The notes under the pieces are model-generated. The model worked only from the letters and a program-made list of their open reading frames with translations, made no database searches and was not told where the DNA came from. Position numbers and translations under genes: made by a program. Positions 1-64,000 of a stretch of DNA of 64,000 bases are shown in pieces. The stretch's first letter is position 1. Every line of letters starts with the position of its first letter. Source of the DNA: a virus; the IMG/VR virus record IMGVR_UViG_3300009194_000004, positions 62,001 through 126,000 of that record; one strand, given 5' to 3'.

Positions 1-153
1 CCGGAGTACCAACACAACCCACCCAAGGAAGTGATTCCGGAGAATCCGGTTAAAGGTACCGAGTTCATGTATAAAGGAGAACACTGGATCTACGATGGCG
101 AATACTGGGTCGATGCTGACGACTACCACGGACCCACGGTGATCAGGAGTTAA
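1..153 (+). CDS. Tail fibre protein, C-terminal fragment (5' end outside window)
   Basis: Frame 1 is open from the first base to a TAA at 151-153 and encodes about 50 residues. The segment reading GTEFMYKGEHWIYDGEYWV matches the GD(A/T)YII..x.VW.WDG..W.D module repeated many times in the 1528-residue collagen-like fibre at 26961-31547 (for example [19 protein letters not shown]). I infer that this is the end of another fibre or fibre-associated protein. The rest of the gene lies upstream of the window, so its size and full domain order are unknown. Confidence 0.6.
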   Translation, partial: PEYQHNPPKEVIPENPVKGTEFMYKGEHWIYDGEYWVDADDYHGPTVIRS

Positions 154-179
154 CTTTTACTCGGTGGGTTATAGTATGC

Positions 180-285
180 CAGTAACGGGTTTGCCTGCCC
201 TGCATCGTTGACCTCGCCCGTTACTGAGACCCCTGTGATCCAGTCACAGCTTTACGACAAACGGTGGAAGCACTGGAGTACCACC
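180..285 (+). other. Cluster of three inverted repeats in a non-coding stretch
   Basis: No convincing gene lies between 154 and 526. This part holds a perfect 10-bp inverted repeat (CAGTAACGGG 180-189 with CCCGTTACTG 217-226), a tight hairpin CTGTGA-TCCAG-TCACAG (233-249), and GGTGG/CCACC (263-267/281-285). None is followed by a T-run, so simple terminators are unlikely. The orientation is unproven. They could be part of a transcribed leader or of a small RNA that also includes 342-408. Confidence 0.45.
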
Positions 286-320
286 AAAGGGCAATGTTGG
301 CTTTTCATAAATGTCCTCTT

Positions 321-330
321 CACTATAGGA
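321..330 (+). promoter_or_regulatory. Possible promoter-like motif CACTATAGGA
   Basis: The decamer CACTATAGGA lies just upstream of the three-way-junction structure at 342-408 and of the gene at 527. An almost identical decamer, CTCTATAGGA, is found at 60191-60200, 35 bases before the spike gene. Two similar motifs in upstream regions suggest a phage promoter element with initiation near the GGA. No start site is visible from sequence alone. Confidence 0.25.
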
Positions 331-341
331 CTGCCGATAAC

Positions 342-408
342 TGCCCCGTGAGTTGGGAGCCTGACCCAATGCCTTCGAGCAATCGAAGTGCAAACCCTGC
401 ACGGGGCA
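342..408 (+). ncRNA. Candidate structured RNA with three-way junction
   Basis: A perfect 9-bp closing stem (TGCCCCGTG 342-350 with CACGGGGCA 400-408) encloses two hairpins. P2 is TTGGG-AGCCTGA-CCCAA (353-369). P3 is CTTCGA-GCAA-TCGAAG (373-388), with a GNRA-type GCAA tetraloop and an extension of two to three pairs across a bulged T (370-372 with 390-392). The unpaired strand AAACCCTG follows P3. This compact architecture resembles a riboswitch or small structured RNA rather than chance, but it matches no class I can name. The terminator at 423-449 follows directly. Confidence 0.5.
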
Positions 409-422
409 ACCTATTCCAAACT

Positions 423-449
423 CCCCTCCCCAAGTGGGAGGGGTTTATG
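423..449 (+). terminator. Rho-independent terminator (CCCCTCCC stem)
   Basis: CCCCTCCC-CAAGT-GGGAGGGG is followed by TTTATGT. It has the TTTATG right flank shared with the other terminators of this window. It ends the structured stretch 154-420 and lies 78 bases before the next start codon. Confidence 0.65.
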
Positions 450-526
450 TTTCCCATCCCACGCAATTTAACCTCTATATCACTTAGTTGAATCAAACCA
501 ACCCAATCCAACAAAAGGATGACACA

Positions 527-976
527 ATGATCAAAGTTACTTCAGTTGACCCAGTGATCGGTACCAACGAACTGACCAAAGACGACATCATGTACGTCGA
601 TACACATTGGTCAGAAATCGACGGCATTCGCTTCGTGGGCAATCGGTCCGATCTTGAACGGGCCAGTCTGCCTGTTCTGGAGCCGGTAAAGGTCGGCGAT
701 CGGTTCTACGGTGTGACAGTGCAGGTCCATTGGTCCGGTATGGTCGAATTCTGGTTCCATGCGGCGGATAAAGAAAACACACTGCATCTGGCCAAAGCCC
801 TGGCGACTCAAAAGAAGTTGATTACAACGGTCACACACTTGGCCCGCATCTTGGTCCGTTTCGACCGTGACGGTTCAAGAGTGGGTGAAGTCGATACCTT
901 GGATCGGTTCTATGAGAACTTGGACCCGAAACAGCTCGACTACTCCACGTTCACTGGTGATATGATTCCGACATAG
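527..976 (+). CDS. Hypothetical protein, 149 residues
   Basis: I chose the ATG at 527 over an in-frame upstream start at 488 because AAAGGATG lies directly before it. The product is a small acidic, soluble-looking protein (about 149 residues) with no signal peptide or membrane segment and no motif I recognise. It is monocistronic: a terminator (423-449) lies upstream and a strong terminator (988-1017) 12 bases downstream. It therefore seems to be expressed as its own unit, perhaps under the control of the structured region before it. Function unknown. Confidence 0.7.
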   Translation: MIKVTSVDPVIGTNELTKDDIMYVDTHWSEIDGIRFVGNRSDLERASLPVLEPVKVGDRFYGVTVQVHWSGMVEFWFHAADKENTLHLAKALATQKKLITTVTHLARILVRFDRDGSRVGEVDTLDRFYENLDPKQLDYSTFTGDMIPT

Positions 977-987
977 TCGGAATACCG

Positions 988-1017
988 GGGAGGGCTACGG
1001 CCCTCCCTTTTTTTTTT
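988..1017 (+). terminator. Strong rho-independent terminator
   Basis: GGGAGGGC-TACG-GCCCTCCC (988-1007) is followed by ten T residues (1008-1017). It ends the 149-residue gene's transcript and isolates it from the next unit. Confidence 0.9.
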
Positions 1018-1066
1018 CATCCCATTTTATTTCAAATCTACATTATAAAGGAGAGTAACGACCCAC

Positions 1067-1723
1067 GTGGAGTACCTCCTTATGTTTGACATCGAAGAGT
1101 TGGGCCGACGGGCCTACCTTCAGGAGCTTCAGTTTCCTGAAGTGCATCGTAAAACCAAAACCAAACGCAGTGGTCGGTATGTTGTAACTACGACCACCTA
1201 CACCGCAACGTTCAACGATCACGAGACCGCCGACATTCTGGTGGACAACATGCCCGACGTTCCGGACTGGGTGAAAGAAGACTGGTTCAGTCAAGACCAT
1301 CCGGTCCGGGTGGCTGTGAAGGTCGAAGAAGAAGTAGCCGAAGGCGAGGAGATGCTCGCCCTCTTAGACCAAATGAAAAGCGGTGGTGCCGCTGATCTAC
1401 TCTTGGGCTTTTACAGTCACCGAAACGTGCAGTGTACGCACGAAGACAAAGGCGACAATCCAGAGGTCACGGCACTTCGAAAGGCATTGCAGGACGCCAT
1501 GGCACCAAAAGGAGCGCCCCGACAAAAATTGTCCCGGCGGGCAGGGAGTGAAGCAACCCCCAAAGCCTGTCCGCCGGAGCAACACCATTCGGGGGGAACG
1601 CAGTGTCAACGGAAAGGTCCGGAGAACCGGACGTCAAAAAGGTCGGGTGGTCATACGCCCGGGAAAGCGATACCACACGTGAGTCTGAGTGTGGTGTCGG
1701 TGGAGACTCAATCAATGCAATAG
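1067..1723 (+). CDS. Hypothetical protein with atypical C-terminal third
   Basis: The start is GTG at 1067, preceded at good spacing by AAAGGAGAG (1048-1056). Residues 1-145 look like a normal acidic soluble protein (DIEELGRRAYLQELQFPEV...). The last about 75 residues are basic, low in hydrophobics and rich in Pro, Ser, Arg, Gln and Gly. The DNA that encodes them (1500-1723) carries several long perfect stems, so this tail may be a chance reading through structured RNA, a frame-shifted end or a genuine disordered tail. No family recognised. The stop lies 9 bases before the next start codon. Confidence 0.55.
   Translation: MEYLLMFDIEELGRRAYLQELQFPEVHRKTKTKRSGRYVVTTTTYTATFNDHETADILVDNMPDVPDWVKEDWFSQDHPVRVAVKVEEEVAEGEEMLALLDQMKSGGAADLLLGFYSHRNVQCTHEDKGDNPEVTALRKALQDAMAPKGAPRQKLSRRAGSEATPKACPPEQHHSGGTQCQRKGPENRTSKRSGGHTPGKAIPHVSLSVVSVETQSMQ
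1534..1709 (+). other. Dense stem-loops overlapping the end of the 1067-1723 reading frame
   Basis: CCGGCGGGCAGG (1534-1545) pairs with CCTGTCCGCCGG (1566-1577) over 12 bp including one G-U. GTCCGG-AGAA-CCGGAC forms at 1617-1632. CGATACCACAC (1668-1678) pairs with GTGTGGTGTCG (1689-1699). GAGTCT (1681-1686) can instead pair with AGACTC (1704-1709), giving mutually exclusive structures just before the next gene. The arrangement could regulate translation of 1733-2947. Confidence 0.4.
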
Positions 1724-1732
1724 GGGATAAGA

Positions 1733-2947
1733 ATGGGACGGTTGAACCACATCTTCCCGTCGCTAGTGTCAGATGTGGTGCCACGACCAGCCACAACCAA
1801 GCCTGGGTTGAAGCATACCTGTGTGCAGTACAGCATGCATAGTACCATGCGCTCGCCGATCTTCTGGCGGAACGCACTAGGGATTGTGGTATGCGAACCC
1901 GGAGCCTTATCGACAACAGCGGACGAGTATTTTTACATTACGATCGAGTACGAATTCGACCCCGGTGTAAAAATTGACTCGCGGGAGTTATTGTCTGAGT
2001 TAGAATTGCCGGACGATCACGTTGAGCGAAAAGGTATTGTCGATGCGCTATCCACATTGGAGCGCGAACCTACCTGGTATAACCAGCGTAAATTCTCCTA
2101 CACTCTGGGCATCTCCAGAGAGACGCTGGAACACATGGGTGGGGTTGTATACCTAAACGACGTAGACTTGGTGGTTGGGTTCGAGAAGCACCGAGACGCC
2201 GCAATCCATCCCTTCAGTCAACCGGGTCAGCGACAGCGCTTGAACGAAACGTTCCAAATGAACGACGGTTTAACGCAACGCTACCTCATGGTGGACAACT
2301 CGGGGATCAATGGAACACGTTGGGTGAACACTGGATACGGTGTATTTGAGATACACAGTGTGCAGGACCCCCAATTGCGAGACGGTGTTTATGTCACTAC
2401 CCGAAACACAGCAAACGCGGAACCGGAAACGGTTTTCTACGACTTCACCAATGCTGATAAAGCATTGGGCTTATACCGCAACCGCACGGAGGCGGAATCG
2501 TTCGGATCACCGGACGCACGATTCAAGGCTGAGCTGAAAGAAGCTGAGCAGGATCTGACGCGAGAAAAGATGGATCTTCAACGCAACAAACAGGAGATCG
2601 AACGTGAACAACACGAACTGGACCTCGAACGCCGCCGTTGGGACGACTACTACAAAGAAGAAGAAGCCCGACGAAAACGAGAACAAGATCAGCTAGACCT
2701 GGAAGTAAAACGACACAAAGAGGACATGGATAGACAGCGCGAGCGACTGAAGATGGAACGTGACCGCATGGAGTTTGAACGACAGACGTACTCGGAACGT
2801 CAGAAGTTTGAATACGACATGCGCAGCCGCGATCGGAAGGACCAAACCGATCAGTGGAAGTCCGCCGTCGAAGTTGGCAAGTTGTTTATTAGTGTCGTAG
2901 GGGTCGGTCTAGGCTTAGCGGCCTTGATCGTAAAACGACAAAAGTAG
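1733..2947 (+). CDS. Coiled-coil protein with C-terminal membrane anchor
   Basis: The ATG at 1733 is preceded by AGGGGATAAG; a later start is possible because the first 35 or so residues look weakly coding. Residues about 60-250 form a globular region of unknown type. Residues about 260-375 are a long charged coiled coil rich in Glu, Arg, Lys and Gln (for example EREQHELDLERRRWDDYY). The end, GKLFISVVGVGLGLAALIV followed by KRQK, is a single transmembrane helix with positive residues after it. The architecture suggests a membrane-anchored rod. Function unknown. Confidence 0.7.
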   Translation: MGRLNHIFPSLVSDVVPRPATTKPGLKHTCVQYSMHSTMRSPIFWRNALGIVVCEPGALSTTADEYFYITIEYEFDPGVKIDSRELLSELELPDDHVERKGIVDALSTLEREPTWYNQRKFSYTLGISRETLEHMGGVVYLNDVDLVVGFEKHRDAAIHPFSQPGQRQRLNETFQMNDGLTQRYLMVDNSGINGTRWVNTGYGVFEIHSVQDPQLRDGVYVTTRNTANAEPETVFYDFTNADKALGLYRNRTEAESFGSPDARFKAELKEAEQDLTREKMDLQRNKQEIEREQHELDLERRRWDDYYKEEEARRKREQDQLDLEVKRHKEDMDRQRERLKMERDRMEFERQTYSERQKFEYDMRSRDRKDQTDQWKSAVEVGKLFISVVGVGLGLAALIVKRQK

Positions 2948-2993
2948 TCAATGACTCTGGTGTAAGTCATTGGCGGCAACAGCGAGAGTTTGG

Positions 2994-4619
2994 ATGGATA
3001 ACGTACTGTTAGAGAGGATCAAAGAGCGAACGCCTGCGTTCAACCGCACGATCACCAACGGTCTGGCGGTGGAACACATGATGTCAGTCAACTCCGATAC
3101 CGGGGTGAACAGCACCATGGCGTACATCGATCGACTGATCCGCATCAACCAGGAGTTGTTCCCGGAAGGGTTGACCTACGATGGCAGTCAGGTGTGCTCT
3201 CCAGTAAAACATTTTGAAGAGCTGACACGCGAGTACAACTCAAAAAGAATAGCCAACATCGCACAGTTCGATACTTACCTGGTCAAGTACCAGTTCTCGT
3301 ACCATGGCGAAGCATTAATGCCACGTTTCATTCAGCTACCGTTCGTACGGGATGGTGGGTTGATGACACTCAATGGCGCGACCTACAACGTCTCCCCGGT
3401 ATTGACCGACGTGGGGTTCTCAGTGCTGAACGGTGGGATCTTCATCCCATTCCGACGGACTCGATTGAACTTCAAACGCACGGACCATCACTTCCTGGCC
3501 AACGGCCATCGGTGCATTGTGTACGTGATCTGGTCGATGATCCATAACGAGATGAGTAATCGCGGCAACCGTGATCTGGACAACCGCAAACCCATCCACT
3601 CGTCCTTGGCGCAATACTTCTTCTGCCGTTTCGGGGTGACCGGAACGTTTGAGAAGTGGGCCAATACGAAGGTGTGGTTGAAGTGGCGTGGCGAGGTGAA
3701 CAAGAAGGAGTTCCCCAGCAACCAGTTCACGATCTTCGAATCGTTGACCCTGAAAGGAAAACACCCCACAGGCGACCTGTGCCTGATTGTCCCCAAAGAA
3801 GCCGACACGGACTTTGTGCGGATGCTGGTGGGTGGTTTCTTTTACGTGGTTGACACTTTCCCCGACCGTTTCCAGGAGGTGAGTTACGCCGATGACATCA
3901 GCCAATGGCGCATCATCCTTGGACACATGGTGTTCGGGGATTACGAACACGCCGGCAAGGTCTTGGAGAACATTGACACGCACATGCGTTCGCAAGAAGT
4001 GTCGCTGGATGAGATGACCCGGGAGGAGCTGCGTTCGCGGCAAATCTACGTGGACAACATCTGGGACCTGTTCCACAAGATCATGACAGACCTCTCCCAT
4101 CACTTCTACCAAACCAACACCGAAGAGACTTCGATGTACAACAAGAAGCTGATGGTCCTGCGCTACATCACTGAGGAATTCAACTCAGCGATCTCATTGT
4201 TTGGTTACGGCTTCCAGAGCCGGCATGACAAGCAGTGGACCGCCGACGAGTTGAACGACGCACTGAAGCGCTTGTTTAAACTCAATACCTGCACCAAACG
4301 CCTGACCGTGGATCACGGTGAGGTGAACACCGTCAGCTACCCCGGTGATAACAAGATCTTCCGGATCACTTCCATGTTGATCCCACAAGACAAAGCCCGG
4401 CGCGGACGTGGTTTTGGTAAAGGTCTCATTTCCGATACCAGTCGATTGCTGCACGCATCGATTGCGGAAGTTGGTCAGTTCAACAACCAACCGAAGAACA
4501 ACCCGGATGGTCGAGCGCGAATCAATCCCAACATTCGCACTGAGGTCGATGGAACCATTCATCGCAACCCCGAACGGGAAGAACTGATCGATCGGACGCA
4601 AGCACGGTATCAACGTTAA
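2994..4619 (+). CDS. Hypothetical large phage protein (541 residues)
   Basis: The reading frame can be extended to a TTG at 2970, but ATG 2994 has GAGAG at proper spacing and a small hairpin (ATGACT/AGTCAT, 2951-2970) upstream. The product is a soluble mixed alpha/beta protein with no membrane segment and no motif I can name. It ends with a basic, Asn/Arg-rich tail (IHRNPEREELIDRTQARYQR). It lies 27 bases before the 708-residue Gly-rich protein in the same direction, so co-transcription and a shared role in the particle or its assembly are likely but unproven. Confidence 0.7.
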   Translation: MDNVLLERIKERTPAFNRTITNGLAVEHMMSVNSDTGVNSTMAYIDRLIRINQELFPEGLTYDGSQVCSPVKHFEELTREYNSKRIANIAQFDTYLVKYQFSYHGEALMPRFIQLPFVRDGGLMTLNGATYNVSPVLTDVGFSVLNGGIFIPFRRTRLNFKRTDHHFLANGHRCIVYVIWSMIHNEMSNRGNRDLDNRKPIHSSLAQYFFCRFGVTGTFEKWANTKVWLKWRGEVNKKEFPSNQFTIFESLTLKGKHPTGDLCLIVPKEADTDFVRMLVGGFFYVVDTFPDRFQEVSYADDISQWRIILGHMVFGDYEHAGKVLENIDTHMRSQEVSLDEMTREELRSRQIYVDNIWDLFHKIMTDLSHHFYQTNTEETSMYNKKLMVLRYITEEFNSAISLFGYGFQSRHDKQWTADELNDALKRLFKLNTCTKRLTVDHGEVNTVSYPGDNKIFRITSMLIPQDKARRGRGFGKGLISDTSRLLHASIAEVGQFNNQPKNNPDGRARINPNIRTEVDGTIHRNPEREELIDRTQARYQR

Positions 4620-4646
4620 ATCGAACCCAAAAGAAGGACGAAGGTT

Positions 4647-6773
4647 ATGTATCAATCCCAGGCCCAACAACCCCCAGTACCTTTTGATCAAGTTGATCAG
4701 AACACGTTCAACCACAACCTCCCACAAGGCAACGACGTTTGGCCCCAATTGAACGTCCCTCAGCCGCTGGGTGGTCCAATCGTCGGACGGATCATCAGTG
4801 AGTTCCGTGCCTTGGCTCAAAGCCGAGTGATGACACACAATGCCACACCCTTGCACATGCTGGCTTACAACTTGATGAGCCAGAACTACTTCAACAACCA
4901 GCTGTTCTCTGATTGGTGTCAGCGTGCAGTGGACTTTGCCGAGTTCTTGGTTGTCGTGCAGCGCAACTCCCCGGATGTTGCCGTGCAGAAAGCGGTGATG
5001 AAGATCTACCGCAGCTTTCTAGCGGTGACTGCGGCCGAATACACCGTGGTGGCCCAACAGCTGGATCAGCGCACGTACAACGATCTGCTGGAAGCGAGTC
5101 GTGAGTTCCAAGACATCATGAACGACATCAAGGCGTTCCACGCGAACGGTCGTCAAGCGCAACCGCCGGGTTACGGTGGTGGTCAGCCGTATGGCGGCGG
5201 TTACGGCGGCCAACCCGCCCAACCGTATGGCATGCCTCAGGGCGGTGGCTACGGCATGGGCGGTGGCTACGGTCAAGGTGGTGCCGGTCAACTCCCACCC
5301 GTCGGTGCCGCACCACGGCCCGCTCCGGCCCCGGCACCTGCGCCAGCCGGTTACGGTCAAACCGGTCAGACCGTTCAGCCTGGTACCGTAGGACGTGGCA
5401 GTCCGTCTGCCGGTCGTTACGTTGACGACGTGGAACCGGTCAAGCCTCAGTCCTGGTCGTCTGGCACAGGTATGGGCCAAGGTCATACCCCAACCCAAAC
5501 AACCGCGCCGGCTCAGCCAGAACCGGTTGTGCAGGACGAACCGGAAGGTATCCCACCGGCGAACTTGGATGCCGTGGTCATGGACCCGTACGCGTTCGTG
5601 CCCAAAGGGAAAACCATCGACCGCGAACGTCCGTACGATCACTTCTACAACCCAGGCGGTGTGGAAATCGTACCGGCTCACCTGTCGAAGTGGAAGCGGA
5701 CCAAAGGCTCTGAGACACCGTACGCCATTGGACACGATCCAGAGGAGTACGTGTTGTTCCACGTCCGTTGGCCCGATGGGGTGGTGCAGGAAAAAATCGT
5801 CACATGGGACATTGAAATGGATTACCTCAAACACGAAATCAACGACAAACTGCGTGGACTGAAGATCAAGCCGGAAGGTAAGGTCATCGCCAGTCAGCAC
5901 ATGATCACTGACTACGACGCACTGGATACCACCACGGAAGTGTTGGAAACGAAAGTGGAAGGCCCGCTCGACGTTCAGTCCGAACTGAACCCGGTTCAGA
6001 TTGCCACGTTGTTCAGTGCCTCCAGTGATCTGGAAAACGAGCTGATGGCACGCAGTCAGCTGATCGAAGACCTGGAACTGCCGGCCGACACCAAGAAGCT
6101 CCCAGCGTACGAGTACACCAGCGGTTGTCTGTTCCCCATCGACCTGCCCAAAGAGGTCGAGCAGAAACTGTTTGCGGTGACTGAGTCCAAGGGCATGGTG
6201 GGTGTTGCCAAACGCCTGCAGAACTTGGTTGAGTCCGGTGAACTCCCAGTGCGGTACTACCGCTTCTTCAATGAACGACTGACCAAAGCACTGAACACCG
6301 TGCTGGCCGACAACCTGGCACTCCCGAATCTGAAGATGGACAGCTTTGTGGACGACGTGGAAGAACTCTACGACGTGTTCAAGCACAGCAGCAAATACGA
6401 TTCGGATCTGGTGACGGTACTGGACAGCCAAACCCCGATGTTCTTGAAGCGCTGGTTCAACCTGGCGTACGAGCAAACGGAAGGGGACGGCGACGGTCAG
6501 CTGAGCCTGTTCGAGGAAGTGGTGAACCTTCAGACCCGTTGGGCCACTGAGGAAATCGCTTCGCTGAACCTCACGCCGGAGCAGCCGGTGCTGATCAGTC
6601 AAACCACTCACGCCAAACTCTACGAGGTACTGCTTAGCATGGTTCGTCGGAACACCGATAAAGGTAATCTGCCGAACTGTCGCCTGCGCATCGTCTCGTC
6701 CGACGGTCACTACTACGAAGTGATTCGCGGTTGGCTCGTTGAAGGCTCCATCCTGTTGAAGGATCTGGGGTAA
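4647..6773 (+). CDS. Probable virion or assembly protein with Gly/Pro/Gln-rich linker
   Basis: The ATG at 4647 follows GAAGG. Three regions are visible. Residues 1-165 form a helical domain. Residues 170-300 are a disordered linker of GYGGGQPYGG-type repeats, then PAPAPAPAP and Gln/Thr/Pro-rich sequence. Residues 310-708 form a larger folded domain containing DPYAFVPKGKTIDRERPYDHFY. A long low-complexity linker joining two domains is common in phage scaffolding or structural proteins, but no specific family is recognised. Two terminators follow the gene. Confidence 0.7.
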   Translation: MYQSQAQQPPVPFDQVDQNTFNHNLPQGNDVWPQLNVPQPLGGPIVGRIISEFRALAQSRVMTHNATPLHMLAYNLMSQNYFNNQLFSDWCQRAVDFAEFLVVVQRNSPDVAVQKAVMKIYRSFLAVTAAEYTVVAQQLDQRTYNDLLEASREFQDIMNDIKAFHANGRQAQPPGYGGGQPYGGGYGGQPAQPYGMPQGGGYGMGGGYGQGGAGQLPPVGAAPRPAPAPAPAPAGYGQTGQTVQPGTVGRGSPSAGRYVDDVEPVKPQSWSSGTGMGQGHTPTQTTAPAQPEPVVQDEPEGIPPANLDAVVMDPYAFVPKGKTIDRERPYDHFYNPGGVEIVPAHLSKWKRTKGSETPYAIGHDPEEYVLFHVRWPDGVVQEKIVTWDIEMDYLKHEINDKLRGLKIKPEGKVIASQHMITDYDALDTTTEVLETKVEGPLDVQSELNPVQIATLFSASSDLENELMARSQLIEDLELPADTKKLPAYEYTSGCLFPIDLPKEVEQKLFAVTESKGMVGVAKRLQNLVESGELPVRYYRFFNERLTKALNTVLADNLALPNLKMDSFVDDVEELYDVFKHSSKYDSDLVTVLDSQTPMFLKRWFNLAYEQTEGDGDGQLSLFEEVVNLQTRWATEEIASLNLTPEQPVLISQTTHAKLYEVLLSMVRRNTDKGNLPNCRLRIVSSDGHYYEVIRGWLVEGSILLKDLG

Positions 6774-6776
6774 CAA

Positions 6777-6858
6777 ACACCCTTGGGGTAGGACTGGCCT
6801 GGGACTGCCCCAAGCTGGCCGGACCTGTAGGGTGTGAACCCTGTAGACCTACGGCACG
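6777..6858 (+). other. Structured intergenic segment
   Basis: Directly after the stop codon, ACACCCT (6777-6783) can pair with AGGGTGT (6829-6835). CTTGGGG (6782-6788) pairs with CCCCAAG (6808-6814) within or in competition. GGCC copies and GGGTGTGAACCC add further pairing. It is untranslated and precedes a terminator hairpin, so it could be a 3'-UTR-derived structure or a processed small RNA. Confidence 0.35.
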
Positions 6859-6889
6859 CCTCTGGGTACTTTGCCCAGAGGTTCTTTCT
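6859..6889 (+). terminator. Terminator hairpin CCTCTGGG/CCCAGAGG
   Basis: The 8-bp perfect stem CCTCTGGG-TACTTTG-CCCAGAGG is followed by TTCTTTCTT. It terminates rightward transcription from the 708-residue gene. Confidence 0.7.
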
Positions 6890-6943
6890 TACAACAACGA
6901 TAATGGTCACGCATAGTGTCGACCAATCGTTTCGCAACCAGCG

Positions 6944-6990
6944 GCATAAGACAGCTCCCTTCGGGGAGCTGCTTTATGTCGTCTTTCTTT
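6944..6990. terminator. Bidirectional terminator of the RCATAAA/TTTATGTCG type
   Basis: GGCATAAGA-CAGCTCCC-TTCG-GGGAGCTG-C-TTTATGTCG is followed on the + strand by a long T-rich tract. It lies between convergent gene ends (6773 + and 6996 -). The flanks CATAA and TTATG also pair, extending the stem and supplying a U-run on either strand. Confidence 0.8.
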
Positions 6991-6995
6991 TTTTT

Positions 6996-7430
6996 TTATC
7001 CCCGGTAGTATAGCCGGGTTTCTCCAAACACCGCCAGAGAGCCTGTGGTGGCCCTGAAGACCAATCGATTGTCACCCGCCCCGATGGGTAGGTTAACGAC
7101 GTCACTGGTGGTCAGAGGCAACTTGAAGTGCTCTATCAGGACCGTCAGTGCCTCGTGGGTGTTGCGGTACTGTCCGATCACGCCCGGGACGGTCAATCGG
7201 TACAACAACTTTTCGATGTCCCAGCGATTGTACTTCACCCGCACGGAACCTGAGTGAACGGGATGACTCTGGGAAACCAGTATGTCAACTTCGGTGTTGT
7301 GGTCCGGGTCGGTGGCTCGTGCTTGAGGCAGCCCGAAGGCTACCTCATCGGGTTGGAGGGGTGGTTGTAAGTCTGGGTTTTCTGAGTTCAGTGCTTTCAC
7401 CAACTGAACTTCGGGACGCTCGTAAAACAT
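6996..7430 (-). CDS. Paralogous virion-domain protein (short member)
   Basis: This is a short member (144 residues from ATG 7430; the ATG at 7436 is too close to the AAGG site) of a family repeated through the window. Diagnostic features are an N-terminal LVKALNSENPDLQPP segment, then NTEVDILVSQSHPVHSGSV, the KYNRWDIEKL element (compare YYNRIDLAEF and TYRRLDLARL in others), and a LYYRG terminus like the YFHYN ends elsewhere. It follows the 294-residue member at a spacing of about 12 bases. Probably a virion surface or baseplate component; biochemical role unknown. Confidence 0.65.
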   Translation of the reverse strand: MFYERPEVQLVKALNSENPDLQPPLQPDEVAFGLPQARATDPDHNTEVDILVSQSHPVHSGSVRVKYNRWDIEKLLYRLTVPGVIGQYRNTHEALTVLIEHFKLPLTTSDVVNLPIGAGDNRLVFRATTGSLAVFGETRLYYRG

Positions 7431-7442
7431 AACCATGCCTTG

Positions 7443-8327
7443 TTAGTTGTAATGTAACAGCACCATGCCGGAAAGGTTCAAGCAGTATTCTGGGGACAAT
7501 GCCAACACCAAGACATACCGCTTATCCTTGACCGGCGTCCACTCGCTCTTAACGCGACCGTTATAGAGCACCTTGTACAAGGGATAGACCACCCCAGTGT
7601 CGTTGCTGACAACCTCCCACGTAAGGTTGAACACCGAAGGCGTGTTGGTCATCTGCCAACTGGCTTGGTGATTCCGACGGAGAATGTCCACCAATCGATC
7701 GACTGGCAAGCGGTCGTCGTCGCGCTCCAACCAGATCAAATCGTCCCGGTCACCGGTGAAGTCCACGTCCATCAGTTGGTACGCAGCGATGTTCTTAGGC
7801 GAGTCAGACAACCACAACGCAGGCAGCTCTGTCTGAACAATGGAATCGGCGATATCGGCTTTGTTGTGATCGAAGGAAACCACAAAGCTACCAGCCCACC
7901 GCAAAGACAGTGGGTGGGCCCGGACCACGTAGGTGTTGTCCGATCGGTAGTCGGTCCAATACATGGGTTCGATATCGTCGTGTGTCAAATGAATGCCTGT
8001 GCTCTCGGAGATGTGATGTAGGAAGTCGTCAGCTGAGAACGGCGGCGTTAGGCTTTTGACCAAGAACGGCCCGGACGCATTGAGGTAGTCCGCCAGCCAC
8101 AGACGTTGTAGGGTGAACGCTTTACGGCTGGGTTCTTCGAGTCGGTTTTGGTCACTGCTGCTGATGTGGGTTTTCAGACGGAGATTAATCCGTGTTGGGT
8201 CAGTGTCGTCGATTTCCAGATGGTCCAACTGGGTCCGTTGGGGGTGGTAGTCGAACGAGTATTGGGCGTTGATCGCTTGCAATATCCCCTCGAAAGGGGA
8301 CAGGTGCAGGTAGTCACTCAGTGTCAT
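7443..8327 (-). CDS. Paralogous virion-domain protein (294 residues)
   Basis: The ATG at 8327 has AGGTGA upstream. It carries two family-type halves. The first runs through INLRLKTHISSSDQNRL to LTHDDIEPMYW. The second contains SLRWAGSFVVSFDHN and, near the end, RYVLVLALSPEYCLNLSGMVLLHYN, closely resembling the ends of members at 15230-16081 and 17908-18831. It is in the same leftward unit as the 707-residue protein and the short member downstream. It is likely structural, with an unknown exact position in the particle. Confidence 0.65.
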   Translation of the reverse strand: MTLSDYLHLSPFEGILQAINAQYSFDYHPQRTQLDHLEIDDTDPTRINLRLKTHISSSDQNRLEEPSRKAFTLQRLWLADYLNASGPFLVKSLTPPFSADDFLHHISESTGIHLTHDDIEPMYWTDYRSDNTYVVRAHPLSLRWAGSFVVSFDHNKADIADSIVQTELPALWLSDSPKNIAAYQLMDVDFTGDRDDLIWLERDDDRLPVDRLVDILRRNHQASWQMTNTPSVFNLTWEVVSNDTGVVYPLYKVLYNGRVKSEWTPVKDKRYVLVLALSPEYCLNLSGMVLLHYN

Positions 8328-8347
8328 GTGTAATCACCTAGGTCTGT

Positions 8348-10471
8348 TTACGTGACGTTACCGTCCGTTGGTGGGGTATTGTCGAGCTCAACCGAAACCT
8401 TCTGAACACGAACCGTTGCCATATCCACCGGAACGTACGCGATGGTTTGCGGTTTAATCGCAACGCCGACATTGACCGGGATGTGTAAACGCACTTTCTC
8501 ACGAACGTCCACGTCCACCGGTGGGTTGTGGTGTGTCTTATCAATCAGGTAGTTGATCCGATCCTTTCCATGAATATGTAGGATGGTGGTTCGGCCTTGA
8601 TTGATCGTCATACCGTCCCGAGATTCACCGCCGATGTCGCCCAAACGAATGGCGGGGGTGCCAACGTAGACGAAGTCCGAGTTGTTGATGGTTCTCAGAT
8701 ACTGAACGCTGTACGAACTCATTTGTTGCATGAGTTGGAGCATCGCCTTCTGGATCTCAGCAAACGACATCTGGTTCTTCAGATTGATACCAGTGGCGGC
8801 GTTCACACAGTCCAGCATCAATTGCTCCTGGTCCAACGTGGACATCTGGGCCATGTCCAGTCCAAAGTCGTCCATCCACTCGTCGTATGTGGTTGGTTCG
8901 TCCGTCAATGAACACCAGTCGTGCTTGAAGTGCCGACGCACAACCTGTTCGGTCATGCCACGAGTGAGGTAATTTTCCTGGAACGAGTACAGCTCCCACA
9001 ACTTCAGGTACTCGCGGTGCAGGTTGCCACAGGCGTTGTTGAACCGCTCCACCGTGATGTACTCGCCTAGCGGTGAGATGCGATCCATCACGGCCGTGAT
9101 CAGTCGATCCGGAACGTAGCGAGAATCAACGATGCTTTGCAGTTCGTTGAAATTCGGTAACCGTTCCCGCAGTACTGTGTACACTAAGACGCGGGGTATT
9201 TCGACGACTTCCAGTCCCCGAGCTTTATGGAACAAATAGTAGGCCAAAATGAACGCGTCTTTCACTGACAGGCTGATGAGTTCGTCTGTGACTGGATGTG
9301 TGACTGTAATGTACGACCGGTACCGACCCGTACTCGCCATGTGTACCCATTGGTTTAAGAGAACATTCATCAATGAGCGGACGGAAGCGTTGCTTCGGTC
9401 CACGACTGTCGACTCCAGGACTTTTGTGGGCAACTGACTGTACTGACCACTTTTCACCGCGTCCGTTACTGCAATTTCGGTTTCGCGCTCTACCGTATAG
9501 TTATCCCGGGCGATCCCACGTTCTTTCTCAAGTATCGTATGAACAGTGCTGTAGTCCCGCTCCACCTGTGCCAACGGGTGGTTTACTGGGTATTGCACCG
9601 CATCCACGTCCGGGTAGATCTCGTTGGGGAGTTCGCTATTGTTATGCTCCAGCTTATACCAGTTGAGCGGTATCCCTCGGGGCGTGAGCAGTTTGCCGAC
9701 GAGCGTATCGAAAATGGCCTGCTTGCCCAGGTTCCGCTTCATGTACCGAAGGTTGCGATACAAGAACAGCTGCTGTTCTTTCGTCAGGTACGGCAGGAAC
9801 TCGTCCAACGCCCCGTTTGAAGCCAGATACTCACGTACATGGAAACTATGTGCTTCGGGGGTTTTCACCCGACGGAGTCGAAGGTTCTGGATCACCAACG
9901 GAAGCTGTAGGTACAGGGTACCTAAGAAGCTGGATAGGTAAAGGTCATCGGTCAGTAGATACTGTGAGTTGTGCCAGCGGGCAAAAAACGCAGTTAACCA
10001 ATACTGTAGATCATTGACAAGTGACAACTCGTTGCTTTCAATGTGGTTGTGGTCGTAATACAACAACGTACCGTCTTCCGCATCGATGGCCGTTTGTTTG
10101 TCAACGGGGAACAGAATCCCACGAATGAGTGGTGTTTTGTCAGGATGGGCGTTCATGAGGGAATCATGAAAGACCCCACCAGGTTTGTACTCACGAGCAG
10201 TGGCCCGGTGAATGGCCAGGTTTTCTTTGGTGAAGGCAATGTCTTCGAGGGTATCGAGCGACCGAACGTAGATCAACTCGTCCGTTTCGTGATACTCCCC
10301 GGCCAGGTTCATGTAATACTTCCAAGTGTCAGGTCGATCTGGATTGACGGGCACACCACGCGCCGAGAGTTCGTGGTTGATTGTTTCGGCAACGCCTGCA
10401 CATTTGATGACTAGGGTTTTGGCAAACACCAAAACACTATCGCGATAAAGTTTGTAATAGACGTTACTCAT
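8348..10471 (-). CDS. Probable virion structural protein (707 residues)
   Basis: ATG 10471 has AGAAGG upstream and starts the leftward unit that includes two paralogous virion proteins. The product is soluble, helix-rich in its middle (GTLYLQLPLVIQNLRL...YLTKEQQLFLYRNLRYMKR), and has beta-type C-terminal sequence containing RINYLIDKTHHNPPVDVDV. It has no membrane segment, no nucleotide-binding motif and no family I can name. Its position next to the portal-like gene, divergently, and its size suggest a tail or baseplate role, which is an inference only. Confidence 0.6.
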   Translation of the reverse strand: MSNVYYKLYRDSVLVFAKTLVIKCAGVAETINHELSARGVPVNPDRPDTWKYYMNLAGEYHETDELIYVRSLDTLEDIAFTKENLAIHRATAREYKPGGVFHDSLMNAHPDKTPLIRGILFPVDKQTAIDAEDGTLLYYDHNHIESNELSLVNDLQYWLTAFFARWHNSQYLLTDDLYLSSFLGTLYLQLPLVIQNLRLRRVKTPEAHSFHVREYLASNGALDEFLPYLTKEQQLFLYRNLRYMKRNLGKQAIFDTLVGKLLTPRGIPLNWYKLEHNNSELPNEIYPDVDAVQYPVNHPLAQVERDYSTVHTILEKERGIARDNYTVERETEIAVTDAVKSGQYSQLPTKVLESTVVDRSNASVRSLMNVLLNQWVHMASTGRYRSYITVTHPVTDELISLSVKDAFILAYYLFHKARGLEVVEIPRVLVYTVLRERLPNFNELQSIVDSRYVPDRLITAVMDRISPLGEYITVERFNNACGNLHREYLKLWELYSFQENYLTRGMTEQVVRRHFKHDWCSLTDEPTTYDEWMDDFGLDMAQMSTLDQEQLMLDCVNAATGINLKNQMSFAEIQKAMLQLMQQMSSYSVQYLRTINNSDFVYVGTPAIRLGDIGGESRDGMTINQGRTTILHIHGKDRINYLIDKTHHNPPVDVDVREKVRLHIPVNVGVAIKPQTIAYVPVDMATVRVQKVSVELDNTPPTDGNVT

Positions 10472-10524
10472 TGTTTGACCTTCTATTGTTTACTGTTTAA
10501 CACACCTAAAAAGGAGGGCGGCCC
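10472..10524. promoter_or_regulatory. Divergent intergenic region between 707-residue gene and portal-like gene
   Basis: These 53 bases separate two start codons facing away from each other, so promoters for both directions must lie in or very near them. The sequence is A/T-rich (TTCTATTGTTTACTGTTTAA), and the rightward gene has an ideal ribosome site, AAAGGAGGGCGGCCC-ATG. No classical -35/-10 pair is clear, as expected if a phage-specific polymerase or sigma factor is used. Confidence 0.4.
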
Positions 10525-13248
10525 ATGGCTGTTCAAGACGGGAATCGACGATACCCGAAGTTGGCGTACACGCGGAACGCGTCCGATTCGGTCAACGCAA
10601 TACTGTCCAAGCTGGTCCGTGACCAGAGTCAAGTTGGGGATCGCCCCAGTGATCCACGTAACATCACGGTCTCACGTGATCTGTTTGAACAAATCTCACA
10701 GGCCACCAGTCAGGATGCCATCGATGCCGATTCGGTGTTCCAACTGCTGCCAGATGTGGAGTTGACCGAGCAGATTCTGGTTGGCAGTATCTTGTCACCC
10801 AAAGACATGTCATCGGTGGACCTGAACTTCACCGTCGATGAACGGTTATTCGACAGTGAGCTGGCCCGCCCACTCCTAGGTGTGATCCAGGATTATTTCA
10901 AAAACGACTATAAGATTGACGACCGCTTGGACGGCATGCTCGAAGAGATGCTGTTTACCAAGGGCGCTCACATTCTGGCGGTCCTACCCGAAAACAACCT
11001 GGACATGATCATCAATGGCGAAGAACGCCTGTCCATGGAAAGTTACAACCGGGTGGTGCAGCGCATCAACCAAGGTCGACCCATGGGCTTTTTGGGACAC
11101 CCACGTGAGCCCCGGGTATCCATGGAAACCTTCCGAGGCGGTCTGGAACAAGCCACGGGCATCCACGGTGAAATCAATGACGATCGCGGTCGGAAGAAGC
11201 CACTGTCCGTCCCAGGCGTTACCGTGACCGATAACTTCGACGTTCTGAAGAACACCGGTGTGCGTCATCGGGGGCGTCAGCTGAAGATCAACTCCCTGTT
11301 GAACCGTCATAAGGTGTCCATGGAGGCGGCCAGCCAAGGGCTGTCGCCGGAAGACATTGACGCGCTGTATAACAAGCGCGGTCAACAGCCGGCGCAACAC
11401 ACGCAGGTGCTCCCCACTCAGGAATACATGAATCGTCCTTCCAAAGGTCATCCTTTGGTGATGAAGCTGCCGGTGGAAAGCGTGATCCCGGTCCACGTTC
11501 CGGGACAACCGGAAGAGCACGTTGGGTATTTCGTCATGATCGACCAGAACGGTCGTCCGGTTGTTCGTGAGGAAGGGAAGGATTATTACGGCGAACTGCG
11601 CAGTAATTTCAAAGGCAATACCAAGGACAACACCTCTGAGCTGGTCAAGCGCACCAAAGAAGCCATGGGCATGGCCAGCAACGAAAACGGGTTGGAGTTT
11701 GATCAAATCCAACAAGCCTACACTGGGATCATTGAAAACGACCTGGTGAACCGTTTGCGCAATGGCCTGTACGGCGAGGAATTCGAACTGGGTGCAGCCA
11801 CTGACATCTATCGGATCATGTTGTACCGGTCACTGAAGAACCAGAACACTCAACTGCTGTACATCCCCTCCGAACTGGTGGTGTATATGGCGTTCGATTA
11901 CAACAAGCACGGCATTGGCCAAACCCTGTTGACGCAGTCGAAGATCCTGTCTTCCATGCGCAGTGTGTTGTTGTTTGCTGAGACCATGTCGGGAGTGCGC
12001 AATGCGGTCGGTCGGAAACGGGCCAACATCAGTGTCGATCCCGAAGACCCCGATCCGGAGAAAACCATCTCGGACGTTCAGGCGGCCATTCTGGAAAGTT
12101 CCCACCGAGGGTTCCCTCTGGCCTCACCCGATCCCGGTCAGACGCTGGACTACCTCAACCGGGCTGGGTTTGATTTCTCCATCAACGTTGAGTCGGACAA
12201 CTACCCCACCACCAAGGTGGAATTTGACGACTACAATAGCAACGTTCAGGCGGGCAGTCCCGAACTGCAAGACCGTCTGCGTCGGATGCACATCTCTGGT
12301 TTTGGGATGAACCCCGAATTGGTGGACCCGCAATCCAGTCCTGATTTTGCTACCAGTGTGGTGAACAACAACCTGATCATGACCCGTCGGGTCATTCGGT
12401 ATCAGAAACGGTTCACTCGGATGGTGTCCAAGTTCACGCAGTTGGTGTCCAATCACTCGGCCAATATCCGTGCCAAATTGGCGGAGGTTATGGAAGAACA
12501 GAAGGCCAAACTGACCACGGAACAGAAGCGGGAAGATACCGAGGCGCTCATCGACCAATTCGTCGAGGCGATCACGGTCACACTGCCCGCGCCGGACACC
12601 ACTCGCATTGACCAACAGCTGCAAGCGTACGACCAGTACTCACAATTGTTGGAGCGGGCATTGGAAGCGTACATCACCCAAGACCTGTTCCCGCCCGAGG
12701 TACTGGCTCGGGAACCGAACACGGTCGATCACGTGATTGCGGTCATCAAAGCGTACTACCAGCGGATGTGGTTGGATCGCAACAACGTCATGCCGGAACT
12801 GGACAAACTGACGGAGATGGAGGACGACAAACACGCCTTCAATCTGTTCGATGTCCAAGAAGGTCAGATCTCGTCGCTGGGTAAGGCCATTCAGGAATAC
12901 CTGGATCAGATCGAAGATCACCGTAAGGTCTGGGAAGAGCGCAACCAACCCGACGAGGAAGAGGAAGAATCCACAGACGGTGGTGACGAATACGGCGCGG
13001 ACGAGACTGGCGGTGACGACACCGGCGGTGAGGAAACCGAGACCGGTGGGGATGACGACCTCGACTTCGGTTTAGACGAAGAGGAGTCTGAAAGCACGGA
13101 AGAAGAGGAGGAAGCCTCTGAGGACACTGAGACCGAAGAAGAGGTTGAGGAAGAGCCTGAGGAGGAAGAAGAAACCCCTGAGGAAGAGGAAGAACCGGAA
13201 GAGGAGGAAGAGCCCGGTGAGGAAGATGAGGACGAGAACAAGTCTTAA
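10525..13248 (+). CDS. Portal-like virion protein with highly acidic tail
   Basis: ATG 10525 follows AAAGGAGG. The 907-residue product has the look of a large-phage portal vertex protein: a mixed N-terminal domain, a central segment with YIPSELVVYMAFDYNKHGIG followed by a long helical SKILSSMRSVLLFAETMSG region, and a later long helix (YQKRFTRMVSKFTQLV...RAKLAEVMEEQKAK) that could be the stem. Residues from about 810 are a disordered run of Glu and Asp with little else. Size agrees with portals of giant myoviruses. The call is by general resemblance and gene position; another major head or neck protein is the main alternative. Confidence 0.5.
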   Translation: MAVQDGNRRYPKLAYTRNASDSVNAILSKLVRDQSQVGDRPSDPRNITVSRDLFEQISQATSQDAIDADSVFQLLPDVELTEQILVGSILSPKDMSSVDLNFTVDERLFDSELARPLLGVIQDYFKNDYKIDDRLDGMLEEMLFTKGAHILAVLPENNLDMIINGEERLSMESYNRVVQRINQGRPMGFLGHPREPRVSMETFRGGLEQATGIHGEINDDRGRKKPLSVPGVTVTDNFDVLKNTGVRHRGRQLKINSLLNRHKVSMEAASQGLSPEDIDALYNKRGQQPAQHTQVLPTQEYMNRPSKGHPLVMKLPVESVIPVHVPGQPEEHVGYFVMIDQNGRPVVREEGKDYYGELRSNFKGNTKDNTSELVKRTKEAMGMASNENGLEFDQIQQAYTGIIENDLVNRLRNGLYGEEFELGAATDIYRIMLYRSLKNQNTQLLYIPSELVVYMAFDYNKHGIGQTLLTQSKILSSMRSVLLFAETMSGVRNAVGRKRANISVDPEDPDPEKTISDVQAAILESSHRGFPLASPDPGQTLDYLNRAGFDFSINVESDNYPTTKVEFDDYNSNVQAGSPELQDRLRRMHISGFGMNPELVDPQSSPDFATSVVNNNLIMTRRVIRYQKRFTRMVSKFTQLVSNHSANIRAKLAEVMEEQKAKLTTEQKREDTEALIDQFVEAITVTLPAPDTTRIDQQLQAYDQYSQLLERALEAYITQDLFPPEVLAREPNTVDHVIAVIKAYYQRMWLDRNNVMPELDKLTEMEDDKHAFNLFDVQEGQISSLGKAIQEYLDQIEDHRKVWEERNQPDEEEEESTDGGDEYGADETGGDDTGGEETETGGDDDLDFGLDEEESESTEEEEEASEDTETEEEVEEEPEEEEETPEEEEEPEEEEEPGEEDEDENKS

Positions 13249-13260
13249 TCGGAGCTTGGT

Positions 13261-13707
13261 ATGATCGTGGAGTACTGCGGCAATTTGTTGGACAGTCGCC
13301 AACAAACGTTGGTTTGCACCACCAATTGTCGCGGTGCCATGGGTGCGGGTCTGGCACTGGCGTTTAAAAAACGCTACCCAGACACGTACCGCGCCTACCG
13401 AGAGTTTTACCGGAACGAATGGTTGGCGGTGGATCGACTTTTGACCGCGCCGCTGAACGACGGGTCGGGTCGACAGGTGCTGTTCTTTCCCACCAAAGAC
13501 GACTGGCGTCAACCCAGTCGAATGGAATGGGTGGAACACAACTTACACACACTGGCCAGTCAGTACCATCAGTTGGACATCACCAGTTTGGCCTTGCCCA
13601 TGTTGGGAACCCTGAATGGGAAATTGCCGAGCGAGCCGGTGTATCAGTTGATCCATAAAACCTTCGCCAACCATCCCCTTTACGTGGAACTTTACGTGCC
13701 TTTCTAA
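13261..13707 (+). CDS. Macro-domain (ADP-ribose-binding/hydrolase) protein
   Basis: This compact single-domain protein of 148 residues has the macro-domain fingerprint. It begins with a beta strand (IVEYCGNLLDSRQQTLVCTTN), then NCRGAMGAGLALAFKKRYP, matching the family's N..G.MG.G.A..F...yP, and a later SLALPMLGTLNGKL corresponding to the P..G.G.gg phosphate loop. Macro domains bind ADP-ribose or its derivatives, and some remove it from proteins, DNA or metabolites. It is 12 bases after the portal-like gene with CGGAG before its ATG, so it is probably co-transcribed. A role in reversing host ADP-ribosylation defence or in NAD-derived metabolite processing is inference. Confidence 0.85.
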   Translation: MIVEYCGNLLDSRQQTLVCTTNCRGAMGAGLALAFKKRYPDTYRAYREFYRNEWLAVDRLLTAPLNDGSGRQVLFFPTKDDWRQPSRMEWVEHNLHTLASQYHQLDITSLALPMLGTLNGKLPSEPVYQLIHKTFANHPLYVELYVPF

Positions 13708-13708
13708 C

Positions 13709-13736
13709 GGTGCCCTTCGGGGCACCTTTTATGTCG
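13709..13736 (+). terminator. Terminator with TTTTATGTCG right flank
   Basis: GGTGCCC-TTCG-GGGCACC is followed by TTTTATGTCG. It starts one base after the macro-domain stop codon and separates that transcript from the tandem array that follows. Confidence 0.85.
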
Positions 13737-13825
13737 ATAAACGGCGCCGGCCTCGTAATTCTATGTACTTTCGGGACGAGACAACCCCAAAGGTGCATCC
13801 TCAAAGACAGTTGGAGAACCCCAAA

Positions 13826-14365
13826 ATGGCTTACGATATTTCCATGACATCCAAGGACCAGGTCCTTGAGTTGTTGAACCAGAGCGCTGGGTTGTCGCTG
13901 ACGTGGGAACAGATTGAGTTCGACGTTCCGGCGATTAACACCAACCCGGCTTACGACCGGAACACCGAACTGGTCATCACCGGTATTCCAGATTTCGGTT
14001 ACAAAGGCACTGCGTCCATTTACTACAACCGGATCGATCTGGCGGAGTTTGTCAACATTGCCCGTAACCCGTTTGTGGTTCAGGTGGATGTGGACCCGGA
14101 CACCGGTACCTTGACCCTCCAGGACATCCTGGACGGTTTCAATAACTACTTCGGTTCGGCCCTGGCCCTCGAAGACATCGCCGACTCCTACGTACTGCCC
14201 ACCAACTGGGCGGACGGTGAGTCGTTCACCATGGAAGCCAACGCTTGGTCCTACGCGTACCGGGGCAACGTGAGCTTCATCGTACGTCCGTTGGACGTTG
14301 ACATTGACGTTGCGGTTGAGAACAAACTCCTCGACGGCCTGGTACTGACTGAACCGACACCTTAA
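13826..14365 (+). CDS. Paralogous virion-domain protein 1 of tandem array
   Basis: ATG 13826 is chosen (GGAGAACCCC upstream) rather than an in-frame start at 13763. At 179 residues it is the simplest family copy: an N-terminal helix (SKDQVLELLNQSAG), NTELVITGIPDFGYKGTASIYYNRIDLAEF, then LQDILDGFNNYFGSALALEDI and AYRGNVSFIV. It ends in a short DGLVLTEPTP tail, similar to the DGLVLIEPA end of the fibre protein at 24429-25013. It heads a rightward array of similar genes with small gaps. Confidence 0.7.
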   Translation: MAYDISMTSKDQVLELLNQSAGLSLTWEQIEFDVPAINTNPAYDRNTELVITGIPDFGYKGTASIYYNRIDLAEFVNIARNPFVVQVDVDPDTGTLTLQDILDGFNNYFGSALALEDIADSYVLPTNWADGESFTMEANAWSYAYRGNVSFIVRPLDVDIDVAVENKLLDGLVLTEPTP

Positions 14366-14383
14366 TAAATCGGGATATTCATT

Positions 14384-15220
14384 ATGGATGCGTTTTACAA
14401 AGACACCAAAAAACAGTTACTGGATACAATCAACGCCCTGAATGACCTACCCATTCCGCTGGGAGAAGAAACTGTTCTTTTGGGCAGCGCAACCCCTAAT
14501 GAAGAAACCGGTTTGGTGGAAGTGGGTGTGCGTGGCGTGCATGGACAGGGGTACCGTAAGGACCCCGTCCGTGTCTCGTACAGTCGGCTGGAATTGGGAC
14601 GTCTGTTCGGCGGGGTAGCTAATCCCTCGATCCGGACTCTGAGTCAATCGACGTTACATCGACTACTGCCCCGGCTCAACAAGATCCTGGGGACACGTTT
14701 TACCGTGGATGACGTTGAGGACGTGGATTTCAGTGTTCACGGTCAAGACGCCACCGTAGAGTTCATCGTGGCGGCTAAGCCCGACTCCCGATTCTATTCC
14801 GGTTCGTTCACTCTGACGTTCAATCGTCACTGGTTGCTGCTGGAAGAGGTGGTCGATCCCTTGGTCGCGGCGTTTGTGCACCCCGACCCCTTGCTGGAAA
14901 ACAAAACTTCAGCGGGGATGTTGACGTGGGGGTTGGACTTTACCCCAATCGCTCATCTTTTGACGATCGACCCCACCGCTGCGGATTACCGAGGGGACTA
15001 CACTAACGTGGGTGCGTTACAGCAAGCGTTGGCGGATCAGTACCGCATTGACCTGTGGCCGTCCAATGCCGAGGCCTTGGTCACCACCGCGTCGGTGAAG
15101 GATTACCCCACCTCCGAGGTGGAACGAGCCAACCGTGACTTCCAACGGGTGGTGGTGCAGACCAACATCGACGCACGGGGCTACATTGGCACCGCCTACT
15201 TCCATTACAATCTGACGTAA
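14384..15220 (+). CDS. Paralogous virion-domain protein 2 of tandem array
   Basis: At 278 residues it contains a full-length version of the family. The order is helix (DTKKQLLDTINALNDLP), VEVGVRGVHGQGYRKDPVRVSYSRLELGRL, LHRLLPRLNKILGTRFTVDDVEDV, RFYSGSFTLTFN, then a second half that includes MLTWGLDFTPIAHLL and finishes with GYIGTAYFHYNLT. The second half repeats the theme of the first, with a beta-hairpin ending in YFHYN. It lies 18 bases after the preceding copy. Confidence 0.7.
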   Translation: MDAFYKDTKKQLLDTINALNDLPIPLGEETVLLGSATPNEETGLVEVGVRGVHGQGYRKDPVRVSYSRLELGRLFGGVANPSIRTLSQSTLHRLLPRLNKILGTRFTVDDVEDVDFSVHGQDATVEFIVAAKPDSRFYSGSFTLTFNRHWLLLEEVVDPLVAAFVHPDPLLENKTSAGMLTWGLDFTPIAHLLTIDPTAADYRGDYTNVGALQQALADQYRIDLWPSNAEALVTTASVKDYPTSEVERANRDFQRVVVQTNIDARGYIGTAYFHYNLT

Positions 15221-15229
15221 GAGGTCAAC

Positions 15230-16081
15230 ATGTCACTGTATAAAGACCCCCGACTTACCTTGCTGGGCTTGGTCGAGTCGGAAAACAACATTCAGCTGGA
15301 CCCGGCTGACTACGACTTTGAAAACCCAACACCTGCCACGCCGCCGGAAGGGTCAACGGCCAGCTACAACACCAAGGTGACACTCAAGGCCAATAACCCT
15401 GCCGCGCCCTACGTCGGGTCTGTGGACATCTTCTACAACCGACTCAACGTGGCGGATTTGGATGTGTTGGCCGACATCTACGTCCAGACCCCTGCACTGA
15501 CCACCACCCATGACGTCATTGATTCCCTGAACCGTCGGTACGGGTTGAACTTTGAAACCACCGATCTGGTGAACCACCCCACGGTGGATCACGGCACGTA
15601 TAAGACGGTGACGCTGGAAGCCGAACCGACCAGTTTGGGCTGGATTGGTACGTTGGACATCAGTGCCACCGAAGGCGACTTGGTGTTGGAAGAGCATGTC
15701 CTGAACACCGGTTTGGGTGGGTTGAATTACCCGACCGAATCCACGGATCGGACGTTCGCCCACTTCTACAGCTATTGGCGGGATTTCAGCGACCACCACG
15801 ATACCCTGAAGACCCTCAGTGCCGGTGACGCCATTGGACTGGAGTTGGTGACTATTCTGGACACCGTCACCGGCGACCCATGGCAAGGCTCTGGGGTGTC
15901 GGACTACTCACTGGGGAACGCGGAGATCATCTACGCCGGCCCCACCGACGGGTACCCGAACACCAACGACGACTACGACATGGTCATGATCGTCCGTTTG
16001 GACCCCACACAGTGTTTGGCGCTCGATGGGGACTTGGTGATCCACCACGGTCCGGACGCACTCGCGACACTGGGCTTTTAA
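15230..16081 (+). CDS. Paralogous virion-domain protein 3 of tandem array
   Basis: At 283 residues it begins MSLYKDPRLTLLGLVESENN and carries NTKVTLKANNPAAPYVGSVDIFYNRLNVADL, the helix-turn DVIDSLNRRYGLNFETTDLV, SLGWIGTLDISA, and a second half ending NAEIIYAGPTDG...MVMIVRLDPTQCLALDGDLVIHHG. The end differs from the YFHYN ends of its neighbours but matches the C-terminal type seen at 17908-18831, 22538-22870 and 7443-8327, so two C-terminal subtypes alternate along the array. The ATG is 9 bases past the previous stop. Confidence 0.7.
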   Translation: MSLYKDPRLTLLGLVESENNIQLDPADYDFENPTPATPPEGSTASYNTKVTLKANNPAAPYVGSVDIFYNRLNVADLDVLADIYVQTPALTTTHDVIDSLNRRYGLNFETTDLVNHPTVDHGTYKTVTLEAEPTSLGWIGTLDISATEGDLVLEEHVLNTGLGGLNYPTESTDRTFAHFYSYWRDFSDHHDTLKTLSAGDAIGLELVTILDTVTGDPWQGSGVSDYSLGNAEIIYAGPTDGYPNTNDDYDMVMIVRLDPTQCLALDGDLVIHHGPDALATLGF

Positions 16082-16093
16082 GGGAGGTGAGCG

Positions 16094-16912
16094 ATGATTA
16101 ATGGCTTGGACGAATTGATCGACCTGGTCAATACGCAAAACGACCTGCCCCGGGTAATCACCGAAGAGAACGTGGTCTTTGAATACCCACGCACGCTTTT
16201 GCCGTACAGCGTGGCCGATCAAGGCAGTCGGAACACGGCGGTGACGTTGAAGGGGATTCCCTACAAAGGCTACGACGGTCAAACGGATGTGTATTACAAG
16301 CGGGGTGATCTGAACAGCCTGTTTGAGGGGATGAACCCCAACATCCGGGAAAACGACCTGACCGTGGAGAAGGTCTTGGCGGCGGTGAATCGCAAGTACG
16401 GGTTAAAGCTCGAACTGCGGGACGTGGACCCCATTGACCTGAGTGTGTTCGATGACGCGTCACTGGAAACCACCGAGCCGGTGGAGTTGCGGGTGATTGA
16501 TAACTCCTACCGCTGGCTGGGGACAGTGTCCATCGCCACCACGTACGGTAACCCACTGCTGACCAGCATTGTGTTTGTGCAACTCTTACCACTGTTGGAA
16601 CACCCGGACGACGTAGAGCTTCTCAACGGCCGTCTGTCGGGCAAAATGCAGACCTGGGGGGTTGACTTCACTGCGTGGAAAGATCGCCTTCAGATCGATC
16701 CTGACAGCGGTGAGTGGCGCAACTTCGCCGACGTCCAGAACATCGGTCAGGACGTAGCAGGTCTGTCGTATTGGTACAACTCCACCGTGGTGGATCTCCC
16801 CACCGATTCGGTTCCCGGTGCGAACCCCGCGTTTGAACGCGTGATGGTGCAGAATACCCCCCTGGGGACGGTCAAAGGTCCGTTGTATTTCCATTACGAC
16901 GTCAACTGGTAA
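16094..16912 (+). CDS. Paralogous virion-domain protein 4 of tandem array
   Basis: It is preceded by GGGAGGTGAGCG. At 272 residues it has NTAVTLKGIPYKGYDGQTDVYYKRGDLNSL, KVLAAVNRKYGLKLELRDV, SYRWLGTVSIATT, then MQTWGVDFTAWKDRL and a YFHYDVNW end. It is most similar by eye to the 14384-15220 copy (shared M.TWG.DFT segment), so recent duplication within the array is likely. No catalytic motif is present. Confidence 0.7.
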   Translation: MINGLDELIDLVNTQNDLPRVITEENVVFEYPRTLLPYSVADQGSRNTAVTLKGIPYKGYDGQTDVYYKRGDLNSLFEGMNPNIRENDLTVEKVLAAVNRKYGLKLELRDVDPIDLSVFDDASLETTEPVELRVIDNSYRWLGTVSIATTYGNPLLTSIVFVQLLPLLEHPDDVELLNGRLSGKMQTWGVDFTAWKDRLQIDPDSGEWRNFADVQNIGQDVAGLSYWYNSTVVDLPTDSVPGANPAFERVMVQNTPLGTVKGPLYFHYDVNW

Positions 16913-16933
16913 TTCTTTAACGAAGGACATGAC

Positions 16934-17896
16934 ATGTTTTTCTACGACAAAACACCCAAGCAAATGCTCGTTGACTTGATCAACGAAGCAAACCCGGATC
17001 TGCCGTTCCCGATCAATGTGACGGACTACGAGTTCCTCGATCCGGTCACCATCGAAGAAACCCCGGAAGGTCACAACACCCAGATCCGTCTGTACGCCCA
17101 TCCCGAGGCCCCGTACTTTGGTAACATCGTTCTGACGTACCGTCGGTTGGACCTGGCCCGCCTGTTCTGGGGCATTACCCCGCGCATTCAGAAGTGGTTC
17201 CCAGGCAGTGATGACGTTGGGGACAACGGCGAGGTCATCGCCACCCTGTACGATATTCTTCCGTTGTTCTCGAAACAGTACGGTCTGTTATTGGACTCGT
17301 CCCAGATTCAGAACCAGAACATGACTGCGTACTACGGTGCCGAGGAAGGGCGTCTGTACACCATGCGGGCCCGTACGGACTCGTACATTTACGTGGGCAG
17401 TGTGAACTACAACTGGATGTCCGGTCGTCGGGGTCTGGAAGACGTGGTGACCAACGATGAAACCGTGGGCATTTACTACCCTGGCGGGAACGACTTCACC
17501 GACCCGGCAGCGCGTAAGCGTTACCTAACTCCACTGACGTACGACTACGATTTCTCCCTGATGTATTTCAACAACTCGTATGAGTGGGATCAGACGTACC
17601 GTTACTATATCGGTCATAGTTCCGAAGACGACCATCACCGGAACTTCGTGGAACAAATTGCCGATGTGATCGAAGCTGCCACCGGTATTCGCCCACCCCA
17701 GGTGATTTACAGCAACGGTACTGAATACCGAAACACCGAATTCAGTCTGAACGGTTTCGACATCACACATACCTCACTGCCGAATGCGGCCTTCCCAGAA
17801 GCCAACGCGGAGTTCTTCAACCGCGCCATCATTCTGGAATGTCCGGCAGATTGCCCATGGGGTGTTGGTAACCTCTACTTCCACTACAACAAGTAA
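16934..17896 (+). CDS. Paralogous virion-domain protein 5 of tandem array
   Basis: ATG 16934 follows CGAAGGACATGAC. At 320 residues it has DKTPKQMLVDLINEANPDLPFP, NTQIRLYAHPEAPYFGNIVLTYRRLDLARL, a tyrosine- and asparagine-rich middle (SYIYVGSVNYNWMSG), LTYDYDFSLMYFNNSYEWDQTYRYY, and a NLYFHYNK terminus. It is enriched in aromatic residues compared with its neighbours, which would suit a ligand-contacting surface, but this is speculative. Confidence 0.7.
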   Translation: MFFYDKTPKQMLVDLINEANPDLPFPINVTDYEFLDPVTIEETPEGHNTQIRLYAHPEAPYFGNIVLTYRRLDLARLFWGITPRIQKWFPGSDDVGDNGEVIATLYDILPLFSKQYGLLLDSSQIQNQNMTAYYGAEEGRLYTMRARTDSYIYVGSVNYNWMSGRRGLEDVVTNDETVGIYYPGGNDFTDPAARKRYLTPLTYDYDFSLMYFNNSYEWDQTYRYYIGHSSEDDHHRNFVEQIADVIEAATGIRPPQVIYSNGTEYRNTEFSLNGFDITHTSLPNAAFPEANAEFFNRAIILECPADCPWGVGNLYFHYNK

Positions 17897-17907
17897 CAGG
17901 TGCATTC

Positions 17908-18831
17908 ATGAACCTTGATCAGTTTACAAACTTGGCTGCGCTTCATCGGACCTCGCACGAAGCGCTGGTGGAATTCATTGCGCAGACCAACAACGTGGCC
18001 TTGAACCCCGACTACGTGTTCTTCTCGCCCCCGGCGCGGGTGGAGGACACTTGGCGGGCCGGGACCACCGATAAGAACACCATTATTCGGATGACCACCA
18101 CCGAAGACAACCCAGACTACCAAGGGACTGTCATCGTTGTTTACGACCGACTGAACTTAGCCGACCTGGGCAAGTTGGTGGAACCGGTGTTGGAGGTCTA
18201 CCAACCCCAAACGACCCACGATCTGATTCGCCCGTTTTTCTTGAAGTACGGCATTGTGTTGGATCAGGCCGATCTGGTGGACGAGCCGCTGGTGCGCATC
18301 AATGACAACGAGCTGGAAGACCCGATCTACGAGATCAACGCAGCTCCTACCTCTCTGCGATGGTACGGTACTTTGCAGGTGACGCACAAAGAAGGTCGAG
18401 GTGAGTTTAAGGATTACATGACCGAAGACGTCCTGCCAGGCCTGAACTACCCGGTTGAGAACGATGACGGTACTCGGGGCTCGGCCATCGTGTACATGTA
18501 CTCTCTGGATTTCACCGACGTGAAAGACGTACTGGAGACCTACCCGGTAGAGTATGTGGTGGACGAAACCGACACGGCCCTGCTGGACGCGATTCAACAG
18601 ATCGACACTGGCAACGGTAAGATGCTCTGGAACCTGGACCCGGCGGCGACCGCGTGGAGTCTGCATGGTGCTGAGATCATCGCCAGTGGTATCAACGACG
18701 AATCACTGCCGACCAACAAGTCGTACAAATATGTGTTGGGTATCCGCCTGCGGGCTGACGTGGACACCCCACCGGGTGACATGTACCTGCATTACAACGA
18801 CGTGTTCGATCCGACGAAGTTGGTTCAGTAA
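17908..18831 (+). CDS. Paralogous virion-domain protein 6 of tandem array
   Basis: At 307 residues it starts 12 bases after the previous stop (CAGGTGCATTC upstream). It shows VALNPDYVFF, NTIIRMTTTEDNPDYQGTVIVVYDRLNLADL, LIRPFFLKYGIVLDQADLVD, TSLRWYGTLQVTH, and the second C-terminal subtype HGAEIIASGINDE...YVLGIRLRADVDTPPGDMYLHYND. A GC hairpin (18838-18857) follows the stop. Confidence 0.7.
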   Translation: MNLDQFTNLAALHRTSHEALVEFIAQTNNVALNPDYVFFSPPARVEDTWRAGTTDKNTIIRMTTTEDNPDYQGTVIVVYDRLNLADLGKLVEPVLEVYQPQTTHDLIRPFFLKYGIVLDQADLVDEPLVRINDNELEDPIYEINAAPTSLRWYGTLQVTHKEGRGEFKDYMTEDVLPGLNYPVENDDGTRGSAIVYMYSLDFTDVKDVLETYPVEYVVDETDTALLDAIQQIDTGNGKMLWNLDPAATAWSLHGAEIIASGINDESLPTNKSYKYVLGIRLRADVDTPPGDMYLHYNDVFDPTKLVQ

Positions 18832-18837
18832 TTCACA

Positions 18838-18857
18838 CGGGGGTGGGTCACCACCCC
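18838..18857 (+). terminator. GC hairpin between array genes 6 and 7
   Basis: GGGGGTG-GGTCA-CCACCCCC is a stable stem without a T-run. It may attenuate transcription or protect the upstream message end rather than fully terminate it. Confidence 0.4.
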
Positions 18858-18879
18858 CATGAATGCAAGGGTATTAGGC

Positions 18880-20682
18880 ATGGCCTTTTATGAAAAGAAA
18901 CCCAATCAACTGTTGATCGATCTGATCAACCAAGCCAACCCGGACACGGGGATCGATCTTCGGACACTGCAAAACACCCGGTTGGGGACGCCTAAGCCCT
19001 ACCCCACACTGCGTCAGCAAGAACAACTTCGGGTGGTAAAGGCATTTACCGAAGTCGGTGAACACATTTGGATTCCCCCCAAGGGCGTTGAGTACGTCGA
19101 CCTGTTAGTGGTCGGCGGTGGCGGTGCTGGTGGTTGGGACCCTTACGCTTACTCAGCCAATACCGGCGGTGGCGGTGCCGGCGGTCTGGTGTTTATTCCC
19201 AACTACCCGGTAAAGCATCTAAATAAGATAGTCGTCGGTGCCGGCGGTTCCGAGAGTTCTGATGGCGACGGGCACGACTCTTGGTTTGGCGAAGAGGTCG
19301 TAGCTAAAGGCGGGGGTCAAGGTGGTACACGTACGGCCACCAAAGCGGGCCGGTCTGGCGGTTCCAGTGGTGGTTACGGTTACAGTCCCGCAGACGATCC
19401 AGAAGTTGGGAAAGGTAACGGGCGAGCTATCCAACCGCGCCTGTTTGGTCTGAGTGGTCAGTATGGTTTTGGTAACGAGGGCGGGATCAATCAACTGGGC
19501 GGTGCACATAACCCATTCGGCGGCGGTGGTGCCGGGGAGTCAGCGCCAATAGACGGTAAACGTCGCGGTGCCGGTGGTCACGGTCTATGCAGAGTCACTC
19601 CCGAAATTGGCCCGTACGATCGCGAGTACCGTTTCGCCGACGTCTTTGGTGTCGACCACGGCCATGTCATTGAGGGGGAAGCTTGGTTCGCGGGCGGTGG
19701 TGGTGGTACATCACCAAATCTCAACGTCTACACCGACGGATCTAACGGCGGTAATGGTGGCGGTGGTCGCGGCACTACCGATGACCCAGCGTCCGAAACC
19801 CCAGGCATGCCCAACACCGGTGGTGGCGGTGGGGGCAGTAGCTACGACCGTGACGATGGTGAGCCTGGTGGTTCCGGTATTGTCATGGTGGCGTACAATA
19901 ACCCCCGTGTCAATCAGCCTGGGTTTAAGTACCAGACCGTCAACACCGAGATCGACATCTTCCCGGCCCATGACTCGCCCATCAAGGGCAAAGTCACCAT
20001 GTACTACCGGCGGATCATCCTCCAGGACTTCTTCAAGAACCGGGAGGTACGATTCGATCGTTGGACTGAGGACAACCGCCTGACGGTTCCCCAGTTACTG
20101 GAGTTGTACAACCAAGAGTTTGGCACCCAGTTCATCCCGGAAGACTTTGAAGACAAAACCTTCAGTCCGTCGTCCAACGAACAACGACTGAATGTGTTGG
20201 ACACGTCGTTTACCTACCTCGGCTATCTGGAGTTTGTCTGGAACCCCAACGAACGGGAACTGGATCAGATTCTGGAAACCAATGCCATTGACGGGTATGT
20301 TTGGGACCCACGGTTTACCACCGAACCCACGGACCCGAAACCGTATCTGACGTTCTTGGGGTGGGGGTTTGATTACGGTCGTCATTACGAGAACCTGATC
20401 GAATCGGTGCCCAGCGGTGCGGTGATCGACGAACACACGCCTGTACTGAACGCCTTGGTGGATCATTGCAACCGAGTTCACGGGACCAGTCTGGACACCG
20501 CAATACCCCACACCGAAACAAACGGATTGGGTGGCTTGACCGTGGTACGGTACACCCTGCCGAACAACACGGTGGATGAGGCCAACGCGTTTAAGTTCAA
20601 CAAGGTGTACATGATTCGCGCTCTGCCCGACTCGTGGTTCACTGGAACGCTGTTCTTCCATTACGATCCTAAGGAGGTGTGA
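18880..20682 (+). CDS. Array protein 7 with inserted glycine-rich adhesin-like domain
   Basis: ATG 18880 (MAFYEKKPNQLLIDLINQANPD) is the family-type N-terminus. After about 45 residues the family fold is interrupted by roughly 280 residues of a glycine-rich domain: an entry strand (VVKAFTEVGEHIWIPPKGVEYVDLLVVGGG), many G-G-G/G-x-G-G runs, and an exit EPGGSGIVMVAYNNPR. This is the layout of polyglycine-helix tail-tip adhesins. The family fold then resumes (NTEIDIFPAHDSPIKGKVTMYYRRIILQDF) and ends LFFHYDPKEV. The product is about 600 residues. A receptor-binding role is inferred from the insert. Confidence 0.75.
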   Translation: MAFYEKKPNQLLIDLINQANPDTGIDLRTLQNTRLGTPKPYPTLRQQEQLRVVKAFTEVGEHIWIPPKGVEYVDLLVVGGGGAGGWDPYAYSANTGGGGAGGLVFIPNYPVKHLNKIVVGAGGSESSDGDGHDSWFGEEVVAKGGGQGGTRTATKAGRSGGSSGGYGYSPADDPEVGKGNGRAIQPRLFGLSGQYGFGNEGGINQLGGAHNPFGGGGAGESAPIDGKRRGAGGHGLCRVTPEIGPYDREYRFADVFGVDHGHVIEGEAWFAGGGGGTSPNLNVYTDGSNGGNGGGGRGTTDDPASETPGMPNTGGGGGGSSYDRDDGEPGGSGIVMVAYNNPRVNQPGFKYQTVNTEIDIFPAHDSPIKGKVTMYYRRIILQDFFKNREVRFDRWTEDNRLTVPQLLELYNQEFGTQFIPEDFEDKTFSPSSNEQRLNVLDTSFTYLGYLEFVWNPNERELDQILETNAIDGYVWDPRFTTEPTDPKPYLTFLGWGFDYGRHYENLIESVPSGAVIDEHTPVLNALVDHCNRVHGTSLDTAIPHTETNGLGGLTVVRYTLPNNTVDEANAFKFNKVYMIRALPDSWFTGTLFFHYDPKEV

Positions 20683-20684
20683 TC

Positions 20685-21161
20685 ATGGCGTTATGTGACA
20701 CGCCGGTGGTTGATTTCAACAAGAACGTCAACCGCCAAACCTTGACGTACCTGCCAGTAGATAACGCCATCCTGAGCCCGACATATCCATCGGAAGACCC
20801 AGCGGTCTGCCAACTGCGTCTGACCATGAAGGATGAGCAGGACTATCGCGGTACGCAGGTTCTGACCTACAATCGGTTGAACCTTGCGGACATCGAAAAC
20901 ATGTTGGTCACCAAGCCTCACGTCAATCCAGTCTCAGGTCGTCTTTACGGCCTGCTGGATGAGCTGACTCAGGGCCTTGGAATTCTACTGACCGAGGAAG
21001 ATGTTTATGATGCGGGCATTGTGATGGACCCGGTGCGGGGACTCAACGTGGAGCTTAAAGCTCGGCCGGAGTCGTACCGCTGGTATGGGATTCACCGTCT
21101 GTACTTTGACAACCTTCCACCGTTGTCCACCACACTCACCCGGCTGGAATTTACATGGTAG
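20685..21161 (+). CDS. Array protein 8, N-terminal half only
   Basis: ATG 20685 has a perfect AAGGAGG at 7 bases; the preceding stop overlaps this region. The 158-residue product has only the first half of the family fold: CQLRLTMKDEQDYRGTQVLTYNRLNLADI, LLDELTQGLGILLTEEDVY, SYRWYGIHRLYF. It stops where other members continue into a second half. The matching C-terminal-half gene is found two genes later (22538-22870). Confidence 0.65.
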   Translation: MALCDTPVVDFNKNVNRQTLTYLPVDNAILSPTYPSEDPAVCQLRLTMKDEQDYRGTQVLTYNRLNLADIENMLVTKPHVNPVSGRLYGLLDELTQGLGILLTEEDVYDAGIVMDPVRGLNVELKARPESYRWYGIHRLYFDNLPPLSTTLTRLEFTW

Positions 21162-21167
21162 GTAACT

Positions 21168-22526
21168 ATGGCCATTACGAATATTGTCGGGTTTGATGAT
21201 GTTGCCCGATTACAACTCAACAACTTGGTGGATTTGAAGACCATTGAGAATCTACCATTTGTTGCCTTGCAGGACAATCAGAACAACACCATCCAAGAGT
21301 CTTATTTCAAGCTAACCCTTCACGATCAGCGTGGGTGGTTGTCCACCGACCCGCACACGTCATCAAGACAACCTGTGTCTTATTGTTATTGTTCTGACTC
21401 GTCAAGTGGTTGGTGGGGATATAACTGTTACCGACTGGGTCGGCGGCACGACACCGACGACACCAATCGCAAACGGTTAATGGATTCCAGTCTTAGAACG
21501 CCTTGCTTGGGCATTGATTTTGAAAGAGCTTGGGGCGAACACTTTAACAATAATGAGGTGGATCGGTTTCTCACTGGATGCCGCATTTACTTCCCAACCG
21601 GTTTTCTGGAAGGAAATGACTTCGTAAGCATTGCAATACGACCAACGGGTGATGCCATTAATCGTTTTGTGGATGGTAACTTCACGGTATTCACTAAGGA
21701 AGAGATCAATACGTCGTTAAGTCGCAACACGGTGTTTATCGAAATCGAGGTGGATCGTCGCACTGGTAAGATCCGGCGGTGGATCAATGAAGAGGAGGTT
21801 TCGCCAAAGTTACTTCCAACCAACTATTTGGCTTCGTTTGAAAACCTTAGGTTCCAGTATGGTGAAAAGTCCAGGTCCACTGAGGGTGAGTATTACCAAT
21901 TCCACGACCAGCGAGAATACTACGGGTGCCCGACCAGTCGTACTTCACAGTACGACTACGACGCCGGGGCGCCACAGAACCAAGACTTCTCGGTGACGGA
22001 CTTCTACTTCTTAGCCGACACGTTCGATCAGGACAACGGAACAACCTACAGCGATCGTTTGGGTGACATTGAAGTAAGGGACATGGATGTTTCTAACTTT
22101 CTGCTGAGTCAGTTCTGGACTCCGTACTCTGGGGAAAACCCGAAGGACACCATTAACCGTTTAAAAGTGGGTACGAACGTACCCGTTCCTGGGGTTTTGG
22201 GAGATACGAACGCAGAACGCGCTACAATACTCCCTCTACCACCTTCGTACGAACTCGGGGAAGAGATCATCTACTCGGAGTTTTACCTGTGGGGAGCGCC
22301 TGAGGACGTCTCAGGGGTATTGGAGATGGATGTAACACCAATCGTCGGCAGTGAGTTGCAACCGGACGTGAAAATCACGCTCCCAGCCACCACCGTCTTT
22401 GAACCAGCCACGCACTACCAGGTGTTCCGAGCCGAGGCCAATCCCACGGGCGATTCGTTGGAGTCTACCGTACTCAACCGTTTGCAATTTAAGGTCGGGT
22501 TCAGCGAACCCACCACTGAAACATAA
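21168..22526 (+). CDS. Probable virion or adhesin protein, lectin-like core possible
   Basis: At 452 residues it starts 6 bases after the preceding stop. The first about 55 residues (LVDLKTIENLPFVALQDNQNNT..SYFKLTLHDQRGW) resemble the family N-terminus. The middle is different: a cysteine-rich loop (YCYCSDSSSGWWGYNCYRLG) and a beta-rich stretch FVSIAIRPTGDAINRFVDGN...VFIEIEVDRRTGKIRRWIN that has the feel of a concanavalin/LamG-type beta sandwich. The C-terminus is beta-rich. Base composition looks more A/T-rich than in neighbours. Exact fold uncertain. Confidence 0.6.
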   Translation: MAITNIVGFDDVARLQLNNLVDLKTIENLPFVALQDNQNNTIQESYFKLTLHDQRGWLSTDPHTSSRQPVSYCYCSDSSSGWWGYNCYRLGRRHDTDDTNRKRLMDSSLRTPCLGIDFERAWGEHFNNNEVDRFLTGCRIYFPTGFLEGNDFVSIAIRPTGDAINRFVDGNFTVFTKEEINTSLSRNTVFIEIEVDRRTGKIRRWINEEEVSPKLLPTNYLASFENLRFQYGEKSRSTEGEYYQFHDQREYYGCPTSRTSQYDYDAGAPQNQDFSVTDFYFLADTFDQDNGTTYSDRLGDIEVRDMDVSNFLLSQFWTPYSGENPKDTINRLKVGTNVPVPGVLGDTNAERATILPLPPSYELGEEIIYSEFYLWGAPEDVSGVLEMDVTPIVGSELQPDVKITLPATTVFEPATHYQVFRAEANPTGDSLESTVLNRLQFKVGFSEPTTET

Positions 22527-22537
22527 GGAAACCCATC

Positions 22538-22870
22538 ATGCTTTGGAAAAACTATTTCTTTACCGTGGATTTCAGTGAGGAAGCTGAGTTCTTCAAACGG
22601 TTTGACGAAGGGGACACCCTGACCGGTCAGGACGCCGAAACGATGGCGGGGATTTTCCAGGAACGCGACCCCCACCCTTCCAAACAGGATCGGTGGAACG
22701 TGAACCCGGAACACGATTACAGTCTAATGGACGCTAAGGTGGTGTATCATGGCATCAACACGGACTTGATGTGTACCAACGCCAAGTTCAACCGTGTGTT
22801 GGTATTGGATTTTGAACCGACGGATTGCGATCAGCCCGACGGACGCGTGTACTTGCAGTACAACGTGTAA
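22538..22870 (+). CDS. Array protein, C-terminal half only
   Basis: At 110 residues this corresponds to just the second C-terminal subtype of the family. The segment HDYSLMDAKVVYHGINTD followed by NRVLVLDFEPTDCDQPDGRVYLQYNV aligns with the ends of the 15230-16081 and 17908-18831 products. Together with the N-half at 20685-21161 it would make one complete member, interrupted by the 452-residue gene. Confidence 0.6.
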   Translation: MLWKNYFFTVDFSEEAEFFKRFDEGDTLTGQDAETMAGIFQERDPHPSKQDRWNVNPEHDYSLMDAKVVYHGINTDLMCTNAKFNRVLVLDFEPTDCDQPDGRVYLQYNV

Positions 22871-22940
22871 CTAGGGGTTTGCGTGGGGTCCATGGGCGCC
22901 ACCAAACGTTCCATTAACCGATGCAATCTGTGAGGCTATC

Positions 22941-23696
22941 ATGTCGGAAACAACAACCACCGACACGACCTCAGAAGACCCGATCGTTGCCAGTGGCGTG
23001 CGTGGTAAAGTCATTTACGCCCAAGGCAAATACCTGAAGCGCCGAAAACGATTGCCGGACTTTACTCGGTTCGGTCATCAGGTGTTATTGGATCGTTTGA
23101 ACGACGCGAACCAAACCAAGTTCACGTTTAACGATCTGGAGTTCGGGGCTCCTGAGGTTCAGTACAACCAACCCTACAACACACGGGTTCGGGTGTACGC
23201 CAGAGCACCGGCTGGGTTGACACGTTACGTTGACATCCAGTACAACCGCGTCAGTATCCTCAACGCGTTATCGAGTAAAGAACTCGTTGACTACACACCC
23301 ACCGTAACCGACACCACCACTGTGCACGATTTGTTGACTGACATCAACTATCGCTACGGAGTGGCCTTGACGTCGGACGACGTGTACGACGACCCCGTTC
23401 CCACCGATGGCAGTTGGATCACACTGCGGGTGAAAGAAACCAGTTACATCTTTGAAGCTGAAGACAGTGACTTGATACCAGTGGGCATTGAGATCCTGAC
23501 CACTGACCTGACAGGGTTCACCGCCCCGGTGTTCAGTCTTACGACGGTGTTGACCATGACCGATCTCAGTGGGTTTGAAGACCCCGCTGTTAGTTTGGTT
23601 CCACTATTGACAATCACCGACCTCAGTGGGTTCACCAAAGAAGAGACCACCGAAGAACCGGTGTCGTTGTTCAGTCTGCTGGGCAACAACCTGTAG
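22941..23696 (+). CDS. Array protein with C-terminal TDLSGF repeats
   Basis: At 251 residues: a charged N-terminal region, then the family core (NTRVRVYARAPAGLTRYVDIQYNRVSILNAL, LLTDINYRYGVALTSDDVYD). Instead of a second half, three imperfect 20-residue repeats follow: TTDLTGFTAPVFSL, TMTDLSGFEDPAVSL and TITDLSGFTKEETTEEP. It ends in SLFSLLGNNL. The convergent neighbour also ends in TTTDMSGFTYPA, so the short motif is shared. Start ATG 22941 has GAGGCTATC upstream. Confidence 0.7.
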   Translation: MSETTTTDTTSEDPIVASGVRGKVIYAQGKYLKRRKRLPDFTRFGHQVLLDRLNDANQTKFTFNDLEFGAPEVQYNQPYNTRVRVYARAPAGLTRYVDIQYNRVSILNALSSKELVDYTPTVTDTTTVHDLLTDINYRYGVALTSDDVYDDPVPTDGSWITLRVKETSYIFEAEDSDLIPVGIEILTTDLTGFTAPVFSLTTVLTMTDLSGFEDPAVSLVPLLTITDLSGFTKEETTEEPVSLFSLLGNNL

Positions 23697-23697
23697 A

Positions 23698-23740
23698 CGG
23701 CATAAAACCCCTCCCATGTGGGAGGGGTTTTATTATGTCG
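23698..23740. terminator. Bidirectional terminator of the RCATAAA/TTTATGTCG type
   Basis: CGGCATAAAA-CCCCTCCC-ATGT-GGGAGGGG-TTTTATTATGTCG lies between the convergent gene ends at 23696 (+) and 23770 (-). A/T flanks on both sides give a U-run in either direction. Confidence 0.85.
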
Positions 23741-23769
23741 TTTCCCTAACTGGAGTCAGGGGTCAGACA

Positions 23770-24321
23770 TTACGCCGGGTAGGTGAAACCGCTCATGTCG
23801 GTAGTAGTCACCTCGTCACCGACCGGAGTTTCCGGTACCGGAATCGGGTTGATGGTCACATCAACTTGACCGATGTAGCACAGGCTTTCCGGCTTGGCGC
23901 GGACAGTGTACACCTTGGACACGGTCAGAGCCGGCAGAGAGCTGAGCTCAGTACCAGTCTCGTCGAACAGAGCCAGTTCGGTTTCGATCAGATCAACCTG
24001 AGTGGCGATCGCGTCGATCACGGACTGAACAGTGGAGGACTCAGACTTGGTGTGCTCCAGAGCAACGCCACCGCGCAGAACGTCCAGGTCCAGACGGTAG
24101 TAACGAATGTCCACAGAGCCCTTGTAACCGCTGTTAGCAACAGCAGAAACAGTGACGATGGTGTTACGATCGTTACCAGTGTCAGAACCAGTGTCAGTCA
24201 GCTCGTCCCATGCGGCAGGAACACCGATGGAAATTTCAGCAGAAGTCAGCGCAGTGCCGTTGTCCGCATTGATCAGGTCAATGACGTTCTTTTCGGCAGA
24301 CTTCGAAGTATTGATCAGCAT
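23770..24321 (-). CDS. Paralogous virion-domain protein with TDMSGF end
   Basis: ATG 24321 follows TTGGAGTAATATCCC. At 183 residues it has a helix (SAEKNVIDLINADNGTALTSAEI), NTIVTVSAVANSGYKGSVDIRYYRLDLDVL, a helical linker (TVQSVIDAIATQVDLIETEL), SLCYIGQVDVTINPIPVP, and the terminus TTTDMSGFTYPA. The sequence is clean and regular compared with other copies. It is the last gene of the leftward fibre island and faces the tandem array, suggesting it is a member separated by inversion or placed for joint assembly. Confidence 0.7.
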   Translation of the reverse strand: MLINTSKSAEKNVIDLINADNGTALTSAEISIGVPAAWDELTDTGSDTGNDRNTIVTVSAVANSGYKGSVDIRYYRLDLDVLRGGVALEHTKSESSTVQSVIDAIATQVDLIETELALFDETGTELSSLPALTVSKVYTVRAKPESLCYIGQVDVTINPIPVPETPVGDEVTTTDMSGFTYPA

Positions 24322-24428
24322 GGGATATTACTCCAATTGCGTTTGATGTATGACCGCGATGAGGTCATCAGACTACACGCACGCGGTCAAGAGGGACGTG
24401 AGTTCCACAACTCACATATTATTGGTAT

Positions 24429-25013
24429 TTACGCAGGTTCAATTAGTACCAACCCGTCGAGAATCATTTCACCGATCAACTGGTTCAGATCCCGTGCGTC
24501 GTAGTGGTACATGTACTGAACACTTACTTCATACCCCTCGATATCCAATCCCTTTGGATCAACGAGGAATCGATAAGGGTCAGCCGTGGCGGTCAGTTTC
24601 AAATGGTGAATTTGACCGTCCAGATCCAACTGAACCTTACCGTAGTTGAGAATACCGTTAATGCCCTCATGGGGGCTATACGTTAACGTGATTCCCCCAC
24701 TGGAAATCATGGGAGTTTCTACGGTCACGCTAGGTCCGCCCATTTGCAGGGCACCCAACACGTACTCTCGAATGGCCGTGACATTCGCGGCCAGGGTATT
24801 CGATTCAAGGTCCGAGATGTTCGTGGCCAGTTTGTCTGAGGTGACCGCCTCGTCCAAGTTCACCGCCTCGGTGGCCGTTAACTTGTTCAGCAGATCTCGG
24901 TCCTCGGCACTGAGCAAACCACTGTCAAAAAGTTCCTGAACGCGTGATTCCAGGTCTCCTAACTGTGCCTTCAGCCCGAGAATACTGGCCCTATCCCGTT
25001 TAACCGTAGCCAT
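24429..25013 (-). CDS. Short tail-fibre-like protein
   Basis: ATG 25013 follows TTGGAGTTTAGACC. The 194-residue product starts MATVKRDRASILGLKAQLGDLESRVQEL and has a helical shaft (ATEAVNLDEAVTSDKLATNISDL). It ends in a beta domain GGITLTYSPHEGINGILNYG...YEVSVQYMYHYD. Both ends are homologous to those of the 331-residue protein at 32892-33887 (MAIIKRNKSTIYGL...; DDITLTHQPRGGVNGIMNFA), giving a common virion-anchoring N-terminus and a common beta-rich C-terminal domain. Confidence 0.65.
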   Translation of the reverse strand: MATVKRDRASILGLKAQLGDLESRVQELFDSGLLSAEDRDLLNKLTATEAVNLDEAVTSDKLATNISDLESNTLAANVTAIREYVLGALQMGGPSVTVETPMISSGGITLTYSPHEGINGILNYGKVQLDLDGQIHHLKLTATADPYRFLVDPKGLDIEGYEVSVQYMYHYDARDLNQLIGEMILDGLVLIEPA

Positions 25014-25147
25014 GGTCTAAACTCCAATGCGTCAGATTTTGTTTATACGACACCCTCCCAAATCTCCGTCAGAAAATGGGTAATGAAAACCACAGGACGG
25101 TGTAACCTGAACGGTTGGTTGAGGCGTGAGAATCTATAGTATTGGCA

Positions 25148-26299
25148 TCAGAGATCGGCGGTTCTGTTATTCGGGAAATCCCGACCCGGACCCCAGATGA
25201 TCCTCACGGCCCCGTTCGCACCGTTGACGGCACCGAAGAAGTTGTTAGAGGACACACCGCGAGCACCGGAGCCGTACAGACCGGCGGTAATCCACGTACC
25301 GTCCGCACCACCAGAACCGCCTTTACCGCCAGCGTTCGCGGTATCGCCACGAACCCCGGCCGCACCACTGGGACCTTGACCGTAGAGACCGACACCGCCA
25401 CCGGGTGTGGCGTGATGGCTGTTATTGCTTTCGGTCAGGTAGTAACTACCCCCACCACCAGCGCCGCCTTCCCCGCCGGTAGCGTCCAGAACCGCGTTAC
25501 CGCCATTACCACCGTTGCCGGAGTAACCGCCGGCACCGCCGCCCCCTCCGGGGCCGTTCTCACCGCCTTCAGCACCAATCCCGCCATCACCGCCACCGAT
25601 GGTGTCGGTCAGGTCACTACTGTCGGTTGTACCACCGCCACCAGCGGCGAGAAGGATACTGTCACCGCGTTTGAGGAACGAACTACCCCCTTGTCGGGTA
25701 GCCAGATCGGTACTGTTGGTGCCACCTTTGCCCACCTCAATGGTCAGCGTTTCACCCGGTACCACCGGGATGTCGTTCCGCCAGCGTAGGTCACCACCGT
25801 TGCCCCCTTTACCACGCGGGGTTCCGTCGGCCCCTTGACCGGCACCGACACACACGGCACTGATCTTGGTCACCTCGGGAGGTACGGTCCATTGCCGTAT
25901 TTCAGCCGCCACCTGTAGGTGGTTGCCTTCCGGGTGGGTGGAGTAGACAATGTCCACCGGATTGGAGGACGCCACCACTGTACTGCTACTTGCGGATGGG
26001 TGCACATTCAACACCAGCGTTTCATCGGTGTCTTTGAACTCGTCCGCCAGCGTGGTGATTTCCACGATCGCCGGTGTGTCGTCGGAAAAACTGAACGTGC
26101 CAGAGGTCGGACCATCCACCAACTCAGGAGGCAATGAACCCGCCACCGACCAGCTGTACTCGTAACCCAAAATTGGGTTTTCGGGTACAATGGTGAACTC
26201 CACCGGGTTACCGGCGTTGAACGAACTGGCGTTAGCGGTCACTGTAAAAGAGACACCGGGCGCACTATTGCCCGCTGCTCCAAGTAACGTTTCTAACAT
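25148..26299 (-). CDS. Glycine-rich tail adhesin (polyglycine-helix type)
   Basis: ATG 26299 overlaps the end of the upstream gene by 7 bases. Residues about 15-125 look like an immunoglobulin-like beta domain (VSFTVTANASSFNAGNPVEFTIV). Residues about 130-383 begin HLQVAAEIRQWTVPPEVTKISAVCVGAG and contain many GGGG/GxGG blocks before the terminus GAVRIIWGPGRDFPNNRTADL. The GAVRIIWG.GR.FP ending is typical of phage glycine-rich tip adhesins that bind cell-surface receptors. With the chaperone-like gene immediately upstream, this is a good candidate for the host-specificity determinant. Confidence 0.75.
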   Translation of the reverse strand: MLETLLGAAGNSAPGVSFTVTANASSFNAGNPVEFTIVPENPILGYEYSWSVAGSLPPELVDGPTSGTFSFSDDTPAIVEITTLADEFKDTDETLVLNVHPSASSSTVVASSNPVDIVYSTHPEGNHLQVAAEIRQWTVPPEVTKISAVCVGAGQGADGTPRGKGGNGGDLRWRNDIPVVPGETLTIEVGKGGTNSTDLATRQGGSSFLKRGDSILLAAGGGGTTDSSDLTDTIGGGDGGIGAEGGENGPGGGGGAGGYSGNGGNGGNAVLDATGGEGGAGGGGSYYLTESNNSHHATPGGGVGLYGQGPSGAAGVRGDTANAGGKGGSGGADGTWITAGLYGSGARGVSSNNFFGAVNGANGAVRIIWGPGRDFPNNRTADL

Positions 26300-26904
26300 T
26301 GGAAGACTTCCTTAGTTTCTATCTGTCGTTTAAGGGTTTTGCACGCCTCGATGGTTTCGCAACACCGGATGGTTTCCAACGTCGCGTAATAACCCCGCTT
26401 CAACCCCCGTCGGTAGTGAACGGCCTGGTTGATTAACCGTAACCCAGCTTCCCAAGTGATCTCCATCACCTGACCGTTGCCCGTGGGAAACTGGACCGTC
26501 TCGGTCGAGCGTTCATCCCGCAGTGCTTGACACTCCATGTAACACCAATTTAGCTCCTCACTACTCGTGAGGTCAATGGGCTGGTCTTCGTGCGTAAACC
26601 CTCGCTTTAAAAGGGCGGTGTGGACCTGGTCCAATTGTCGTTTCAGGTCTTGACGCCAGGTGTTGAGGTCGGTGCTTTCCACCACATCCCACGTTTGGTA
26701 GAACTCACCGTCTTTGTACCGAGGGTACCGTTCGACCACGTGCCTCCCAGCCGGTTTGGGCGTGGAGTGTACGTAGCAAAACCCCAGACGCATCATCTGT
26801 TCCACCGTGGGGTGTTTGGGGAGTGAGACCGTGAGCAGTTCCTTGCGCACCTCCTCCAGCGTCACTGGGTATTGGCCGGTGGTTAGGTTAATGTACGTGT
26901 CCAT
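26293..26904 (-). CDS. Possible fibre-assembly chaperone or accessory protein
   Basis: The 203-residue protein begins MDTYINLTTGQYPVTLEEVRKEL, typical of small phage fibre-assembly proteins that open with a description-like turn and a charged helix. It has a central helix (LNTWRQDLKRQLDQVHTALLKRGF) and a C-terminal helical part with several Cys (IRCCETIEACKTLK). It overlaps the start of the glycine-rich adhesin and follows the large fibre, the usual place for such helpers. No strong ribosome site is visible before ATG 26904. Function is inferred from context. Confidence 0.5.
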   Translation of the reverse strand: MDTYINLTTGQYPVTLEEVRKELLTVSLPKHPTVEQMMRLGFCYVHSTPKPAGRHVVERYPRYKDGEFYQTWDVVESTDLNTWRQDLKRQLDQVHTALLKRGFTHEDQPIDLTSSEELNWCYMECQALRDERSTETVQFPTGNGQVMEITWEAGLRLINQAVHYRRGLKRGYYATLETIRCCETIEACKTLKRQIETKEVFQC

Positions 26905-26926
26905 AAACGTTCAACAGAAAACTGGG

Positions 26927-26949
26927 AGGAGGGAGGTTGCCCTCCCTCT
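26927..26949 (-). terminator. Hairpin after the 1528-residue fibre gene
   Basis: On the minus strand GAGGGAGG-GCAA-CCTCCCTC lies about 12 bases after the stop, followed by CTCCCAGTTTTC. It probably ends much of the fibre transcript. Confidence 0.6.
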
Positions 26950-26960
26950 CCATTGGTGAA

Positions 26961-29900
26961 TTAAATGGCTTCCATCAACTTGCCAATCCAGATTGAACCC
27001 GTCCAGTACATGACCACCACAGTGAAGTTGGTGCCCAAGGTTGGCGGTACTTCGTCCTTAAAGAACACATCCTGCGGCCAGGTAATGATGCCCTGGTCAC
27101 CGGAGATGGTTACCACCACGGTCATGGTCCGGTTGGCGCCCGGCTTGTTGGTGAAGGTCAACGTCTTGTCCCGGTCGGCGGCAATCGTGAAGGTTTGGGC
27201 CATGGACAGATCCATCGCCGTATCCACACTCTTGTTCGCCAGGGTGTACCGATCGAAACCAACCCACTTCTTGTTCCGGCGGAAGTACATTTGGTCATCC
27301 GCTGGGGCTTCGGTCAGCTCCATCGGTTTCCAGGCACCTTTTACCCGGTAGTGAGGTTGACTGGAATCCACGTCCGCCACATCCGGACGGTACACCGACC
27401 ACGTGCCGTTCTTGCGCATGTACGCTTCGCCGGTTTCCGGAGCGTCCGTGATCCCTTCGGTGAACGGCACCCACTTACCTTCGGACCGCACGTAACGACC
27501 GCCGGAGGTCGGCGCTTCTTCCACCGTACCACCGCCCATGCGACCGAGTTTCACCCAGAGCAGTTCGTCCGCTTTGAGGAAGTAGTCGTTGGTGATGGTG
27601 TTGATGGCGTAGTCGCCACGACGGCCGTCCAGGGTCTCAGGATCGCGTTCAAAGGACAGCCATGCCGTACCCATCGGACCACGGTCACCTTTCGGGCCTG
27701 CGGGGCCCTCAGGGCCGGCTGGACCCTCGTAACCACGGGGACCTTGAACGATCCCCATGTCTTTCCAGGCTTGATCGACGTAAACGAACAGTTTGGGTCC
27801 CTTGCGGTAAATGTCGCCCGGCTCGTTGCCTTCCGTGGGCAGTTCTTCGGCCTCACCGAGTTCCCGTTGGAACTTCAGTCCAACACCGGTGTCGCCTTTC
27901 TCACCCTTGAGTGACAACACCCAGTCTTCGTAGGTGCCCACAAAGCCGTTGTCCAGCGCCAGCTCGTACGCACTCAGACCTGCTGGGCCACGCGGACCTT
28001 GCTTCCCTTCAAACTGACCGAGGTCAATCCAGGTGACACCGTCGTAGGTGTAGACACGCCCTTCGATGATGTACGCATCCCCAACCCGGTGTTGACGTTC
28101 CGGGATGTCCGAGATACTGGGCAAGCTGCTCAGGATGTGGACGGAGATGCCCATGGGTCCTTGAATGCCCTGTTCACCTTGCACACCCTGCTCGCCCTGC
28201 GGACCTTGGATGCCACGCGGGCCCATCGGTCCTTGCGGTCCCTGGGGACCCCTATCCCCTTGCTCACCTTTCGGTCCTTGGATGAAACCAACATCCGACC
28301 ACTGGTAGCCATCCCAGGCCCAGAAGCTCTGGCCAATGATGTACGCATCACCTGGAGCATTGCCACTGGTGGGGAGATCCGCCGTGCTATCAAGGCTACC
28401 CAGTACCGAAATGGAAGCAGCGGTATCGCCCTTCTCGCCTTTCTGACCTTCAGCCCCTACCGGGCCTTCGGGTCCTTGCGGACCTTGTTCGCCTTGAGGG
28501 CCTGTATTTCCCTGTGGGCCGGTCGGTCCGGTCGGACCTTGATCGCCTTTAATGCCTTGGGGACCTTGCAGGAAACCAACGTCTTCCCATTCGGTGCTGT
28601 TCCAGACGTAGAAACGATCGCCCACAATGTACGCATCGCCCTGGGTTTGTGTGCCGTCAATGGGGAGGTCCCCCACGGTCGGCTGAGAACCCAGCACCGT
28701 AATGCTGGCAGCCGTAGCGCCTTGCAGACCGCGCTCACCCTGTGGGCCTTGAGCACCATCCACACCATCGACGCCATCCACACCGTCACGACCAGCAGGA
28801 CCGGCCGGGCCAGTAGGACCACGGAAGGGGCCGTAGTTGACCCATCGAGCGCCGTCCCAACCCCACATGTCGCCAGTGATGATGTAAAAATCCCCACGGG
28901 TGGCGTCCAGAGGAAGTTCGTCCGGACGTCCTTTCTCACCCAAAACCACCAGGTTTCGCCCGTCCTCACCAGGATCACCTTGGTCCCCTTTGTCACCCTT
29001 CGGACCTTGAGGGCCTTCCGGGCCAGTCCACTGACCAACGTTGATGAACGTCTCACCGTCGTGAATCCAGGCTTCCCCATCGATGGTGTAGAAATCCCCT
29101 TTCTTGGGGTCGGTGATCTGATTGAACAAGTAGTCGGTATCGACCGCCACACCACGCGGGGTGGGAATCGGACCCGGGGGTCCAGGAGGTCCTTGGACCG
29201 GACCGACGTCTTGCCATTCTCTACCATCCCATGCCCAGACGTTGCCGTCATCACCGTCGACAATGTACGCGTCACCCAACGATGGGCTGCTTTTCGCGCT
29301 CAGTGCGGCAATGGTGGAAACCCGACCCAGTACGTAGATGGACATGCCCATCGGTCCTTGGGGACCGTCGGGGCCTTGAACACCTTCGATCCCTTGGGGA
29401 CCATCACGTCCTTGTGGACCTTCTCGTCCCTCAGGGCCTTGCGGACCTTGCAAACCACGGGGACCTTCAACACCGCGAGGTCCCTGCAAGAAGCCTACGT
29501 TGGTCCATTGGACACCGTCCCATACGTGGAACTCTTCTTCGATGATGTACGCGTCACCGGGTTCGTTGCCTTCGGTGCTCAGGAAACTAACCGCCGGGAC
29601 CGAACCCTTCACTTTGATCGACGCGCCTGGAGAACCGGTAAAGCCGCGAGGACCTGGAGCACCCATCGCACCAGTACGACCTGTCCGTCCATTACGACCA
29701 TAGCGTCCATTACGGCCGTTACGACCATTACGGCCGTTACGACCACGCTGACCGTCGGCACCGCGCGGGCCCCGTTCACCAGTCAGACCTTGGTCACCGG
29801 TATCACCTTTGTCCCCTTTCTCACCTTTTACTTCGCCGACGTTTTTCCACGCGCCCTCGGACTTGACGTAGAGTTCACGCTTGACAAAGAACGCATCGCC

Positions 29901-31547
29901 GTCGACGTGTTCGGTAACGCTAGGCAGTTGGAGGACGTCTTCGTACGCACCTTTGACCTTAATACCGGTTCCAGTGTCGCCTTTGTCGCCCTTATCGCCT
30001 TTGTCACCCTTATCGCCCTTGTCCCCTTTGGGACCTTCAAAGCGACCCACATCAACCCATTCATTGTTCATGAAGATGTACAGGTGATCTTGCACCACGT
30101 ATGCGGTGTACGGCGCTACGTCGGTGGGCAGTGGTTGCGCTTGCGGGTCAACGATGTAACCGGAGATCTCCAGACTGCGACCCATGGGACCCTGTGGACC
30201 CATGGGACCTTCCGGACCCCGCATTTTCTCGTTCCATTCCTCCACCGAGGTCACCAGACCCAGTTCAATGGCGGTTTCGTAGGAGTTCTTACCCTTCAGC
30301 GATTCGAGCCACGCTTCTTCGTTTTCAATCTCGTTACCGAAATCGAATTCTTTGGCGATCTCGTAAGCGCTCTTACCTTGCAGAGAGGCAATCCAGGCTT
30401 CCTCGTCCCCATCGAACAGGTAGTTGTTGATGGCAACCTCGTAGGCACTCAGCCCTTCCGGACCTTGTTCTCCGGGAATACCGCGTGGGCCTTGCAGGCC
30501 TTGCTCGCCCTGTGGACCGACGATCTCACCCAGGTCTTCAAACCGGTCACCGGTGAACACCCAAAGGTTTTTCTGGATGAAGTACGCATCACCCGGCTCG
30601 TTGTTACCTTGTGGGAGGTCCCCGTAAGAAACCACCTTCCCCAAAACTTTGATGGCGTTGGCGGGCTCGCCCTTATCGCCCCGCAGACCACGAGGGCCCT
30701 GCGGGCCTTCCGGACCCACCAGTGAGGCCAGGTAGTCCTCTTCAGTGCCCACAAAGCCATTTTCAACGGCCATCTCGTAAACGCTTTTACCTTGCAGCGA
30801 TACGAGGTAGTCTTCCATCGTCCAGTCGCTGGGGATGAGTTCGAACTCCCGAGCCAGTTGGTAAGCGCTCTGACCTTTGAGTCCTTCAAGGTACTGATTG
30901 ATTGTTGTACCTTCTTCGATTTGACCGGTCAATTTGGCCAAGTCGTAGGCACTCTTACCCGCAGGGCCGACTTGACCGACCTCGGCCCATTTCACGGTAT
31001 CCCAAACATACATCTTCCGATCGATGATGTACGCATGGCCACGTACGGGCTCAACAAAGTCCAGCATTTCCAGGCTCGGCAACGATCCCCGGATGTTGAT
31101 ACCGATGCCGTCAGACCCTTTCAGGCTTTCTTTCCATTCGTCGTACGTGCCGGTAAAACCGTCTCGGGTTACCGCCAGCTCATAGGCGTTCTTGCCACTT
31201 TCGCCTCGGAATGAACCCAGGTTTTCCCACCGTTCACCAATCAGCGTGTAGTAGTGAGTGTCAATGACGTACGTGTCACCTGTGGCGTGTTCCCAGGCTT
31301 CCGGGAGGTTGTCCGGTGTCGACAGTGTTCCGACAATCACGATGCCGCTGTCAATGAGCTGGTCAACGCCTTCAATACTACCGCCGCTACCGGACTTGAT
31401 GACGGACCCACCGGGGGTTTGACCGTCGTGAATACGCAGCTGTTTGAGCTCCGTATCAATGGTCACTTCCCCATCGTAACCAACGTAGCCGTCGTTATCG
31501 GCCGTTGTACCACGAGGGAAACGGTACCTTCTTTCTTGCTGTTGCAT
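26961..31547 (-). CDS. Giant collagen-like tail fibre (1528 residues)
   Basis: ATG 31547 follows AGGAG. The N-terminus [18 protein letters not shown]...[20 protein letters not shown] matches the beta domain that starts many tail fibres (major-tropism-determinant N-terminal type). The body alternates long Gly-X-Y collagen runs with about a dozen compact modules of the type GDAYII...VWDG..W..VG, and with SAYELA..NGF.GT..EWL.SLKG helical modules. Runs include GDKG (about residues 505-525) and GRNG (about 598-625). The C-terminus ([19 protein letters not shown]...[12 protein letters not shown]) is a beta domain probably at the tip. A trimeric fibre is expected. Confidence 0.85.
29672..29755 (-). 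repeat. In-gene short tandem repeat encoding GRNG units
   Basis: A 9-base-scale repeat built from variations of the unit for Gly-Arg-Asn encodes [19 protein letters not shown] and adjoining GRTG units. Such near-identical units are prone to slippage that would change the length of the collagen rod. Confidence 0.7.
29971..30034 (-). repeat. In-gene short tandem repeat encoding GDKG units
   Basis: Six or so consecutive units for Gly-Asp-Lys differ mainly at third codon positions. This is the most stable electrostatic collagen triplet pattern known for bacterial-type collagens (Lys-Gly-Asp), likely nucleating or stabilising the triple helix. Confidence 0.7.
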
Positions 31548-31563
31548 GAGTCAGACTCCTGTG

Positions 31564-32064
31564 TTACTGACCTAGTTTACCGCCGTCCACGACGCCAAGC
31601 CATACTCGACCACCGCCGGTCTCGCCATTACCACCACCGGAGTCGGTTCCACCGAACATTTTGTCGTGGTTCTCCATGGTGATCACCGCCGCGATTCGTG
31701 CCACGTTGGCGTCCACCACGGTCGCGTCCCAGTGCGGTGTGACGTTACCGCTACGTGGAGTCATGATACCCCCACGGTGGACTGACCCCAATCCTGGAGA
31801 CACCGATTCAGTGGTTTCGTCTTCCAACATGGACAGGGCCAGTTCAAATTTGTTGGCTCCGGCATCGAGTACTGTCACGGCTTCCACCACCCAGACGTTA
31901 CCGCCCGGTTCGATTACCAAGTCGCCCACTTGCGCCGGGTTATCGGTGGCGTTTTGTTTACCGGGGTATTTAACGGTAACTTCAATGCCTTCCCATTGCT
32001 GGGTCTCGCTGTTGAACGATTGCTTCCCGTTAAAAGAAGCAATCTCTACACCCGCATTGATCAT
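31564..32064 (-). CDS. Fibre-island accessory protein (166 residues)
   Basis: ATG 32064 has GAGGGGATGACTC. It is a beta-rich protein containing VEIASFNGKQSFNSETQQWEGIEVTV, VGDLVIEPGGNVWVVEAV and ...VARIAAVITMENHDKMFGG. The tail is glycine-rich and ends GRVWLGVVDGGKLGQ. The repeated short strands suggest a small trimeric fibre subunit, collar or cap. It lies 16 bases from the giant fibre. No family recognised. Confidence 0.55.
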   Translation of the reverse strand: MINAGVEIASFNGKQSFNSETQQWEGIEVTVKYPGKQNATDNPAQVGDLVIEPGGNVWVVEAVTVLDAGANKFELALSMLEDETTESVSPGLGSVHRGGIMTPRSGNVTPHWDATVVDANVARIAAVITMENHDKMFGGTDSGGGNGETGGGRVWLGVVDGGKLGQ

Positions 32065-32080
32065 GAGTCATCCCCTCGGG

Positions 32081-32764
32081 TTAAAACTGGATGGAAATGT
32101 CGAACTCTTCAAAGCTGGACACGTTGGTGATGATGACCGTGTTCGCATCCACAATCTGGATGTTCCGAGTGTTGGTCGGGATCATCCCGGTCATGGGGTC
32201 AGACTCACGGATGAACCCAAACCACCCTTTCGGGAATTTGTTCTGTCCGTGGTTGATCTGAAGGGAACTGTCGGAGTAGATCTTCTCCACAGTAACACCG
32301 TCCGGGAGGTTAAACTGACCGGCACTCCAACTCACTGCCTGAACCGTCACAAAGTTACTACCAGCTTCCCCTTTCTCACCTTTCGGGCCCTGTGGACCTT
32401 CCGGACCGGCCGGGCCAGTTGGGCCTTCCGGACCAGCTGGACCTACGTCCCCTTTGGGGCCCAGGGGACCAATCGGACCCTGCTCGCCCACATCGCCCTT
32501 GGGCCCACGCGGACCTTCCACGCCCTGCGGACCACGAGGACCGACGGGGCCTTCGGGTCCACGCAGACTGATGAGCCATTCTTCCAGTGTCCCTTCAAAC
32601 CCATTCGCCACCGCGATGTCGTACGCGGAGTCGCCCTCGTTCCCTTTTACGGACAGTTTGCCGATGGGGAATTTCTTATTCCGACCGTTCTGAACAACTT
32701 CCAACAACTCCTCACCCGAGAGCGGGAGTTCAATGGGGTCCATTTCGGAAATACGCTTAGCCAT
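32081..32764 (-). CDS. Short collagen-like tail fibre (227 residues)
   Basis: ATG 32764 follows GGAGAAATACC. It has an N-terminal [25 protein letters not shown] virion-binding segment like the [26 protein letters not shown] of the 676-residue fibre. One [24 protein letters not shown] helical module follows, then a 65-residue collagen run (GPxGPxG), and a beta-rich C-terminal domain with [17 protein letters not shown]. It is a smaller paralog of the other two collagen fibres; trimeric assembly is expected. Confidence 0.8.
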
Positions 32765-32797
32765 GGTATTTCTCCATTGTCAAACAAAATAAACCCA

Positions 32798-32842
32798 GAG
32801 CTAACGTAGGAGGCGATTGATTTGCCCATCCCACGTTAGCTC
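32798..32842 (-). terminator. Terminator hairpin GAGCTAACGT/ACGTTAGCTC
   Basis: A 10-bp perfect inverted repeat separated by about 25 bases is followed on the minus strand by TGGGTTTATTTTGTTT. It lies after the 331-residue fibre gene (stop at 32892) and before the short collagen gene. Confidence 0.65.
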
Positions 32843-32891
32843 CAAGTATTTAAACGTCAGGTGTGTCCCGTTACCGAGACACGACTACCTG

Positions 32892-33887
32892 TTAAACCTG
32901 AGGGGAGTACAGGTACTGAACACGTACAGATTCGGTGTCCCACTGACCAGCGCTGTCGGCGTTCACAGTGAAGACCTTCGGATCGGCGGTTGCAACAACC
33001 GGCGCGTCCCAGGCCACACCGTTGGCGTCAGTGTAACGCACAGTGGCAAAGTTCATGATGCCGTTGACACCACCACGTGGTTGATGGGTCAGAGTGATGT
33101 CGTCACCTGCGATAACAACGGTTTCCATGAACGGAATCGCACCGCCAGCACGGGCAGCGGAATCAGCGTACGCTTTAACCGCAGCAACGGACGGAACCGC
33201 GTCGGTGGCATTGTTGCCAGCCAGGTCCTGGATCAGGTTGGCCTTGAAGACCGCGTCGTCCAGATCCACCGCACCAGTTACGCTGATGAAGTCAACCTTG
33301 GCCTTGGCAGCGTCAGTGAACGCGTTGGTGTCGTCGTTGGACTCGTACGCTGTCTTGAGACTGGCTGCTGTGAGGGAGTTCTCCAGCATGTCCTGGTCGG
33401 ACAGCTTGACCCACTCAGTCACCGCACCGGTGCCTTCGTCGATGGTCATCGGCTGGTACAGGGCCCACTTGCCATCGCCGTCGTCGGCTACCAGAACGCG
33501 GTCAACGTTTTCCAGACCGGTCAGAGCGTCACGGCCGGCAACGTCGGCAACGTTGTAGCTGCGACCGAAGTTCAGCTGCGCGTCGGAGATCGCAGTGCTG
33601 ACCTCGTCGCTGGACATCACTTCCAGGTTGGTACGGGCAGCGGCTTTGTCGGCAACGCTGGCCAGGTTGTCGGCTTTGGTCAGGGCGTCAGAAGACACCT
33701 GATCAGCCGCACCCTTCACTTCGTTGATCGCACCAACCAGGCTGGTTTTCTCAGCGGTGCTCAGGGTAGAGAGGTCACCGTCAGCGTTGGCACGTGCCGT
33801 GGCTTCGTCGGAGATGGCCTGGTTGATCTGGCCCAGGTCGTCCACAAGACCGTAAATCGTGGACTTATTACGCTTGATAATAGCCAT
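32892..33887 (-). CDS. Tail fibre protein with helical shaft (331 residues)
   Basis: ATG 33887 has CAGGAGCAATAGC. N-terminal MAIIKRNKSTIYGLVDDLGQINQAI is shared with 24429-25013. A coiled-coil shaft follows (DEATARANADGDLSTLSTAEKTSLVGAINEVKGAADQV). The middle is mixed. The C-terminal beta domain has DDITLTHQPRGGVNGIMNFATVRY and ends VRVQYLYSPQV. Long-shaft/beta-tip architecture fits a trimeric fibre. Confidence 0.7.
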   Translation of the reverse strand: MAIIKRNKSTIYGLVDDLGQINQAISDEATARANADGDLSTLSTAEKTSLVGAINEVKGAADQVSSDALTKADNLASVADKAAARTNLEVMSSDEVSTAISDAQLNFGRSYNVADVAGRDALTGLENVDRVLVADDGDGKWALYQPMTIDEGTGAVTEWVKLSDQDMLENSLTAASLKTAYESNDDTNAFTDAAKAKVDFISVTGAVDLDDAVFKANLIQDLAGNNATDAVPSVAAVKAYADSAARAGGAIPFMETVVIAGDDITLTHQPRGGVNGIMNFATVRYTDANGVAWDAPVVATADPKVFTVNADSAGQWDTESVRVQYLYSPQV

Positions 33888-33918
33888 GCTATTGCTCCTG
33901 AAATTTCAGAGATGTTGA

Positions 33919-34632
33919 TTAAGAACCGGTTAAGTAGGACACGGTGATGGCACCGACCATGCCGTTCAATTCGGCCATGTCTGCTGCCGGGATCACTGCA
34001 TACCATGTGGACGTTTCAGCGTCAAGTTGGGGCTTCACCCCCGACAATTCAACCACCGAACCGTCCATCAGATACGCCAGTCCCATGTCCAATACGAAAT
34101 CCCCCATGGGGGGTGAGGGTAATGGTGCTCGGCCATCGGGTGCCACGGGCAGCCATTGTGCGGTCCGTAAGACCGCGTTTCCACTCCCTCCACCGTCGGA
34201 CCGTGGTGCGTCCAACTGTTTCAGGTTTTGGTTCAGGATGTAGAAACTGAACGCATCGGTCATGTCCTGAACATCAGGGGACACCACCGGTAACAGACCC
34301 AAATGCTCACTGGGTCGGGAAACAACGCCTTCAGCACCAATCAGGTAATCCAGTTGCGGGTTGGCAATGTTGTTGTCGTTGGTGTCCATGTAGGAGATCG
34401 ACAACTCAATCTCCCCGGTCCAACTGACGTTCATCACTTCATTGATAACGTACTTGGTGTACGTCCCGGGCTCCAATATGCCGGTGTTCAGTACAATGAC
34501 ATCGCCGCTTAACAGGTCCCGGGGACGGAAGAACCCTTCCCCGTCCCGGAAACCAATCTGAACCACCCACGCCTCACCATCCGGGATTGCACTCTTCAGG
34601 TCAATGGTGGCCTGAAAATGTAGTTTCGACAT
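33919..34632 (-). CDS. Fibre-island structural protein (237 residues)
   Basis: ATG 34632 (after AAAAAGGATTGTCAA) is preferred over an in-frame start at 34665. The protein has beta-strand-rich halves and a serine/glycine stretch (SDGGGSGNAVLRTAQWLPV). Its MGDFVLDMGLAYLMDGSVVELSG segment and final GAITVSYLTGS suggest a folded beta domain. It has no known family. Position between two fibre genes suggests a fibre joint or tip. Confidence 0.55.
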   Translation of the reverse strand: MSKLHFQATIDLKSAIPDGEAWVVQIGFRDGEGFFRPRDLLSGDVIVLNTGILEPGTYTKYVINEVMNVSWTGEIELSISYMDTNDNNIANPQLDYLIGAEGVVSRPSEHLGLLPVVSPDVQDMTDAFSFYILNQNLKQLDAPRSDGGGSGNAVLRTAQWLPVAPDGRAPLPSPPMGDFVLDMGLAYLMDGSVVELSGVKPQLDAETSTWYAVIPAADMAELNGMVGAITVSYLTGS

Positions 34633-34650
34633 TTGACAATCCTTTTTATG

Positions 34651-34683
34651 TTGGGGTAGCGCCACAATGGAGCACTACCCCAA
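34651..34683 (-). terminator. Hairpin between collagen fibre and 237-residue gene
   Basis: TTGGGGTAG/CTACCCCAA is a 9-bp perfect stem with a 15-base loop. An alternative GCGCCA/TGGCGC pairing also exists (34659-34690). It may terminate or attenuate transcription after the 676-residue collagen fibre. Confidence 0.5.
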
Positions 34684-34695
34684 TGGCGCTGGTGT

Positions 34696-36726
34696 TTACG
34701 ACAGCATGTACTTCCAGTGATAGCCGTAGTTGGAGTTAACGTTGGCTTTACCGACGTTAACGTACCCATCCACCACTTCGTAGTTCTGGTAAGTAGTAGG
34801 CTGCAGTGTCGGTGGGTTAGAACGCGAGAACTGCTGGAATGTCGGAATCACCATGTCGCCCATGAACGTATCGCCCCAGTTATCCGGGAACTGAAGGTTA
34901 AACGAGCTACCAGTGTTCCATCCTGCATCATAAAATATAGTCACAGAATGCAGGTGCAGGCCAGCGGCCTTGTTGTCCAACCGAACGATGCTGCCGTTGT
35001 TCAGTTCTTCGATGGTCAGTGCGTCCATGTCGGTCTGAGAACCGAAACCAACCACAATGACGATGGCTTCCAACGTGCCGCGCATCAACTTAGCCCGTTT
35101 GCGAACCAGGTTCACAGACCCACCGGTAGAACCACCACCGCCCGGGATGTCAATGGTCACTGCACCACCAGCTTCGGTGACGTTAACGCCTTCGCCGGTG
35201 AAGTTAAACGAAGCGGCGGCGTCTGTTACGGCGGTACCGTCTTCTTTAACCGCGACCGAACCGCCCGTGCCGGAACTGCCCTGCAGGGAATCCAGCCATT
35301 CCTGTTCGGTACCGGTGAAGCCATTAGCCACCGCCACTTCGTATGCCGAATCACCCTCAGGACCAGTCGGACCGGCAGGGCCTACGGGGCCTTGAGGACC
35401 TTCCGGGCCAGCCGGACCTTGAGGACCGTCGTTACCCTGAGGACCTGCGGGACCTTCGGGACCCTGAGTACCCTGGGGGCCTTCCGGACCGGCGGGACCG
35501 GCTGGCCCCATGGGACCTTGCTCACCGGTGTCACCTTTCGGCCCTTGGAGTGAACCACTATTGAACCAAGCAGAGCCGTCCCAGATCCACAGGTCAGTAC
35601 CAACAACATAACCTTGACCAGGATTCACGCCCGACATCGGCAATTCGGTGTCGCTGGCCAGTGTACCCAAGATCTGGATTGGATCACCCATCTCACCCTG
35701 GATGCCTTGGGGACCTTCAGGGCCCTGTGGGCCTTCCGGACCAGTCGGACCTGCAGGACCGGCCGGGCCGGTATCACCAACGTCACCCTTGTCACCCTTC
35801 GGACCTTGAGGCCCAGCGGGACCTGCGGGACCAATAGGACCTTCGGCACCGTCAGCGCCTTGAGGACCGGTGGGGCCCTGTGGACCCTGCGGACCTTCCG
35901 GCCCACGAATCGGACCGAGGTCTTCATACGCGTCACCGGTCCACCCCCAGAAGTTACCACCTACCAGATAGCCTTCGCCAAGGGTACCGGTTGAAGGCAG
36001 TTCGGCCGTGCTGGTCAGTGTACCAACCACGCTAATGCCCGGACCCATCTCACCTTGAATACCCTGTTCACCCTGAGGACCCTCAGGACCCATGGGGCCT
36101 TGGTCACCCTTGGGACCCTGTGGGCCGGTCGGGCCTGCAGGACCCTCGGGACCAGGGTCGCCCTTCGCGCCTTTGTCACCTTTCAGTGACGTCAGCCACT
36201 CGCTTTCAGTGCCAGTAAAACCAGCGGCCATGGCCGCTTCAAACGCAGATTGACCAGCGTCGCCTTGTGGGCCTTCCGGACCCATGGGACCCTGTTCACC
36301 GGGTGAACCTTGAGGGCCTTGAGGGCCTTCGGCACCATCCGCGCCCTTAGGACCCACAGGACCTTCGGGGCCCTGGTCGCCTTTCGGGCCTTGAATGCCC
36401 TGAGGACCGGCTTCGCCTTGAGGACCGACCAACGAGTCCATCCATTCTTGAACCGTTCCCTGGAAACCAGAGTCCTGTGCCATTTCATAAGCACTCTTAC
36501 CCTGGGGTCCTTTGAGCGACTGAATCCACTGTTCAAACGTGCCCTGGAAACCATCTTCCACGGCGAGATCGAACGCGGACTTACCTTCTTTCCCTTTCAG
36601 GTTAGCAACCGCCAGACGACGGTTCACGTAATTACCCGACGCGTCCTTCTGGATCACCTCGACGTAATCGTCAGCTTTGATCTGACCGGCAACGTTCAGG
36701 TCAGAAATCTTCTTTGGTGTAGACAT
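34696..36726 (-). CDS. Collagen-like tail fibre (676 residues)
   Basis: ATG 36726 follows AAGGAAAGTGTT. Residues 1-50 form the virion-binding segment. Next come two helical modules ([24 protein letters not shown] and [24 protein letters not shown]), then Gly-X-Y runs interrupted by modules such as [23 protein letters not shown]. After about residue 490 the chain changes to beta-rich sequence with a C-terminal globular end ([21 protein letters not shown]). It is very similar in design to the 1528-residue and 227-residue fibres. Probably trimeric. Confidence 0.85.
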
Positions 36727-36743
36727 AACACTTTCCTTACTGG

Positions 36744-37598
36744 TTAGCTAAGGGCAATGTCTTCGGCGTAGCGGTCGTACGCTTTGGCCATCTTGACATC
36801 GTATTGGTTCTTGGCATAGGCTGGGCCATTGTAGCCACGGGCAAACCGCGCCCAGTCCCGTTCACGCAATGCCGTCCATAGGTTACTGTCGGCCTTGATG
36901 AAGCGGATGAACGCCTGTAAGTGGAAACGCTCGTGATCGTACATCCCCGCCACGAACTCATGAACACTCTCGTAACCGAGGCGCTCCCAGTGGTAGCCCA
37001 TGATCTGGAATGCCCCCCAAGAGGCGGATTCCAACGCAGACTCCACGTGAATGAGCTTGGCGCGTCCCAGACGACCGTGTTCGGCGATACCACCTTTATA
37101 CCCACCGGTGGTGCGGGCTACCAGCGATGGCATCTCACGGTGGTATAGACGGGCGTCAATGCCATGCTCGCCCAAGCGGCGATACATGATGTGGCGTTCA
37201 AACAAAATGGCGGGTTGTCCATTGGAGAAAAAGCCACTGCCGCGTGATTCAACGCTGTTTACGGCCATCACCGACGCCACGGGAACGCCCAGTTCCTTGG
37301 CAGCTGCCTCCAGGTCCTTCTGGGTGAGGACACGACGCACAACAACTGGAACACCATCCATGACAGCGTAGGTCTTAGGACCAGCAATGCCATCCGCCAC
37401 CAGGCCGTGTTTCTTCTGGAACGCCATCACCGCATCGCGGGTTTTCTTACCGTAAATCCCGTCAGGATACAGGTCAGCGCCCAGAGTGTTCAACTGGGCT
37501 TGGAGAGCCTTAACTGCAGGCCCGTGATCCCCACGCTGGAGGACCTCATCGTAATCTGGATCGAAGTTTTGATCGATCAGGTCTTTGTAAATGGTCAT
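36744..37598 (-). CDS. Endolysin: peptidoglycan-binding domain plus N-acetylmuramidase
   Basis: ATG 37598 is chosen (MTIYKD). Residues about 20-80 form a PG-binding_1 domain ([20 protein letters not shown] ... [20 protein letters not shown]). Residues about 92-284 are an N-acetylmuramidase of the DUF3380 family: [15 protein letters not shown] with Glu118 as the likely catalytic residue, then [14 protein letters not shown], and [18 protein letters not shown]. No signal peptide, so it probably needs a holin. It cleaves the host cell-wall glycan at lysis. It is the first gene after the collagen fibre and lies upstream of the other lysis genes in map order. Confidence 0.9.
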
Positions 37599-37653
37599 GG
37601 AAAAACCAAACTCCCTGTTACTGCAAATGGTGGAGTATTGGGTTGGATTCGGA

Positions 37654-38031
37654 TTACCCAAAGTTTCTCAGTTTCTTGCCCAACTCCTTGAACGTACCAT
37701 ACACACTGGTTGCCGCACCCATCAAAACCCGTTGCCAGGTTGGGATGTTACAATGCAGCAGAGTCTGGCGGAAGACAGCGTTGGAGTGTTTCCAACTGTA
37801 GCCTTTTACCAGCAGGTAGTCGTGTGCCATGGCGGCTGGGAAATACCGTCCCACCGGTGGGAAAGCCCACCGCAGGAAAATAGGCACGGTGGCCCCATCA
37901 GTCACAAACCCAGCGGGGATGGTTACATCGCCCACGGTGATTTTACGAATCACACGGTAACGTGCTTGACGGTACCAACGGGTCGGGAGCATGATGTCCA
38001 CACGGTAATTGTCACGTGGTTCAATCTGCAT
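37654..38031 (-). CDS. DUF1353-family protein
   Basis: The 125-residue protein has the DUF1353 signature: RYRVIRKITVGDVTIPAGFVTDGATVP followed by AMAHDYLLVKGYSW. This small family is common in tailed phages, often near fibre or lysis genes, and its exact role is unknown. ATG 38031 follows AGGACATTCC. It lies between the endolysin and a paralogous virion protein. Confidence 0.75.
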   Translation of the reverse strand: MQIEPRDNYRVDIMLPTRWYRQARYRVIRKITVGDVTIPAGFVTDGATVPIFLRWAFPPVGRYFPAAMAHDYLLVKGYSWKHSNAVFRQTLLHCNIPTWQRVLMGAATSVYGTFKELGKKLRNFG

Positions 38032-38046
38032 GGAATGTCCTACCTG

Positions 38047-38580
38047 TTACTTGACTTCCAGCAGACGGTAGTCGCCGGTTTCAACCAGACGTGAGGAACC
38101 ATCTTCCAGAATGCGGATGTTCATGGGACGGTCGGTGGATTCCACGTAAACCGGAACGGAACCGTACCAGACCAATGAGTCTTCTTTGGCCGCCATGGTG
38201 TAGTTGAGGGGTTGACCCGGCTCGCCCATCGGCTCGTCGTTCATCTCAACGTCGTCCAGACCCAGGTTCATGTCACGAACCCGGTTGATTTCCTCAACGA
38301 TGCGACGGGATGTAACTGGCGAATCCAGCTTGATCGTAATGCCGCCTTTGAACGTGATGTTCAAATCCAAACGGCGGTAAACATAATGCCGTTCCAGATT
38401 CAGGTCGGTTTGCTCTACCTTAACAAAGGTTCGACCAGGGTTGGTTTCGGTCGGCGACGCGAAAGGTGGGTCAAAATGAGTATATTCTTCCTTCAGGTTA
38501 AAGCGCGGGTGCGTCTCTTGAATGAGACGAATCATCGCCAACCTGGAAGGCAGGTTATAGGGAAAAACGTCAGTAGCCAT
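38047..38580 (-). CDS. Paralogous virion-domain protein, distant copy
   Basis: At 177 residues: SRLAMIRLIQETHPRFNL (family N-terminal helix), TFVKVEQTDLNLERHYVYRRLDLNITF, VEEINRVRDMNLGLDDVEMND, SLVWYGSVPVYVE, and LVETGDYRLLEVK. It has the same element order as the array members 20-30 kb away, showing that the family is not limited to the array. ATG 38580 follows GAGGATACTAAA. A terminator and an inverted repeat lie upstream. Confidence 0.65.
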   Translation of the reverse strand: MATDVFPYNLPSRLAMIRLIQETHPRFNLKEEYTHFDPPFASPTETNPGRTFVKVEQTDLNLERHYVYRRLDLNITFKGGITIKLDSPVTSRRIVEEINRVRDMNLGLDDVEMNDEPMGEPGQPLNYTMAAKEDSLVWYGSVPVYVESTDRPMNIRILEDGSSRLVETGDYRLLEVK

Positions 38581-38593
38581 TTTAGTATCCTCG

Positions 38594-38622
38594 TTGTCAA
38601 TAGATAATTACTGAGGTGACAA
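38594..38622 (-). promoter_or_regulatory. Inverted repeat TTGTCA-N17-TGACAA before the 38580 start
   Basis: Spaced inverted repeats of six bases lie 14-42 bases upstream of the start codon, between a terminator (38654-38694) and the gene. The leftmost half-site read leftward looks like a -35 TTGTCA. It could be an operator or promoter. Confidence 0.3.
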
Positions 38623-38653
38623 CCCATAGCATAATATTTTTTCGGGGAGTAAC

Positions 38654-38694
38654 GGCATAAAGCCCACCATCCCTTACGGACAGTGGGCTTTATA
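38654..38694. terminator. Terminator of the RCATAAA type
   Basis: GGCATAAAGCCCAC ... GTGGGCTTTATAT: stem AAAGCCCAC/GTGGGCTTT with a 15-base loop, lying between the small membrane-protein gene (ends 38707) and the virion-domain gene. It ends the leftward lysis transcript. Confidence 0.75.
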
Positions 38695-38706
38695 TTTCAG
38701 TGGTCA

Positions 38707-39039
38707 TCAACGGAACAGAGAGAAAACACTGTACCCGGTCAATTCGAGTAAGGTTAGTAACATAACCCCAACACCAATCAAACCGGAGAGTGTCAGCACC
38801 GCCGATCGGTACGTATCACTGTTTCGTACGGACCCAACCGGCTTCTGCAAGATTTTCTCCTGCAGCTCAGTGTCGTTGATCTGGTAAATGTCAGCCAGTA
38901 GTTCCTGACCTGTGTGATTCACCGTGTACGTTTTATCGGTGGGTACCAAGGCATTGAGCATGGCTCGGAGTACTTTGGAGTAATCACTTTTGTGTAACGG
39001 CTGATCACCCAGATCAATCAAGGCTTCTTCGACGTTCAT
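38707..39039 (-). CDS. Small membrane protein of the lysis cassette
   Basis: ATG 39039 is supported by AAGGAGAAGTACG; the frame extends upstream to 39063. At 110 residues, the N-terminal 75 are soluble and charged, followed by a C-terminal transmembrane segment (VLTLSGLIGVGVMLLTLLEL). It overlaps the outer-spanin gene by a few codons, a typical lysis-cassette arrangement. It may be a holin, antiholin or accessory protein; topology with a single C-terminal helix is unusual for a classical holin. Confidence 0.55.
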   Translation of the reverse strand: MNVEEALIDLGDQPLHKSDYSKVLRAMLNALVPTDKTYTVNHTGQELLADIYQINDTELQEKILQKPVGSVRNSDTYRSAVLTLSGLIGVGVMLLTLLELTGYSVFSLFR

Positions 39040-39373
39040 CGTACTTCTCCTTTGTCTGGGCATTCATATCGACCCATTTTCGCAACTGCTTCATCTGACG
39101 ATTGCAGTTACCAATGGCATCCAATTCTTCGATGGTGTAATCCGTTAAGACCAGGAACCGAGCTTCCCAGATGTCAGTCACCCCAGGGAACTGGTCCCGT
39201 GGGTCACGCAACTCCTCCATGGTGGGAGGTTTTGGGACGTAGCAGTCATTGGTCAGAGACGGCGGTGGCGCAAGAGGCGTCGGTGGGCTTGGCTCGACAG
39301 TAAGCGAGCTGCATGCTGTCAACCAGATGCTGGAGACCAGCAAGATCATCAGGCGGAGACTCTTGAGGCACAT
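39014..39373 (-). CDS. Outer-membrane spanin (o-spanin, lipoprotein)
   Basis: ATG 39373 begins a 119-residue product. The signal peptide is MCLKSLRLMILLVSSIWLTAC, with the lipobox LTAC and lipidation at Cys21. A proline-rich segment follows (VEPSPPTPLAPPPS), then a helix-prone tail. Its start region is nested inside the inner-spanin gene out of frame, exactly as in Rz/Rz1 pairs. It anchors to the outer membrane and with the inner spanin fuses inner and outer membranes in lysis. Confidence 0.85.
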   Translation of the reverse strand: MCLKSLRLMILLVSSIWLTACSSLTVEPSPPTPLAPPPSLTNDCYVPKPPTMEELRDPRDQFPGVTDIWEARFLVLTDYTIEELDAIGNCNRQMKQLRKWVDMNAQTKEKYDERRRSLD

Positions 39374-39806
39374 GGTTTGTTTCCTTAACCGGGGTTGGTT
39401 TGGGGGTAGGTTTTGGCTCAACGGTAATCTCAGTTTCCGGTTCCGGTTGGGGTTCCGGCTTAGACTCGGGTTCTGGCTCGGGAGGTAATTTAACGTTCTT
39501 GAGTTTCAAGTAACGATCCAACACCTGCTCCCGTTGTTCGTACTGTTCCCGAATCGACGACACCTGGTCGTTCATGAACTCGTAGTTAATGGCCCGATCA
39601 ATCTCGATGGTTTCTTCTAGTTGATCTTCGTTGTGCTGTCCTTGTTTCATCACCACTTTGGCTTCGGCCAGGTCTCCTTTTAGGGACCCGACCTGTTGAT
39701 ACAGGAAATAACACACACCAATGGTAGTTAGTAACAGTCCGATGAACAACCATTCGAACCACTGCAAACCGATCTTACTGAACAGGCCTTTGATTACTGA
39801 AAACAT
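39246..39806 (-). CDS. Inner-membrane spanin (i-spanin)
   Basis: ATG 39806 follows AAGGAATGTGC. At 186 residues: N-terminal membrane helix (WLFIGLLLTTIGVCYFLYQQ), a periplasmic coiled coil (GDLAEAKVVMKQ...QYEQREQVLDRYLKL), then a long Pro/Glu-rich spacer (PEPEPESKPEPQPEPE) and a short Cys-containing end. The o-spanin gene overlaps its 3' part. The Pro/Glu spacer is longer than usual and could extend reach across the periplasm. Confidence 0.85.
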   Translation of the reverse strand: MFSVIKGLFSKIGLQWFEWLFIGLLLTTIGVCYFLYQQVGSLKGDLAEAKVVMKQGQHNEDQLEETIEIDRAINYEFMNDQVSSIREQYEQREQVLDRYLKLKNVKLPPEPEPESKPEPQPEPETEITVEPKPTPKPTPVKETNHVPQESPPDDLAGLQHLVDSMQLAYCRAKPTDASCATAVSDQ

Positions 39807-39816
39807 TGCACATTCC

Positions 39817-40380
39817 TTATACCAGCACTAACATGTAGTACAGGGCAACTGCAATCGCATCCACACTGTGTTCGTCCAATGATTCCAAATCCACACCCCA
39901 CGACAAGTCGGTCCTATCGCGCAACGCACGCCGAACCTCTTCCTTGTCAGACATAAACCCTTTGCGGACCCCCACGGTCTTCTTCACCGTGGTCGGGTCA
40001 ACCTGGACCAATGGCATTGTGGGATCGTAGTTGAATAACGTTTGGCGGATATTCAACACACATTCCGTCAACGCCCCAAACGACTGAGCGAACTTGCCCA
40101 TGAACGGGGATTCGGCAACGACGGCGTGTGGTTGGACATTGTAGAAAATGGAGTGGAGTTCGTCGGCCTGTTGGTAAAACCGAGAGATACGACTGCCGTG
40201 AGTTTCGGTGATGGACTGGTATCCCAATAGCCGATCGTTGGCTTGCAGGGTGAACGCCATGTCGACGTGGAACTTCTGCGATACCATGTCCCAATGGACA
40301 CCGGCGACTCCGAGAGTAACGGTGCCGGGGTCAATCCCCAACACCTTCAGAGGCGTCGTGTTCGGTGGCATTACCAACAT
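39817..40380 (-). CDS. RuvC-like Holliday-junction resolvase/nuclease
   Basis: ATG 40380 has AAGGAGGCGTT. The 187-residue product has an RNase-H-like nuclease fold signature: LGIDPGTVTLGVA (Asp17), VVAESPFMGKF (Glu90), and SLDEHSVDAIAVALYY (Asp174 with 169-171) near the C-terminus, in the RuvC order and spacing. Substrates are likely branched DNA during replication or packaging. It is unusually placed between lysis genes and a probable virion gene; the gap to the spanin gene is 10 bases. Confidence 0.8.
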   Translation of the reverse strand: MLVMPPNTTPLKVLGIDPGTVTLGVAGVHWDMVSQKFHVDMAFTLQANDRLLGYQSITETHGSRISRFYQQADELHSIFYNVQPHAVVAESPFMGKFAQSFGALTECVLNIRQTLFNYDPTMPLVQVDPTTVKKTVGVRKGFMSDKEEVRRALRDRTDLSWGVDLESLDEHSVDAIAVALYYMLVLV

Positions 40381-40389
40381 AACGCCTCC

Positions 40390-41277
40390 TTACACAACCG
40401 ATGCGCCATCGACGTCCTGTTCACCCAACGTGGGTTCAACACCACCAACATCCAGTGTGAACTCGGCACCGTTGGTTGAGTAACCCAGCGCGTGGTACGT
40501 GGATACGTGGACATTGACTTGTGCGGCAATGACTTCGTTGTACGTGAAGTTGCCAGCACCGCCACTGCTGCCCGATACTTCCTTATCCACACCAGAGACC
40601 AGGGCCAGTTCAGAAATGACCGGAGACCGAGTGGAACCGGTGCGAATCCGATGGGCATTCAGGATCTCTTCGATGTCCTTAGGCCCCAAGGCCACCGTCA
40701 CTACCGCCGAAGCGGATTCGGACGAGTTCGAACCAACAACCATACCGGAATTCGGAACTTTGGGACGCTGTGGGTTGAGGTTGTCAGTGGTAGGTACAAA
40801 CGGAGTGACGGTCGCGACGCCGTCCACAATCTCAACGCGCTGCAGTTGCGCGTTCACCTGGGTCATGTCAATCCGACGCAGGTAGTAGGCGATGTACTGA
40901 CGACCATTGTGGGATTCCTGTACCCGCAGGGCGTACCGACTACGTTCGTGGGCCGGGAGGTCGTCGTTCATTTCACGCAATACAAACGGAATCTGTCCGT
41001 ACAGCGCAGCGTCGGTGGCGCGATGTACAATGGGGACTGTTTCGTCACTGCCGTCGTCGGCTTTCACCGTCGCGTGACCGAGGTTGCCAATGGCCAAGTA
41101 CCGCATGCTTGGCACTTGATGACTTTCAGGTGCCACGCCGGACTGTACATTGAACCGTTCATTCAGTGTTGTGTTGGGTACCAACTTGAACGGCAGGCCC
41201 AGATTTTTGATGGTTTGCAGAAAGGTACCATACACCGTTCGGGTGATACCAATGATTTCCTGATCGATAGCTGCCAT
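40390..41277 (-). CDS. Probable virion structural protein (295 residues)
   Basis: ATG 41277 (MAAIDQEIIGITRTVYGTF) is preferred over an in-frame GTG at 41310, since CGGAG lies before it and the candidate -10 element lies at 41316-41321. The protein has a mixed fold (SMRYLAIGNLGHATVKAD ... IPFVLREMNDDLPAHERSRYALRV) and a Gly/Ser-rich end. It resembles conserved particle proteins of large phages in length and composition, but no specific assignment is possible. The next gene (RuvC-like) starts 10 bases after its stop. Confidence 0.6.
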   Translation of the reverse strand: MAAIDQEIIGITRTVYGTFLQTIKNLGLPFKLVPNTTLNERFNVQSGVAPESHQVPSMRYLAIGNLGHATVKADDGSDETVPIVHRATDAALYGQIPFVLREMNDDLPAHERSRYALRVQESHNGRQYIAYYLRRIDMTQVNAQLQRVEIVDGVATVTPFVPTTDNLNPQRPKVPNSGMVVGSNSSESASAVVTVALGPKDIEEILNAHRIRTGSTRSPVISELALVSGVDKEVSGSSGGAGNFTYNEVIAAQVNVHVSTYHALGYSTNGAEFTLDVGGVEPTLGEQDVDGASVV

Positions 41278-41315
41278 TGTCTTAAGACTCCGTAATAAGT
41301 GGTCGTTCACACACG

Positions 41316-41343
41316 ATTATACTACCTGGGTAGAACTACCCAG
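41316..41343 (-). promoter_or_regulatory. TATAAT-like -10 element with adjacent palindrome
   Basis: On the minus strand CTGGGTAGTTCTACCCAG (41326-41343, perfect palindrome) is followed by GTAGTATAATCG, containing TATAAT (41316-41321) about 40 bases before the start of the 295-residue gene. The palindrome covers the expected -35/spacer area, so it is either a repressor site or the terminator of the unit upstream. Confidence 0.45.
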
Positions 41344-41440
41344 TGCGTGGGTGTGATGTGGAATACAGCGCCATGACGTCAAGAAACAAAAACAACGGAC
41401 ATACCGCTCATGTCATTCGCCTTTTCCTAAATGAGAATTG

Positions 41441-41710
41441 TCATAAGATATGGCATTGTAAGGACCGACTATGCGGAAATACTGGCGGATCAATGATCCG
41501 CCAGAGATCAGTCAAAGTGAACATCGCCGTCATCAATTCTTCATGGATTCGGTAGAGTTCGGGTGTTCCCCAGTATTTTAGAGGAAGATTGTTTTTGTCG
41601 TTGAGTTTATTGGACACGAGCAGACACTCAGTCACGGCTTGTTCCAAGTCACACTCACTGCTTAGGTCGTGGATTTCAATGTGCGTAGGTCATAAGGCTT
41701 CTTTGCTCAT
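41441..41710 (-). pseudogene. Small gene with in-frame TGA at codon 7
   Basis: An ATG at 41710 overlaps the preceding stop as ATGA and has GGAGAGAT before it, the best possible start. It reads MSKEAL, then a TGA at 41690-41692, and continues in the same frame for 83 more codons (PTHIEIHDLSSECDLEQAV... ending SRSLQCHIL). The only alternative start after the stop is a TTG at 41647 with no ribosome site. Options are a disabled gene, stop-codon readthrough, or a short real peptide. The region before the stop codon of the 139-residue gene is not otherwise affected. Function unknown. Confidence 0.5.
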
Positions 41711-42126
41711 ATCTCTCCTAACTCCTCTTTACAATAGCCGATGATAACCGAGTACAGTACTGTTGCTTTGAAGGAAGTGGTCAGAACCGCCGGTATCAGA
41801 GTATCGTAGACGACCGCCGTTTCTTCGTTGTAAGGTGTGAAATGGTCGTCGTCGTGGAGTAGTTGCGGGTGAGATAAAACCGAATAAAAGTTATTGTCGT
41901 ATTGTTTTGAAATATAATCGGCGTAACAAATCGCCACGATGTAGCTCTTCGCCGGGAACTCCAACGCTTCGACGTCACCATTGATCATGTTCAACGCACT
42001 GACAATCACATTGGGGTTATACGATCCCCCAAAGTAATCGGTTTTATTGCCTTCCCGATGAAAGCGTCTAAGACGGTCTAGCCAACCACCATTCAATGAG
42101 TGATTTGTACCCACTGCATTCGCCAT
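41707..42126 (-). CDS. Hypothetical protein at the end of the second radical-SAM unit
   Basis: ATG 42126 has AAGGAAGGATTGG and lies inside the 3' end of the radical-SAM gene at 42068-42967 (59-base overlap). At 139 residues it is a mixed, mainly helical protein containing RLRRFHREGNKTDYFGGSYNP, VSALNMINGDVEALEFPAK and SYIVAICYADYISKQYDNNF. It has no recognised motif. Tight overlap suggests functional linkage to the enzymes before it. Confidence 0.6.
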   Translation of the reverse strand: MANAVGTNHSLNGGWLDRLRRFHREGNKTDYFGGSYNPNVIVSALNMINGDVEALEFPAKSYIVAICYADYISKQYDNNFYSVLSHPQLLHDDDHFTPYNEETAVVYDTLIPAVLTTSFKATVLYSVIIGYCKEELGEI

Positions 42127-42967
42127 CCAATCCTTCCTTTCGTCGATAGTGTTCTGTCAAACATGTACCCTTAAACTCACACGAGCGACACACATCCGAA
42201 AGCAGGGTGTGTTTTTCTTTTTGGGTCCATTCAAGGTACGCATTGAAATCCGGGAGTTCCAGGAAAAACTCCCGATCGGCGTCGTCGAACTCCAAGACCC
42301 CAAAATTGCCATTTGGAGTGATGTAGACATGGTCGTCCGAGAACGCGTTACGGACACCGTCAGCGACGTCGTTCAATAATGCTGTGTTACGTAGCTGGCT
42401 GTTTGGAAAACCCATTACCCAGCGTTTCACGTACTCTACAAAGGCATTGTTTGTATTACCTCGATCATTGGCCTGATTGGGACTGTAAGGTTTGATTTCC
42501 ACCGAGTTCAAGTTCGCTAACGACCGGATCAATTCGATTTGCTGATCGACGTCACCGGCCATCACTTCCGGCGTGGCCAAAACAATGACGTTTATCGGAC
42601 GTGAAAACACCAACATGTTTGTGAAAACTTGTTCATGGTGGGGCCGGTGGTCAAAGTCATACGAGACGTTGACGTCGATATCGTCGTCGTATAGCCATTC
42701 CGACATTTGGTAGAAATTGGTGGTTATGGAAATGGGACCATCGTAATATCGCCGAACGACCCCCTTTAGATCATGGACGTACGTCTGATCCAACAGGGTC
42801 ACTTCACCACCATAAATCTCAACGGCTTCAATTTCGGGGAGTTCCGAGAGACGATGGTCCAGGTGTGTCAAATCCAACACGCGTCGAGACCGGAGCTGGT
42901 CTTCGGTTAAATAACAGTTCGCACATCGGAAATTACATCGGTACAAAGGGTTTATCGATACGATCAT
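42068..42967 (-). CDS. Radical SAM protein (second unit, 299 residues)
   Basis: Cys11, Cys15 and Cys18 in NPLYRCNFRCANCYL form the radical-SAM [4Fe-4S] motif CxxxCxxC. PEIEAVEIYGGEVTLLDQ is the GGE SAM-binding motif. The C-terminus has CRSCEFKGTCLTEHYRR...GECSG, a twitch/SPASM-like auxiliary cluster region. Length matches small peptide-modifying radical-SAM enzymes. The enzyme probably uses SAM-derived radicals on a peptide or small substrate. Its ATG (42967) is 23 bases from the oxygenase gene. Confidence 0.85.
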   Translation of the reverse strand: MIVSINPLYRCNFRCANCYLTEDQLRSRRVLDLTHLDHRLSELPEIEAVEIYGGEVTLLDQTYVHDLKGVVRRYYDGPISITTNFYQMSEWLYDDDIDVNVSYDFDHRPHHEQVFTNMLVFSRPINVIVLATPEVMAGDVDQQIELIRSLANLNSVEIKPYSPNQANDRGNTNNAFVEYVKRWVMGFPNSQLRNTALLNDVADGVRNAFSDDHVYITPNGNFGVLEFDDADREFFLELPDFNAYLEWTQKEKHTLLSDVCRSCEFKGTCLTEHYRRKEGLDGECSGYKSLIEWWLARPS

Positions 42968-42989
42968 TTAACACCCCATGATAGAGAGG

Positions 42990-43580
42990 TTAGTAACCTG
43001 TGGGGTGACCAAAGAACAGATCGCATGCTATCGACATACGCATAACCCCAGGACTGGGTTTTACGTAGTGTCCCAGATAACTTGGGAACACGTAAACCGT
43101 ATCGGCTTCGGGCGTTATTTGGTAGTTGGCAAAGTGGTTTTTCGTTATGTCCCACTCATAACCACGACCGGCACAACCACGTGGGTCGACGAGAACCAGA
43201 TTCCCTGGATTGGGAATCAGATAGAAAACAGCACTCACTTGAGCCCCGTTATGCACGTGCAGATCAAGACCGTCATTATTCTGACTATAAATACACCACA
43301 TGCTGGTTCTATAGTCTTTGTCGTTCAGCGTAATGCCGAACTCTTCTTGAACGTAACGGAGCAATGCGGGTAGTATAACGTCGTCGTGCAGTTTGCTCAA
43401 CGTAGGCCGTTCGGCGGGGTCGTATAAGTCAACCCTACTACCATACGCATTGTTATTGCTGTCCTCGTTGATCCCCATGGAAAATATCTCGCCGATGGCG
43501 ACGTCTATATCCACATCGTGATCCTCGATGTGGTCTTTGTGGATCACGGTTTTCCAAGGTTCTATGCGCTCGTATGCCAT
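42990..43580 (-). CDS. Putative 2-oxoglutarate/Fe(II) dioxygenase
   Basis: The 196-residue protein fits the 2OG-FeII_Oxy_5-type phage oxygenases. Metal-binding region around LDLHVHNGAQVSAVFYLIP (His108/His110), GNLVLVDPRG, then FPSYLGHYVKPSPGVMRMSIACDLFF with the distal His171 and the 2OG-binding Arg181. The family hydroxylates or otherwise oxidises amino acids or peptides, though substrates are mostly unknown. It lies between radical-SAM genes and could work on the same substrate, or on Pro/Lys of the phage's own collagen-like fibres. ATG 43580 follows AGGGGACGACA. Confidence 0.8.
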   Translation of the reverse strand: MAYERIEPWKTVIHKDHIEDHDVDIDVAIGEIFSMGINEDSNNNAYGSRVDLYDPAERPTLSKLHDDVILPALLRYVQEEFGITLNDKDYRTSMWCIYSQNNDGLDLHVHNGAQVSAVFYLIPNPGNLVLVDPRGCAGRGYEWDITKNHFANYQITPEADTVYVFPSYLGHYVKPSPGVMRMSIACDLFFGHPTGY

Positions 43581-43589
43581 TGTCGTCCC

Positions 43590-44282
43590 CTATGGGTTTT
43601 TGAACGTGGGGTCGCCTGGAAGTAGGTACTGTTTTATTTTGATCACTTCCAACGTGGATGCATCAAACAGACAACCAAACGCCCGTTTCTTTCGTGTGGT
43701 ATCACCGTCATTCGGTGGCGCAACATTAAAAAAGGTACCTATTTCCTTCCCAGTCAGGTCGGTGTAAAAATAGATGTCCCGGAAACGAAGTAATCGTTCA
43801 TCGTTTAAATGTAAACCTACACCGAAATAGTCGATTGGTACACACCCAGGCGGTAGCCGTGGGTATTGATGTCGTGCGATGTTGAGGTCGTACACCTTTA
43901 ATGCTTTTTGTTGCGTCTCCAATTGTAGCTTTAACGTGTAGGACGTACCTTGAACAAAACCCTCGGGTAGCTCACAATCAAACAATGGGGCGACCTGAGC
44001 AACGTCACACCGACGGTACGATATCGAAATAGTGTCTTCGGGGTAGTTGGTATTGTTTTTGCGGGTAAGGCCGATCAACTCCCAATTCTTCAATTCCGGC
44101 CACGGACTGGCTAAGATTTCAGGACTGTGTTCGATAGCCATATTGAACAAGGGTAGTACCGGTTCTGATAACACGGGGAAGTTGGGACGGTAGGTATTCT
44201 CGGACAACCCATTGGAATCAAGGGTGATTTCCTTTGCAGTCGGGTCGACCCCATCGATGTTAGTCAAAGAAACATTAGACAT
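43590..44282 (-). CDS. Hypothetical protein in second radical-SAM unit
   Basis: The 230-residue protein overlaps the radical-SAM gene upstream by 8 bases (ATG 44282, GAGGTAAGAA). Visible segments are TISISYRRCDVAQVAPLFDCELPEG, a SYTLKLQLETQQKALKVYDL strand/helix pair, and PIDYFGVGLHLNDERLLRF, with Cys-containing AFGCLFDASTLEVIKIKQYL near the end. No recognised family and no cofactor motif. Because of tight coupling it is likely a partner or another tailoring enzyme. Confidence 0.6.
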   Translation of the reverse strand: MSNVSLTNIDGVDPTAKEITLDSNGLSENTYRPNFPVLSEPVLPLFNMAIEHSPEILASPWPELKNWELIGLTRKNNTNYPEDTISISYRRCDVAQVAPLFDCELPEGFVQGTSYTLKLQLETQQKALKVYDLNIARHQYPRLPPGCVPIDYFGVGLHLNDERLLRFRDIYFYTDLTGKEIGTFFNVAPPNDGDTTRKKRAFGCLFDASTLEVIKIKQYLLPGDPTFKNP

Positions 44283-45309
44283 TTCTTACCTCAATCAAAT
44301 CGACAATACCAACTTCACTAGCTTGATTCAGTTCCGCTTCCAACGCTTTCATCTTACTGCAATGTTCGTCAACCCGACAACTTTCCTGTGTATCCATGAT
44401 CGTTTTCCGACATCCGTTACACAAACTGAAGAGTGAACATCCCCAACAGTCGTCATGCATGGACAGGTATAACATCGAATCCTGAAGAGGTGTGGTGATT
44501 GCGTCACTGGCCATCTCATTTTCAAAATCAATCGGAAACATGTCATCGTCACCAAATGCACCACAACTGTAATACGACCCGTCGGGATGTAGGTTACGAA
44601 TTCCTTTATCGCAGTCACGACTTATGGGACATGTCGTCTTAAGTCCGCCCAAGGAACGTATGAACTGCTGTGTGTTGTATTCCCATGGAGTCAACCCCGC
44701 CTTATGTATTTCGAGGTATTTGGCGTAAATGTCCCCCATCAAATAAGAAATACTTTGACGCCCGCTGGCGAATGCCCAATTAAGCTTACACACTACGCCC
44801 ATTTTTTTGGCCAGTCTGACATTATCCAAGGCGCGTTGAACGTTACTCTCGTCTATCACTGAGATGAAATCTGGACGGTACCCGACCCGCTCTAAGAACA
44901 GGTCACTGACTGCCCAAAAGTCCTCTTCTAAAAACACCCGTGTACGAGTAATTAATCGACTGTCACCGTAATGGAAGGACGTCCCCACCCCGATTTGTGG
45001 GTGGCGAAACAGCTCAGTCCATTTGTCGGGCCGCTTATAAAAGTCCCACAAGTTGGTCGTGAAGCTGACAATGGTTTCGGTCATGCCGCGTTCTTCCAAC
45101 AGCTTGAGGATATCCCAATAATAGTCGGGCCTGAGCATCAACGGATCACCACCGTTAACAATGATCGTTTGGGTGTTCGGAAACCGATCCAGAAAGCGAG
45201 CAATATAGTCCAGATTGAGAACGTCTTTCTTATCGTCGGTTATGTTGGTGGAGCTGCAGAACGTGCAGGCGAAGTTACAAAGTTCCGTTGGTTTGATGAT
45301 CAGATCCAC
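44275..45309 (-). CDS. Radical SAM/SPASM protein (344 residues), first gene of second unit
   Basis: Start GTG 45309 has AGGAG at 7 bases. CNFACTFC (Cys11, 15, 18) is the radical-SAM cluster, and TIIVNGGDPLML is the GG(D/E)P motif. The C-terminal part has CPISRDCDKGIRNLHPDGSYYSCGA and CWGCSLFSLCNGC...CRVDEHC, a classical SPASM double-cluster arrangement. The family matures ribosomal peptides and related substrates. It is expressed from its own unit after the 45378-45415 terminator. Confidence 0.9.
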   Translation of the reverse strand: MDLIIKPTELCNFACTFCSSTNITDDKKDVLNLDYIARFLDRFPNTQTIIVNGGDPLMLRPDYYWDILKLLEERGMTETIVSFTTNLWDFYKRPDKWTELFRHPQIGVGTSFHYGDSRLITRTRVFLEEDFWAVSDLFLERVGYRPDFISVIDESNVQRALDNVRLAKKMGVVCKLNWAFASGRQSISYLMGDIYAKYLEIHKAGLTPWEYNTQQFIRSLGGLKTTCPISRDCDKGIRNLHPDGSYYSCGAFGDDDMFPIDFENEMASDAITTPLQDSMLYLSMHDDCWGCSLFSLCNGCRKTIMDTQESCRVDEHCSKMKALEAELNQASEVGIVDLIEVRNV

Positions 45310-45377
45310 GGGTAAACTCCTGTTCGGTATTGGATGACTATATAGTTAGACGTCGGCGTTGAAAACAACCACACACA

Positions 45378-45415
45378 GCATAAAACCACGGCCTCAGGTA
45401 CCGTGGTTTTATGTC
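45378..45415. terminator. Terminator of the RCATAAA type, splitting the two radical-SAM units
   Basis: GCATAAAACCACGG-CCTCAGGTA-CCGTGGTTTTATGTCACC is a 12-bp stem with A/T flanks. It directly follows the 327-residue radical-SAM gene's stop codon and precedes the leader of the 344-residue one, so the cluster consists of two transcription units. Confidence 0.85.
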
Positions 45416-46397
45416 ACCATTGGTTTACTTTGGCGATTGTTTCCTTCGGTAAAACACACTCGGTGATTCCATAATCTTCCATGATTGACAACACGCGATG
45501 GTCCAGACACGTCGGCAGAAACGGACACTCGCCACACTCTTTCGTTTTGGTGGTGTAAGCGTACTGTTCTAAGATGACGGCGTCGTACTTCTTACGATAG
45601 TCCTCTACCCCGTCAACCCGGTACCGGTCACGGATTTGTATCAAATCTTCGTAAACGATGGGGATGGCGTAAAACTCATTCTCATAAAAAATGATTACGC
45701 GTTCTAGTTTGTCGTGCGGACTCACCACATCGACGTGTTGGTCGACCATACAGCCGTCGTTAGTCGCCTGAGTGGTGACGGTCACAGATTTTAACCAGTT
45801 AAACGCGCGCCGGTACTGTTCTGGATCGTTACTGGTTCGAGCAAACGACAGATTAAAGTCCACACCTTGACCGTACTGTCTGAGGTAAAAGTTGTTCAAC
45901 GTTTCGTAGTTATCGACTACCAACGACTGACTCAAATTCAACTGTGGGTGCAGGTACAGGTTCGGGAACCGGGCTTTGACGTCCCGAACCTTCTCGGCAA
46001 TGACCGCATTGTAGCGTTCGTTCAGGTTCTTCGATTCCGGAATGACCACGTTGATCTGAAGTTCCTTCATACCAAGACGATCAAGGGCGTTCAATACCTG
46101 TAAGTCGGGTTTCACCATGGTGGAGTTGACAACCAGTCGATCAAACCTTTTGATTAATTCAGTCAACCGAATGTCATTCAGGATCTCCATCGTGTTGGTG
46201 GCGGTGAAGATATCGGTACTACCCAAAACGACCGCATATGGGTCGAGGTGTTCTAGGAACTCATAGGCCACGCGGTACATCTTATCCGTAGCTTTATTGG
46301 GGGAATCACGATCAACATGGCAACCCGCGCAATTGAATGCACAACCCGCTAAGATCTCCAACTGCAGTTCGAATGAGTTGAATTTTTCGATGTTCAC
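45414..46397 (-). CDS. Radical SAM protein (327 residues), last gene of first unit
   Basis: Its GTG start overlaps the previous stop (GTGA). CAFNCAGC (Cys19, 23, 26) is the radical-SAM motif. TKTKECGECPFLPTCLDHR near the end is a CxxC...C auxiliary/twitch site. There is an ASP/GGEP-like region around DPYAVVLGSTDIF in place of a canonical GGE. It is about the length of small peptide-modifying radical enzymes, and its substrate is likely shared with the genes upstream. Confidence 0.85.
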   Translation of the reverse strand: MNIEKFNSFELQLEILAGCAFNCAGCHVDRDSPNKATDKMYRVAYEFLEHLDPYAVVLGSTDIFTATNTMEILNDIRLTELIKRFDRLVVNSTMVKPDLQVLNALDRLGMKELQINVVIPESKNLNERYNAVIAEKVRDVKARFPNLYLHPQLNLSQSLVVDNYETLNNFYLRQYGQGVDFNLSFARTSNDPEQYRRAFNWLKSVTVTTQATNDGCMVDQHVDVVSPHDKLERVIIFYENEFYAIPIVYEDLIQIRDRYRVDGVEDYRKKYDAVILEQYAYTTKTKECGECPFLPTCLDHRVLSIMEDYGITECVLPKETIAKVNQW

Positions 46398-47398
46398 GAA
46401 ATCACTCCATAGAGTCGTTTAAACTCACAATGTTTGTTTGTGATGTTCACGTGGTCACTGTGTAGAAAACAACCCAACCCGCAACGCTGATAAAACTCAC
46501 AACTCAGGCACTCGCGTTCTTGAATGAACCGGACCTCGGACTCATGGATGTTGTCAACAACAGTCGGGTCCGATTTGAACTGGTCCCGATCGGCCAAAAT
46601 CCGACAAGAGCCCGTATGTCCTGTCGGAAGAATGATGAACGAACTCCGACAGGTCGCTGTGTTGTGGTGATTCTCACGAAACCCTTTGACTGGTTGACAT
46701 TCCGGATAGTGTTTATCCAACCACAGGAAAAAGTCAACCAGTTCAACATCACTGGGCTGTAAAATTTCAGCGTTATCTTCGGGTGAATAATAGTCAAAGA
46801 AAATCGGGTAGTCCTGGTAAAGTCGATCAAACACGACGTTGGAACCACGCATGAATCGTTCAATGTTAGGTCGGGTCAACACCACGGAAATGTTTGACAG
46901 CCAGGGTTTGAACTTGGCCAGGTTTTCCTCAAACAGTTTAAGCGTCTGAGAGTTAAACCGACCCGCAGCATCGTAAGACGTGCAAAAGGTGAACGGAATC
47001 AGCAGTTCTTCCAATGTCTTGATGAACCGCATCACCCGCTCGGCCTTCTCGAACACTAAGTTGGTCACGAAATTGATTTCACAGTGTTTAACTGATGTCA
47101 CTACCCGATGACAGAACTCTACATAGTCGTCGAATACTCGATCGGGGAGTTCGTCCATGAACAACTCCCCACCCATGACGTTCACACTGTAAAAATCGTG
47201 ATCGTTGGTGTTATTAATGACAACGCTTGCTTTCTCAACAATCTCATCAACACCAGTCCAGTCGCTGTGGTCCTGCCAACAAAACCCACAGCTAAGGTTG
47301 CAGCGCTCAAAGAAGTTGATGAAAAATTCTTTATTCTGTCCCCGCTTTGCTTCCACTATCTCCACCAGCGGTATCAGGTCCGGGTTGTTCGTGGCCAT
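46394..47398 (-). CDS. Radical SAM protein (334 residues)
   Basis: ATG 47398 follows GGAGATACTCA and lies inside the end of the 250-residue gene. CNLSCGFC (Cys33, 37, 40) binds the radical-SAM cluster, and YSVNVMGGELFMDELP is the GGE motif. The C-terminus shows HTGSCRIL and CLSCEFYQRCGLGCFLHSDH...CEF, matching a SPASM-type cysteine pattern (C-x2-C-x5-C-x3-C). It is coupled to the next radical-SAM gene by a GTGA overlap. Confidence 0.9.
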   Translation of the reverse strand: MATNNPDLIPLVEIVEAKRGQNKEFFINFFERCNLSCGFCWQDHSDWTGVDEIVEKASVVINNTNDHDFYSVNVMGGELFMDELPDRVFDDYVEFCHRVVTSVKHCEINFVTNLVFEKAERVMRFIKTLEELLIPFTFCTSYDAAGRFNSQTLKLFEENLAKFKPWLSNISVVLTRPNIERFMRGSNVVFDRLYQDYPIFFDYYSPEDNAEILQPSDVELVDFFLWLDKHYPECQPVKGFRENHHNTATCRSSFIILPTGHTGSCRILADRDQFKSDPTVVDNIHESEVRFIQERECLSCEFYQRCGLGCFLHSDHVNITNKHCEFKRLYGVIS

Positions 47399-48083
47399 TG
47401 AGTATCTCCAAAGCGTATTTGTTTAAAAGCAACCAGTTGGGGTTTTCTTTATCCCCAACGAAGAAGTGAAACAGGTTCTTTCCGTTGAACATGTATTCTT
47501 CAAACTGGACAGGGAAATAAAACTGCCGGTAGTCCACCGCATCTCGGATAGAGAAAAACAACTCGAAGAACGAAGGAATCTCAAACAGCCAGACAACGTT
47601 AACACCGATATATTTCGGGTCGTTAATAACACCGTCATATCCCCGGAGATCTGGGTCTTTGTCATCGTCTATTGCTTTGATGTAGTCACAGTACTTGACC
47701 ATCGAAGAGCAGAACAAGAAATACCGGGCCAGCAGGTCGGAGTGTTCTTCAACAAATTCATCTAAGAATCCATCTGGGGTTTCGAATGTAGCGATCCCAG
47801 AGGTGTCCCCCTCCATGAAATGGATCAGTACCAACAACACAAGAACGTTGAGTTCTTCACACTTAAAGAGTGTGTTGATTTCCATGTAAACACTGAGTAA
47901 TTCTGAGAGTTCTTCTTTTGACAACGTCTCCACGTTGATCCGTGTTTTGACGTTCAGGTTTGCCAGGTAAAACACAAAGGGTTTCCCCTTTATTTTCGAA
48001 TTACTGTAATCGACAGTATACACTTTGTCGTTTTCGGCAATGACGTTGTGTAGGTCACTGATGGGGAGTGGTACGGTAATCAT
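47331..48083 (-). CDS. Hypothetical protein in first radical-SAM unit (250 residues)
   Basis: ATG 48083 follows GATGAGGCAAACGTC. The protein starts MITVPLPISDLHNVI and is rich in aromatic and hydrophobic residues, with segments such as YIGVNVVWLFEIPSFFELFF and NPNWLLLNKYALEILNG. The tail (PGPDTAGGDSGSKAGTE) is flexible. It overlaps the next radical-SAM gene by 68 bases. It has no cofactor motif; a substrate-recognition or scaffold role in the pathway is a guess only. Confidence 0.6.
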   Translation of the reverse strand: MITVPLPISDLHNVIAENDKVYTVDYSNSKIKGKPFVFYLANLNVKTRINVETLSKEELSELLSVYMEINTLFKCEELNVLVLLVLIHFMEGDTSGIATFETPDGFLDEFVEEHSDLLARYFLFCSSMVKYCDYIKAIDDDKDPDLRGYDGVINDPKYIGVNVVWLFEIPSFFELFFSIRDAVDYRQFYFPVQFEEYMFNGKNLFHFFVGDKENPNWLLLNKYALEILNGHEQPGPDTAGGDSGSKAGTE

Positions 48084-48093
48084 GACGTTTGCC

Positions 48094-49128
48094 TCATCCG
48101 TTCAGATTCATTTGTTTCAACACGTCTCGGTCTGCGTGGTACAAGTACCCGATGAAATTGTTATTCATGTTATCCCGAAATTCCGTGCGACCAAAAATTT
48201 GACTACAGTGGGTATTTATATCCATGTTGACCAGGTCTCTGGCTTTCGTTACCGTGAACGAACCCTCAGGAAGAACCCTGAGTAGGTGGTTCAGGAATGG
48301 ATCGGTGGTTCCATTCTTCGCATGGACTTTTTCGACAAGCTCACGTATTTCCTTGTGGTGCCTTTTAATAAACGCCACATTCCCTGGGTGGTTATCTGGA
48401 TTGAACAGCACTGTGTCCTCCAGTGCTTCGATCTGGTCGTCGATATCGTCCCGTTCCAAGTCAATATCAAACCCAAAGTTTTGCTTTAGGTTGTAGATCC
48501 CATATAACAAGTCACGTCGCACGCCCACGAAGTCCCATGCCACTGATTTCCAGAGGATTGTTTCCATGCGCTCTACGAACGCGGATACGTAGCGATCAGA
48601 TGGGTCAAAATCAACCAAGAGAACATGCGCCAGTAAGTATTCAAAACTGATACGCTCTTTCAGTTCGGCTGGGACGGGGCGCGGTTCTACTTCCTCATAC
48701 CAAGCCCTTACAGCATCCAGGGTGGGGATTGTGATGTTTCGAAAACCGTCTTTTCGCGAACCTTTGGTACTGGTGCGACTTCCATGCTCGTACTTGTGGT
48801 TCACCGCATTCAGTTTCAAGAATCGATGTACCATCTCCACACTTGCCAGTGGGAATAAGGATCGCAGCCAGACCACCAAAAAGTAATTCAGGGAACGCTC
48901 GTCTATTAAAATGGTGGTCTTTTGTCCGATAGGCGTCAGGCATTCAACAAATGTGAATAGGTCACCAAAGTCTCTCTCGATTGCGTCGACCGACACAAAC
49001 TGATACAATGGCCTAGGGCCATGCGTTACACGACACTGTCCAAGTGGTCCTACATAGACCAAGTTGTTGCGACCTACATTTCCAGTGAAATCGTAATCAA
49101 TATAAACCTTATCCAACAAATGTAACAT
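48094..49128 (-). CDS. Paralogous family member A of the radical-SAM operon
   Basis: At 344 residues this is one of three consecutive homologs. Shared elements include N-terminal MLHLLDKVYIDYDFTGN, a segment FLVVWLRSLFPLASVEMVHRFLKLNAV, the conserved block SFEYLLAHVLLVDFDPSDRY followed by RMETILWKSVAWDF, and LKQNFGFDIDLERDDIDDQI. The C-terminus is LYHADRDVLKQMNLNG. No cofactor or catalytic motif is recognised. ATG 49128 has GGCAGGTAAAAAAAATA. The function is unknown but must be tied to the precursor-like gene two to three genes upstream. Confidence 0.7.
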   Translation of the reverse strand: MLHLLDKVYIDYDFTGNVGRNNLVYVGPLGQCRVTHGPRPLYQFVSVDAIERDFGDLFTFVECLTPIGQKTTILIDERSLNYFLVVWLRSLFPLASVEMVHRFLKLNAVNHKYEHGSRTSTKGSRKDGFRNITIPTLDAVRAWYEEVEPRPVPAELKERISFEYLLAHVLLVDFDPSDRYVSAFVERMETILWKSVAWDFVGVRRDLLYGIYNLKQNFGFDIDLERDDIDDQIEALEDTVLFNPDNHPGNVAFIKRHHKEIRELVEKVHAKNGTTDPFLNHLLRVLPEGSFTVTKARDLVNMDINTHCSQIFGRTEFRDNMNNNFIGYLYHADRDVLKQMNLNG

Positions 49129-49150
49129 TATTTTTTTTACCTGCCGTCAG

Positions 49151-50188
49151 TCAGCCGTTCATTTTGAAATACTTCAAGGTCTCCGGCGTCAGATTGTAAA
49201 GATAATTAACAAAGACGCCGTTCGTGTCTTTGGTCATCTTCTCTCGACCAAAAAGAAAAGACCAGAGTGATTCTCTGTCGACAGCCACCAGTTCTTTCAG
49301 AACACTCCCGGTGAATGGTCGTTCCGGGTCTAAAAGGTCAAACAAGAAACGCCGATACTGGTCACCGTACCCAAGAAGCTCATCCACTTTATCCATCATC
49401 TTTCTGATGTACGCGTAATCCGCTTTGACGACATCCACGTCTTTATAGGTTATTGCCGGGTCGAAAAACCGCTTAACCTCAGGCTGATTAAGTTGGTACT
49501 CGATATCATTTCGATCAAAATTAATCGGCAGACCAAGTGTTTTCTTCAACCTAAACCCATTGTAGAAAGCCGCCATTCGACGCTTAACAAAATCCCTAGC
49601 GCAGGATATCCACAACATGTGTTCAATTTTCTTAGAAAGTTGATCTACATGCGGGTCAGCGTCGTCAAAATCCACACTTAAGGAGTGAGCCAAGAGTGTT
49701 TCATAGCTCAGGTGTTTTTTGAGTTCCGAACAATACCCACTACCATGTTTCGAACCCGCGTAAAAGCGTTTCGTGTCGTCCAGTGTTGGAGCCGGAAGCT
49801 GGTCAGCGTAATGATCGTAAGCAAACCCCCTAACTCGAACAAAACGATGGTGTATGTAGAAGGTCCTCAGGATTGCGTGGATGATTTCCACCGGCATCTC
49901 AGGATACACCGCTCGATAGTGGGTCACCACTAGCTGGTACATGTCGTCAATGTCCAACATTAACCACACGTCGCCTTCAGTAAGAATCAATGTTTCCATG
50001 AATGTAGGTAGGTCGCCAAAAGCATCCAACGCTTCTTCGAGGTTGGTGAATTCCATGAGTCCTTCGGGATGGAATTCATTTTGAGTATGCGTACGGTCGT
50101 CCAGATAAATGTACGAGTCGGTTGGTTGTTTCAGGTCAACGCTCGTAAATGCAAAGTCCGCCCGGACGTCATCAATTAAGTGCAGCAT
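49151..50188 (-). CDS. Paralogous family member B of the radical-SAM operon
   Basis: ATG 50188 is chosen over an in-frame upstream start at 50317 because AAAGGAAAC lies before it and the preceding stop is only 2 bases away. The 345-residue product shares with its neighbours MLHLIDDVRADFAFTSV, LSYETLLAHSLSVDFDDADPH, MLWISCARDFVKRRMAA, LKKTLGLPINFDRNDIEYQL and the end TLKYFKMNG. It contains no Cys-rich or nucleotide-binding motif. Confidence 0.7.
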   Translation of the reverse strand: MLHLIDDVRADFAFTSVDLKQPTDSYIYLDDRTHTQNEFHPEGLMEFTNLEEALDAFGDLPTFMETLILTEGDVWLMLDIDDMYQLVVTHYRAVYPEMPVEIIHAILRTFYIHHRFVRVRGFAYDHYADQLPAPTLDDTKRFYAGSKHGSGYCSELKKHLSYETLLAHSLSVDFDDADPHVDQLSKKIEHMLWISCARDFVKRRMAAFYNGFRLKKTLGLPINFDRNDIEYQLNQPEVKRFFDPAITYKDVDVVKADYAYIRKMMDKVDELLGYGDQYRRFLFDLLDPERPFTGSVLKELVAVDRESLWSFLFGREKMTKDTNGVFVNYLYNLTPETLKYFKMNG

Positions 50189-50190
50189 GG

Positions 50191-51240
50191 TTATGTTTCC
50201 TTTGTTGGGGACAGGACCATATCTGAAATCTTTACAGGCGTGACTGAATGCAGGTAACTGAATATAAGGGAGCCTGTTCCCCATAATGCATCGTCGATAC
50301 CGAAGAATGCACTCCACGGACGCTTCCGGTCGGCGTCAATCAGCTCGATGAATTCGTCGTGTGTGATCTCATGGTCCTTCAAGAAGAAGCTAACGGCGAG
50401 CTCCTTGAAGTCCTCTACAATGTTATTGCGTTTGTTGTTAACGCTAATAGCGTGGTGGATTTTCTGGGCGTTAGCTGCAGTTATCTCATTAAGTGATTCA
50501 TCAAACCCCAGCGCTTCATCCAGCTTTGAGATTTGTTCCTCGATGTCGTCCGCCAGCGGATCGATATCTAGGTCTAGGTTTTTCTTTAGACCGAAGATTC
50601 CTAATAACAGCCTACGGCGCCATGTGGTGTAGTCAGTCACCAACATTTGCCACAACAACGCTTCCATCCGTCGTCTAAAACAGATGACATAAGGATCTGA
50701 CTCAGAATAGTTACACGCATGTGCGTGAACCATAAGGTATTCAATAGAAACGTTCTCTTTTACCAAATCGGAGAACTCACCATTTACTCCCGCCTCTTCG
50801 TACCAAATGCGCGTCTGCATTGGTGTCGGGACTGTAAGTCCGAGTCTACCCTCACGATTAATGCTCGCGCGGGTGGAAAGGCGAATCTGGCTGTATTTTT
50901 GGTCGATCGTCACCATTCTCAAGAACCGATGTGTGTTCTCAAGCGTGATGTTTGGAAAAATACCACGCAAGAAATGAACGTAAAAACGGTTTAGATCTTG
51001 CTCGTCGATGAACGCCGTGACATCACGACCACTGTGAATAATGGATTCGATGAATCCATTTATACCACCAGGGGCGTCTATAAGCACATCAAGATTGGGG
51101 TACTTCATCAGCGGAGTTGCGTCTTGAGAAAAAGCCTTAGACCCGAGGGAGTTAATATAAACAATATCTTTCGGGTTGGCCCTAGCGTTCGGACTGGAAA
51201 ATGAGTAATCAAGCGACAGGCCGTTTGTCAACCGGATCAT
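50191..51240 (-). CDS. Paralogous family member C of the radical-SAM operon
   Basis: The start overlaps the precursor-like gene's stop (ATGA), so translation is probably coupled to it. At 349 residues: MIRLTNGLSLDYSFSS, SIEYLMVHAHACNYSESDPY, RMEALLWQMLVTDYTTWRRR, LKKNLDLDIDPLADDIEEQI, and a C-terminus without the (M/K)NG end of the others. It is the copy closest to the putative substrate and a likely binding partner. Confidence 0.7.
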   Translation of the reverse strand: MIRLTNGLSLDYSFSSPNARANPKDIVYINSLGSKAFSQDATPLMKYPNLDVLIDAPGGINGFIESIIHSGRDVTAFIDEQDLNRFYVHFLRGIFPNITLENTHRFLRMVTIDQKYSQIRLSTRASINREGRLGLTVPTPMQTRIWYEEAGVNGEFSDLVKENVSIEYLMVHAHACNYSESDPYVICFRRRMEALLWQMLVTDYTTWRRRLLLGIFGLKKNLDLDIDPLADDIEEQISKLDEALGFDESLNEITAANAQKIHHAISVNNKRNNIVEDFKELAVSFFLKDHEITHDEFIELIDADRKRPWSAFFGIDDALWGTGSLIFSYLHSVTPVKISDMVLSPTKET

Positions 51241-51779
51241 CGTCTGCTCCTTGAACCGTGGCAGTTGCTGTGGCAGTTCGAATGACAGACTGACAGATCC
51301 ACGATCTCACCGTTGTGAATGCGTTCATATAACTCGTTCTGAACTGTTTGGATCAGGTCGGATAGATTTGACCGATCAGCATCGTTTCGAGTGGAAATGT
51401 AGGTCGGGTCACCACCGGCGGTTTTCAAGCTGTGTATGCTCTGGCGGTAATTATTGTTCAGTGCTGCAATACCCCACTCTTTATCGTGATCGCCGTTTGT
51501 GTAATTACTGCCAGAATAATGACGCGCGGTGTAAACCTTGCGCATTGAAGTACAACGTTCCGCTTCGGCTTTGATCACGTCAACAACGTTACTTGCATCG
51601 ACATCTCCGGTGTTTGCATCAGTACCCCTATCAAAATGAGACAGTTCCACCAGCGGACTTTGGTCCATGTACTTGTCGTCCCGGGCAGAACCCTTCCACC
51701 ATTTCGCTTGGTCCTTGGCGTACTGGTTGATGTTGTTATTGACAGCCGCGTGAAAATCACTCCGTTTTAAATCAGCCAT
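51237..51779 (-). CDS. Candidate modified-peptide precursor with CHSNCHSNCHGSRSRR end
   Basis: The 180-residue protein begins MADLKRSDFHAAVNNNINQ and has a long hydrophilic, Asn/Asp-rich leader-like body (residues 1-164). The last 16 residues are C165HSNC169HSNC173HGSRSRR: three cysteines spaced by three residues, each followed by His, then a basic tail. Compact C-terminal Cys/His/Ser/Asn repeats next to a SPASM radical-SAM gene are the pattern of RiPP precursors. It starts one base after that gene's stop and overlaps the following gene. It could instead be a small virion protein whose C-terminus is cross-linked. No family name is claimed. Confidence 0.75.
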   Translation of the reverse strand: MADLKRSDFHAAVNNNINQYAKDQAKWWKGSARDDKYMDQSPLVELSHFDRGTDANTGDVDASNVVDVIKAEAERCTSMRKVYTARHYSGSNYTNGDHDKEWGIAALNNNYRQSIHSLKTAGGDPTYISTRNDADRSNLSDLIQTVQNELYERIHNGEIVDLSVCHSNCHSNCHGSRSRR

Positions 51780-51780
51780 G

Positions 51781-52917
51781 TTAGAATACCTCTACAACTG
51801 GGATCGTTTTTGTATCCGAAGTCAGCGCGGACGGCTCTTTCTCATACCGAATGCCTTCCTCACCCATGAACCCATTGAGTACTTCCTTCAGGATGTCCTG
51901 ATCGGTGTTTTTCATGGACCGCATCATGGACTTTGGAGAAGCACAGATATCGCCCTGCCAATTAAGTTGATGACAATCGCCATTACAAACGTCAAATACG
52001 TCACAACTGAAACAGACTTCGTTCAGGGTGCTTTCGGTTGCAATGTTACATCCACGTCCTTCCGAGAACACGATATCTGAAATGGTTTGATCCAAGGTTC
52101 CGAACGTCGTCTCAGGGGCGCCATTGGGACACCCGCCAATGGTACCATCGGCGTTCAGGGTTAGAATCTTCTGTTCGCATTCCCGACTACGGCACCCGGA
52201 AAACGTATTGAATACAGTGCTGGTCAGCAGGCTTTCTAGGAACATGTTCAAGATCTTTTCGTACGCCTTGTGTTCCAACGTCTGTTCCCACATTTTCAAG
52301 AACCACGCGTCCAACTCCAGATTGGTAGGAAAAATACCGGTGTTCTCACGGGCGTTACCATTCTCAGTGATGCGTTCAAAGTTGATGAACGCAACCCCAA
52401 GGTTGGTCATCTTGTTGATCAAGTCGATTGGCTCAACATCCATCAGGTCTTTGGACACGCAAATCATGACCGTGACGTCTATGCCTTCGGCCACTAACTT
52501 ACGGACGTTTTCTTCCCACAGCGCTTCTTGGTTGCGGTTCCCTTGCCAACGGATGCTGTAATCCCAGGATGTCCCGATTGAAGTTCCTGCCACTTTCTTC
52601 AGAAACGCCAGTCGGTCATCTGTCAGCTTATACGTCAGGTTGGTTTGAATACCCCATGTCAAGTTATCCCAGAGTCCATCCAGCTCATCGTAAACCTTTT
52701 CCATTTTGTCCAGCGGGCAGAGCATCGGCTCGCCACCATGGAACGAGATGTTGGCGGAACGGAAGGTGGGGAACTGAGCTTTCAGTCGGTGAAAGAAGTC
52801 AATGGTGGCATCCGGGTCAAACCAACCCTTCTTCCCGTTGGTACCACTTGTGAAACAGTGCTGGCAGTTTAACTGGCAAGTTTCGGTAGTTTTCAGGTAG
52901 ACCATTAAATCACGCAT
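51781..52917 (-). CDS. Radical SAM/SPASM maturase adjoining the precursor-like gene
   Basis: ATG 52917 (MRDLMVYLKTTETCQLNCQHC) is chosen (CGAGGA upstream) because the in-frame extension to 53094 would overlap the fibre gene. The 378-residue product has C14QLNCQHC21 (radical-SAM), SANISFHGGEPML (GGEP), and the SPASM region GCRSRECEQ...GGCPNGA plus VCFSCDVFDVCNGDCHQ (Cys302-315) and a further Cys325. It is the closest in this window to anSME/RiPP-type SPASM maturases. It heads the operon and probably installs the first modification in the CHSN-type peptide. Confidence 0.9.
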   Translation of the reverse strand: MRDLMVYLKTTETCQLNCQHCFTSGTNGKKGWFDPDATIDFFHRLKAQFPTFRSANISFHGGEPMLCPLDKMEKVYDELDGLWDNLTWGIQTNLTYKLTDDRLAFLKKVAGTSIGTSWDYSIRWQGNRNQEALWEENVRKLVAEGIDVTVMICVSKDLMDVEPIDLINKMTNLGVAFINFERITENGNARENTGIFPTNLELDAWFLKMWEQTLEHKAYEKILNMFLESLLTSTVFNTFSGCRSRECEQKILTLNADGTIGGCPNGAPETTFGTLDQTISDIVFSEGRGCNIATESTLNEVCFSCDVFDVCNGDCHQLNWQGDICASPKSMMRSMKNTDQDILKEVLNGFMGEEGIRYEKEPSALTSDTKTIPVVEVF

Positions 52918-52974
52918 GGTACGTCCTCGTTTATTTCTAATGAATGTCGCTACTGTACAATCATGACCATAAGT
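52918..52974 (-). promoter_or_regulatory. Likely promoter region of the first radical-SAM unit
   Basis: This A/T-rich gap of about 57 bases lies between the fibre terminator hairpin (52975-53005) and the maturase start. It contains minus-strand TACTTATGGTCATGATTGTACAGTAG and the ribosome site CGAGGA. No exact -35/-10 set stands out. Because the terminator isolates it from the upstream fibre gene, the operon must start here. Confidence 0.4.
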
Positions 52975-53005
52975 AAAAAAAGCAGCAGTGGGCTTACACC
53001 CACTG
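52975..53005 (-). terminator. Terminator overlapping the fibre stop codon
   Basis: On the minus strand CAGTGGG-TGTAAG-CCCACTG is followed by CTGCTTTTTTTA. The hairpin covers the TAA stop of the 309-residue fibre gene. It separates the tail-fibre transcript from the radical-SAM operon. Confidence 0.85.
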
Positions 53006-53923
53006 TGCCGGCCAAACGACCTTCCAACCACCGTTGACGTAGGCTTGCAGTTGATTGTTACGGACCCGCAGACTGGTCTCGTCTGTAGAACCAATTCGCA
53101 CGTAACGCCCGTCGTGGTGATTCACGTTCGGGTTAGCGTGGGTGGCAAGTGCGACACCCACGGCGTGTGGTGACATGTACCGGGTTTTGGTGGACATGTC
53201 CGCCGCCTGGGTATCCGTGGCCATTTTGTAGTTTTCGACGTCCCCCAGTCCCACCTGGGCCTTAGTAACCTTGTGTGGGTTGGTGCCGTCTTCCATGTGG
53301 TCGACCAAGCGGTTCTCGACTCGGTTTCGATCTTCGGCTGCTTCTTCAAACAACATCAACGCGTAGGCACGCGTTTCATCGTGAAGTGCTTGGTCACCAG
53401 CCATGATCGCCTGAACAATCCGTTCCAGTTCGGTGACAACCGGCTCAAACCCATACAGTTCCCACAAGGCGTGCAGGTGGCCAGCCGCTGGGTACTCGTT
53501 AGGCTTGCCGATGATGTTGGCCCACTCCACGGGCCGATCTTCTTCAGCCAGTGTGTCGATCACCTGCTGGAGTGCGTCGGTTGAAACTGCAAAGTCTCCA
53601 CCCACTACCTGGTAATCCAGGAACACACTGGTCGAAACATTGGGGTTAACAACGATGATCGCCCCACAGACTTCCAGACCGCTTCGGGTCGTGGCCCGTT
53701 CGTACAGGTAAGTGGCGATATAATCATCGCCCTTACGAAGCTCTGCACCTGACACATCCCGGAGGACCATGTCGCGGGTGTAGAACCCGCCGTAATTGGG
53801 AACCAAGACCCGGTAGTTACCGGTGGTCACGGCGGCGTCCAGATCGTGTCGCTCGCCCAGGATGCGGTTATCCGGATTCCGGCCCGTCAAATCCAACGGG
53901 TATTTGTTAACAATGAGTGACAT
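52994..53923 (-). CDS. Tail fibre protein with NPH repeat (309 residues)
   Basis: The N-terminus (SLIVNKYPLDLTGRNPDNRILGERHDL) and following beta-rich region resemble those of the neighbouring 548-residue fibre. It includes DGTNPHKVTKAQVGLGDVENYKMAT, the widespread phage tail-fibre repeat, and MSPHAVGVALATHANPNVNHHDGRYVR. The C-terminus is short (QLQAYVNGGWKVVWPAQWV). Lower part of a trimeric fibre is likely. Confidence 0.75.
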   Translation of the reverse strand: MSLIVNKYPLDLTGRNPDNRILGERHDLDAAVTTGNYRVLVPNYGGFYTRDMVLRDVSGAELRKGDDYIATYLYERATTRSGLEVCGAIIVVNPNVSTSVFLDYQVVGGDFAVSTDALQQVIDTLAEEDRPVEWANIIGKPNEYPAAGHLHALWELYGFEPVVTELERIVQAIMAGDQALHDETRAYALMLFEEAAEDRNRVENRLVDHMEDGTNPHKVTKAQVGLGDVENYKMATDTQAADMSTKTRYMSPHAVGVALATHANPNVNHHDGRYVRIGSTDETSLRVRNNQLQAYVNGGWKVVWPAQWV

Positions 53924-53939
53924 TTAGACTTCTCCGAAG

Positions 53940-55586
53940 TTAGGCTTCAAGTTGGGCGGACGCGTCATCGAATGCCGCAATCAGGGTGTCCGTGACGTCT
54001 TGGGCACCGGCACCGACGGTGGGAATCGGTGTCCGACCACTTCCACGGGTTGGGTAGTACAGACCAGGATCGGGCAGGAACTGACCTGTCGGTTGACGCA
54101 CTGGGATGAATGTAATTCCTTCAGCGGGAACGTTGGTCACATCCAGTGACAGTTCCATGACCCGCTCAGCGCCGGTACCGGTGATACCCAACATGAAATC
54201 CCGCATGGGCGGGATGCCGTTCAGTGTGGTTATGTTTACCGTTTCGTTTGTCCAGTCGGCTTCAATACTAACCCACGCTTTACGTCCATCGGGTCCTGGT
54301 ACGCTACCAAGCATGTGAAGGGGTTCGTCGGTTTCACTGAGGTGATAAAACGGCAGATGTTCATCGCGTCCGAAACTGTCTCCAGAGGTGAAGTCCCAGG
54401 TATACGTTGCGAAATACACAAATTGCGTGTACATGTCGTCCTTGATGTCACCATACGTCATGTTCTCCAGCATTTGGGAGTTAGCAGCCGTGCCCAACAG
54501 GATGTCCTGTTTCAACCCTTCGAGGGTCATCCCAAATGTCCGGTCGGTGTCGTAAGCGGTACCATCGACCCGGAGGTAATTCTGCAAGATACCGTTGATG
54601 GTATCCATGCTGATTGCGCCGATATCCGCAGCGGTAATTCCGTGGGGGTTATTGGTGTCACTGAAATGCGGTTCCAGAACCTCGTCCTTGAGGGCTTGGA
54701 TGACCACCTCTACCAGATACGGGGTCATGTACCGGTCGTTACGGGTCCCGTCATACGCTTCGCCCGGTGTGGCGATTCCGAAGTTCTGTACTAGCGAAAG
54801 ACCTACGTCGGCTTTATCAGTACCGTGGGGGTTGTCGGCGTTCAGGTGTTCGTCAATTTCCCGTTGTACAGCTGCCCCTACAGCAACGTCCGTCGACTTC
54901 GGTGACATATAACGGTCACTGCGGAGTCCTTCGGCTGCCTCGGTCTCGTTGGCCATCGGGAAGTTTTGTACGTACTCCAGCCCCACCTGTTTCTTGGTGA
55001 CCATGTGAGGGTTGTCCCGACTGTTCATGTGGTCGGTTACAGTCCCCGCTTCCGTATCACCCAGTGCACGATTGATATCACCGATGGCTTCAACCACTTC
55101 TTCGAAACCGATCAGTTCACCGGTGCCCTGATCGTGTGGGATCGGTGGGAACAACGCCGGGAGTGTGTCAATCTGACTCCATGCGCGAGTCAATGGGTTG
55201 ACAGCTTTATTCGACAGCTCTTCCAATACGGCTTGATCTGAGAAGCCCCAGTGACCCCCGATGGTTTGGTAGGTCATGGACACAATACCACCGATATCGC
55301 GACTCAGGAAGCGCAGAGAACCTGCCAGAGCCTTACCGGTGTTGTTGGAGCCTTCGGGGAAATAGTGACCAAAGAGAAAGTCACGTCCTTCCTTATACAG
55401 ACGACCAGTTGCTTGGTCACGGATCTCAAACGACTCCACGTAAAACGGAGCCGCCTGAGGGATGATGAAATAATAGTCATCCCGGCCAGGGACCTGCAGG
55501 GTCTGCAACTCCCCATCGATTTTGTTTGCCGGGTTGGTACCGTACGGGTCGAACTCGTACAGTCCCGTGGTGTTTACAGTAGCCAT
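53940..55586 (-). CDS. Long tail fibre protein with NPH repeats (548 residues)
   Basis: ATG 55586 follows AAGGAGAGGTC. The N-terminal virion-binding part (LYEFDPYGTNPANKIDGELQTL) is paralogous to the 309-residue fibre. Three copies of the fibre repeat follow (NSRDNPHMVTKKQVGLEYVQNFPMA; NADNPHGTDKADVGLSLVQNF; DTNNPHGITAADIGAIS), along with MSPKSTDVAVGAA-type linkers. The C-terminus is mixed beta. It differs completely in design from the collagen-like fibres, so the phage carries at least two fibre systems. Confidence 0.8.
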   Translation of the reverse strand: MATVNTTGLYEFDPYGTNPANKIDGELQTLQVPGRDDYYFIIPQAAPFYVESFEIRDQATGRLYKEGRDFLFGHYFPEGSNNTGKALAGSLRFLSRDIGGIVSMTYQTIGGHWGFSDQAVLEELSNKAVNPLTRAWSQIDTLPALFPPIPHDQGTGELIGFEEVVEAIGDINRALGDTEAGTVTDHMNSRDNPHMVTKKQVGLEYVQNFPMANETEAAEGLRSDRYMSPKSTDVAVGAAVQREIDEHLNADNPHGTDKADVGLSLVQNFGIATPGEAYDGTRNDRYMTPYLVEVVIQALKDEVLEPHFSDTNNPHGITAADIGAISMDTINGILQNYLRVDGTAYDTDRTFGMTLEGLKQDILLGTAANSQMLENMTYGDIKDDMYTQFVYFATYTWDFTSGDSFGRDEHLPFYHLSETDEPLHMLGSVPGPDGRKAWVSIEADWTNETVNITTLNGIPPMRDFMLGITGTGAERVMELSLDVTNVPAEGITFIPVRQPTGQFLPDPGLYYPTRGSGRTPIPTVGAGAQDVTDTLIAAFDDASAQLEA

Positions 55587-55678
55587 GACCTCTCCTTACA
55601 TGGTGTTTGGGCTGGTAGGCTGATCAATGGTTTGAGATCATAAGATTGACGCTTAACGCCTTAAACGAGGACATGCCT

Positions 55679-56926
55679 ATGTACAGTCTACACAGCGCTC
55701 ATGTGCGGGTGGATCGTCGCAACGACCGTTGGGAGAAGAAAGACCTTGCCAACACCACTCTGCTTTCTTTGCGTAATGACTACGATGAGATCTGGTTATT
55801 CATCGACCATTACAGTTTTGACGCACCCCGAGCGTTGTACTTTGGGGACGTCATTCAACAAACGTACGACGACCCTAACGAACTCACACTCACCGAGTGG
55901 TTGTCGCAGGTTGGAAACCAAACACTTCCGTTCCGGGCCACAGTTCCCCGACTCGATCCCAGTTACGTGAAATACGCACACGCTTGGCAACTCGGGTACA
56001 CATTCACACCGGTGGGCGACCCGGGAACCGTCCAGCAAGGTGGTAGTCGGTTTGACAAAACCGATCTGAAAGTTTACAAGGAAGGGATGGATAACGACTT
56101 TGTCGGTAAACACGCCATTTTCAGTGTAAACGGTTTTCACCACATCACCGATTACGGACCGGACGGCGTGTTCGTTGTGGGCGGTAACCATTCATTGCGT
56201 CACGCCAACGACAACCAAATCGGTCTATTGTCGTTTGAGGACATTGGTGAGATCAAATGCGTTCCAATCACCGATGACATGGTCACCGGAAACCAAGGCG
56301 ACGTACCGCTGCGCAAGGGCGCTTACGTCACCATTCCGGACCACATCGACATTGAGAACAAAACCACACTGCTCGTCCTGGGTGGTTATCTTCAAGTGCT
56401 GGGTAAGACCTACACCCGAGTGAGCGATCGAACGTATCGTATTCAACTGGAACAATTGAACCTTTTGGAACGGTACTACGACAGTCGTCCGTATTTGGAC
56501 TTCAGTTCATTGGGTCTGGATGTTAATGACGATAATCCGACCATGGTAAGTATCGATGAGTTTTTCCAAGACGATACGCTTCGCGCTTACCTAACGCTCC
56601 CTCAGAGTTTCTTGATCGTAGTGGACGCCGACAGCTTCTTCCAAGAACTGGAACCGCTGGAGCGATCGGGGTTGCCGGGTCGGTATTACGCACACACCGA
56701 CTATCACCCGTATCCCGTGGTCGGCGCGTACGGACGCACCTTGGAATACCACACCCTTCAAGAAGACGGTACATTGGTATTGGCAACGGTTCGTAACCAA
56801 CGCCATAATTACGACTTCTATCGTCAACCGTGGATGACTAACGAGCGGGTGGATTCGGGCCGATACCCCGAATGGCCGCATCAAGAAGGAGAGGCATACA
56901 CCCGTCTGATCGGGGTTGAGAAGTAG
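55679..56926 (+). CDS. Probable virion protein (415 residues)
   Basis: ATG 55679 (MYSLHSAHVRVDRRNDRW) has GAGG at 8 bases; alternative ATG 55673 and TTG 55646 are less well placed. The product has several beta-rich segments (YVTIPDHIDIENKTTLLVLGGYLQVLG) and no recognised motif. It lies divergently from the long fibre and ends in a bidirectional terminator, so it is probably co-regulated with the fibre/baseplate genes. Confidence 0.6.
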   Translation: MYSLHSAHVRVDRRNDRWEKKDLANTTLLSLRNDYDEIWLFIDHYSFDAPRALYFGDVIQQTYDDPNELTLTEWLSQVGNQTLPFRATVPRLDPSYVKYAHAWQLGYTFTPVGDPGTVQQGGSRFDKTDLKVYKEGMDNDFVGKHAIFSVNGFHHITDYGPDGVFVVGGNHSLRHANDNQIGLLSFEDIGEIKCVPITDDMVTGNQGDVPLRKGAYVTIPDHIDIENKTTLLVLGGYLQVLGKTYTRVSDRTYRIQLEQLNLLERYYDSRPYLDFSSLGLDVNDDNPTMVSIDEFFQDDTLRAYLTLPQSFLIVVDADSFFQELEPLERSGLPGRYYAHTDYHPYPVVGAYGRTLEYHTLQEDGTLVLATVRNQRHNYDFYRQPWMTNERVDSGRYPEWPHQEGEAYTRLIGVEK

Positions 56927-56930
56927 CGAC

Positions 56931-56969
56931 GACATAAAGCCCGCCTCGAAGGCGGGCTTTATTATGCCG
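56931..56969. terminator. Bidirectional terminator of the RCATAAA/TTTATGCCG type
   Basis: GACATAAAGCCCGCC-TCGAA-GGCGGGCTTTATTATGCCG lies between the convergent ends at 56926 (+) and 56976 (-). AAAGCCC/GGGCTTT pairs beyond the GC core, giving efficient termination in both directions. Confidence 0.9.
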
Positions 56970-56975
56970 TTGGGA

Positions 56976-57659
56976 TCAGTCCTTACCGGAGCTTCCAAAG
57001 CCCTTATCGCCACGTTCGGTGACGGTATCGAACTCGTCCACCCATTGTGGATTCACCGGGTAGCATTTGGTGACCACATACTGCGCCACCCGCTCACCCG
57101 GTTGGATTTCCATGACCCGGTGAGTTTCGGTTTCATGACGATTCCACAACGCCAGTTTCAGCTCACCTTGGTAGTCGGAGTCAATAACCCCAACCAAGTT
57201 ACCCAACACCACGCCTTTACACCCCAAGCCACTGCGCGGTAGGATCAGACCCACAAAGTTAGGATGACCCAGATGCATGGCAACCCCGCTGTGAACCGTT
57301 GCCATTTCACCGGGTTGGAGGATCAGTGGTTCTTTACCGACGTAACGCAGGTCGTACGCTGCGCTCCCCGACGTGGCGTGACCCGACTCTTTGTACCGCC
57401 ACTTGATCTGAGCGGCGAGTGTCTCGTCCATACCTTCAAAGGCTTCTTCAACGAAACGGGCTTTTGGGGTGACACACTCCACGTTGATAATTTGGGAATA
57501 CGGGTTTCCCTCCACCAAGTGTTCGGCGGGGGTGTCCAACACGGAAGTCAGACCGGAGGGACGGGGCTTGCGTTTCAGGGTCACCGAGTTTTCATCCTGG
57601 TGGACTGTGGTGACTGTCACGGCGTCTTTTTCAGTGAATTCATCGTTGTCTTTGGACAT
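56976..57659 (-). CDS. dUTP diphosphatase with N-terminal extension
   Basis: ATG 57659 follows GAGGAATCGAACC. The 227-residue product has the trimeric dUTPase motifs in order: SGSAAYDLR (97-105), PRSGLG (141-146), GVIDSDYQGE (157-166, with the catalytic Asp), and the C-terminal Gly-rich RGDKGFGSSG (216-225). The first about 90 residues form an extension not needed for catalysis. It removes dUTP to prevent uracil incorporation. It precedes no DNA polymerase here, but is adjacent to the SbcC-like ATPase. Confidence 0.9.
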   Translation of the reverse strand: MSKDNDEFTEKDAVTVTTVHQDENSVTLKRKPRPSGLTSVLDTPAEHLVEGNPYSQIINVECVTPKARFVEEAFEGMDETLAAQIKWRYKESGHATSGSAAYDLRYVGKEPLILQPGEMATVHSGVAMHLGHPNFVGLILPRSGLGCKGVVLGNLVGVIDSDYQGELKLALWNRHETETHRVMEIQPGERVAQYVVTKCYPVNPQWVDEFDTVTERGDKGFGSSGKD

Positions 57660-57670
57660 GGTTCGATTCC

Positions 57671-60160
57671 TCAGGCTATGGTTACGTGTTGGTTGTAGGT
57701 TTGTGGGACGGTGATGTTGTTGGGGTCCAAGACACAGATCTCGGCTTGGTTGAACGCCCCGTGTACGGATGAGAAGTGGGAGATGTAGAAGATCTGGTTG
57801 ACCTGACCCAACTCCATCATGCGGTTCAAGAACGGAATCAGGTTCTGACGGTGTTGCTCGTCAAAGGTACTGCCAAACTCATCCAGGTACAACGGGTAGT
57901 GGGAGATGTTCAAGAACTTCATCACCAGCAGTTTGAACGCGAAGTTCACGATGTCCCGTTGGGAACTGGAACCCAAAGCGATGTCTGGGGCCGTGACCGA
58001 CCCGTTGTTAACGTCCAGTGGGAACTTGTACGTCAGTTCGTCTTTTTCCATCGGGGACGGCATGACTTTCATTGGGTACGTCCAAATCTCATCACTGACG
58101 CTGTTGATGAGTTTCACCACCACCTGCATGAACCCCATTAAGTAACGACCAATCAACCCGTCGGTGGGGCCGAGGGCCTTCACCAAGGCCTGATACTCTT
58201 TTTGGGCCGTGACGCTCTGGTCGTGTTGGGTTTGTATCTCACGCAGCACCCCTTCACGGACTTCCATCCGCGATAGCGACTCTTGTTCCTGAGCCAGCTG
58301 TATTTGCAAGTGACGGGTCTCTTCGGAAATGGCGTCCTGATACAGCGACTCCCGGTGCGTGTCCATGTCTTTAAAGAACGCTTCCAAATCCGCAATGGTG
58401 CTTTCCATGGCTTCTTTGAACCGAACCCGGTTGCGTTTGTGCGCGTCCAGTTCTTGAATTTCACGACCCAGTGTGCGTAACCGTTGGGTGGTGTTCTCGA
58501 TCTCCTGTTCCAGTTGCTTACGGTGACGGTCGGTGCGGGTCAAAGCGTCCCGATCAATGGCATCCACGTAACGCAAGCGGTGTTCGATCACCTCCACTTC
58601 TTGTTTGAGTTCGTTGAGTTTGTTCAGGTTCTGCATGGCGTTGTTCCAGGACAACGCGTCGTTGAGATAATCCTTGGGCTGGCGGAACATGATTTTGTGC
58701 TCAACACACACGTCCCAAACCGGCGCAAACCGTTGGTTTTCATTCACCAACTTCCGGAACGCCCGAACGTACGTCATGTACTCCTCGAACTTCTCTAGGT
58801 ACTCCTTGAGGTGTTCCATCTCCTTTTCAATCGCCGCAATGCGGGGACCACGTTCATCAATGGCTTGTTGGATGGCTTTGACTTCGGTTGGGTTCACCCC
58901 CGGTTGGAAGTCGTGTTCACAGTTCGGGCAATGAACCGTCTCACACCCTTTGAGTCGTGACAACCGCCGCGCATCAGTGTTCTGATCGTTGTCCAAGGCC
59001 AGATGGGTTTTCTCCAAGTGCCGGTACCGCTCGTGGGCCTCTTTACCTTTCGCACTACTGAAACGCTCGTCGGCGTTGTTCGGGATAGTCTGAATCAAGT
59101 TGACCCATTCGTCGAATACTTGTGCCAACGTCTCATGCGGACGACGGTCTTGGGGAATGTCCACCAGCGGGAAGATGCCTTGATAGTGATCCACGGCTTG
59201 TTTGGGTTCGAGCATCTGTTGGCTCAGTGACTTGACCTGTTGGCGCAGATCGTTGATTTGGGTCTCACTGAGTTCCGTGTCACGACTGGGAGCTTGTTCG
59301 TTGAGCTTCTGAAACTCCTCGGTCATGCGTTCCAACAACGTTTGCTGGCGACGGTACTCCTCGTTCTGTTCCGCACAGTACGCCTCAAACGCCGTTTCGT
59401 CTTCCAGTCCCGGAATGGCGTCCGGCAGCTGATAACGCAGTAGTTTCTCTGCCCGATCTGTCAGTGTCTTCAGATGATCACCCACCTCCCGTTCGTCCCG
59501 GTAATTCGATTGCACTCCGGCCTTGCGCTCTTCAAACAGCCGATCGAGTTTGGCGGTGAGTTCTTTGATGCGGGTTCGGTGATGACTCAAAACGTTGTCA
59601 TCCGGTAGATCGTGATTCTCCTGACCCATACGCTTGGTCAGATGCTTCACCACGCCCTGCTGGTCTCGATGGGCCGTCTTGGCTTTATGGAACACGTTAA
59701 AGGCAAACCCCAAATCCACCGGCGCCAGACGGGTGAGCCACTCCCGACGTTTGGCCGTGCTCAGGGAGGTAAACGGGGTGATGCCCACCAAGAGGTTATG
59801 GATCTCTCGGTTAAGACCGAACTCGTCCCACACCAGCTCCTTCTGAACCGCAAAGGTGTTGCCCTTGTTCAACTCCTCACCGTTCTTGACGAAGGAGTGA
59901 TGGCCCGACCCGCCAGTGTACTCAGACACCAGTTCGTAATTGTCGTTCAAGTTACGCAGTCGCACTTCTTTACGACCACCTTTCGCAAACCCACTGTGGT
60001 GTGCAGGGAGCGGGGTAAGTTCTTCCAGGACCGACGACTTGCCCGAACCGTTACTGCCGATCAACAACTGCAGGTCCTGTTTCGGTCGGAACTCAAAACG
60101 TTGAATGTTCGACAACATCAAACGCTTGTACTTTTCCAACAGCAAATAAGTAATGCGCAT
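57671..60160 (-). CDS. SbcC/Rad50/gp46-like recombination ATPase
   Basis: ATG 60160 (MRITYLLLEKYKRL) is chosen over an in-frame upstream start at 60211. At 829 residues: Walker A GSNGSGKS (35-42), long coiled-coil arms, a central zinc-hook CPNC (HCPNCEHDFQPG), and C-terminal ABC signature region ALGSSSQRDIVNFAFKLL with Walker B/D-loop YPLYLDEFGSTFDE. This is the T4 gp46-type ATPase subunit that works with an Mre11-like nuclease in end resection and recombination. The nuclease partner is not in this window. Confidence 0.9.
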   Translation of the reverse strand: MRITYLLLEKYKRLMLSNIQRFEFRPKQDLQLLIGSNGSGKSSVLEELTPLPAHHSGFAKGGRKEVRLRNLNDNYELVSEYTGGSGHHSFVKNGEELNKGNTFAVQKELVWDEFGLNREIHNLLVGITPFTSLSTAKRREWLTRLAPVDLGFAFNVFHKAKTAHRDQQGVVKHLTKRMGQENHDLPDDNVLSHHRTRIKELTAKLDRLFEERKAGVQSNYRDEREVGDHLKTLTDRAEKLLRYQLPDAIPGLEDETAFEAYCAEQNEEYRRQQTLLERMTEEFQKLNEQAPSRDTELSETQINDLRQQVKSLSQQMLEPKQAVDHYQGIFPLVDIPQDRRPHETLAQVFDEWVNLIQTIPNNADERFSSAKGKEAHERYRHLEKTHLALDNDQNTDARRLSRLKGCETVHCPNCEHDFQPGVNPTEVKAIQQAIDERGPRIAAIEKEMEHLKEYLEKFEEYMTYVRAFRKLVNENQRFAPVWDVCVEHKIMFRQPKDYLNDALSWNNAMQNLNKLNELKQEVEVIEHRLRYVDAIDRDALTRTDRHRKQLEQEIENTTQRLRTLGREIQELDAHKRNRVRFKEAMESTIADLEAFFKDMDTHRESLYQDAISEETRHLQIQLAQEQESLSRMEVREGVLREIQTQHDQSVTAQKEYQALVKALGPTDGLIGRYLMGFMQVVVKLINSVSDEIWTYPMKVMPSPMEKDELTYKFPLDVNNGSVTAPDIALGSSSQRDIVNFAFKLLVMKFLNISHYPLYLDEFGSTFDEQHRQNLIPFLNRMMELGQVNQIFYISHFSSVHGAFNQAEICVLDPNNITVPQTYNQHVTIA

Positions 60161-60190
60161 GTCGTTACTTTCTCTATTTTGGCGGTTAAT

Positions 60191-60200
60191 CTCTATAGGA
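60191..60200 (+). promoter_or_regulatory. Possible promoter-like motif CTCTATAGGA before the spike gene
   Basis: It is nearly identical to CACTATAGGA at 321-330 and lies 35 bases before ATG 60235 in a 74-base divergent gap. Both motifs precede rightward genes. Confidence 0.25.
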
Positions 60201-60234
60201 AAAGACCCCACAGTAGAAGTTCAGGAGACCTCTA

Positions 60235-61293
60235 ATGCAAATGAGTCAATTACGCCCGTACAGTATCGGCGTGGCTTCGGAAAACAAACCGCTCGACACA
60301 CGTCACTTGAATGTGACGCCCATTGAAATGTTGTCGGCCTTGGATGGGGAAATCAAGTTTGACCCTCAGGACGAGGTGGTTCGGGGTGTGGACAGTCGTG
60401 GGAACGAATACGAAATCAAGGTAACGATGGACAACTCCATCACTGCTGAATGGTACCCCGGGGCGTCCAATCGTGTCACACCGCCTGACATTCGCCGTGG
60501 CGAGCTGATCGAGATCTTTCGACTCGCTGATACGGATAAGTTTTATTGGCGTTGTATGGGCCTCAGAGACGATCTGAGGCGATTGGAAACCGTGATCTGG
60601 GCCTTCAATGGCACACCAAACGAAGGCGACAAAGGGATCAGTTACGAGACCTCCTATTTCTTTGAGGTGTCCACCCATAAGAAACTGATCACCATGAGCA
60701 CATCCCAAGCCAATGGGGAACCGTTCCGTTACACCTTCCAGTTCAATACCGGGGAAGGCAATGTCCTATTGACCGACGACGTTGGTAACCATGTACTGTT
60801 GGATAGTGCTAACACCAACATCCACCTAGAAAACATCGAAGGCACCATGGTGGAGTTGAACAAACAGGACATCAACTTTTACGCCCCCAACGACCTGAAC
60901 GGCCTGGTTGACAACAACGTCAATCTGAAGGTCGGGAACAACATGAACATTGACGTGGTCAAAGACATTAGCATCAAGGCGGGTAAAAACTACACGCTCA
61001 CCGCTGGGGTGGACATCACGACGAACGCTGGAAAGAACAGCACCCACAACGCTGGTATGAACTACAGTGTGACCGCCCAACAGATGGTGAACGTCCTGGC
61101 CATGAAAACCGCAACGGTCACGGGCAATGTCAGTGCGTCCTTAGTCAGTGGTGGGAATGGTCTAAACGTAACCCCCGCAGGGATCACCATGACAGGTGGC
61201 ACATCAACCATGGGTATGACACCGGCGGGCGTTCAGTTTGAGTCTCCGGCCATGAACATGAAGGTCGGTTCATTCGATGTAAAACAGGGGTAA
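60235..61293 (+). CDS. Baseplate central spike (gp5/VgrG-like)
   Basis: ATG 60235 follows AGGAGACCTCT. The 352-residue product has an N-terminal mixed region (EMLSALDGEIKFDPQDEVVRG) and then, from about residue 175, a repetitive beta-helix: LEDIEG-like turns with VNLKVGNNMNIDVVKDISI, KAGKNYTLTAGVDITTNAGKN and further G-[N/K]-x-x-x repeats, the pattern of the triangular beta-helix at the tip of contractile tails. It is followed 4 bases later by the PAAR tip. It lacks an obvious lysozyme domain. Confidence 0.85.
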   Translation: MQMSQLRPYSIGVASENKPLDTRHLNVTPIEMLSALDGEIKFDPQDEVVRGVDSRGNEYEIKVTMDNSITAEWYPGASNRVTPPDIRRGELIEIFRLADTDKFYWRCMGLRDDLRRLETVIWAFNGTPNEGDKGISYETSYFFEVSTHKKLITMSTSQANGEPFRYTFQFNTGEGNVLLTDDVGNHVLLDSANTNIHLENIEGTMVELNKQDINFYAPNDLNGLVDNNVNLKVGNNMNIDVVKDISIKAGKNYTLTAGVDITTNAGKNSTHNAGMNYSVTAQQMVNVLAMKTATVTGNVSASLVSGGNGLNVTPAGITMTGGTSTMGMTPAGVQFESPAMNMKVGSFDVKQG

Positions 61294-61297
61294 CGCA

Positions 61298-61561
61298 ATG
61301 CCAGGTATCAGTTTAGTGGGTGTCGACGCCGCTGGCGGAACTATTAACGGTGGTGGTCAAAGTGTCATGACAGTAGACGGTGCACCCGTAGCAGTCGTGG
61401 GTGACGCGGTGGCCGGTCACGGTAAGTCCCCACACGCGGCGCCATCAATGACAGCGGGTTCCAGCATCATGCGCATCAACGGAATTCCTGTGTGTCGGGC
61501 AGGGGATTCGGCCAGCTGCGGACACGCCGCCAGTGGGCAATCGTGGTTCAATGTGGATTAA
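61298..61561 (+). CDS. PAAR-repeat spike-tip protein
   Basis: The 87-residue product has the PAAR fold signature: conserved residues in DGAPVAVVGDAVAGHG, then SIMRINGIPVCRAGDSASCGH with the metal-binding His/Cys set near the tip. It caps the central spike of contractile tails, sharpening it for membrane penetration. It is translated from AGGGGTAACGC right after the spike stop codon. Confidence 0.95.
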   Translation: MPGISLVGVDAAGGTINGGGQSVMTVDGAPVAVVGDAVAGHGKSPHAAPSMTAGSSIMRINGIPVCRAGDSASCGHAASGQSWFNVD

Positions 61562-61597
61562 GGACATAAAGGCGCCCCGAAGGGCGCCAATATGTCG
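61562..61597. terminator. Bidirectional terminator of the RCATAAA/ATATGTCG type
   Basis: GACATAAAGGCGCCC-CGAA-GGGCGCCAATATGTCG lies between the PAAR stop codon and the convergent end at 61617. The GGCGCC core is an 8-bp palindromic stem. Confidence 0.9.
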
Positions 61598-61616
61598 TCA
61601 TTTAAGGTAGAACCGA

Positions 61617-63872
61617 TTAGGCGGTTTCACCTTTTTCTTTTTCTTTTTCTTCTTTTACTGCATGCTGTTTGTGGGTTTTGATGAAATACTCCAAAGTTGA
61701 AGCGTACGCTTTTGCTGTGGAAGCAACGTAAGCATGGAAATCACCTGTCGGTTTGACGAAGTTTCGGACGAGTTCGTTGAGGGTACGAACCGGAAGGTTG
61801 GTTCCGGCGCCGACCAACAGCTCGCCAATAGAAGACGGACTCTTGCCGTTATTTTCATCCCTGACGATCTTGAACGTAACGTCGACCTTATCCGAAGACA
61901 TCTTTCTACGGATCTGCTCGTACTTGTCTTGAGCGTTTTTCGAGTCCTCAAGAACCTTGACAAGAGTTTCCATGGATTTAAGCATACCCTTGATTTCATC
62001 CATGGATGGCAGGTCAACCGCGTCCATTTCCGGATTTGTACCTGTATTTACAGGCACGAAATCGAAGTATGAGAACTTACTCAACGACGGGTTATTATTC
62101 CCCTTCACGAACGATTCGATACGCGTCTGGGGTTGTACCCACAAGACCAGCGCACGATCCCCTGGAAGGAGTGAGGAGCGTTTGATGCCCTCATAGCCCT
62201 TAACATGGTCGGGCAGATCCGATGCCTTTACATCCGTAGACCCAGGCAGTGGTTTAATGTGTTTCTGCGGGAGCATGAACAGTTCCCGAGCCGTCAGGTC
62301 CATAGTGGCTTTCAGGTCCTTTGACTTTGAGAAGTCGGTCGACATGATGTCGATGCCTTCTTTTATCATGCTCTCGTATTGGCGTGGGTATTGATTGAAC
62401 ATGTAATTAGACACGTCAATCATTGCCTTAATGGTCTCTGGTTTTGTGGGTCCGAATACCCCGGAAACCATCAAACGTTTACCGCCTTTAACATTTACCT
62501 TCTTACTGCCAGCTCCGGACTCAATGGACTCAACTTCTTTCTTAAGCTGATCCAGTTTCTTCTTGGTACCGGCGACGTCATCGTTGAATTTACCCCAAAT
62601 GTGCCGGAGTAGTTCAAACAGTTTTTCCATCGCCTTCTTGCCGGCAGCGATGGTGGCTTTGAAGCCCGACTGGACGCTTTCCAGAGACACCTGGGTTGCG
62701 TACTGACGCGAGCTGGTCTGACCGAACGCTTCATTGGAGGGAATCAGCTGATCGCCACTGAACGACTCGTCCATATGCTCAAGACCAATGCGGATGGACT
62801 CGGCGGTAATGGAATCAATACCATCGCCACGTTCCAGAGCTTTGGTGAGAAGTGAATGGTAGGCTTCCAGAGACTCGCTCACTTTATCAAAATGGGCACC
62901 GTCTTGAGCGACCTGGTTCATGTCCTCGACCATCTTCTCTTCCGGTGAGGTAATGCCCACATCCAGGGACTCGTCTTCTTCGGCGCTGACGGAAACATCA
63001 CCCTCGCCTTCACCGCTGGCTTCTTCGGTACCCTTGGTGTCGGCCGACACGTCTTCTTCCGGCTTGGGAACGTCGTGTTGCGGACCTTCTTTTACTCCAC
63101 CGGTAGTTTCGGCTTCGCCGGATTCGGTTTCTTCGGACACTGTCACCGGCTGATGTTCAACATCACCGTTTACTTCGGCGTCACCGGCGGTTTCTTCTTC
63201 CGGATCACCGGCTTCGGACTCCACGTCGTCAGCTTCAGAGACCGATTCTTCTTCGGCTTGGGCTTCAGCTTCCGCAGGAGCTTCTTCAGCGGGTCCTTCT
63301 TCGACCACCGGTGTCTTACCGGCTTCTTCCTCTTCACCGCCTTCTTCGGCGTCAGAGGCGGGTTCTTCGCCAGACTGCTCGTCCACTTCTTCTTTTACAG
63401 CTTCGGCATCGTCGGAAGAGGCTTCTTCTTCCTGCTCGCCATCATCAGAAGCTTCTTCCTCGCCAGCTTCCTCTTCTTCCTCACCGGCTTCGGATTCTTC
63501 GCCGTCTTCTTCCTCGTCCTTTTCTTCAGACTCTTCGTCTTTCTCGTCGGAGTCATCGTCGGAGGACTCTTCCTCTTCCTCACGCTCCTCTTCTTCGTCC
63601 TTTTCCTCTTCCTCCTCTTCTTCCTTGCTGTCCTCGGAGGAAACAGTCACTTTCTGGTGACCTTGGTCTTTGGTCGTATGTTTCGGAGCGTCGTCGGACG
63701 CCGCGTCGAGCTCCGCTACCGCCGGCTTGGCTGTATCCGCATCACCGCTCTGTTCATTGCTGGCGTCAGAGAAATCGTCTTTCGGGGTTTCGCCGTCCTG
63801 AACAACAACCTTCTGATCTTCGTTGTTGTCTTCGTTACTGGACGTCAGCCATTGCTTGATAAATCGAGACAT
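61617..63872 (-). CDS. Very acidic probable internal virion protein (751 residues)
   Basis: ATG 63872 follows GAGGAGTAATCC. Residues about 25-330 are an extreme Glu/Asp/Ala/Ser-rich region with little structure. A helical region comes after about 340 (VEDMNQVAQDGAHFDKVSESLEAYHSLLTKALERG), then a basic/hydrophobic C-terminal domain (KLFELLRHIWGKFNDDVAGTKK ... YASTLEYFIKTHK). The acid-rich run suits a DNA-mimic scaffold or an internal head protein removed or rearranged during maturation. No family is recognised. Confidence 0.55.
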   Translation of the reverse strand: MSRFIKQWLTSSNEDNNEDQKVVVQDGETPKDDFSDASNEQSGDADTAKPAVAELDAASDDAPKHTTKDQGHQKVTVSSEDSKEEEEEEEKDEEEEREEEEESSDDDSDEKDEESEEKDEEEDGEESEAGEEEEEAGEEEASDDGEQEEEASSDDAEAVKEEVDEQSGEEPASDAEEGGEEEEAGKTPVVEEGPAEEAPAEAEAQAEEESVSEADDVESEAGDPEEETAGDAEVNGDVEHQPVTVSEETESGEAETTGGVKEGPQHDVPKPEEDVSADTKGTEEASGEGEGDVSVSAEEDESLDVGITSPEEKMVEDMNQVAQDGAHFDKVSESLEAYHSLLTKALERGDGIDSITAESIRIGLEHMDESFSGDQLIPSNEAFGQTSSRQYATQVSLESVQSGFKATIAAGKKAMEKLFELLRHIWGKFNDDVAGTKKKLDQLKKEVESIESGAGSKKVNVKGGKRLMVSGVFGPTKPETIKAMIDVSNYMFNQYPRQYESMIKEGIDIMSTDFSKSKDLKATMDLTARELFMLPQKHIKPLPGSTDVKASDLPDHVKGYEGIKRSSLLPGDRALVLWVQPQTRIESFVKGNNNPSLSKFSYFDFVPVNTGTNPEMDAVDLPSMDEIKGMLKSMETLVKVLEDSKNAQDKYEQIRRKMSSDKVDVTFKIVRDENNGKSPSSIGELLVGAGTNLPVRTLNELVRNFVKPTGDFHAYVASTAKAYASTLEYFIKTHKQHAVKEEKEKEKGETA

Positions 63873-63925
63873 TAGGATTACTCCTCATTGCTACGTAACA
63901 AATAGAGCTGTATGCTCCAAAGGAA

Positions 63926-63943
63926 ATGCCCGGCCGGGGGCAT
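63926..63943. other. Short GC hairpin near the right window edge
   Basis: ATGCCC-GGCCGG-GGGCAT without a strong T-run. The remaining bases to 64000 contain no open frame I can support on either strand, probably the leader of the 61617-63872 gene. Confidence 0.3.
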
Positions 63944-64000
63944 GTATGATTCCAAAGCATTGGTTACTCTGGGATCAAATTATTGTCTTTTAGGATCTGT

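Follow-up and report, generated by a model that had tools for sequence, protein, structure and literature searches.

A phage gene island that pairs a SPASM radical-SAM enzyme with a Cys-His-tailed protein: a candidate maturation system for the host-contact apparatus

Introduction

Radical-SAM/SPASM peptide maturases (TIGR04085), among them darobactin DarE, PapB, CteB and the sulfatase maturase, share a CxxxCxxC core and a seven-cysteine C-terminal pattern that corresponds to the two auxiliary clusters of SPASM enzymes, and their genes lie beside those of Cys-rich ribosomal substrates. In proteusin-type pathways, such as that of polytheonamide, several radical-SAM enzymes, B12-type radical-SAM enzymes and Fe(II) oxygenases are grouped around one substrate gene. 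The phage island described here resembles both: its maturase has the same core and cysteine pattern and is likewise encoded beside a Cys-rich presumed substrate, and its loci group the same kinds of enzymes around that one presumed substrate gene. Unlike the substrates of peptide maturases, however, the presumed substrate is a phage or predator protein of 124–364 residues with a C-terminal tail, and unlike proteusin-type pathways, the island is phage-borne, lies beside tail fibers and is not known to yield a peptide product.

Individual island proteins match the phage families phrog_1802, phrog_35144 and phrog_20767 (annotated as 'radical SAM' or of unknown function), but such labels are given gene by gene and describe neither the pairing nor the tail nor the operon. 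Phage genomes can be rich in such genes; for example, the accessible part of one report gives 12 radical-SAM genes for a T4-like marine genome (PMC5332604). An earlier note on this DNA had remarked that the gene set looks undescribed, and we too found no description in the literature searched on radical SAM in phages, virions and RiPPs (preprints and most subscription papers lie outside it, and sources were available in part), where genome papers list single genes.

The island and its genes

The window, i.e. the whole stretch of 64,000 nucleotides analyzed, comes from a giant phage and carries an island at about 42068–52917, with five radical-SAM genes; all features given below are on the minus strand. 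The eight open reading frames of the earlier note are each where it placed them, with the junctions it described (a 1-base gap, a 4-base ATGA overlap, a 2-base gap and a GTGA overlap). Its operon limits, 45414–52917, proved too narrow, as the enzyme set continues past 45414 with a radical-SAM gene (44275–45309), a 2OG-Fe(II) oxygenase gene (42990–43580) and another radical-SAM gene (42068–42967), so that the maturase is accompanied by four further radical-SAM proteins where two had been counted, five in all and not three. The note had also bounded the unit with two terminators. The upstream one holds, as an intrinsic-terminator-like hairpin with a T-run (52986–53005, z −4.3), but the other (45378–45415, z −3.7) is a strong hairpin that lacks a T-run, is absent from the list of our terminator scan (20 sites in the window versus 12.5 expected from shuffles) and lies within the island, which continues beyond it.

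In the direction of transcription, the island opens with the 378-residue radical-SAM/SPASM maturase (51781–52917; the start, as in the earlier note, is an internal ATG of the frame 51781–53094), followed after 1 base by the 180-residue presumed substrate, which we call the CH-tail protein (51237–51779). Next come three paralogs of a family of about 345 residues, F4, at 50191–51240 (no match in Pfam or PDB sequence searches), 49151–50188 (taking as start an internal ATG of the listed frame 49151–50317; top Pfam match below cut-off) and 48094–49128 (from the reading frame and paralog comparison), the first two sharing 28% and 30% identity with the third. They are followed by a 250-residue protein of family F1 (47331–48083; phrog_20767, E 2.2e-41), a radical-SAM protein (46394–47398; phrog_1802, E 5.5e-33) whose start is unsure because its first ATG gives a 68-base overlap with the F1 gene, and a divergent radical-SAM protein of family F7 (45414–46397; phrog_31457, E 1.2e-11). 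Beyond the internal hairpin are the radical-SAM protein at 44275–45309 (phrog_1802, E 7.8e-48), a 230-residue protein known from the reading-frame list (43590–44282), the oxygenase (PF13759, 47.7 bits versus a cut-off of 27; phrog_81, E 5.6e-25) and the last radical-SAM protein (phrog_1802, E 5.3e-26). For these other four radical-SAM proteins, PF04055 exceeds its cut-off once, at 44275–45309 (38.6 bits), and falls under it in the remaining three (E 1.1e-4 for the F7 protein and 3.6e-4 for that at 42068–42967).

An 11-kb stretch, 42000–53000, has a 100% identical copy in a 231,818-base viral contig. A DNA search of phage records with the 7.6-kb unit gave no match, and protein searches were therefore used to follow the island elsewhere.

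The maturase

The maturase belongs to the radical-SAM superfamily by PF04055 (30.2 bits, cut-off 29.5) and comes just under the threshold of the SPASM domain TIGR04085 (26.2 bits, cut-off 27). Both its CxxxCxxC motif (C14, C18, C21) and its seven SPASM cysteines (C247, C263, C302, C305, C311, C315, C325) are invariant across five phages. What does such an enzyme do? Among the NCBIfam matches listed, no equivalog cut-off is reached; the best is the anaerobic sulfatase maturase, TIGR03942 (E 3.7e-18). This match, together with a last tail unit of the form C-x-x-x-R (154 of 175 tails), would fit a sulfatase-maturase-like enzyme that makes formylglycine from the final Cys of CHxSR, placing a reactive aldehyde on the virion. 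We consider this reading quite improbable: the TIGR03942 score is 65.8 bits against an equivalog cut-off of 349.45, 21 of the 175 tails lack the Arg, and the Asp that follows an auxiliary-cluster Cys and serves as catalytic base in the solved sulfatase maturase is replaced by Pro or Ala in these maturases.

The CH-tail protein

Full-length identity between the CH-tail protein and four phage relatives is only 19–25%, yet all share the C-terminal tail CHxxCHxxCHxxRxRR, in which Cys, His and three Arg are invariant. In the window this tail, CHSNCHSNCHGSRSRR (51240–51287), stands at the extreme C-terminus, and its CHx2 pattern at the DNA level has one match in the window and none in 100 shuffles. 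Across the 33 non-redundant loci described below, tail identity is 78% and body identity 28%, the tail being the more conserved in 595 of 595 pairs; the 78% is raised because the tails were picked by their CH pattern, which fixes C and H. Conservation is position-specific. Likewise, the uniformity of the 175 tail proteins is partly built in, since they were gathered by a pattern needing at least three CH units and the scan with the tail alone also needs R-x-R-R. No residue set is universal, as the 21 tails without arginines read CHxxCHxxCHGS[IL] and in some Bdellovibrionota tails at least one CH unit is missing while the enzymes are kept. A heme motif, considered from the CxxxCH spacing, was dropped as unlikely for a protein made in the cytosol.

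The body has no clear relatives among known structures. The window protein has no Pfam or NCBIfam match at E ≤ 1 and nothing better than E 0.2 among PDB sequences, and its AlphaFold2 model (pLDDT 78.6), in which the body is predicted with fair confidence to be folded, has no Foldseek match to PDB folds at E ≤ 0.001, and the best VIA Z is 2.4; it does match the fold of a 296-residue protein of phage Atu_ph07. Two tail proteins from environmental contigs had no relatives in phage records. Because the body has no clear fold match, a fiber role is not readable from structure.

Which part of the protein would be modified? In many peptide systems the most conserved part is a recognition element and not the modified core, which counts against modification of the tail. 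The tail might then be a docking signal for the maturases, with the variable body as the modified part, much as, in peptide systems, a conserved leader brings the enzymes to a core that varies. A conserved tail at the exact C-terminus of a variable body would suit such a signal, as would the several oxidative enzymes per locus, but a Cys and a His in each repeat unit suggest chemistry over simple docking, Bdellovibrionota retain the enzymes while tail units vary, and the body gives a fairly confident folded model. We judge docking unlikely, if worth keeping in mind, and favor modification of the tail itself.

Recurrence of the pair

The maturase and the tail protein recur together in phages of Burkholderia, Agrobacterium, Sinorhizobium and Pseudomonas. 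A scan with the maturase found 361 relatives in viral contigs, of which 80 were taken into the locus analysis; a tail reading frame by the strict pattern lies downstream of the maturase in 71 of these, starting −23 to +28 bases from the maturase end in 62 of the 71. In other words, the adjacency of maturase and candidate substrate genes that marks radical-SAM RiPP pathways is seen in 71 of 80 loci. In the non-redundant set, made up of 28 viral-contig loci, the window and four phage records, every one of the 33 loci has the tail protein. This count accepts a tail anywhere in the locus and includes two variant tails (L016 and L018), admitted by widening the pattern once they had been read. At locus L015 the contig ends 1.2 kb past the maturase. 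In our tree, seven loci from genome bins (L209, L214, L216–L218, L221 and L226) are labeled phage, presumptively, from short contigs.

Searching in the other direction, from the tail, we found a radical-SAM-family gene on the contig of all 120 stretches listed (at least 120 exist), within the stretch in 114 and elsewhere on the contig in six; duplicates were kept, and the stretches lie partly on contigs of the maturase-found set. The maturase family itself is in 86 of these stretches, on the contig of 26 more and in 2 more as end-truncated pieces, and six tail-bearing contig fragments among those listed carry only other radical-SAM families. The set anchored on the maturase is the fairer test of pairing. 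The earlier note had named tail proteins without any radical-SAM neighbor as the observation that would count against its proposal, and none occurs among the 120 stretches listed. By these gene counts the pairing is far from chance, a conclusion that we regard as well supported, and it lends support to the note's proposal that the 180-residue protein is the probable substrate of the adjacent maturase.

Alternatively, the tail, with three Cys-His pairs per chain, might bind a metal or an Fe-S cluster at a fiber tip, and the radical enzymes would act elsewhere, e.g. on surface molecules of the host cell, on nucleotides or on virion proteins other than this one. Phage fiber tips with metal-binding His are known, and the CHxx spacing is regular. 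However, all 33 loci contain maturase and tail protein together, as do nearly all tail-found contigs listed, and the genes mostly overlap or are closely spaced, which fits an enzyme and its substrate better; we therefore find metal binding with unrelated enzymes rather improbable.

Accompanying families

The earlier note had counted a set of three paralogs among the main parts of the operon. F4, however, is found in only 20 of the 33 loci (24 members) and is single-copy in 17 of these 20, and a central role for the triplet is not borne out. F1 is in 31 of the 33 loci. The F1 model (pLDDT 87.8) has no match among PDB folds at E ≤ 0.001, neither F1 nor F4 matches a PDB sequence, and the two are mutually unrelated in profile comparison. 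Neighbors across the loci include 2OG-Fe(II) oxygenases, JmjC/cupin enzymes, B12-type radical-SAM enzymes and tail-fiber genes; JmjC_2 was not found in the window's virus record or in its 231.8-kb twin, although F5 occurs at 22 of the 33 loci. These families (F0–F9) come from single-linkage clustering, by blastp, of reading frames called in a simple way, most of them named from one or two scanned members.

A link to the virion

The two genes upstream of the island are tail or virion-structural by PHROGs: a tail-fiber-like protein at 52994–53923 (phrog_2163, virion structural, E 1.2e-96; also phrog_13857, tail) and a tail protein at 53940–55586 (phrog_13857, E 1.1e-118). Short tandem CH-tail genes directly adjoin a gene of family F6, named from one member that matches tail-fiber PHROGs, in five of five loci examined. 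In the accessible portion of its description, phage Atu_ph07 has a virion-protein gene cluster, 'CDS 170-215' (PMC6102473), and the first gene of that cluster, gp170, encodes its CH-tail protein; the numbering of the genome record fits that portion of the paper (gp198 portal, gp204 prohead core, gp215 major head). From the cluster limit, gp170 would be among the virion proteins detected there.

The earlier note had left two products open, a phage-made peptide or a modified virion part. We favor the virion part because the protein is no short peptide, its gene lies among fiber genes and its Atu_ph07 homolog opens a virion cluster, and a virion role for the CH-tail protein is likely. That the phage secretes a modified peptide resembling a bacteriocin, whether to fight competitors or to signal, seems to us very improbable. 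Radical-SAM/SPASM enzymes do modify bacteriocin-like peptides, NCBIfam profiles show a weak resemblance of the window's maturase to those of the darobactin, dynobactin and PapB types, and there are the ABC-transporter genes beside a bacterial island described below; yet complete tail proteins run to 124–364 residues, where a short leader-plus-core precursor would be expected of a radical-SAM RiPP pathway, the scanned island proteins include no peptidase or exporter, and the tail gene adjoins fiber genes and, in Atu_ph07, opens a virion gene cluster.

Predatory bacteria

Much of the island set also occurs in chromosomes of Bdellovibrionota. Peptidase_S74 fiber genes lie close to the island in five of eight genomes sampled, three of the five looking like near relatives; among the part of the genes scanned in the other three, S74 genes were not found. 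One Bacteriovorax island adjoins two ABC-transporter genes. Peptidase_S74 fiber genes near several of the bacterial islands recall the mosaic adhesive trimer fibers of Bdellovibrio, as presented in the available part of their description (PMC10769870), although the CH-tail protein itself is no such fiber and the term 'radical SAM' does not occur in the main text of that paper. That the pairing recurs across many phages and also among predatory bacteria suggests chemical modification, in both groups, of a protein used to contact prey. Could large-tailed phages and Bdellovibrionota share, via repeated gene transfer, a dedicated system by which radical enzymes turn the C-terminus of a fiber-associated protein into a modified 'CHxx' cap, a post-translationally tailored attachment device? 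We give this a little less than an even chance.

Proposed mechanism and outlook

On balance we think it somewhat more likely than not that the island serves to produce and chemically mature a protein of the phage host-contact apparatus, a fiber-associated virion protein modified at its tail. The CH-tail protein, whose status as substrate and location in the virion we infer, would at first be a folded protein like any other. The SPASM enzyme, equipped with a reductive 4Fe-4S cluster plus two auxiliary ones, would bind the C-terminal CHxxCHxxCHxxRxRR tail and oxidize its Cys or neighboring residues; the exact chemistry is our guess, with cross-links most likely. The other radical-SAM enzymes and the 2OG-Fe(II) oxygenase, joined in relatives by JmjC/cupin and B12-type radical-SAM enzymes, may add further changes, and F1 and F4 could, again as a guess, be dedicated helpers, e.g. 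chaperones or adaptors. The matured protein would then be built into, or cap, a tail fiber or other tail appendage, where we would guess that the modified tail gives its end rigidity, resistance to proteases, or the ability to bind a metal or a receptor.

We found no description of a modified attachment device of this kind in virions in those sources, or parts of sources, that we could search. If the proposal is correct, virions would bear enzyme-made chemistry beyond the twenty amino acids at the very place where the host is met, and predatory bacteria would use the same device. The radical-SAM, 2OG-Fe(II) oxygenase and cupin genes that are listed singly and unexplained in jumbo and marine phage genomes would gain a role, hundreds of natural maturase–substrate pairs would be on offer, and cultured virions would allow a direct test by mass spectrometry.

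The island in the window

The genes named in the earlier note, together with the couplings described there, were all found on the minus strand. The island runs past the limit that the note had set, with two more radical-SAM genes (44275-45309 and 42068-42967) and a 2OG-Fe(II) oxygenase gene (42990-43580), all on the minus strand, and at the supposed closing terminator there is a hairpin but no T-run. The maturase (51781-52917, minus strand) carries the radical-SAM CxxxCxxC motif and all seven SPASM cysteines, and these residues are invariant among five phages aligned. Sulfatase-maturase chemistry was also considered; the family-profile match and active-site alignment of the maturase make it unlikely. 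The 180-residue protein encoded next, the presumed substrate, ends in CHSNCHSNCHGSRSRR, the sole match of its type in the window and one that appeared in 0 of 100 shuffles; we refer to this end as the tail and to the rest as the body. Among sequence clusters of island genes, the three paralogs belong to family F4 and the 250-residue protein to F1. Just outside the island lie a DUF7208 protein (40390-41310) and a protein whose acidic-repeat-like match to PARP falls below cut-off (39246-39806). The virus record has 131,438 bases, of which the window covers 64 kb. Since 11 kb around the island are 100% identical to part of a 231,818-base viral contig, this is very likely a jumbo phage.

Pairing of maturase and tail

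Scanning viral contigs with a maturase alignment gave 361 relatives. Among the best 80 of these 361, a strict-pattern tail ORF lies downstream of the maturase in 71 loci, and in 62 of them its start falls -23 to +28 bases relative to where the maturase gene stops. Of the other nine, five offer less than 1.2 kb of downstream sequence and four show no strict-pattern match; two of these four read as variant tails missing the third cysteine. Clustering at 85% identity left 33 non-redundant loci (28 on viral contigs, plus the window's own and those of four phage records), and every one encodes a tail protein. What is conserved in these proteins is the tail: mean pairwise identity is 0.78 for the tail, an upper value because the picking of tails fixed their C and H positions, versus 0.28 for the body, and tail exceeds body in 595/595 pairs. 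The bodies of the 168 complete tail proteins form eight groups with no blastp link between them. The tail may be a docking signal only; nevertheless, because the enzyme is SPASM-type and the cysteines nearly fixed, our first guess from sequence would be that cross-links at the tail cysteines are the modification.

The pairing is also seen in reverse. Searching with the tail alone found at least 120 stretches; in 114 of the 120 listed, a radical-SAM-family ORF lies inside the fetched stretch, and in the other six a radical-SAM gene lies elsewhere on the contig. The maturase itself is in the stretch in 86, on the contig in 26 more and present as end-truncated pieces in two, while six tail-bearing fragments (5.6-38.7 kb) lack it yet have other radical-SAM genes.

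Tails vary in form. There are 21 distinct tails, at L025-L029 and elsewhere, that lack the closing arginines and end in GSI or GSL instead, with a similar operon in L026, L055 and L087; others have four (L119:8105-8878) or five (L013:9096-9653) CH units instead of three. Tandem pairs of tail proteins (247-309 residues) at L044:9085-10598 and L083:8930-10644 have bodies unjoined by blastp and a common C-terminal tail.

Accompanying enzymes

Across the 33 non-redundant loci, neighbouring genes mostly share one strand; they were grouped into families, most of them named from one or two scanned members. Radical-SAM family F0 (101 members) occurs in 33/33 loci and F1 in 31/33; F4, usually single copy, is present in 20. 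Cupin_2/JmjC_2 proteins (F5) were found in 22 loci, weak 2OG-Fe(II) oxygenases (F3) in 15, tail fibres (F6) in 14, proteins with B12-binding and radical-SAM matches, both below curated cut-offs (F9), in 13, further 2OG-Fe(II) oxygenases (F8) in 12 and divergent radical-SAM proteins (F7) in eight. JmjC_2 enzymes hydroxylate His or Arg of ribosomal proteins, and most tails have both of these as fixed residues, a parallel that we offer only as a suggestion; no JmjC_2 gene was found in the window's virus. In a second arrangement, two short tandem tail genes (124-140 residues) directly adjoin the F6-bearing gene (5/5 loci examined), which reaches 1,519 and 2,037 residues within the stretch at two loci; in most loci F7, an F4-sized gene, F1 and further radical-SAM genes follow.

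Cultured phages, predicted folds and the virion

Among 50,697 phage records searched with the maturase (E <= 1e-5), seven matched: Burkholderia phages FLC6, FLC8 and SURPRISE13, Agrobacterium phage Atu_ph07 (two records), Sinorhizobium phage Phosso and Pseudomonas phage pPa_SNUABM_DT01. In all four phages read in detail, the next gene encodes a 178-306-residue protein that is 19-25% identical over its length to the window's protein and shares its end, CHxxCHxxCHxxRxRR. Radical-SAM, cupin and 2OG-Fe(II) oxygenase genes of such phages are listed singly in the portions of PMC8066314, PMC11898562 and PMC5468394 available to us, and those portions mention neither the tail protein nor any function shared by these genes. 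The SURPRISE13 island also contains two genes with a dihydrofolate reductase annotation (L001:14928-16105).

The AlphaFold2 model of the window's tail protein (pLDDT 78.6, pTM 0.75; about 55 for the last residues) matched no solved structure (best E 0.6; best Z 2.4 in a second search) and matched five viral models at E <= 0.001. One of these is a 296-residue Atu_ph07 protein (E 8.7e-4, 12% identity), a model match that links two divergent bodies. F1 also folds well (pLDDT 87.8), with no match among solved structures. Three 504-660-residue proteins of Myoviridae sp. ctijX18 match the tail-protein fold (A0A8S5USJ7, A0A8S5USV2 and A0A8S5USJ8; E 2e-4 to 1.2e-3).

In Atu_ph07 the tail protein is gp170. 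Record and paper (PMC6102473) agree on gp198 (portal), gp204 (prohead core) and gp215 (major head), whereas gp182, which the paper calls a baseplate wedge, carries just the label 'hypothetical' in the record. As gp170 stands at the limit of the published virion-protein cluster (CDS 170-215), we infer that it was itself detected in virions.

Bacterial genomes

When 84,980 genomes were scanned for the tail, 19 stretches matched, and in 16 of these the tail is in frame and C-terminal. Titles place eight of the 16 in Bdellovibrionota families, and phylum grouping adds a ninth (L225, genome G046); the other seven, in genome bins of other groups, may be phage contigs. Much of the enzyme set is present on the Bdellovibrionota contigs. 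On three of them the island adjoins household genes (for pyruvate kinase, cytochrome oxidase subunit I and acyl-CoA dehydrogenase), and another island is chromosomal, as it lies within a 4.15-Mb contig. In a sample of 290 genomes of the phylum, 16 encode the maturase (eight already known from the tail scan); a CH tail or variant, such as CHGNFPPPCHGSRGRR or CHSNHCSHSNHGSRGRR, lies near it in 13 and was not seen in the about 4 kb read in each of the other three. In a Bacteriovorax genome, two ABC-transporter genes adjoin the island (L230:6390-9783) and possibly belong to it.

In a maturase tree of 69 sequences (52 labelled phage, seven genome-bin loci by assumption; 17 bacterial), the window's enzyme and five bacterial ones are among the eight members of one group (support 100/98), and the label switches at least five times along starred branches.

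Of eight Bdellovibrionota genomes sampled, five have a Peptidase_S74 gene close to the island, three of the five appearing to be close relatives; in each of the other three, none was found among the two to six genes scanned. Four of these five genes have an N-methylation match, three over cut-off. The part of PMC10769870 available to us gives B. bacteriovorus 13 S74 fibres of this kind, so that an S74 neighbour may arise by chance, though uncommonly.

The simplest account, as read from sequence comparison, is an enzyme-substrate pair in which the maturase, joined by other tailoring enzymes, would act on a protein of the attachment apparatus.
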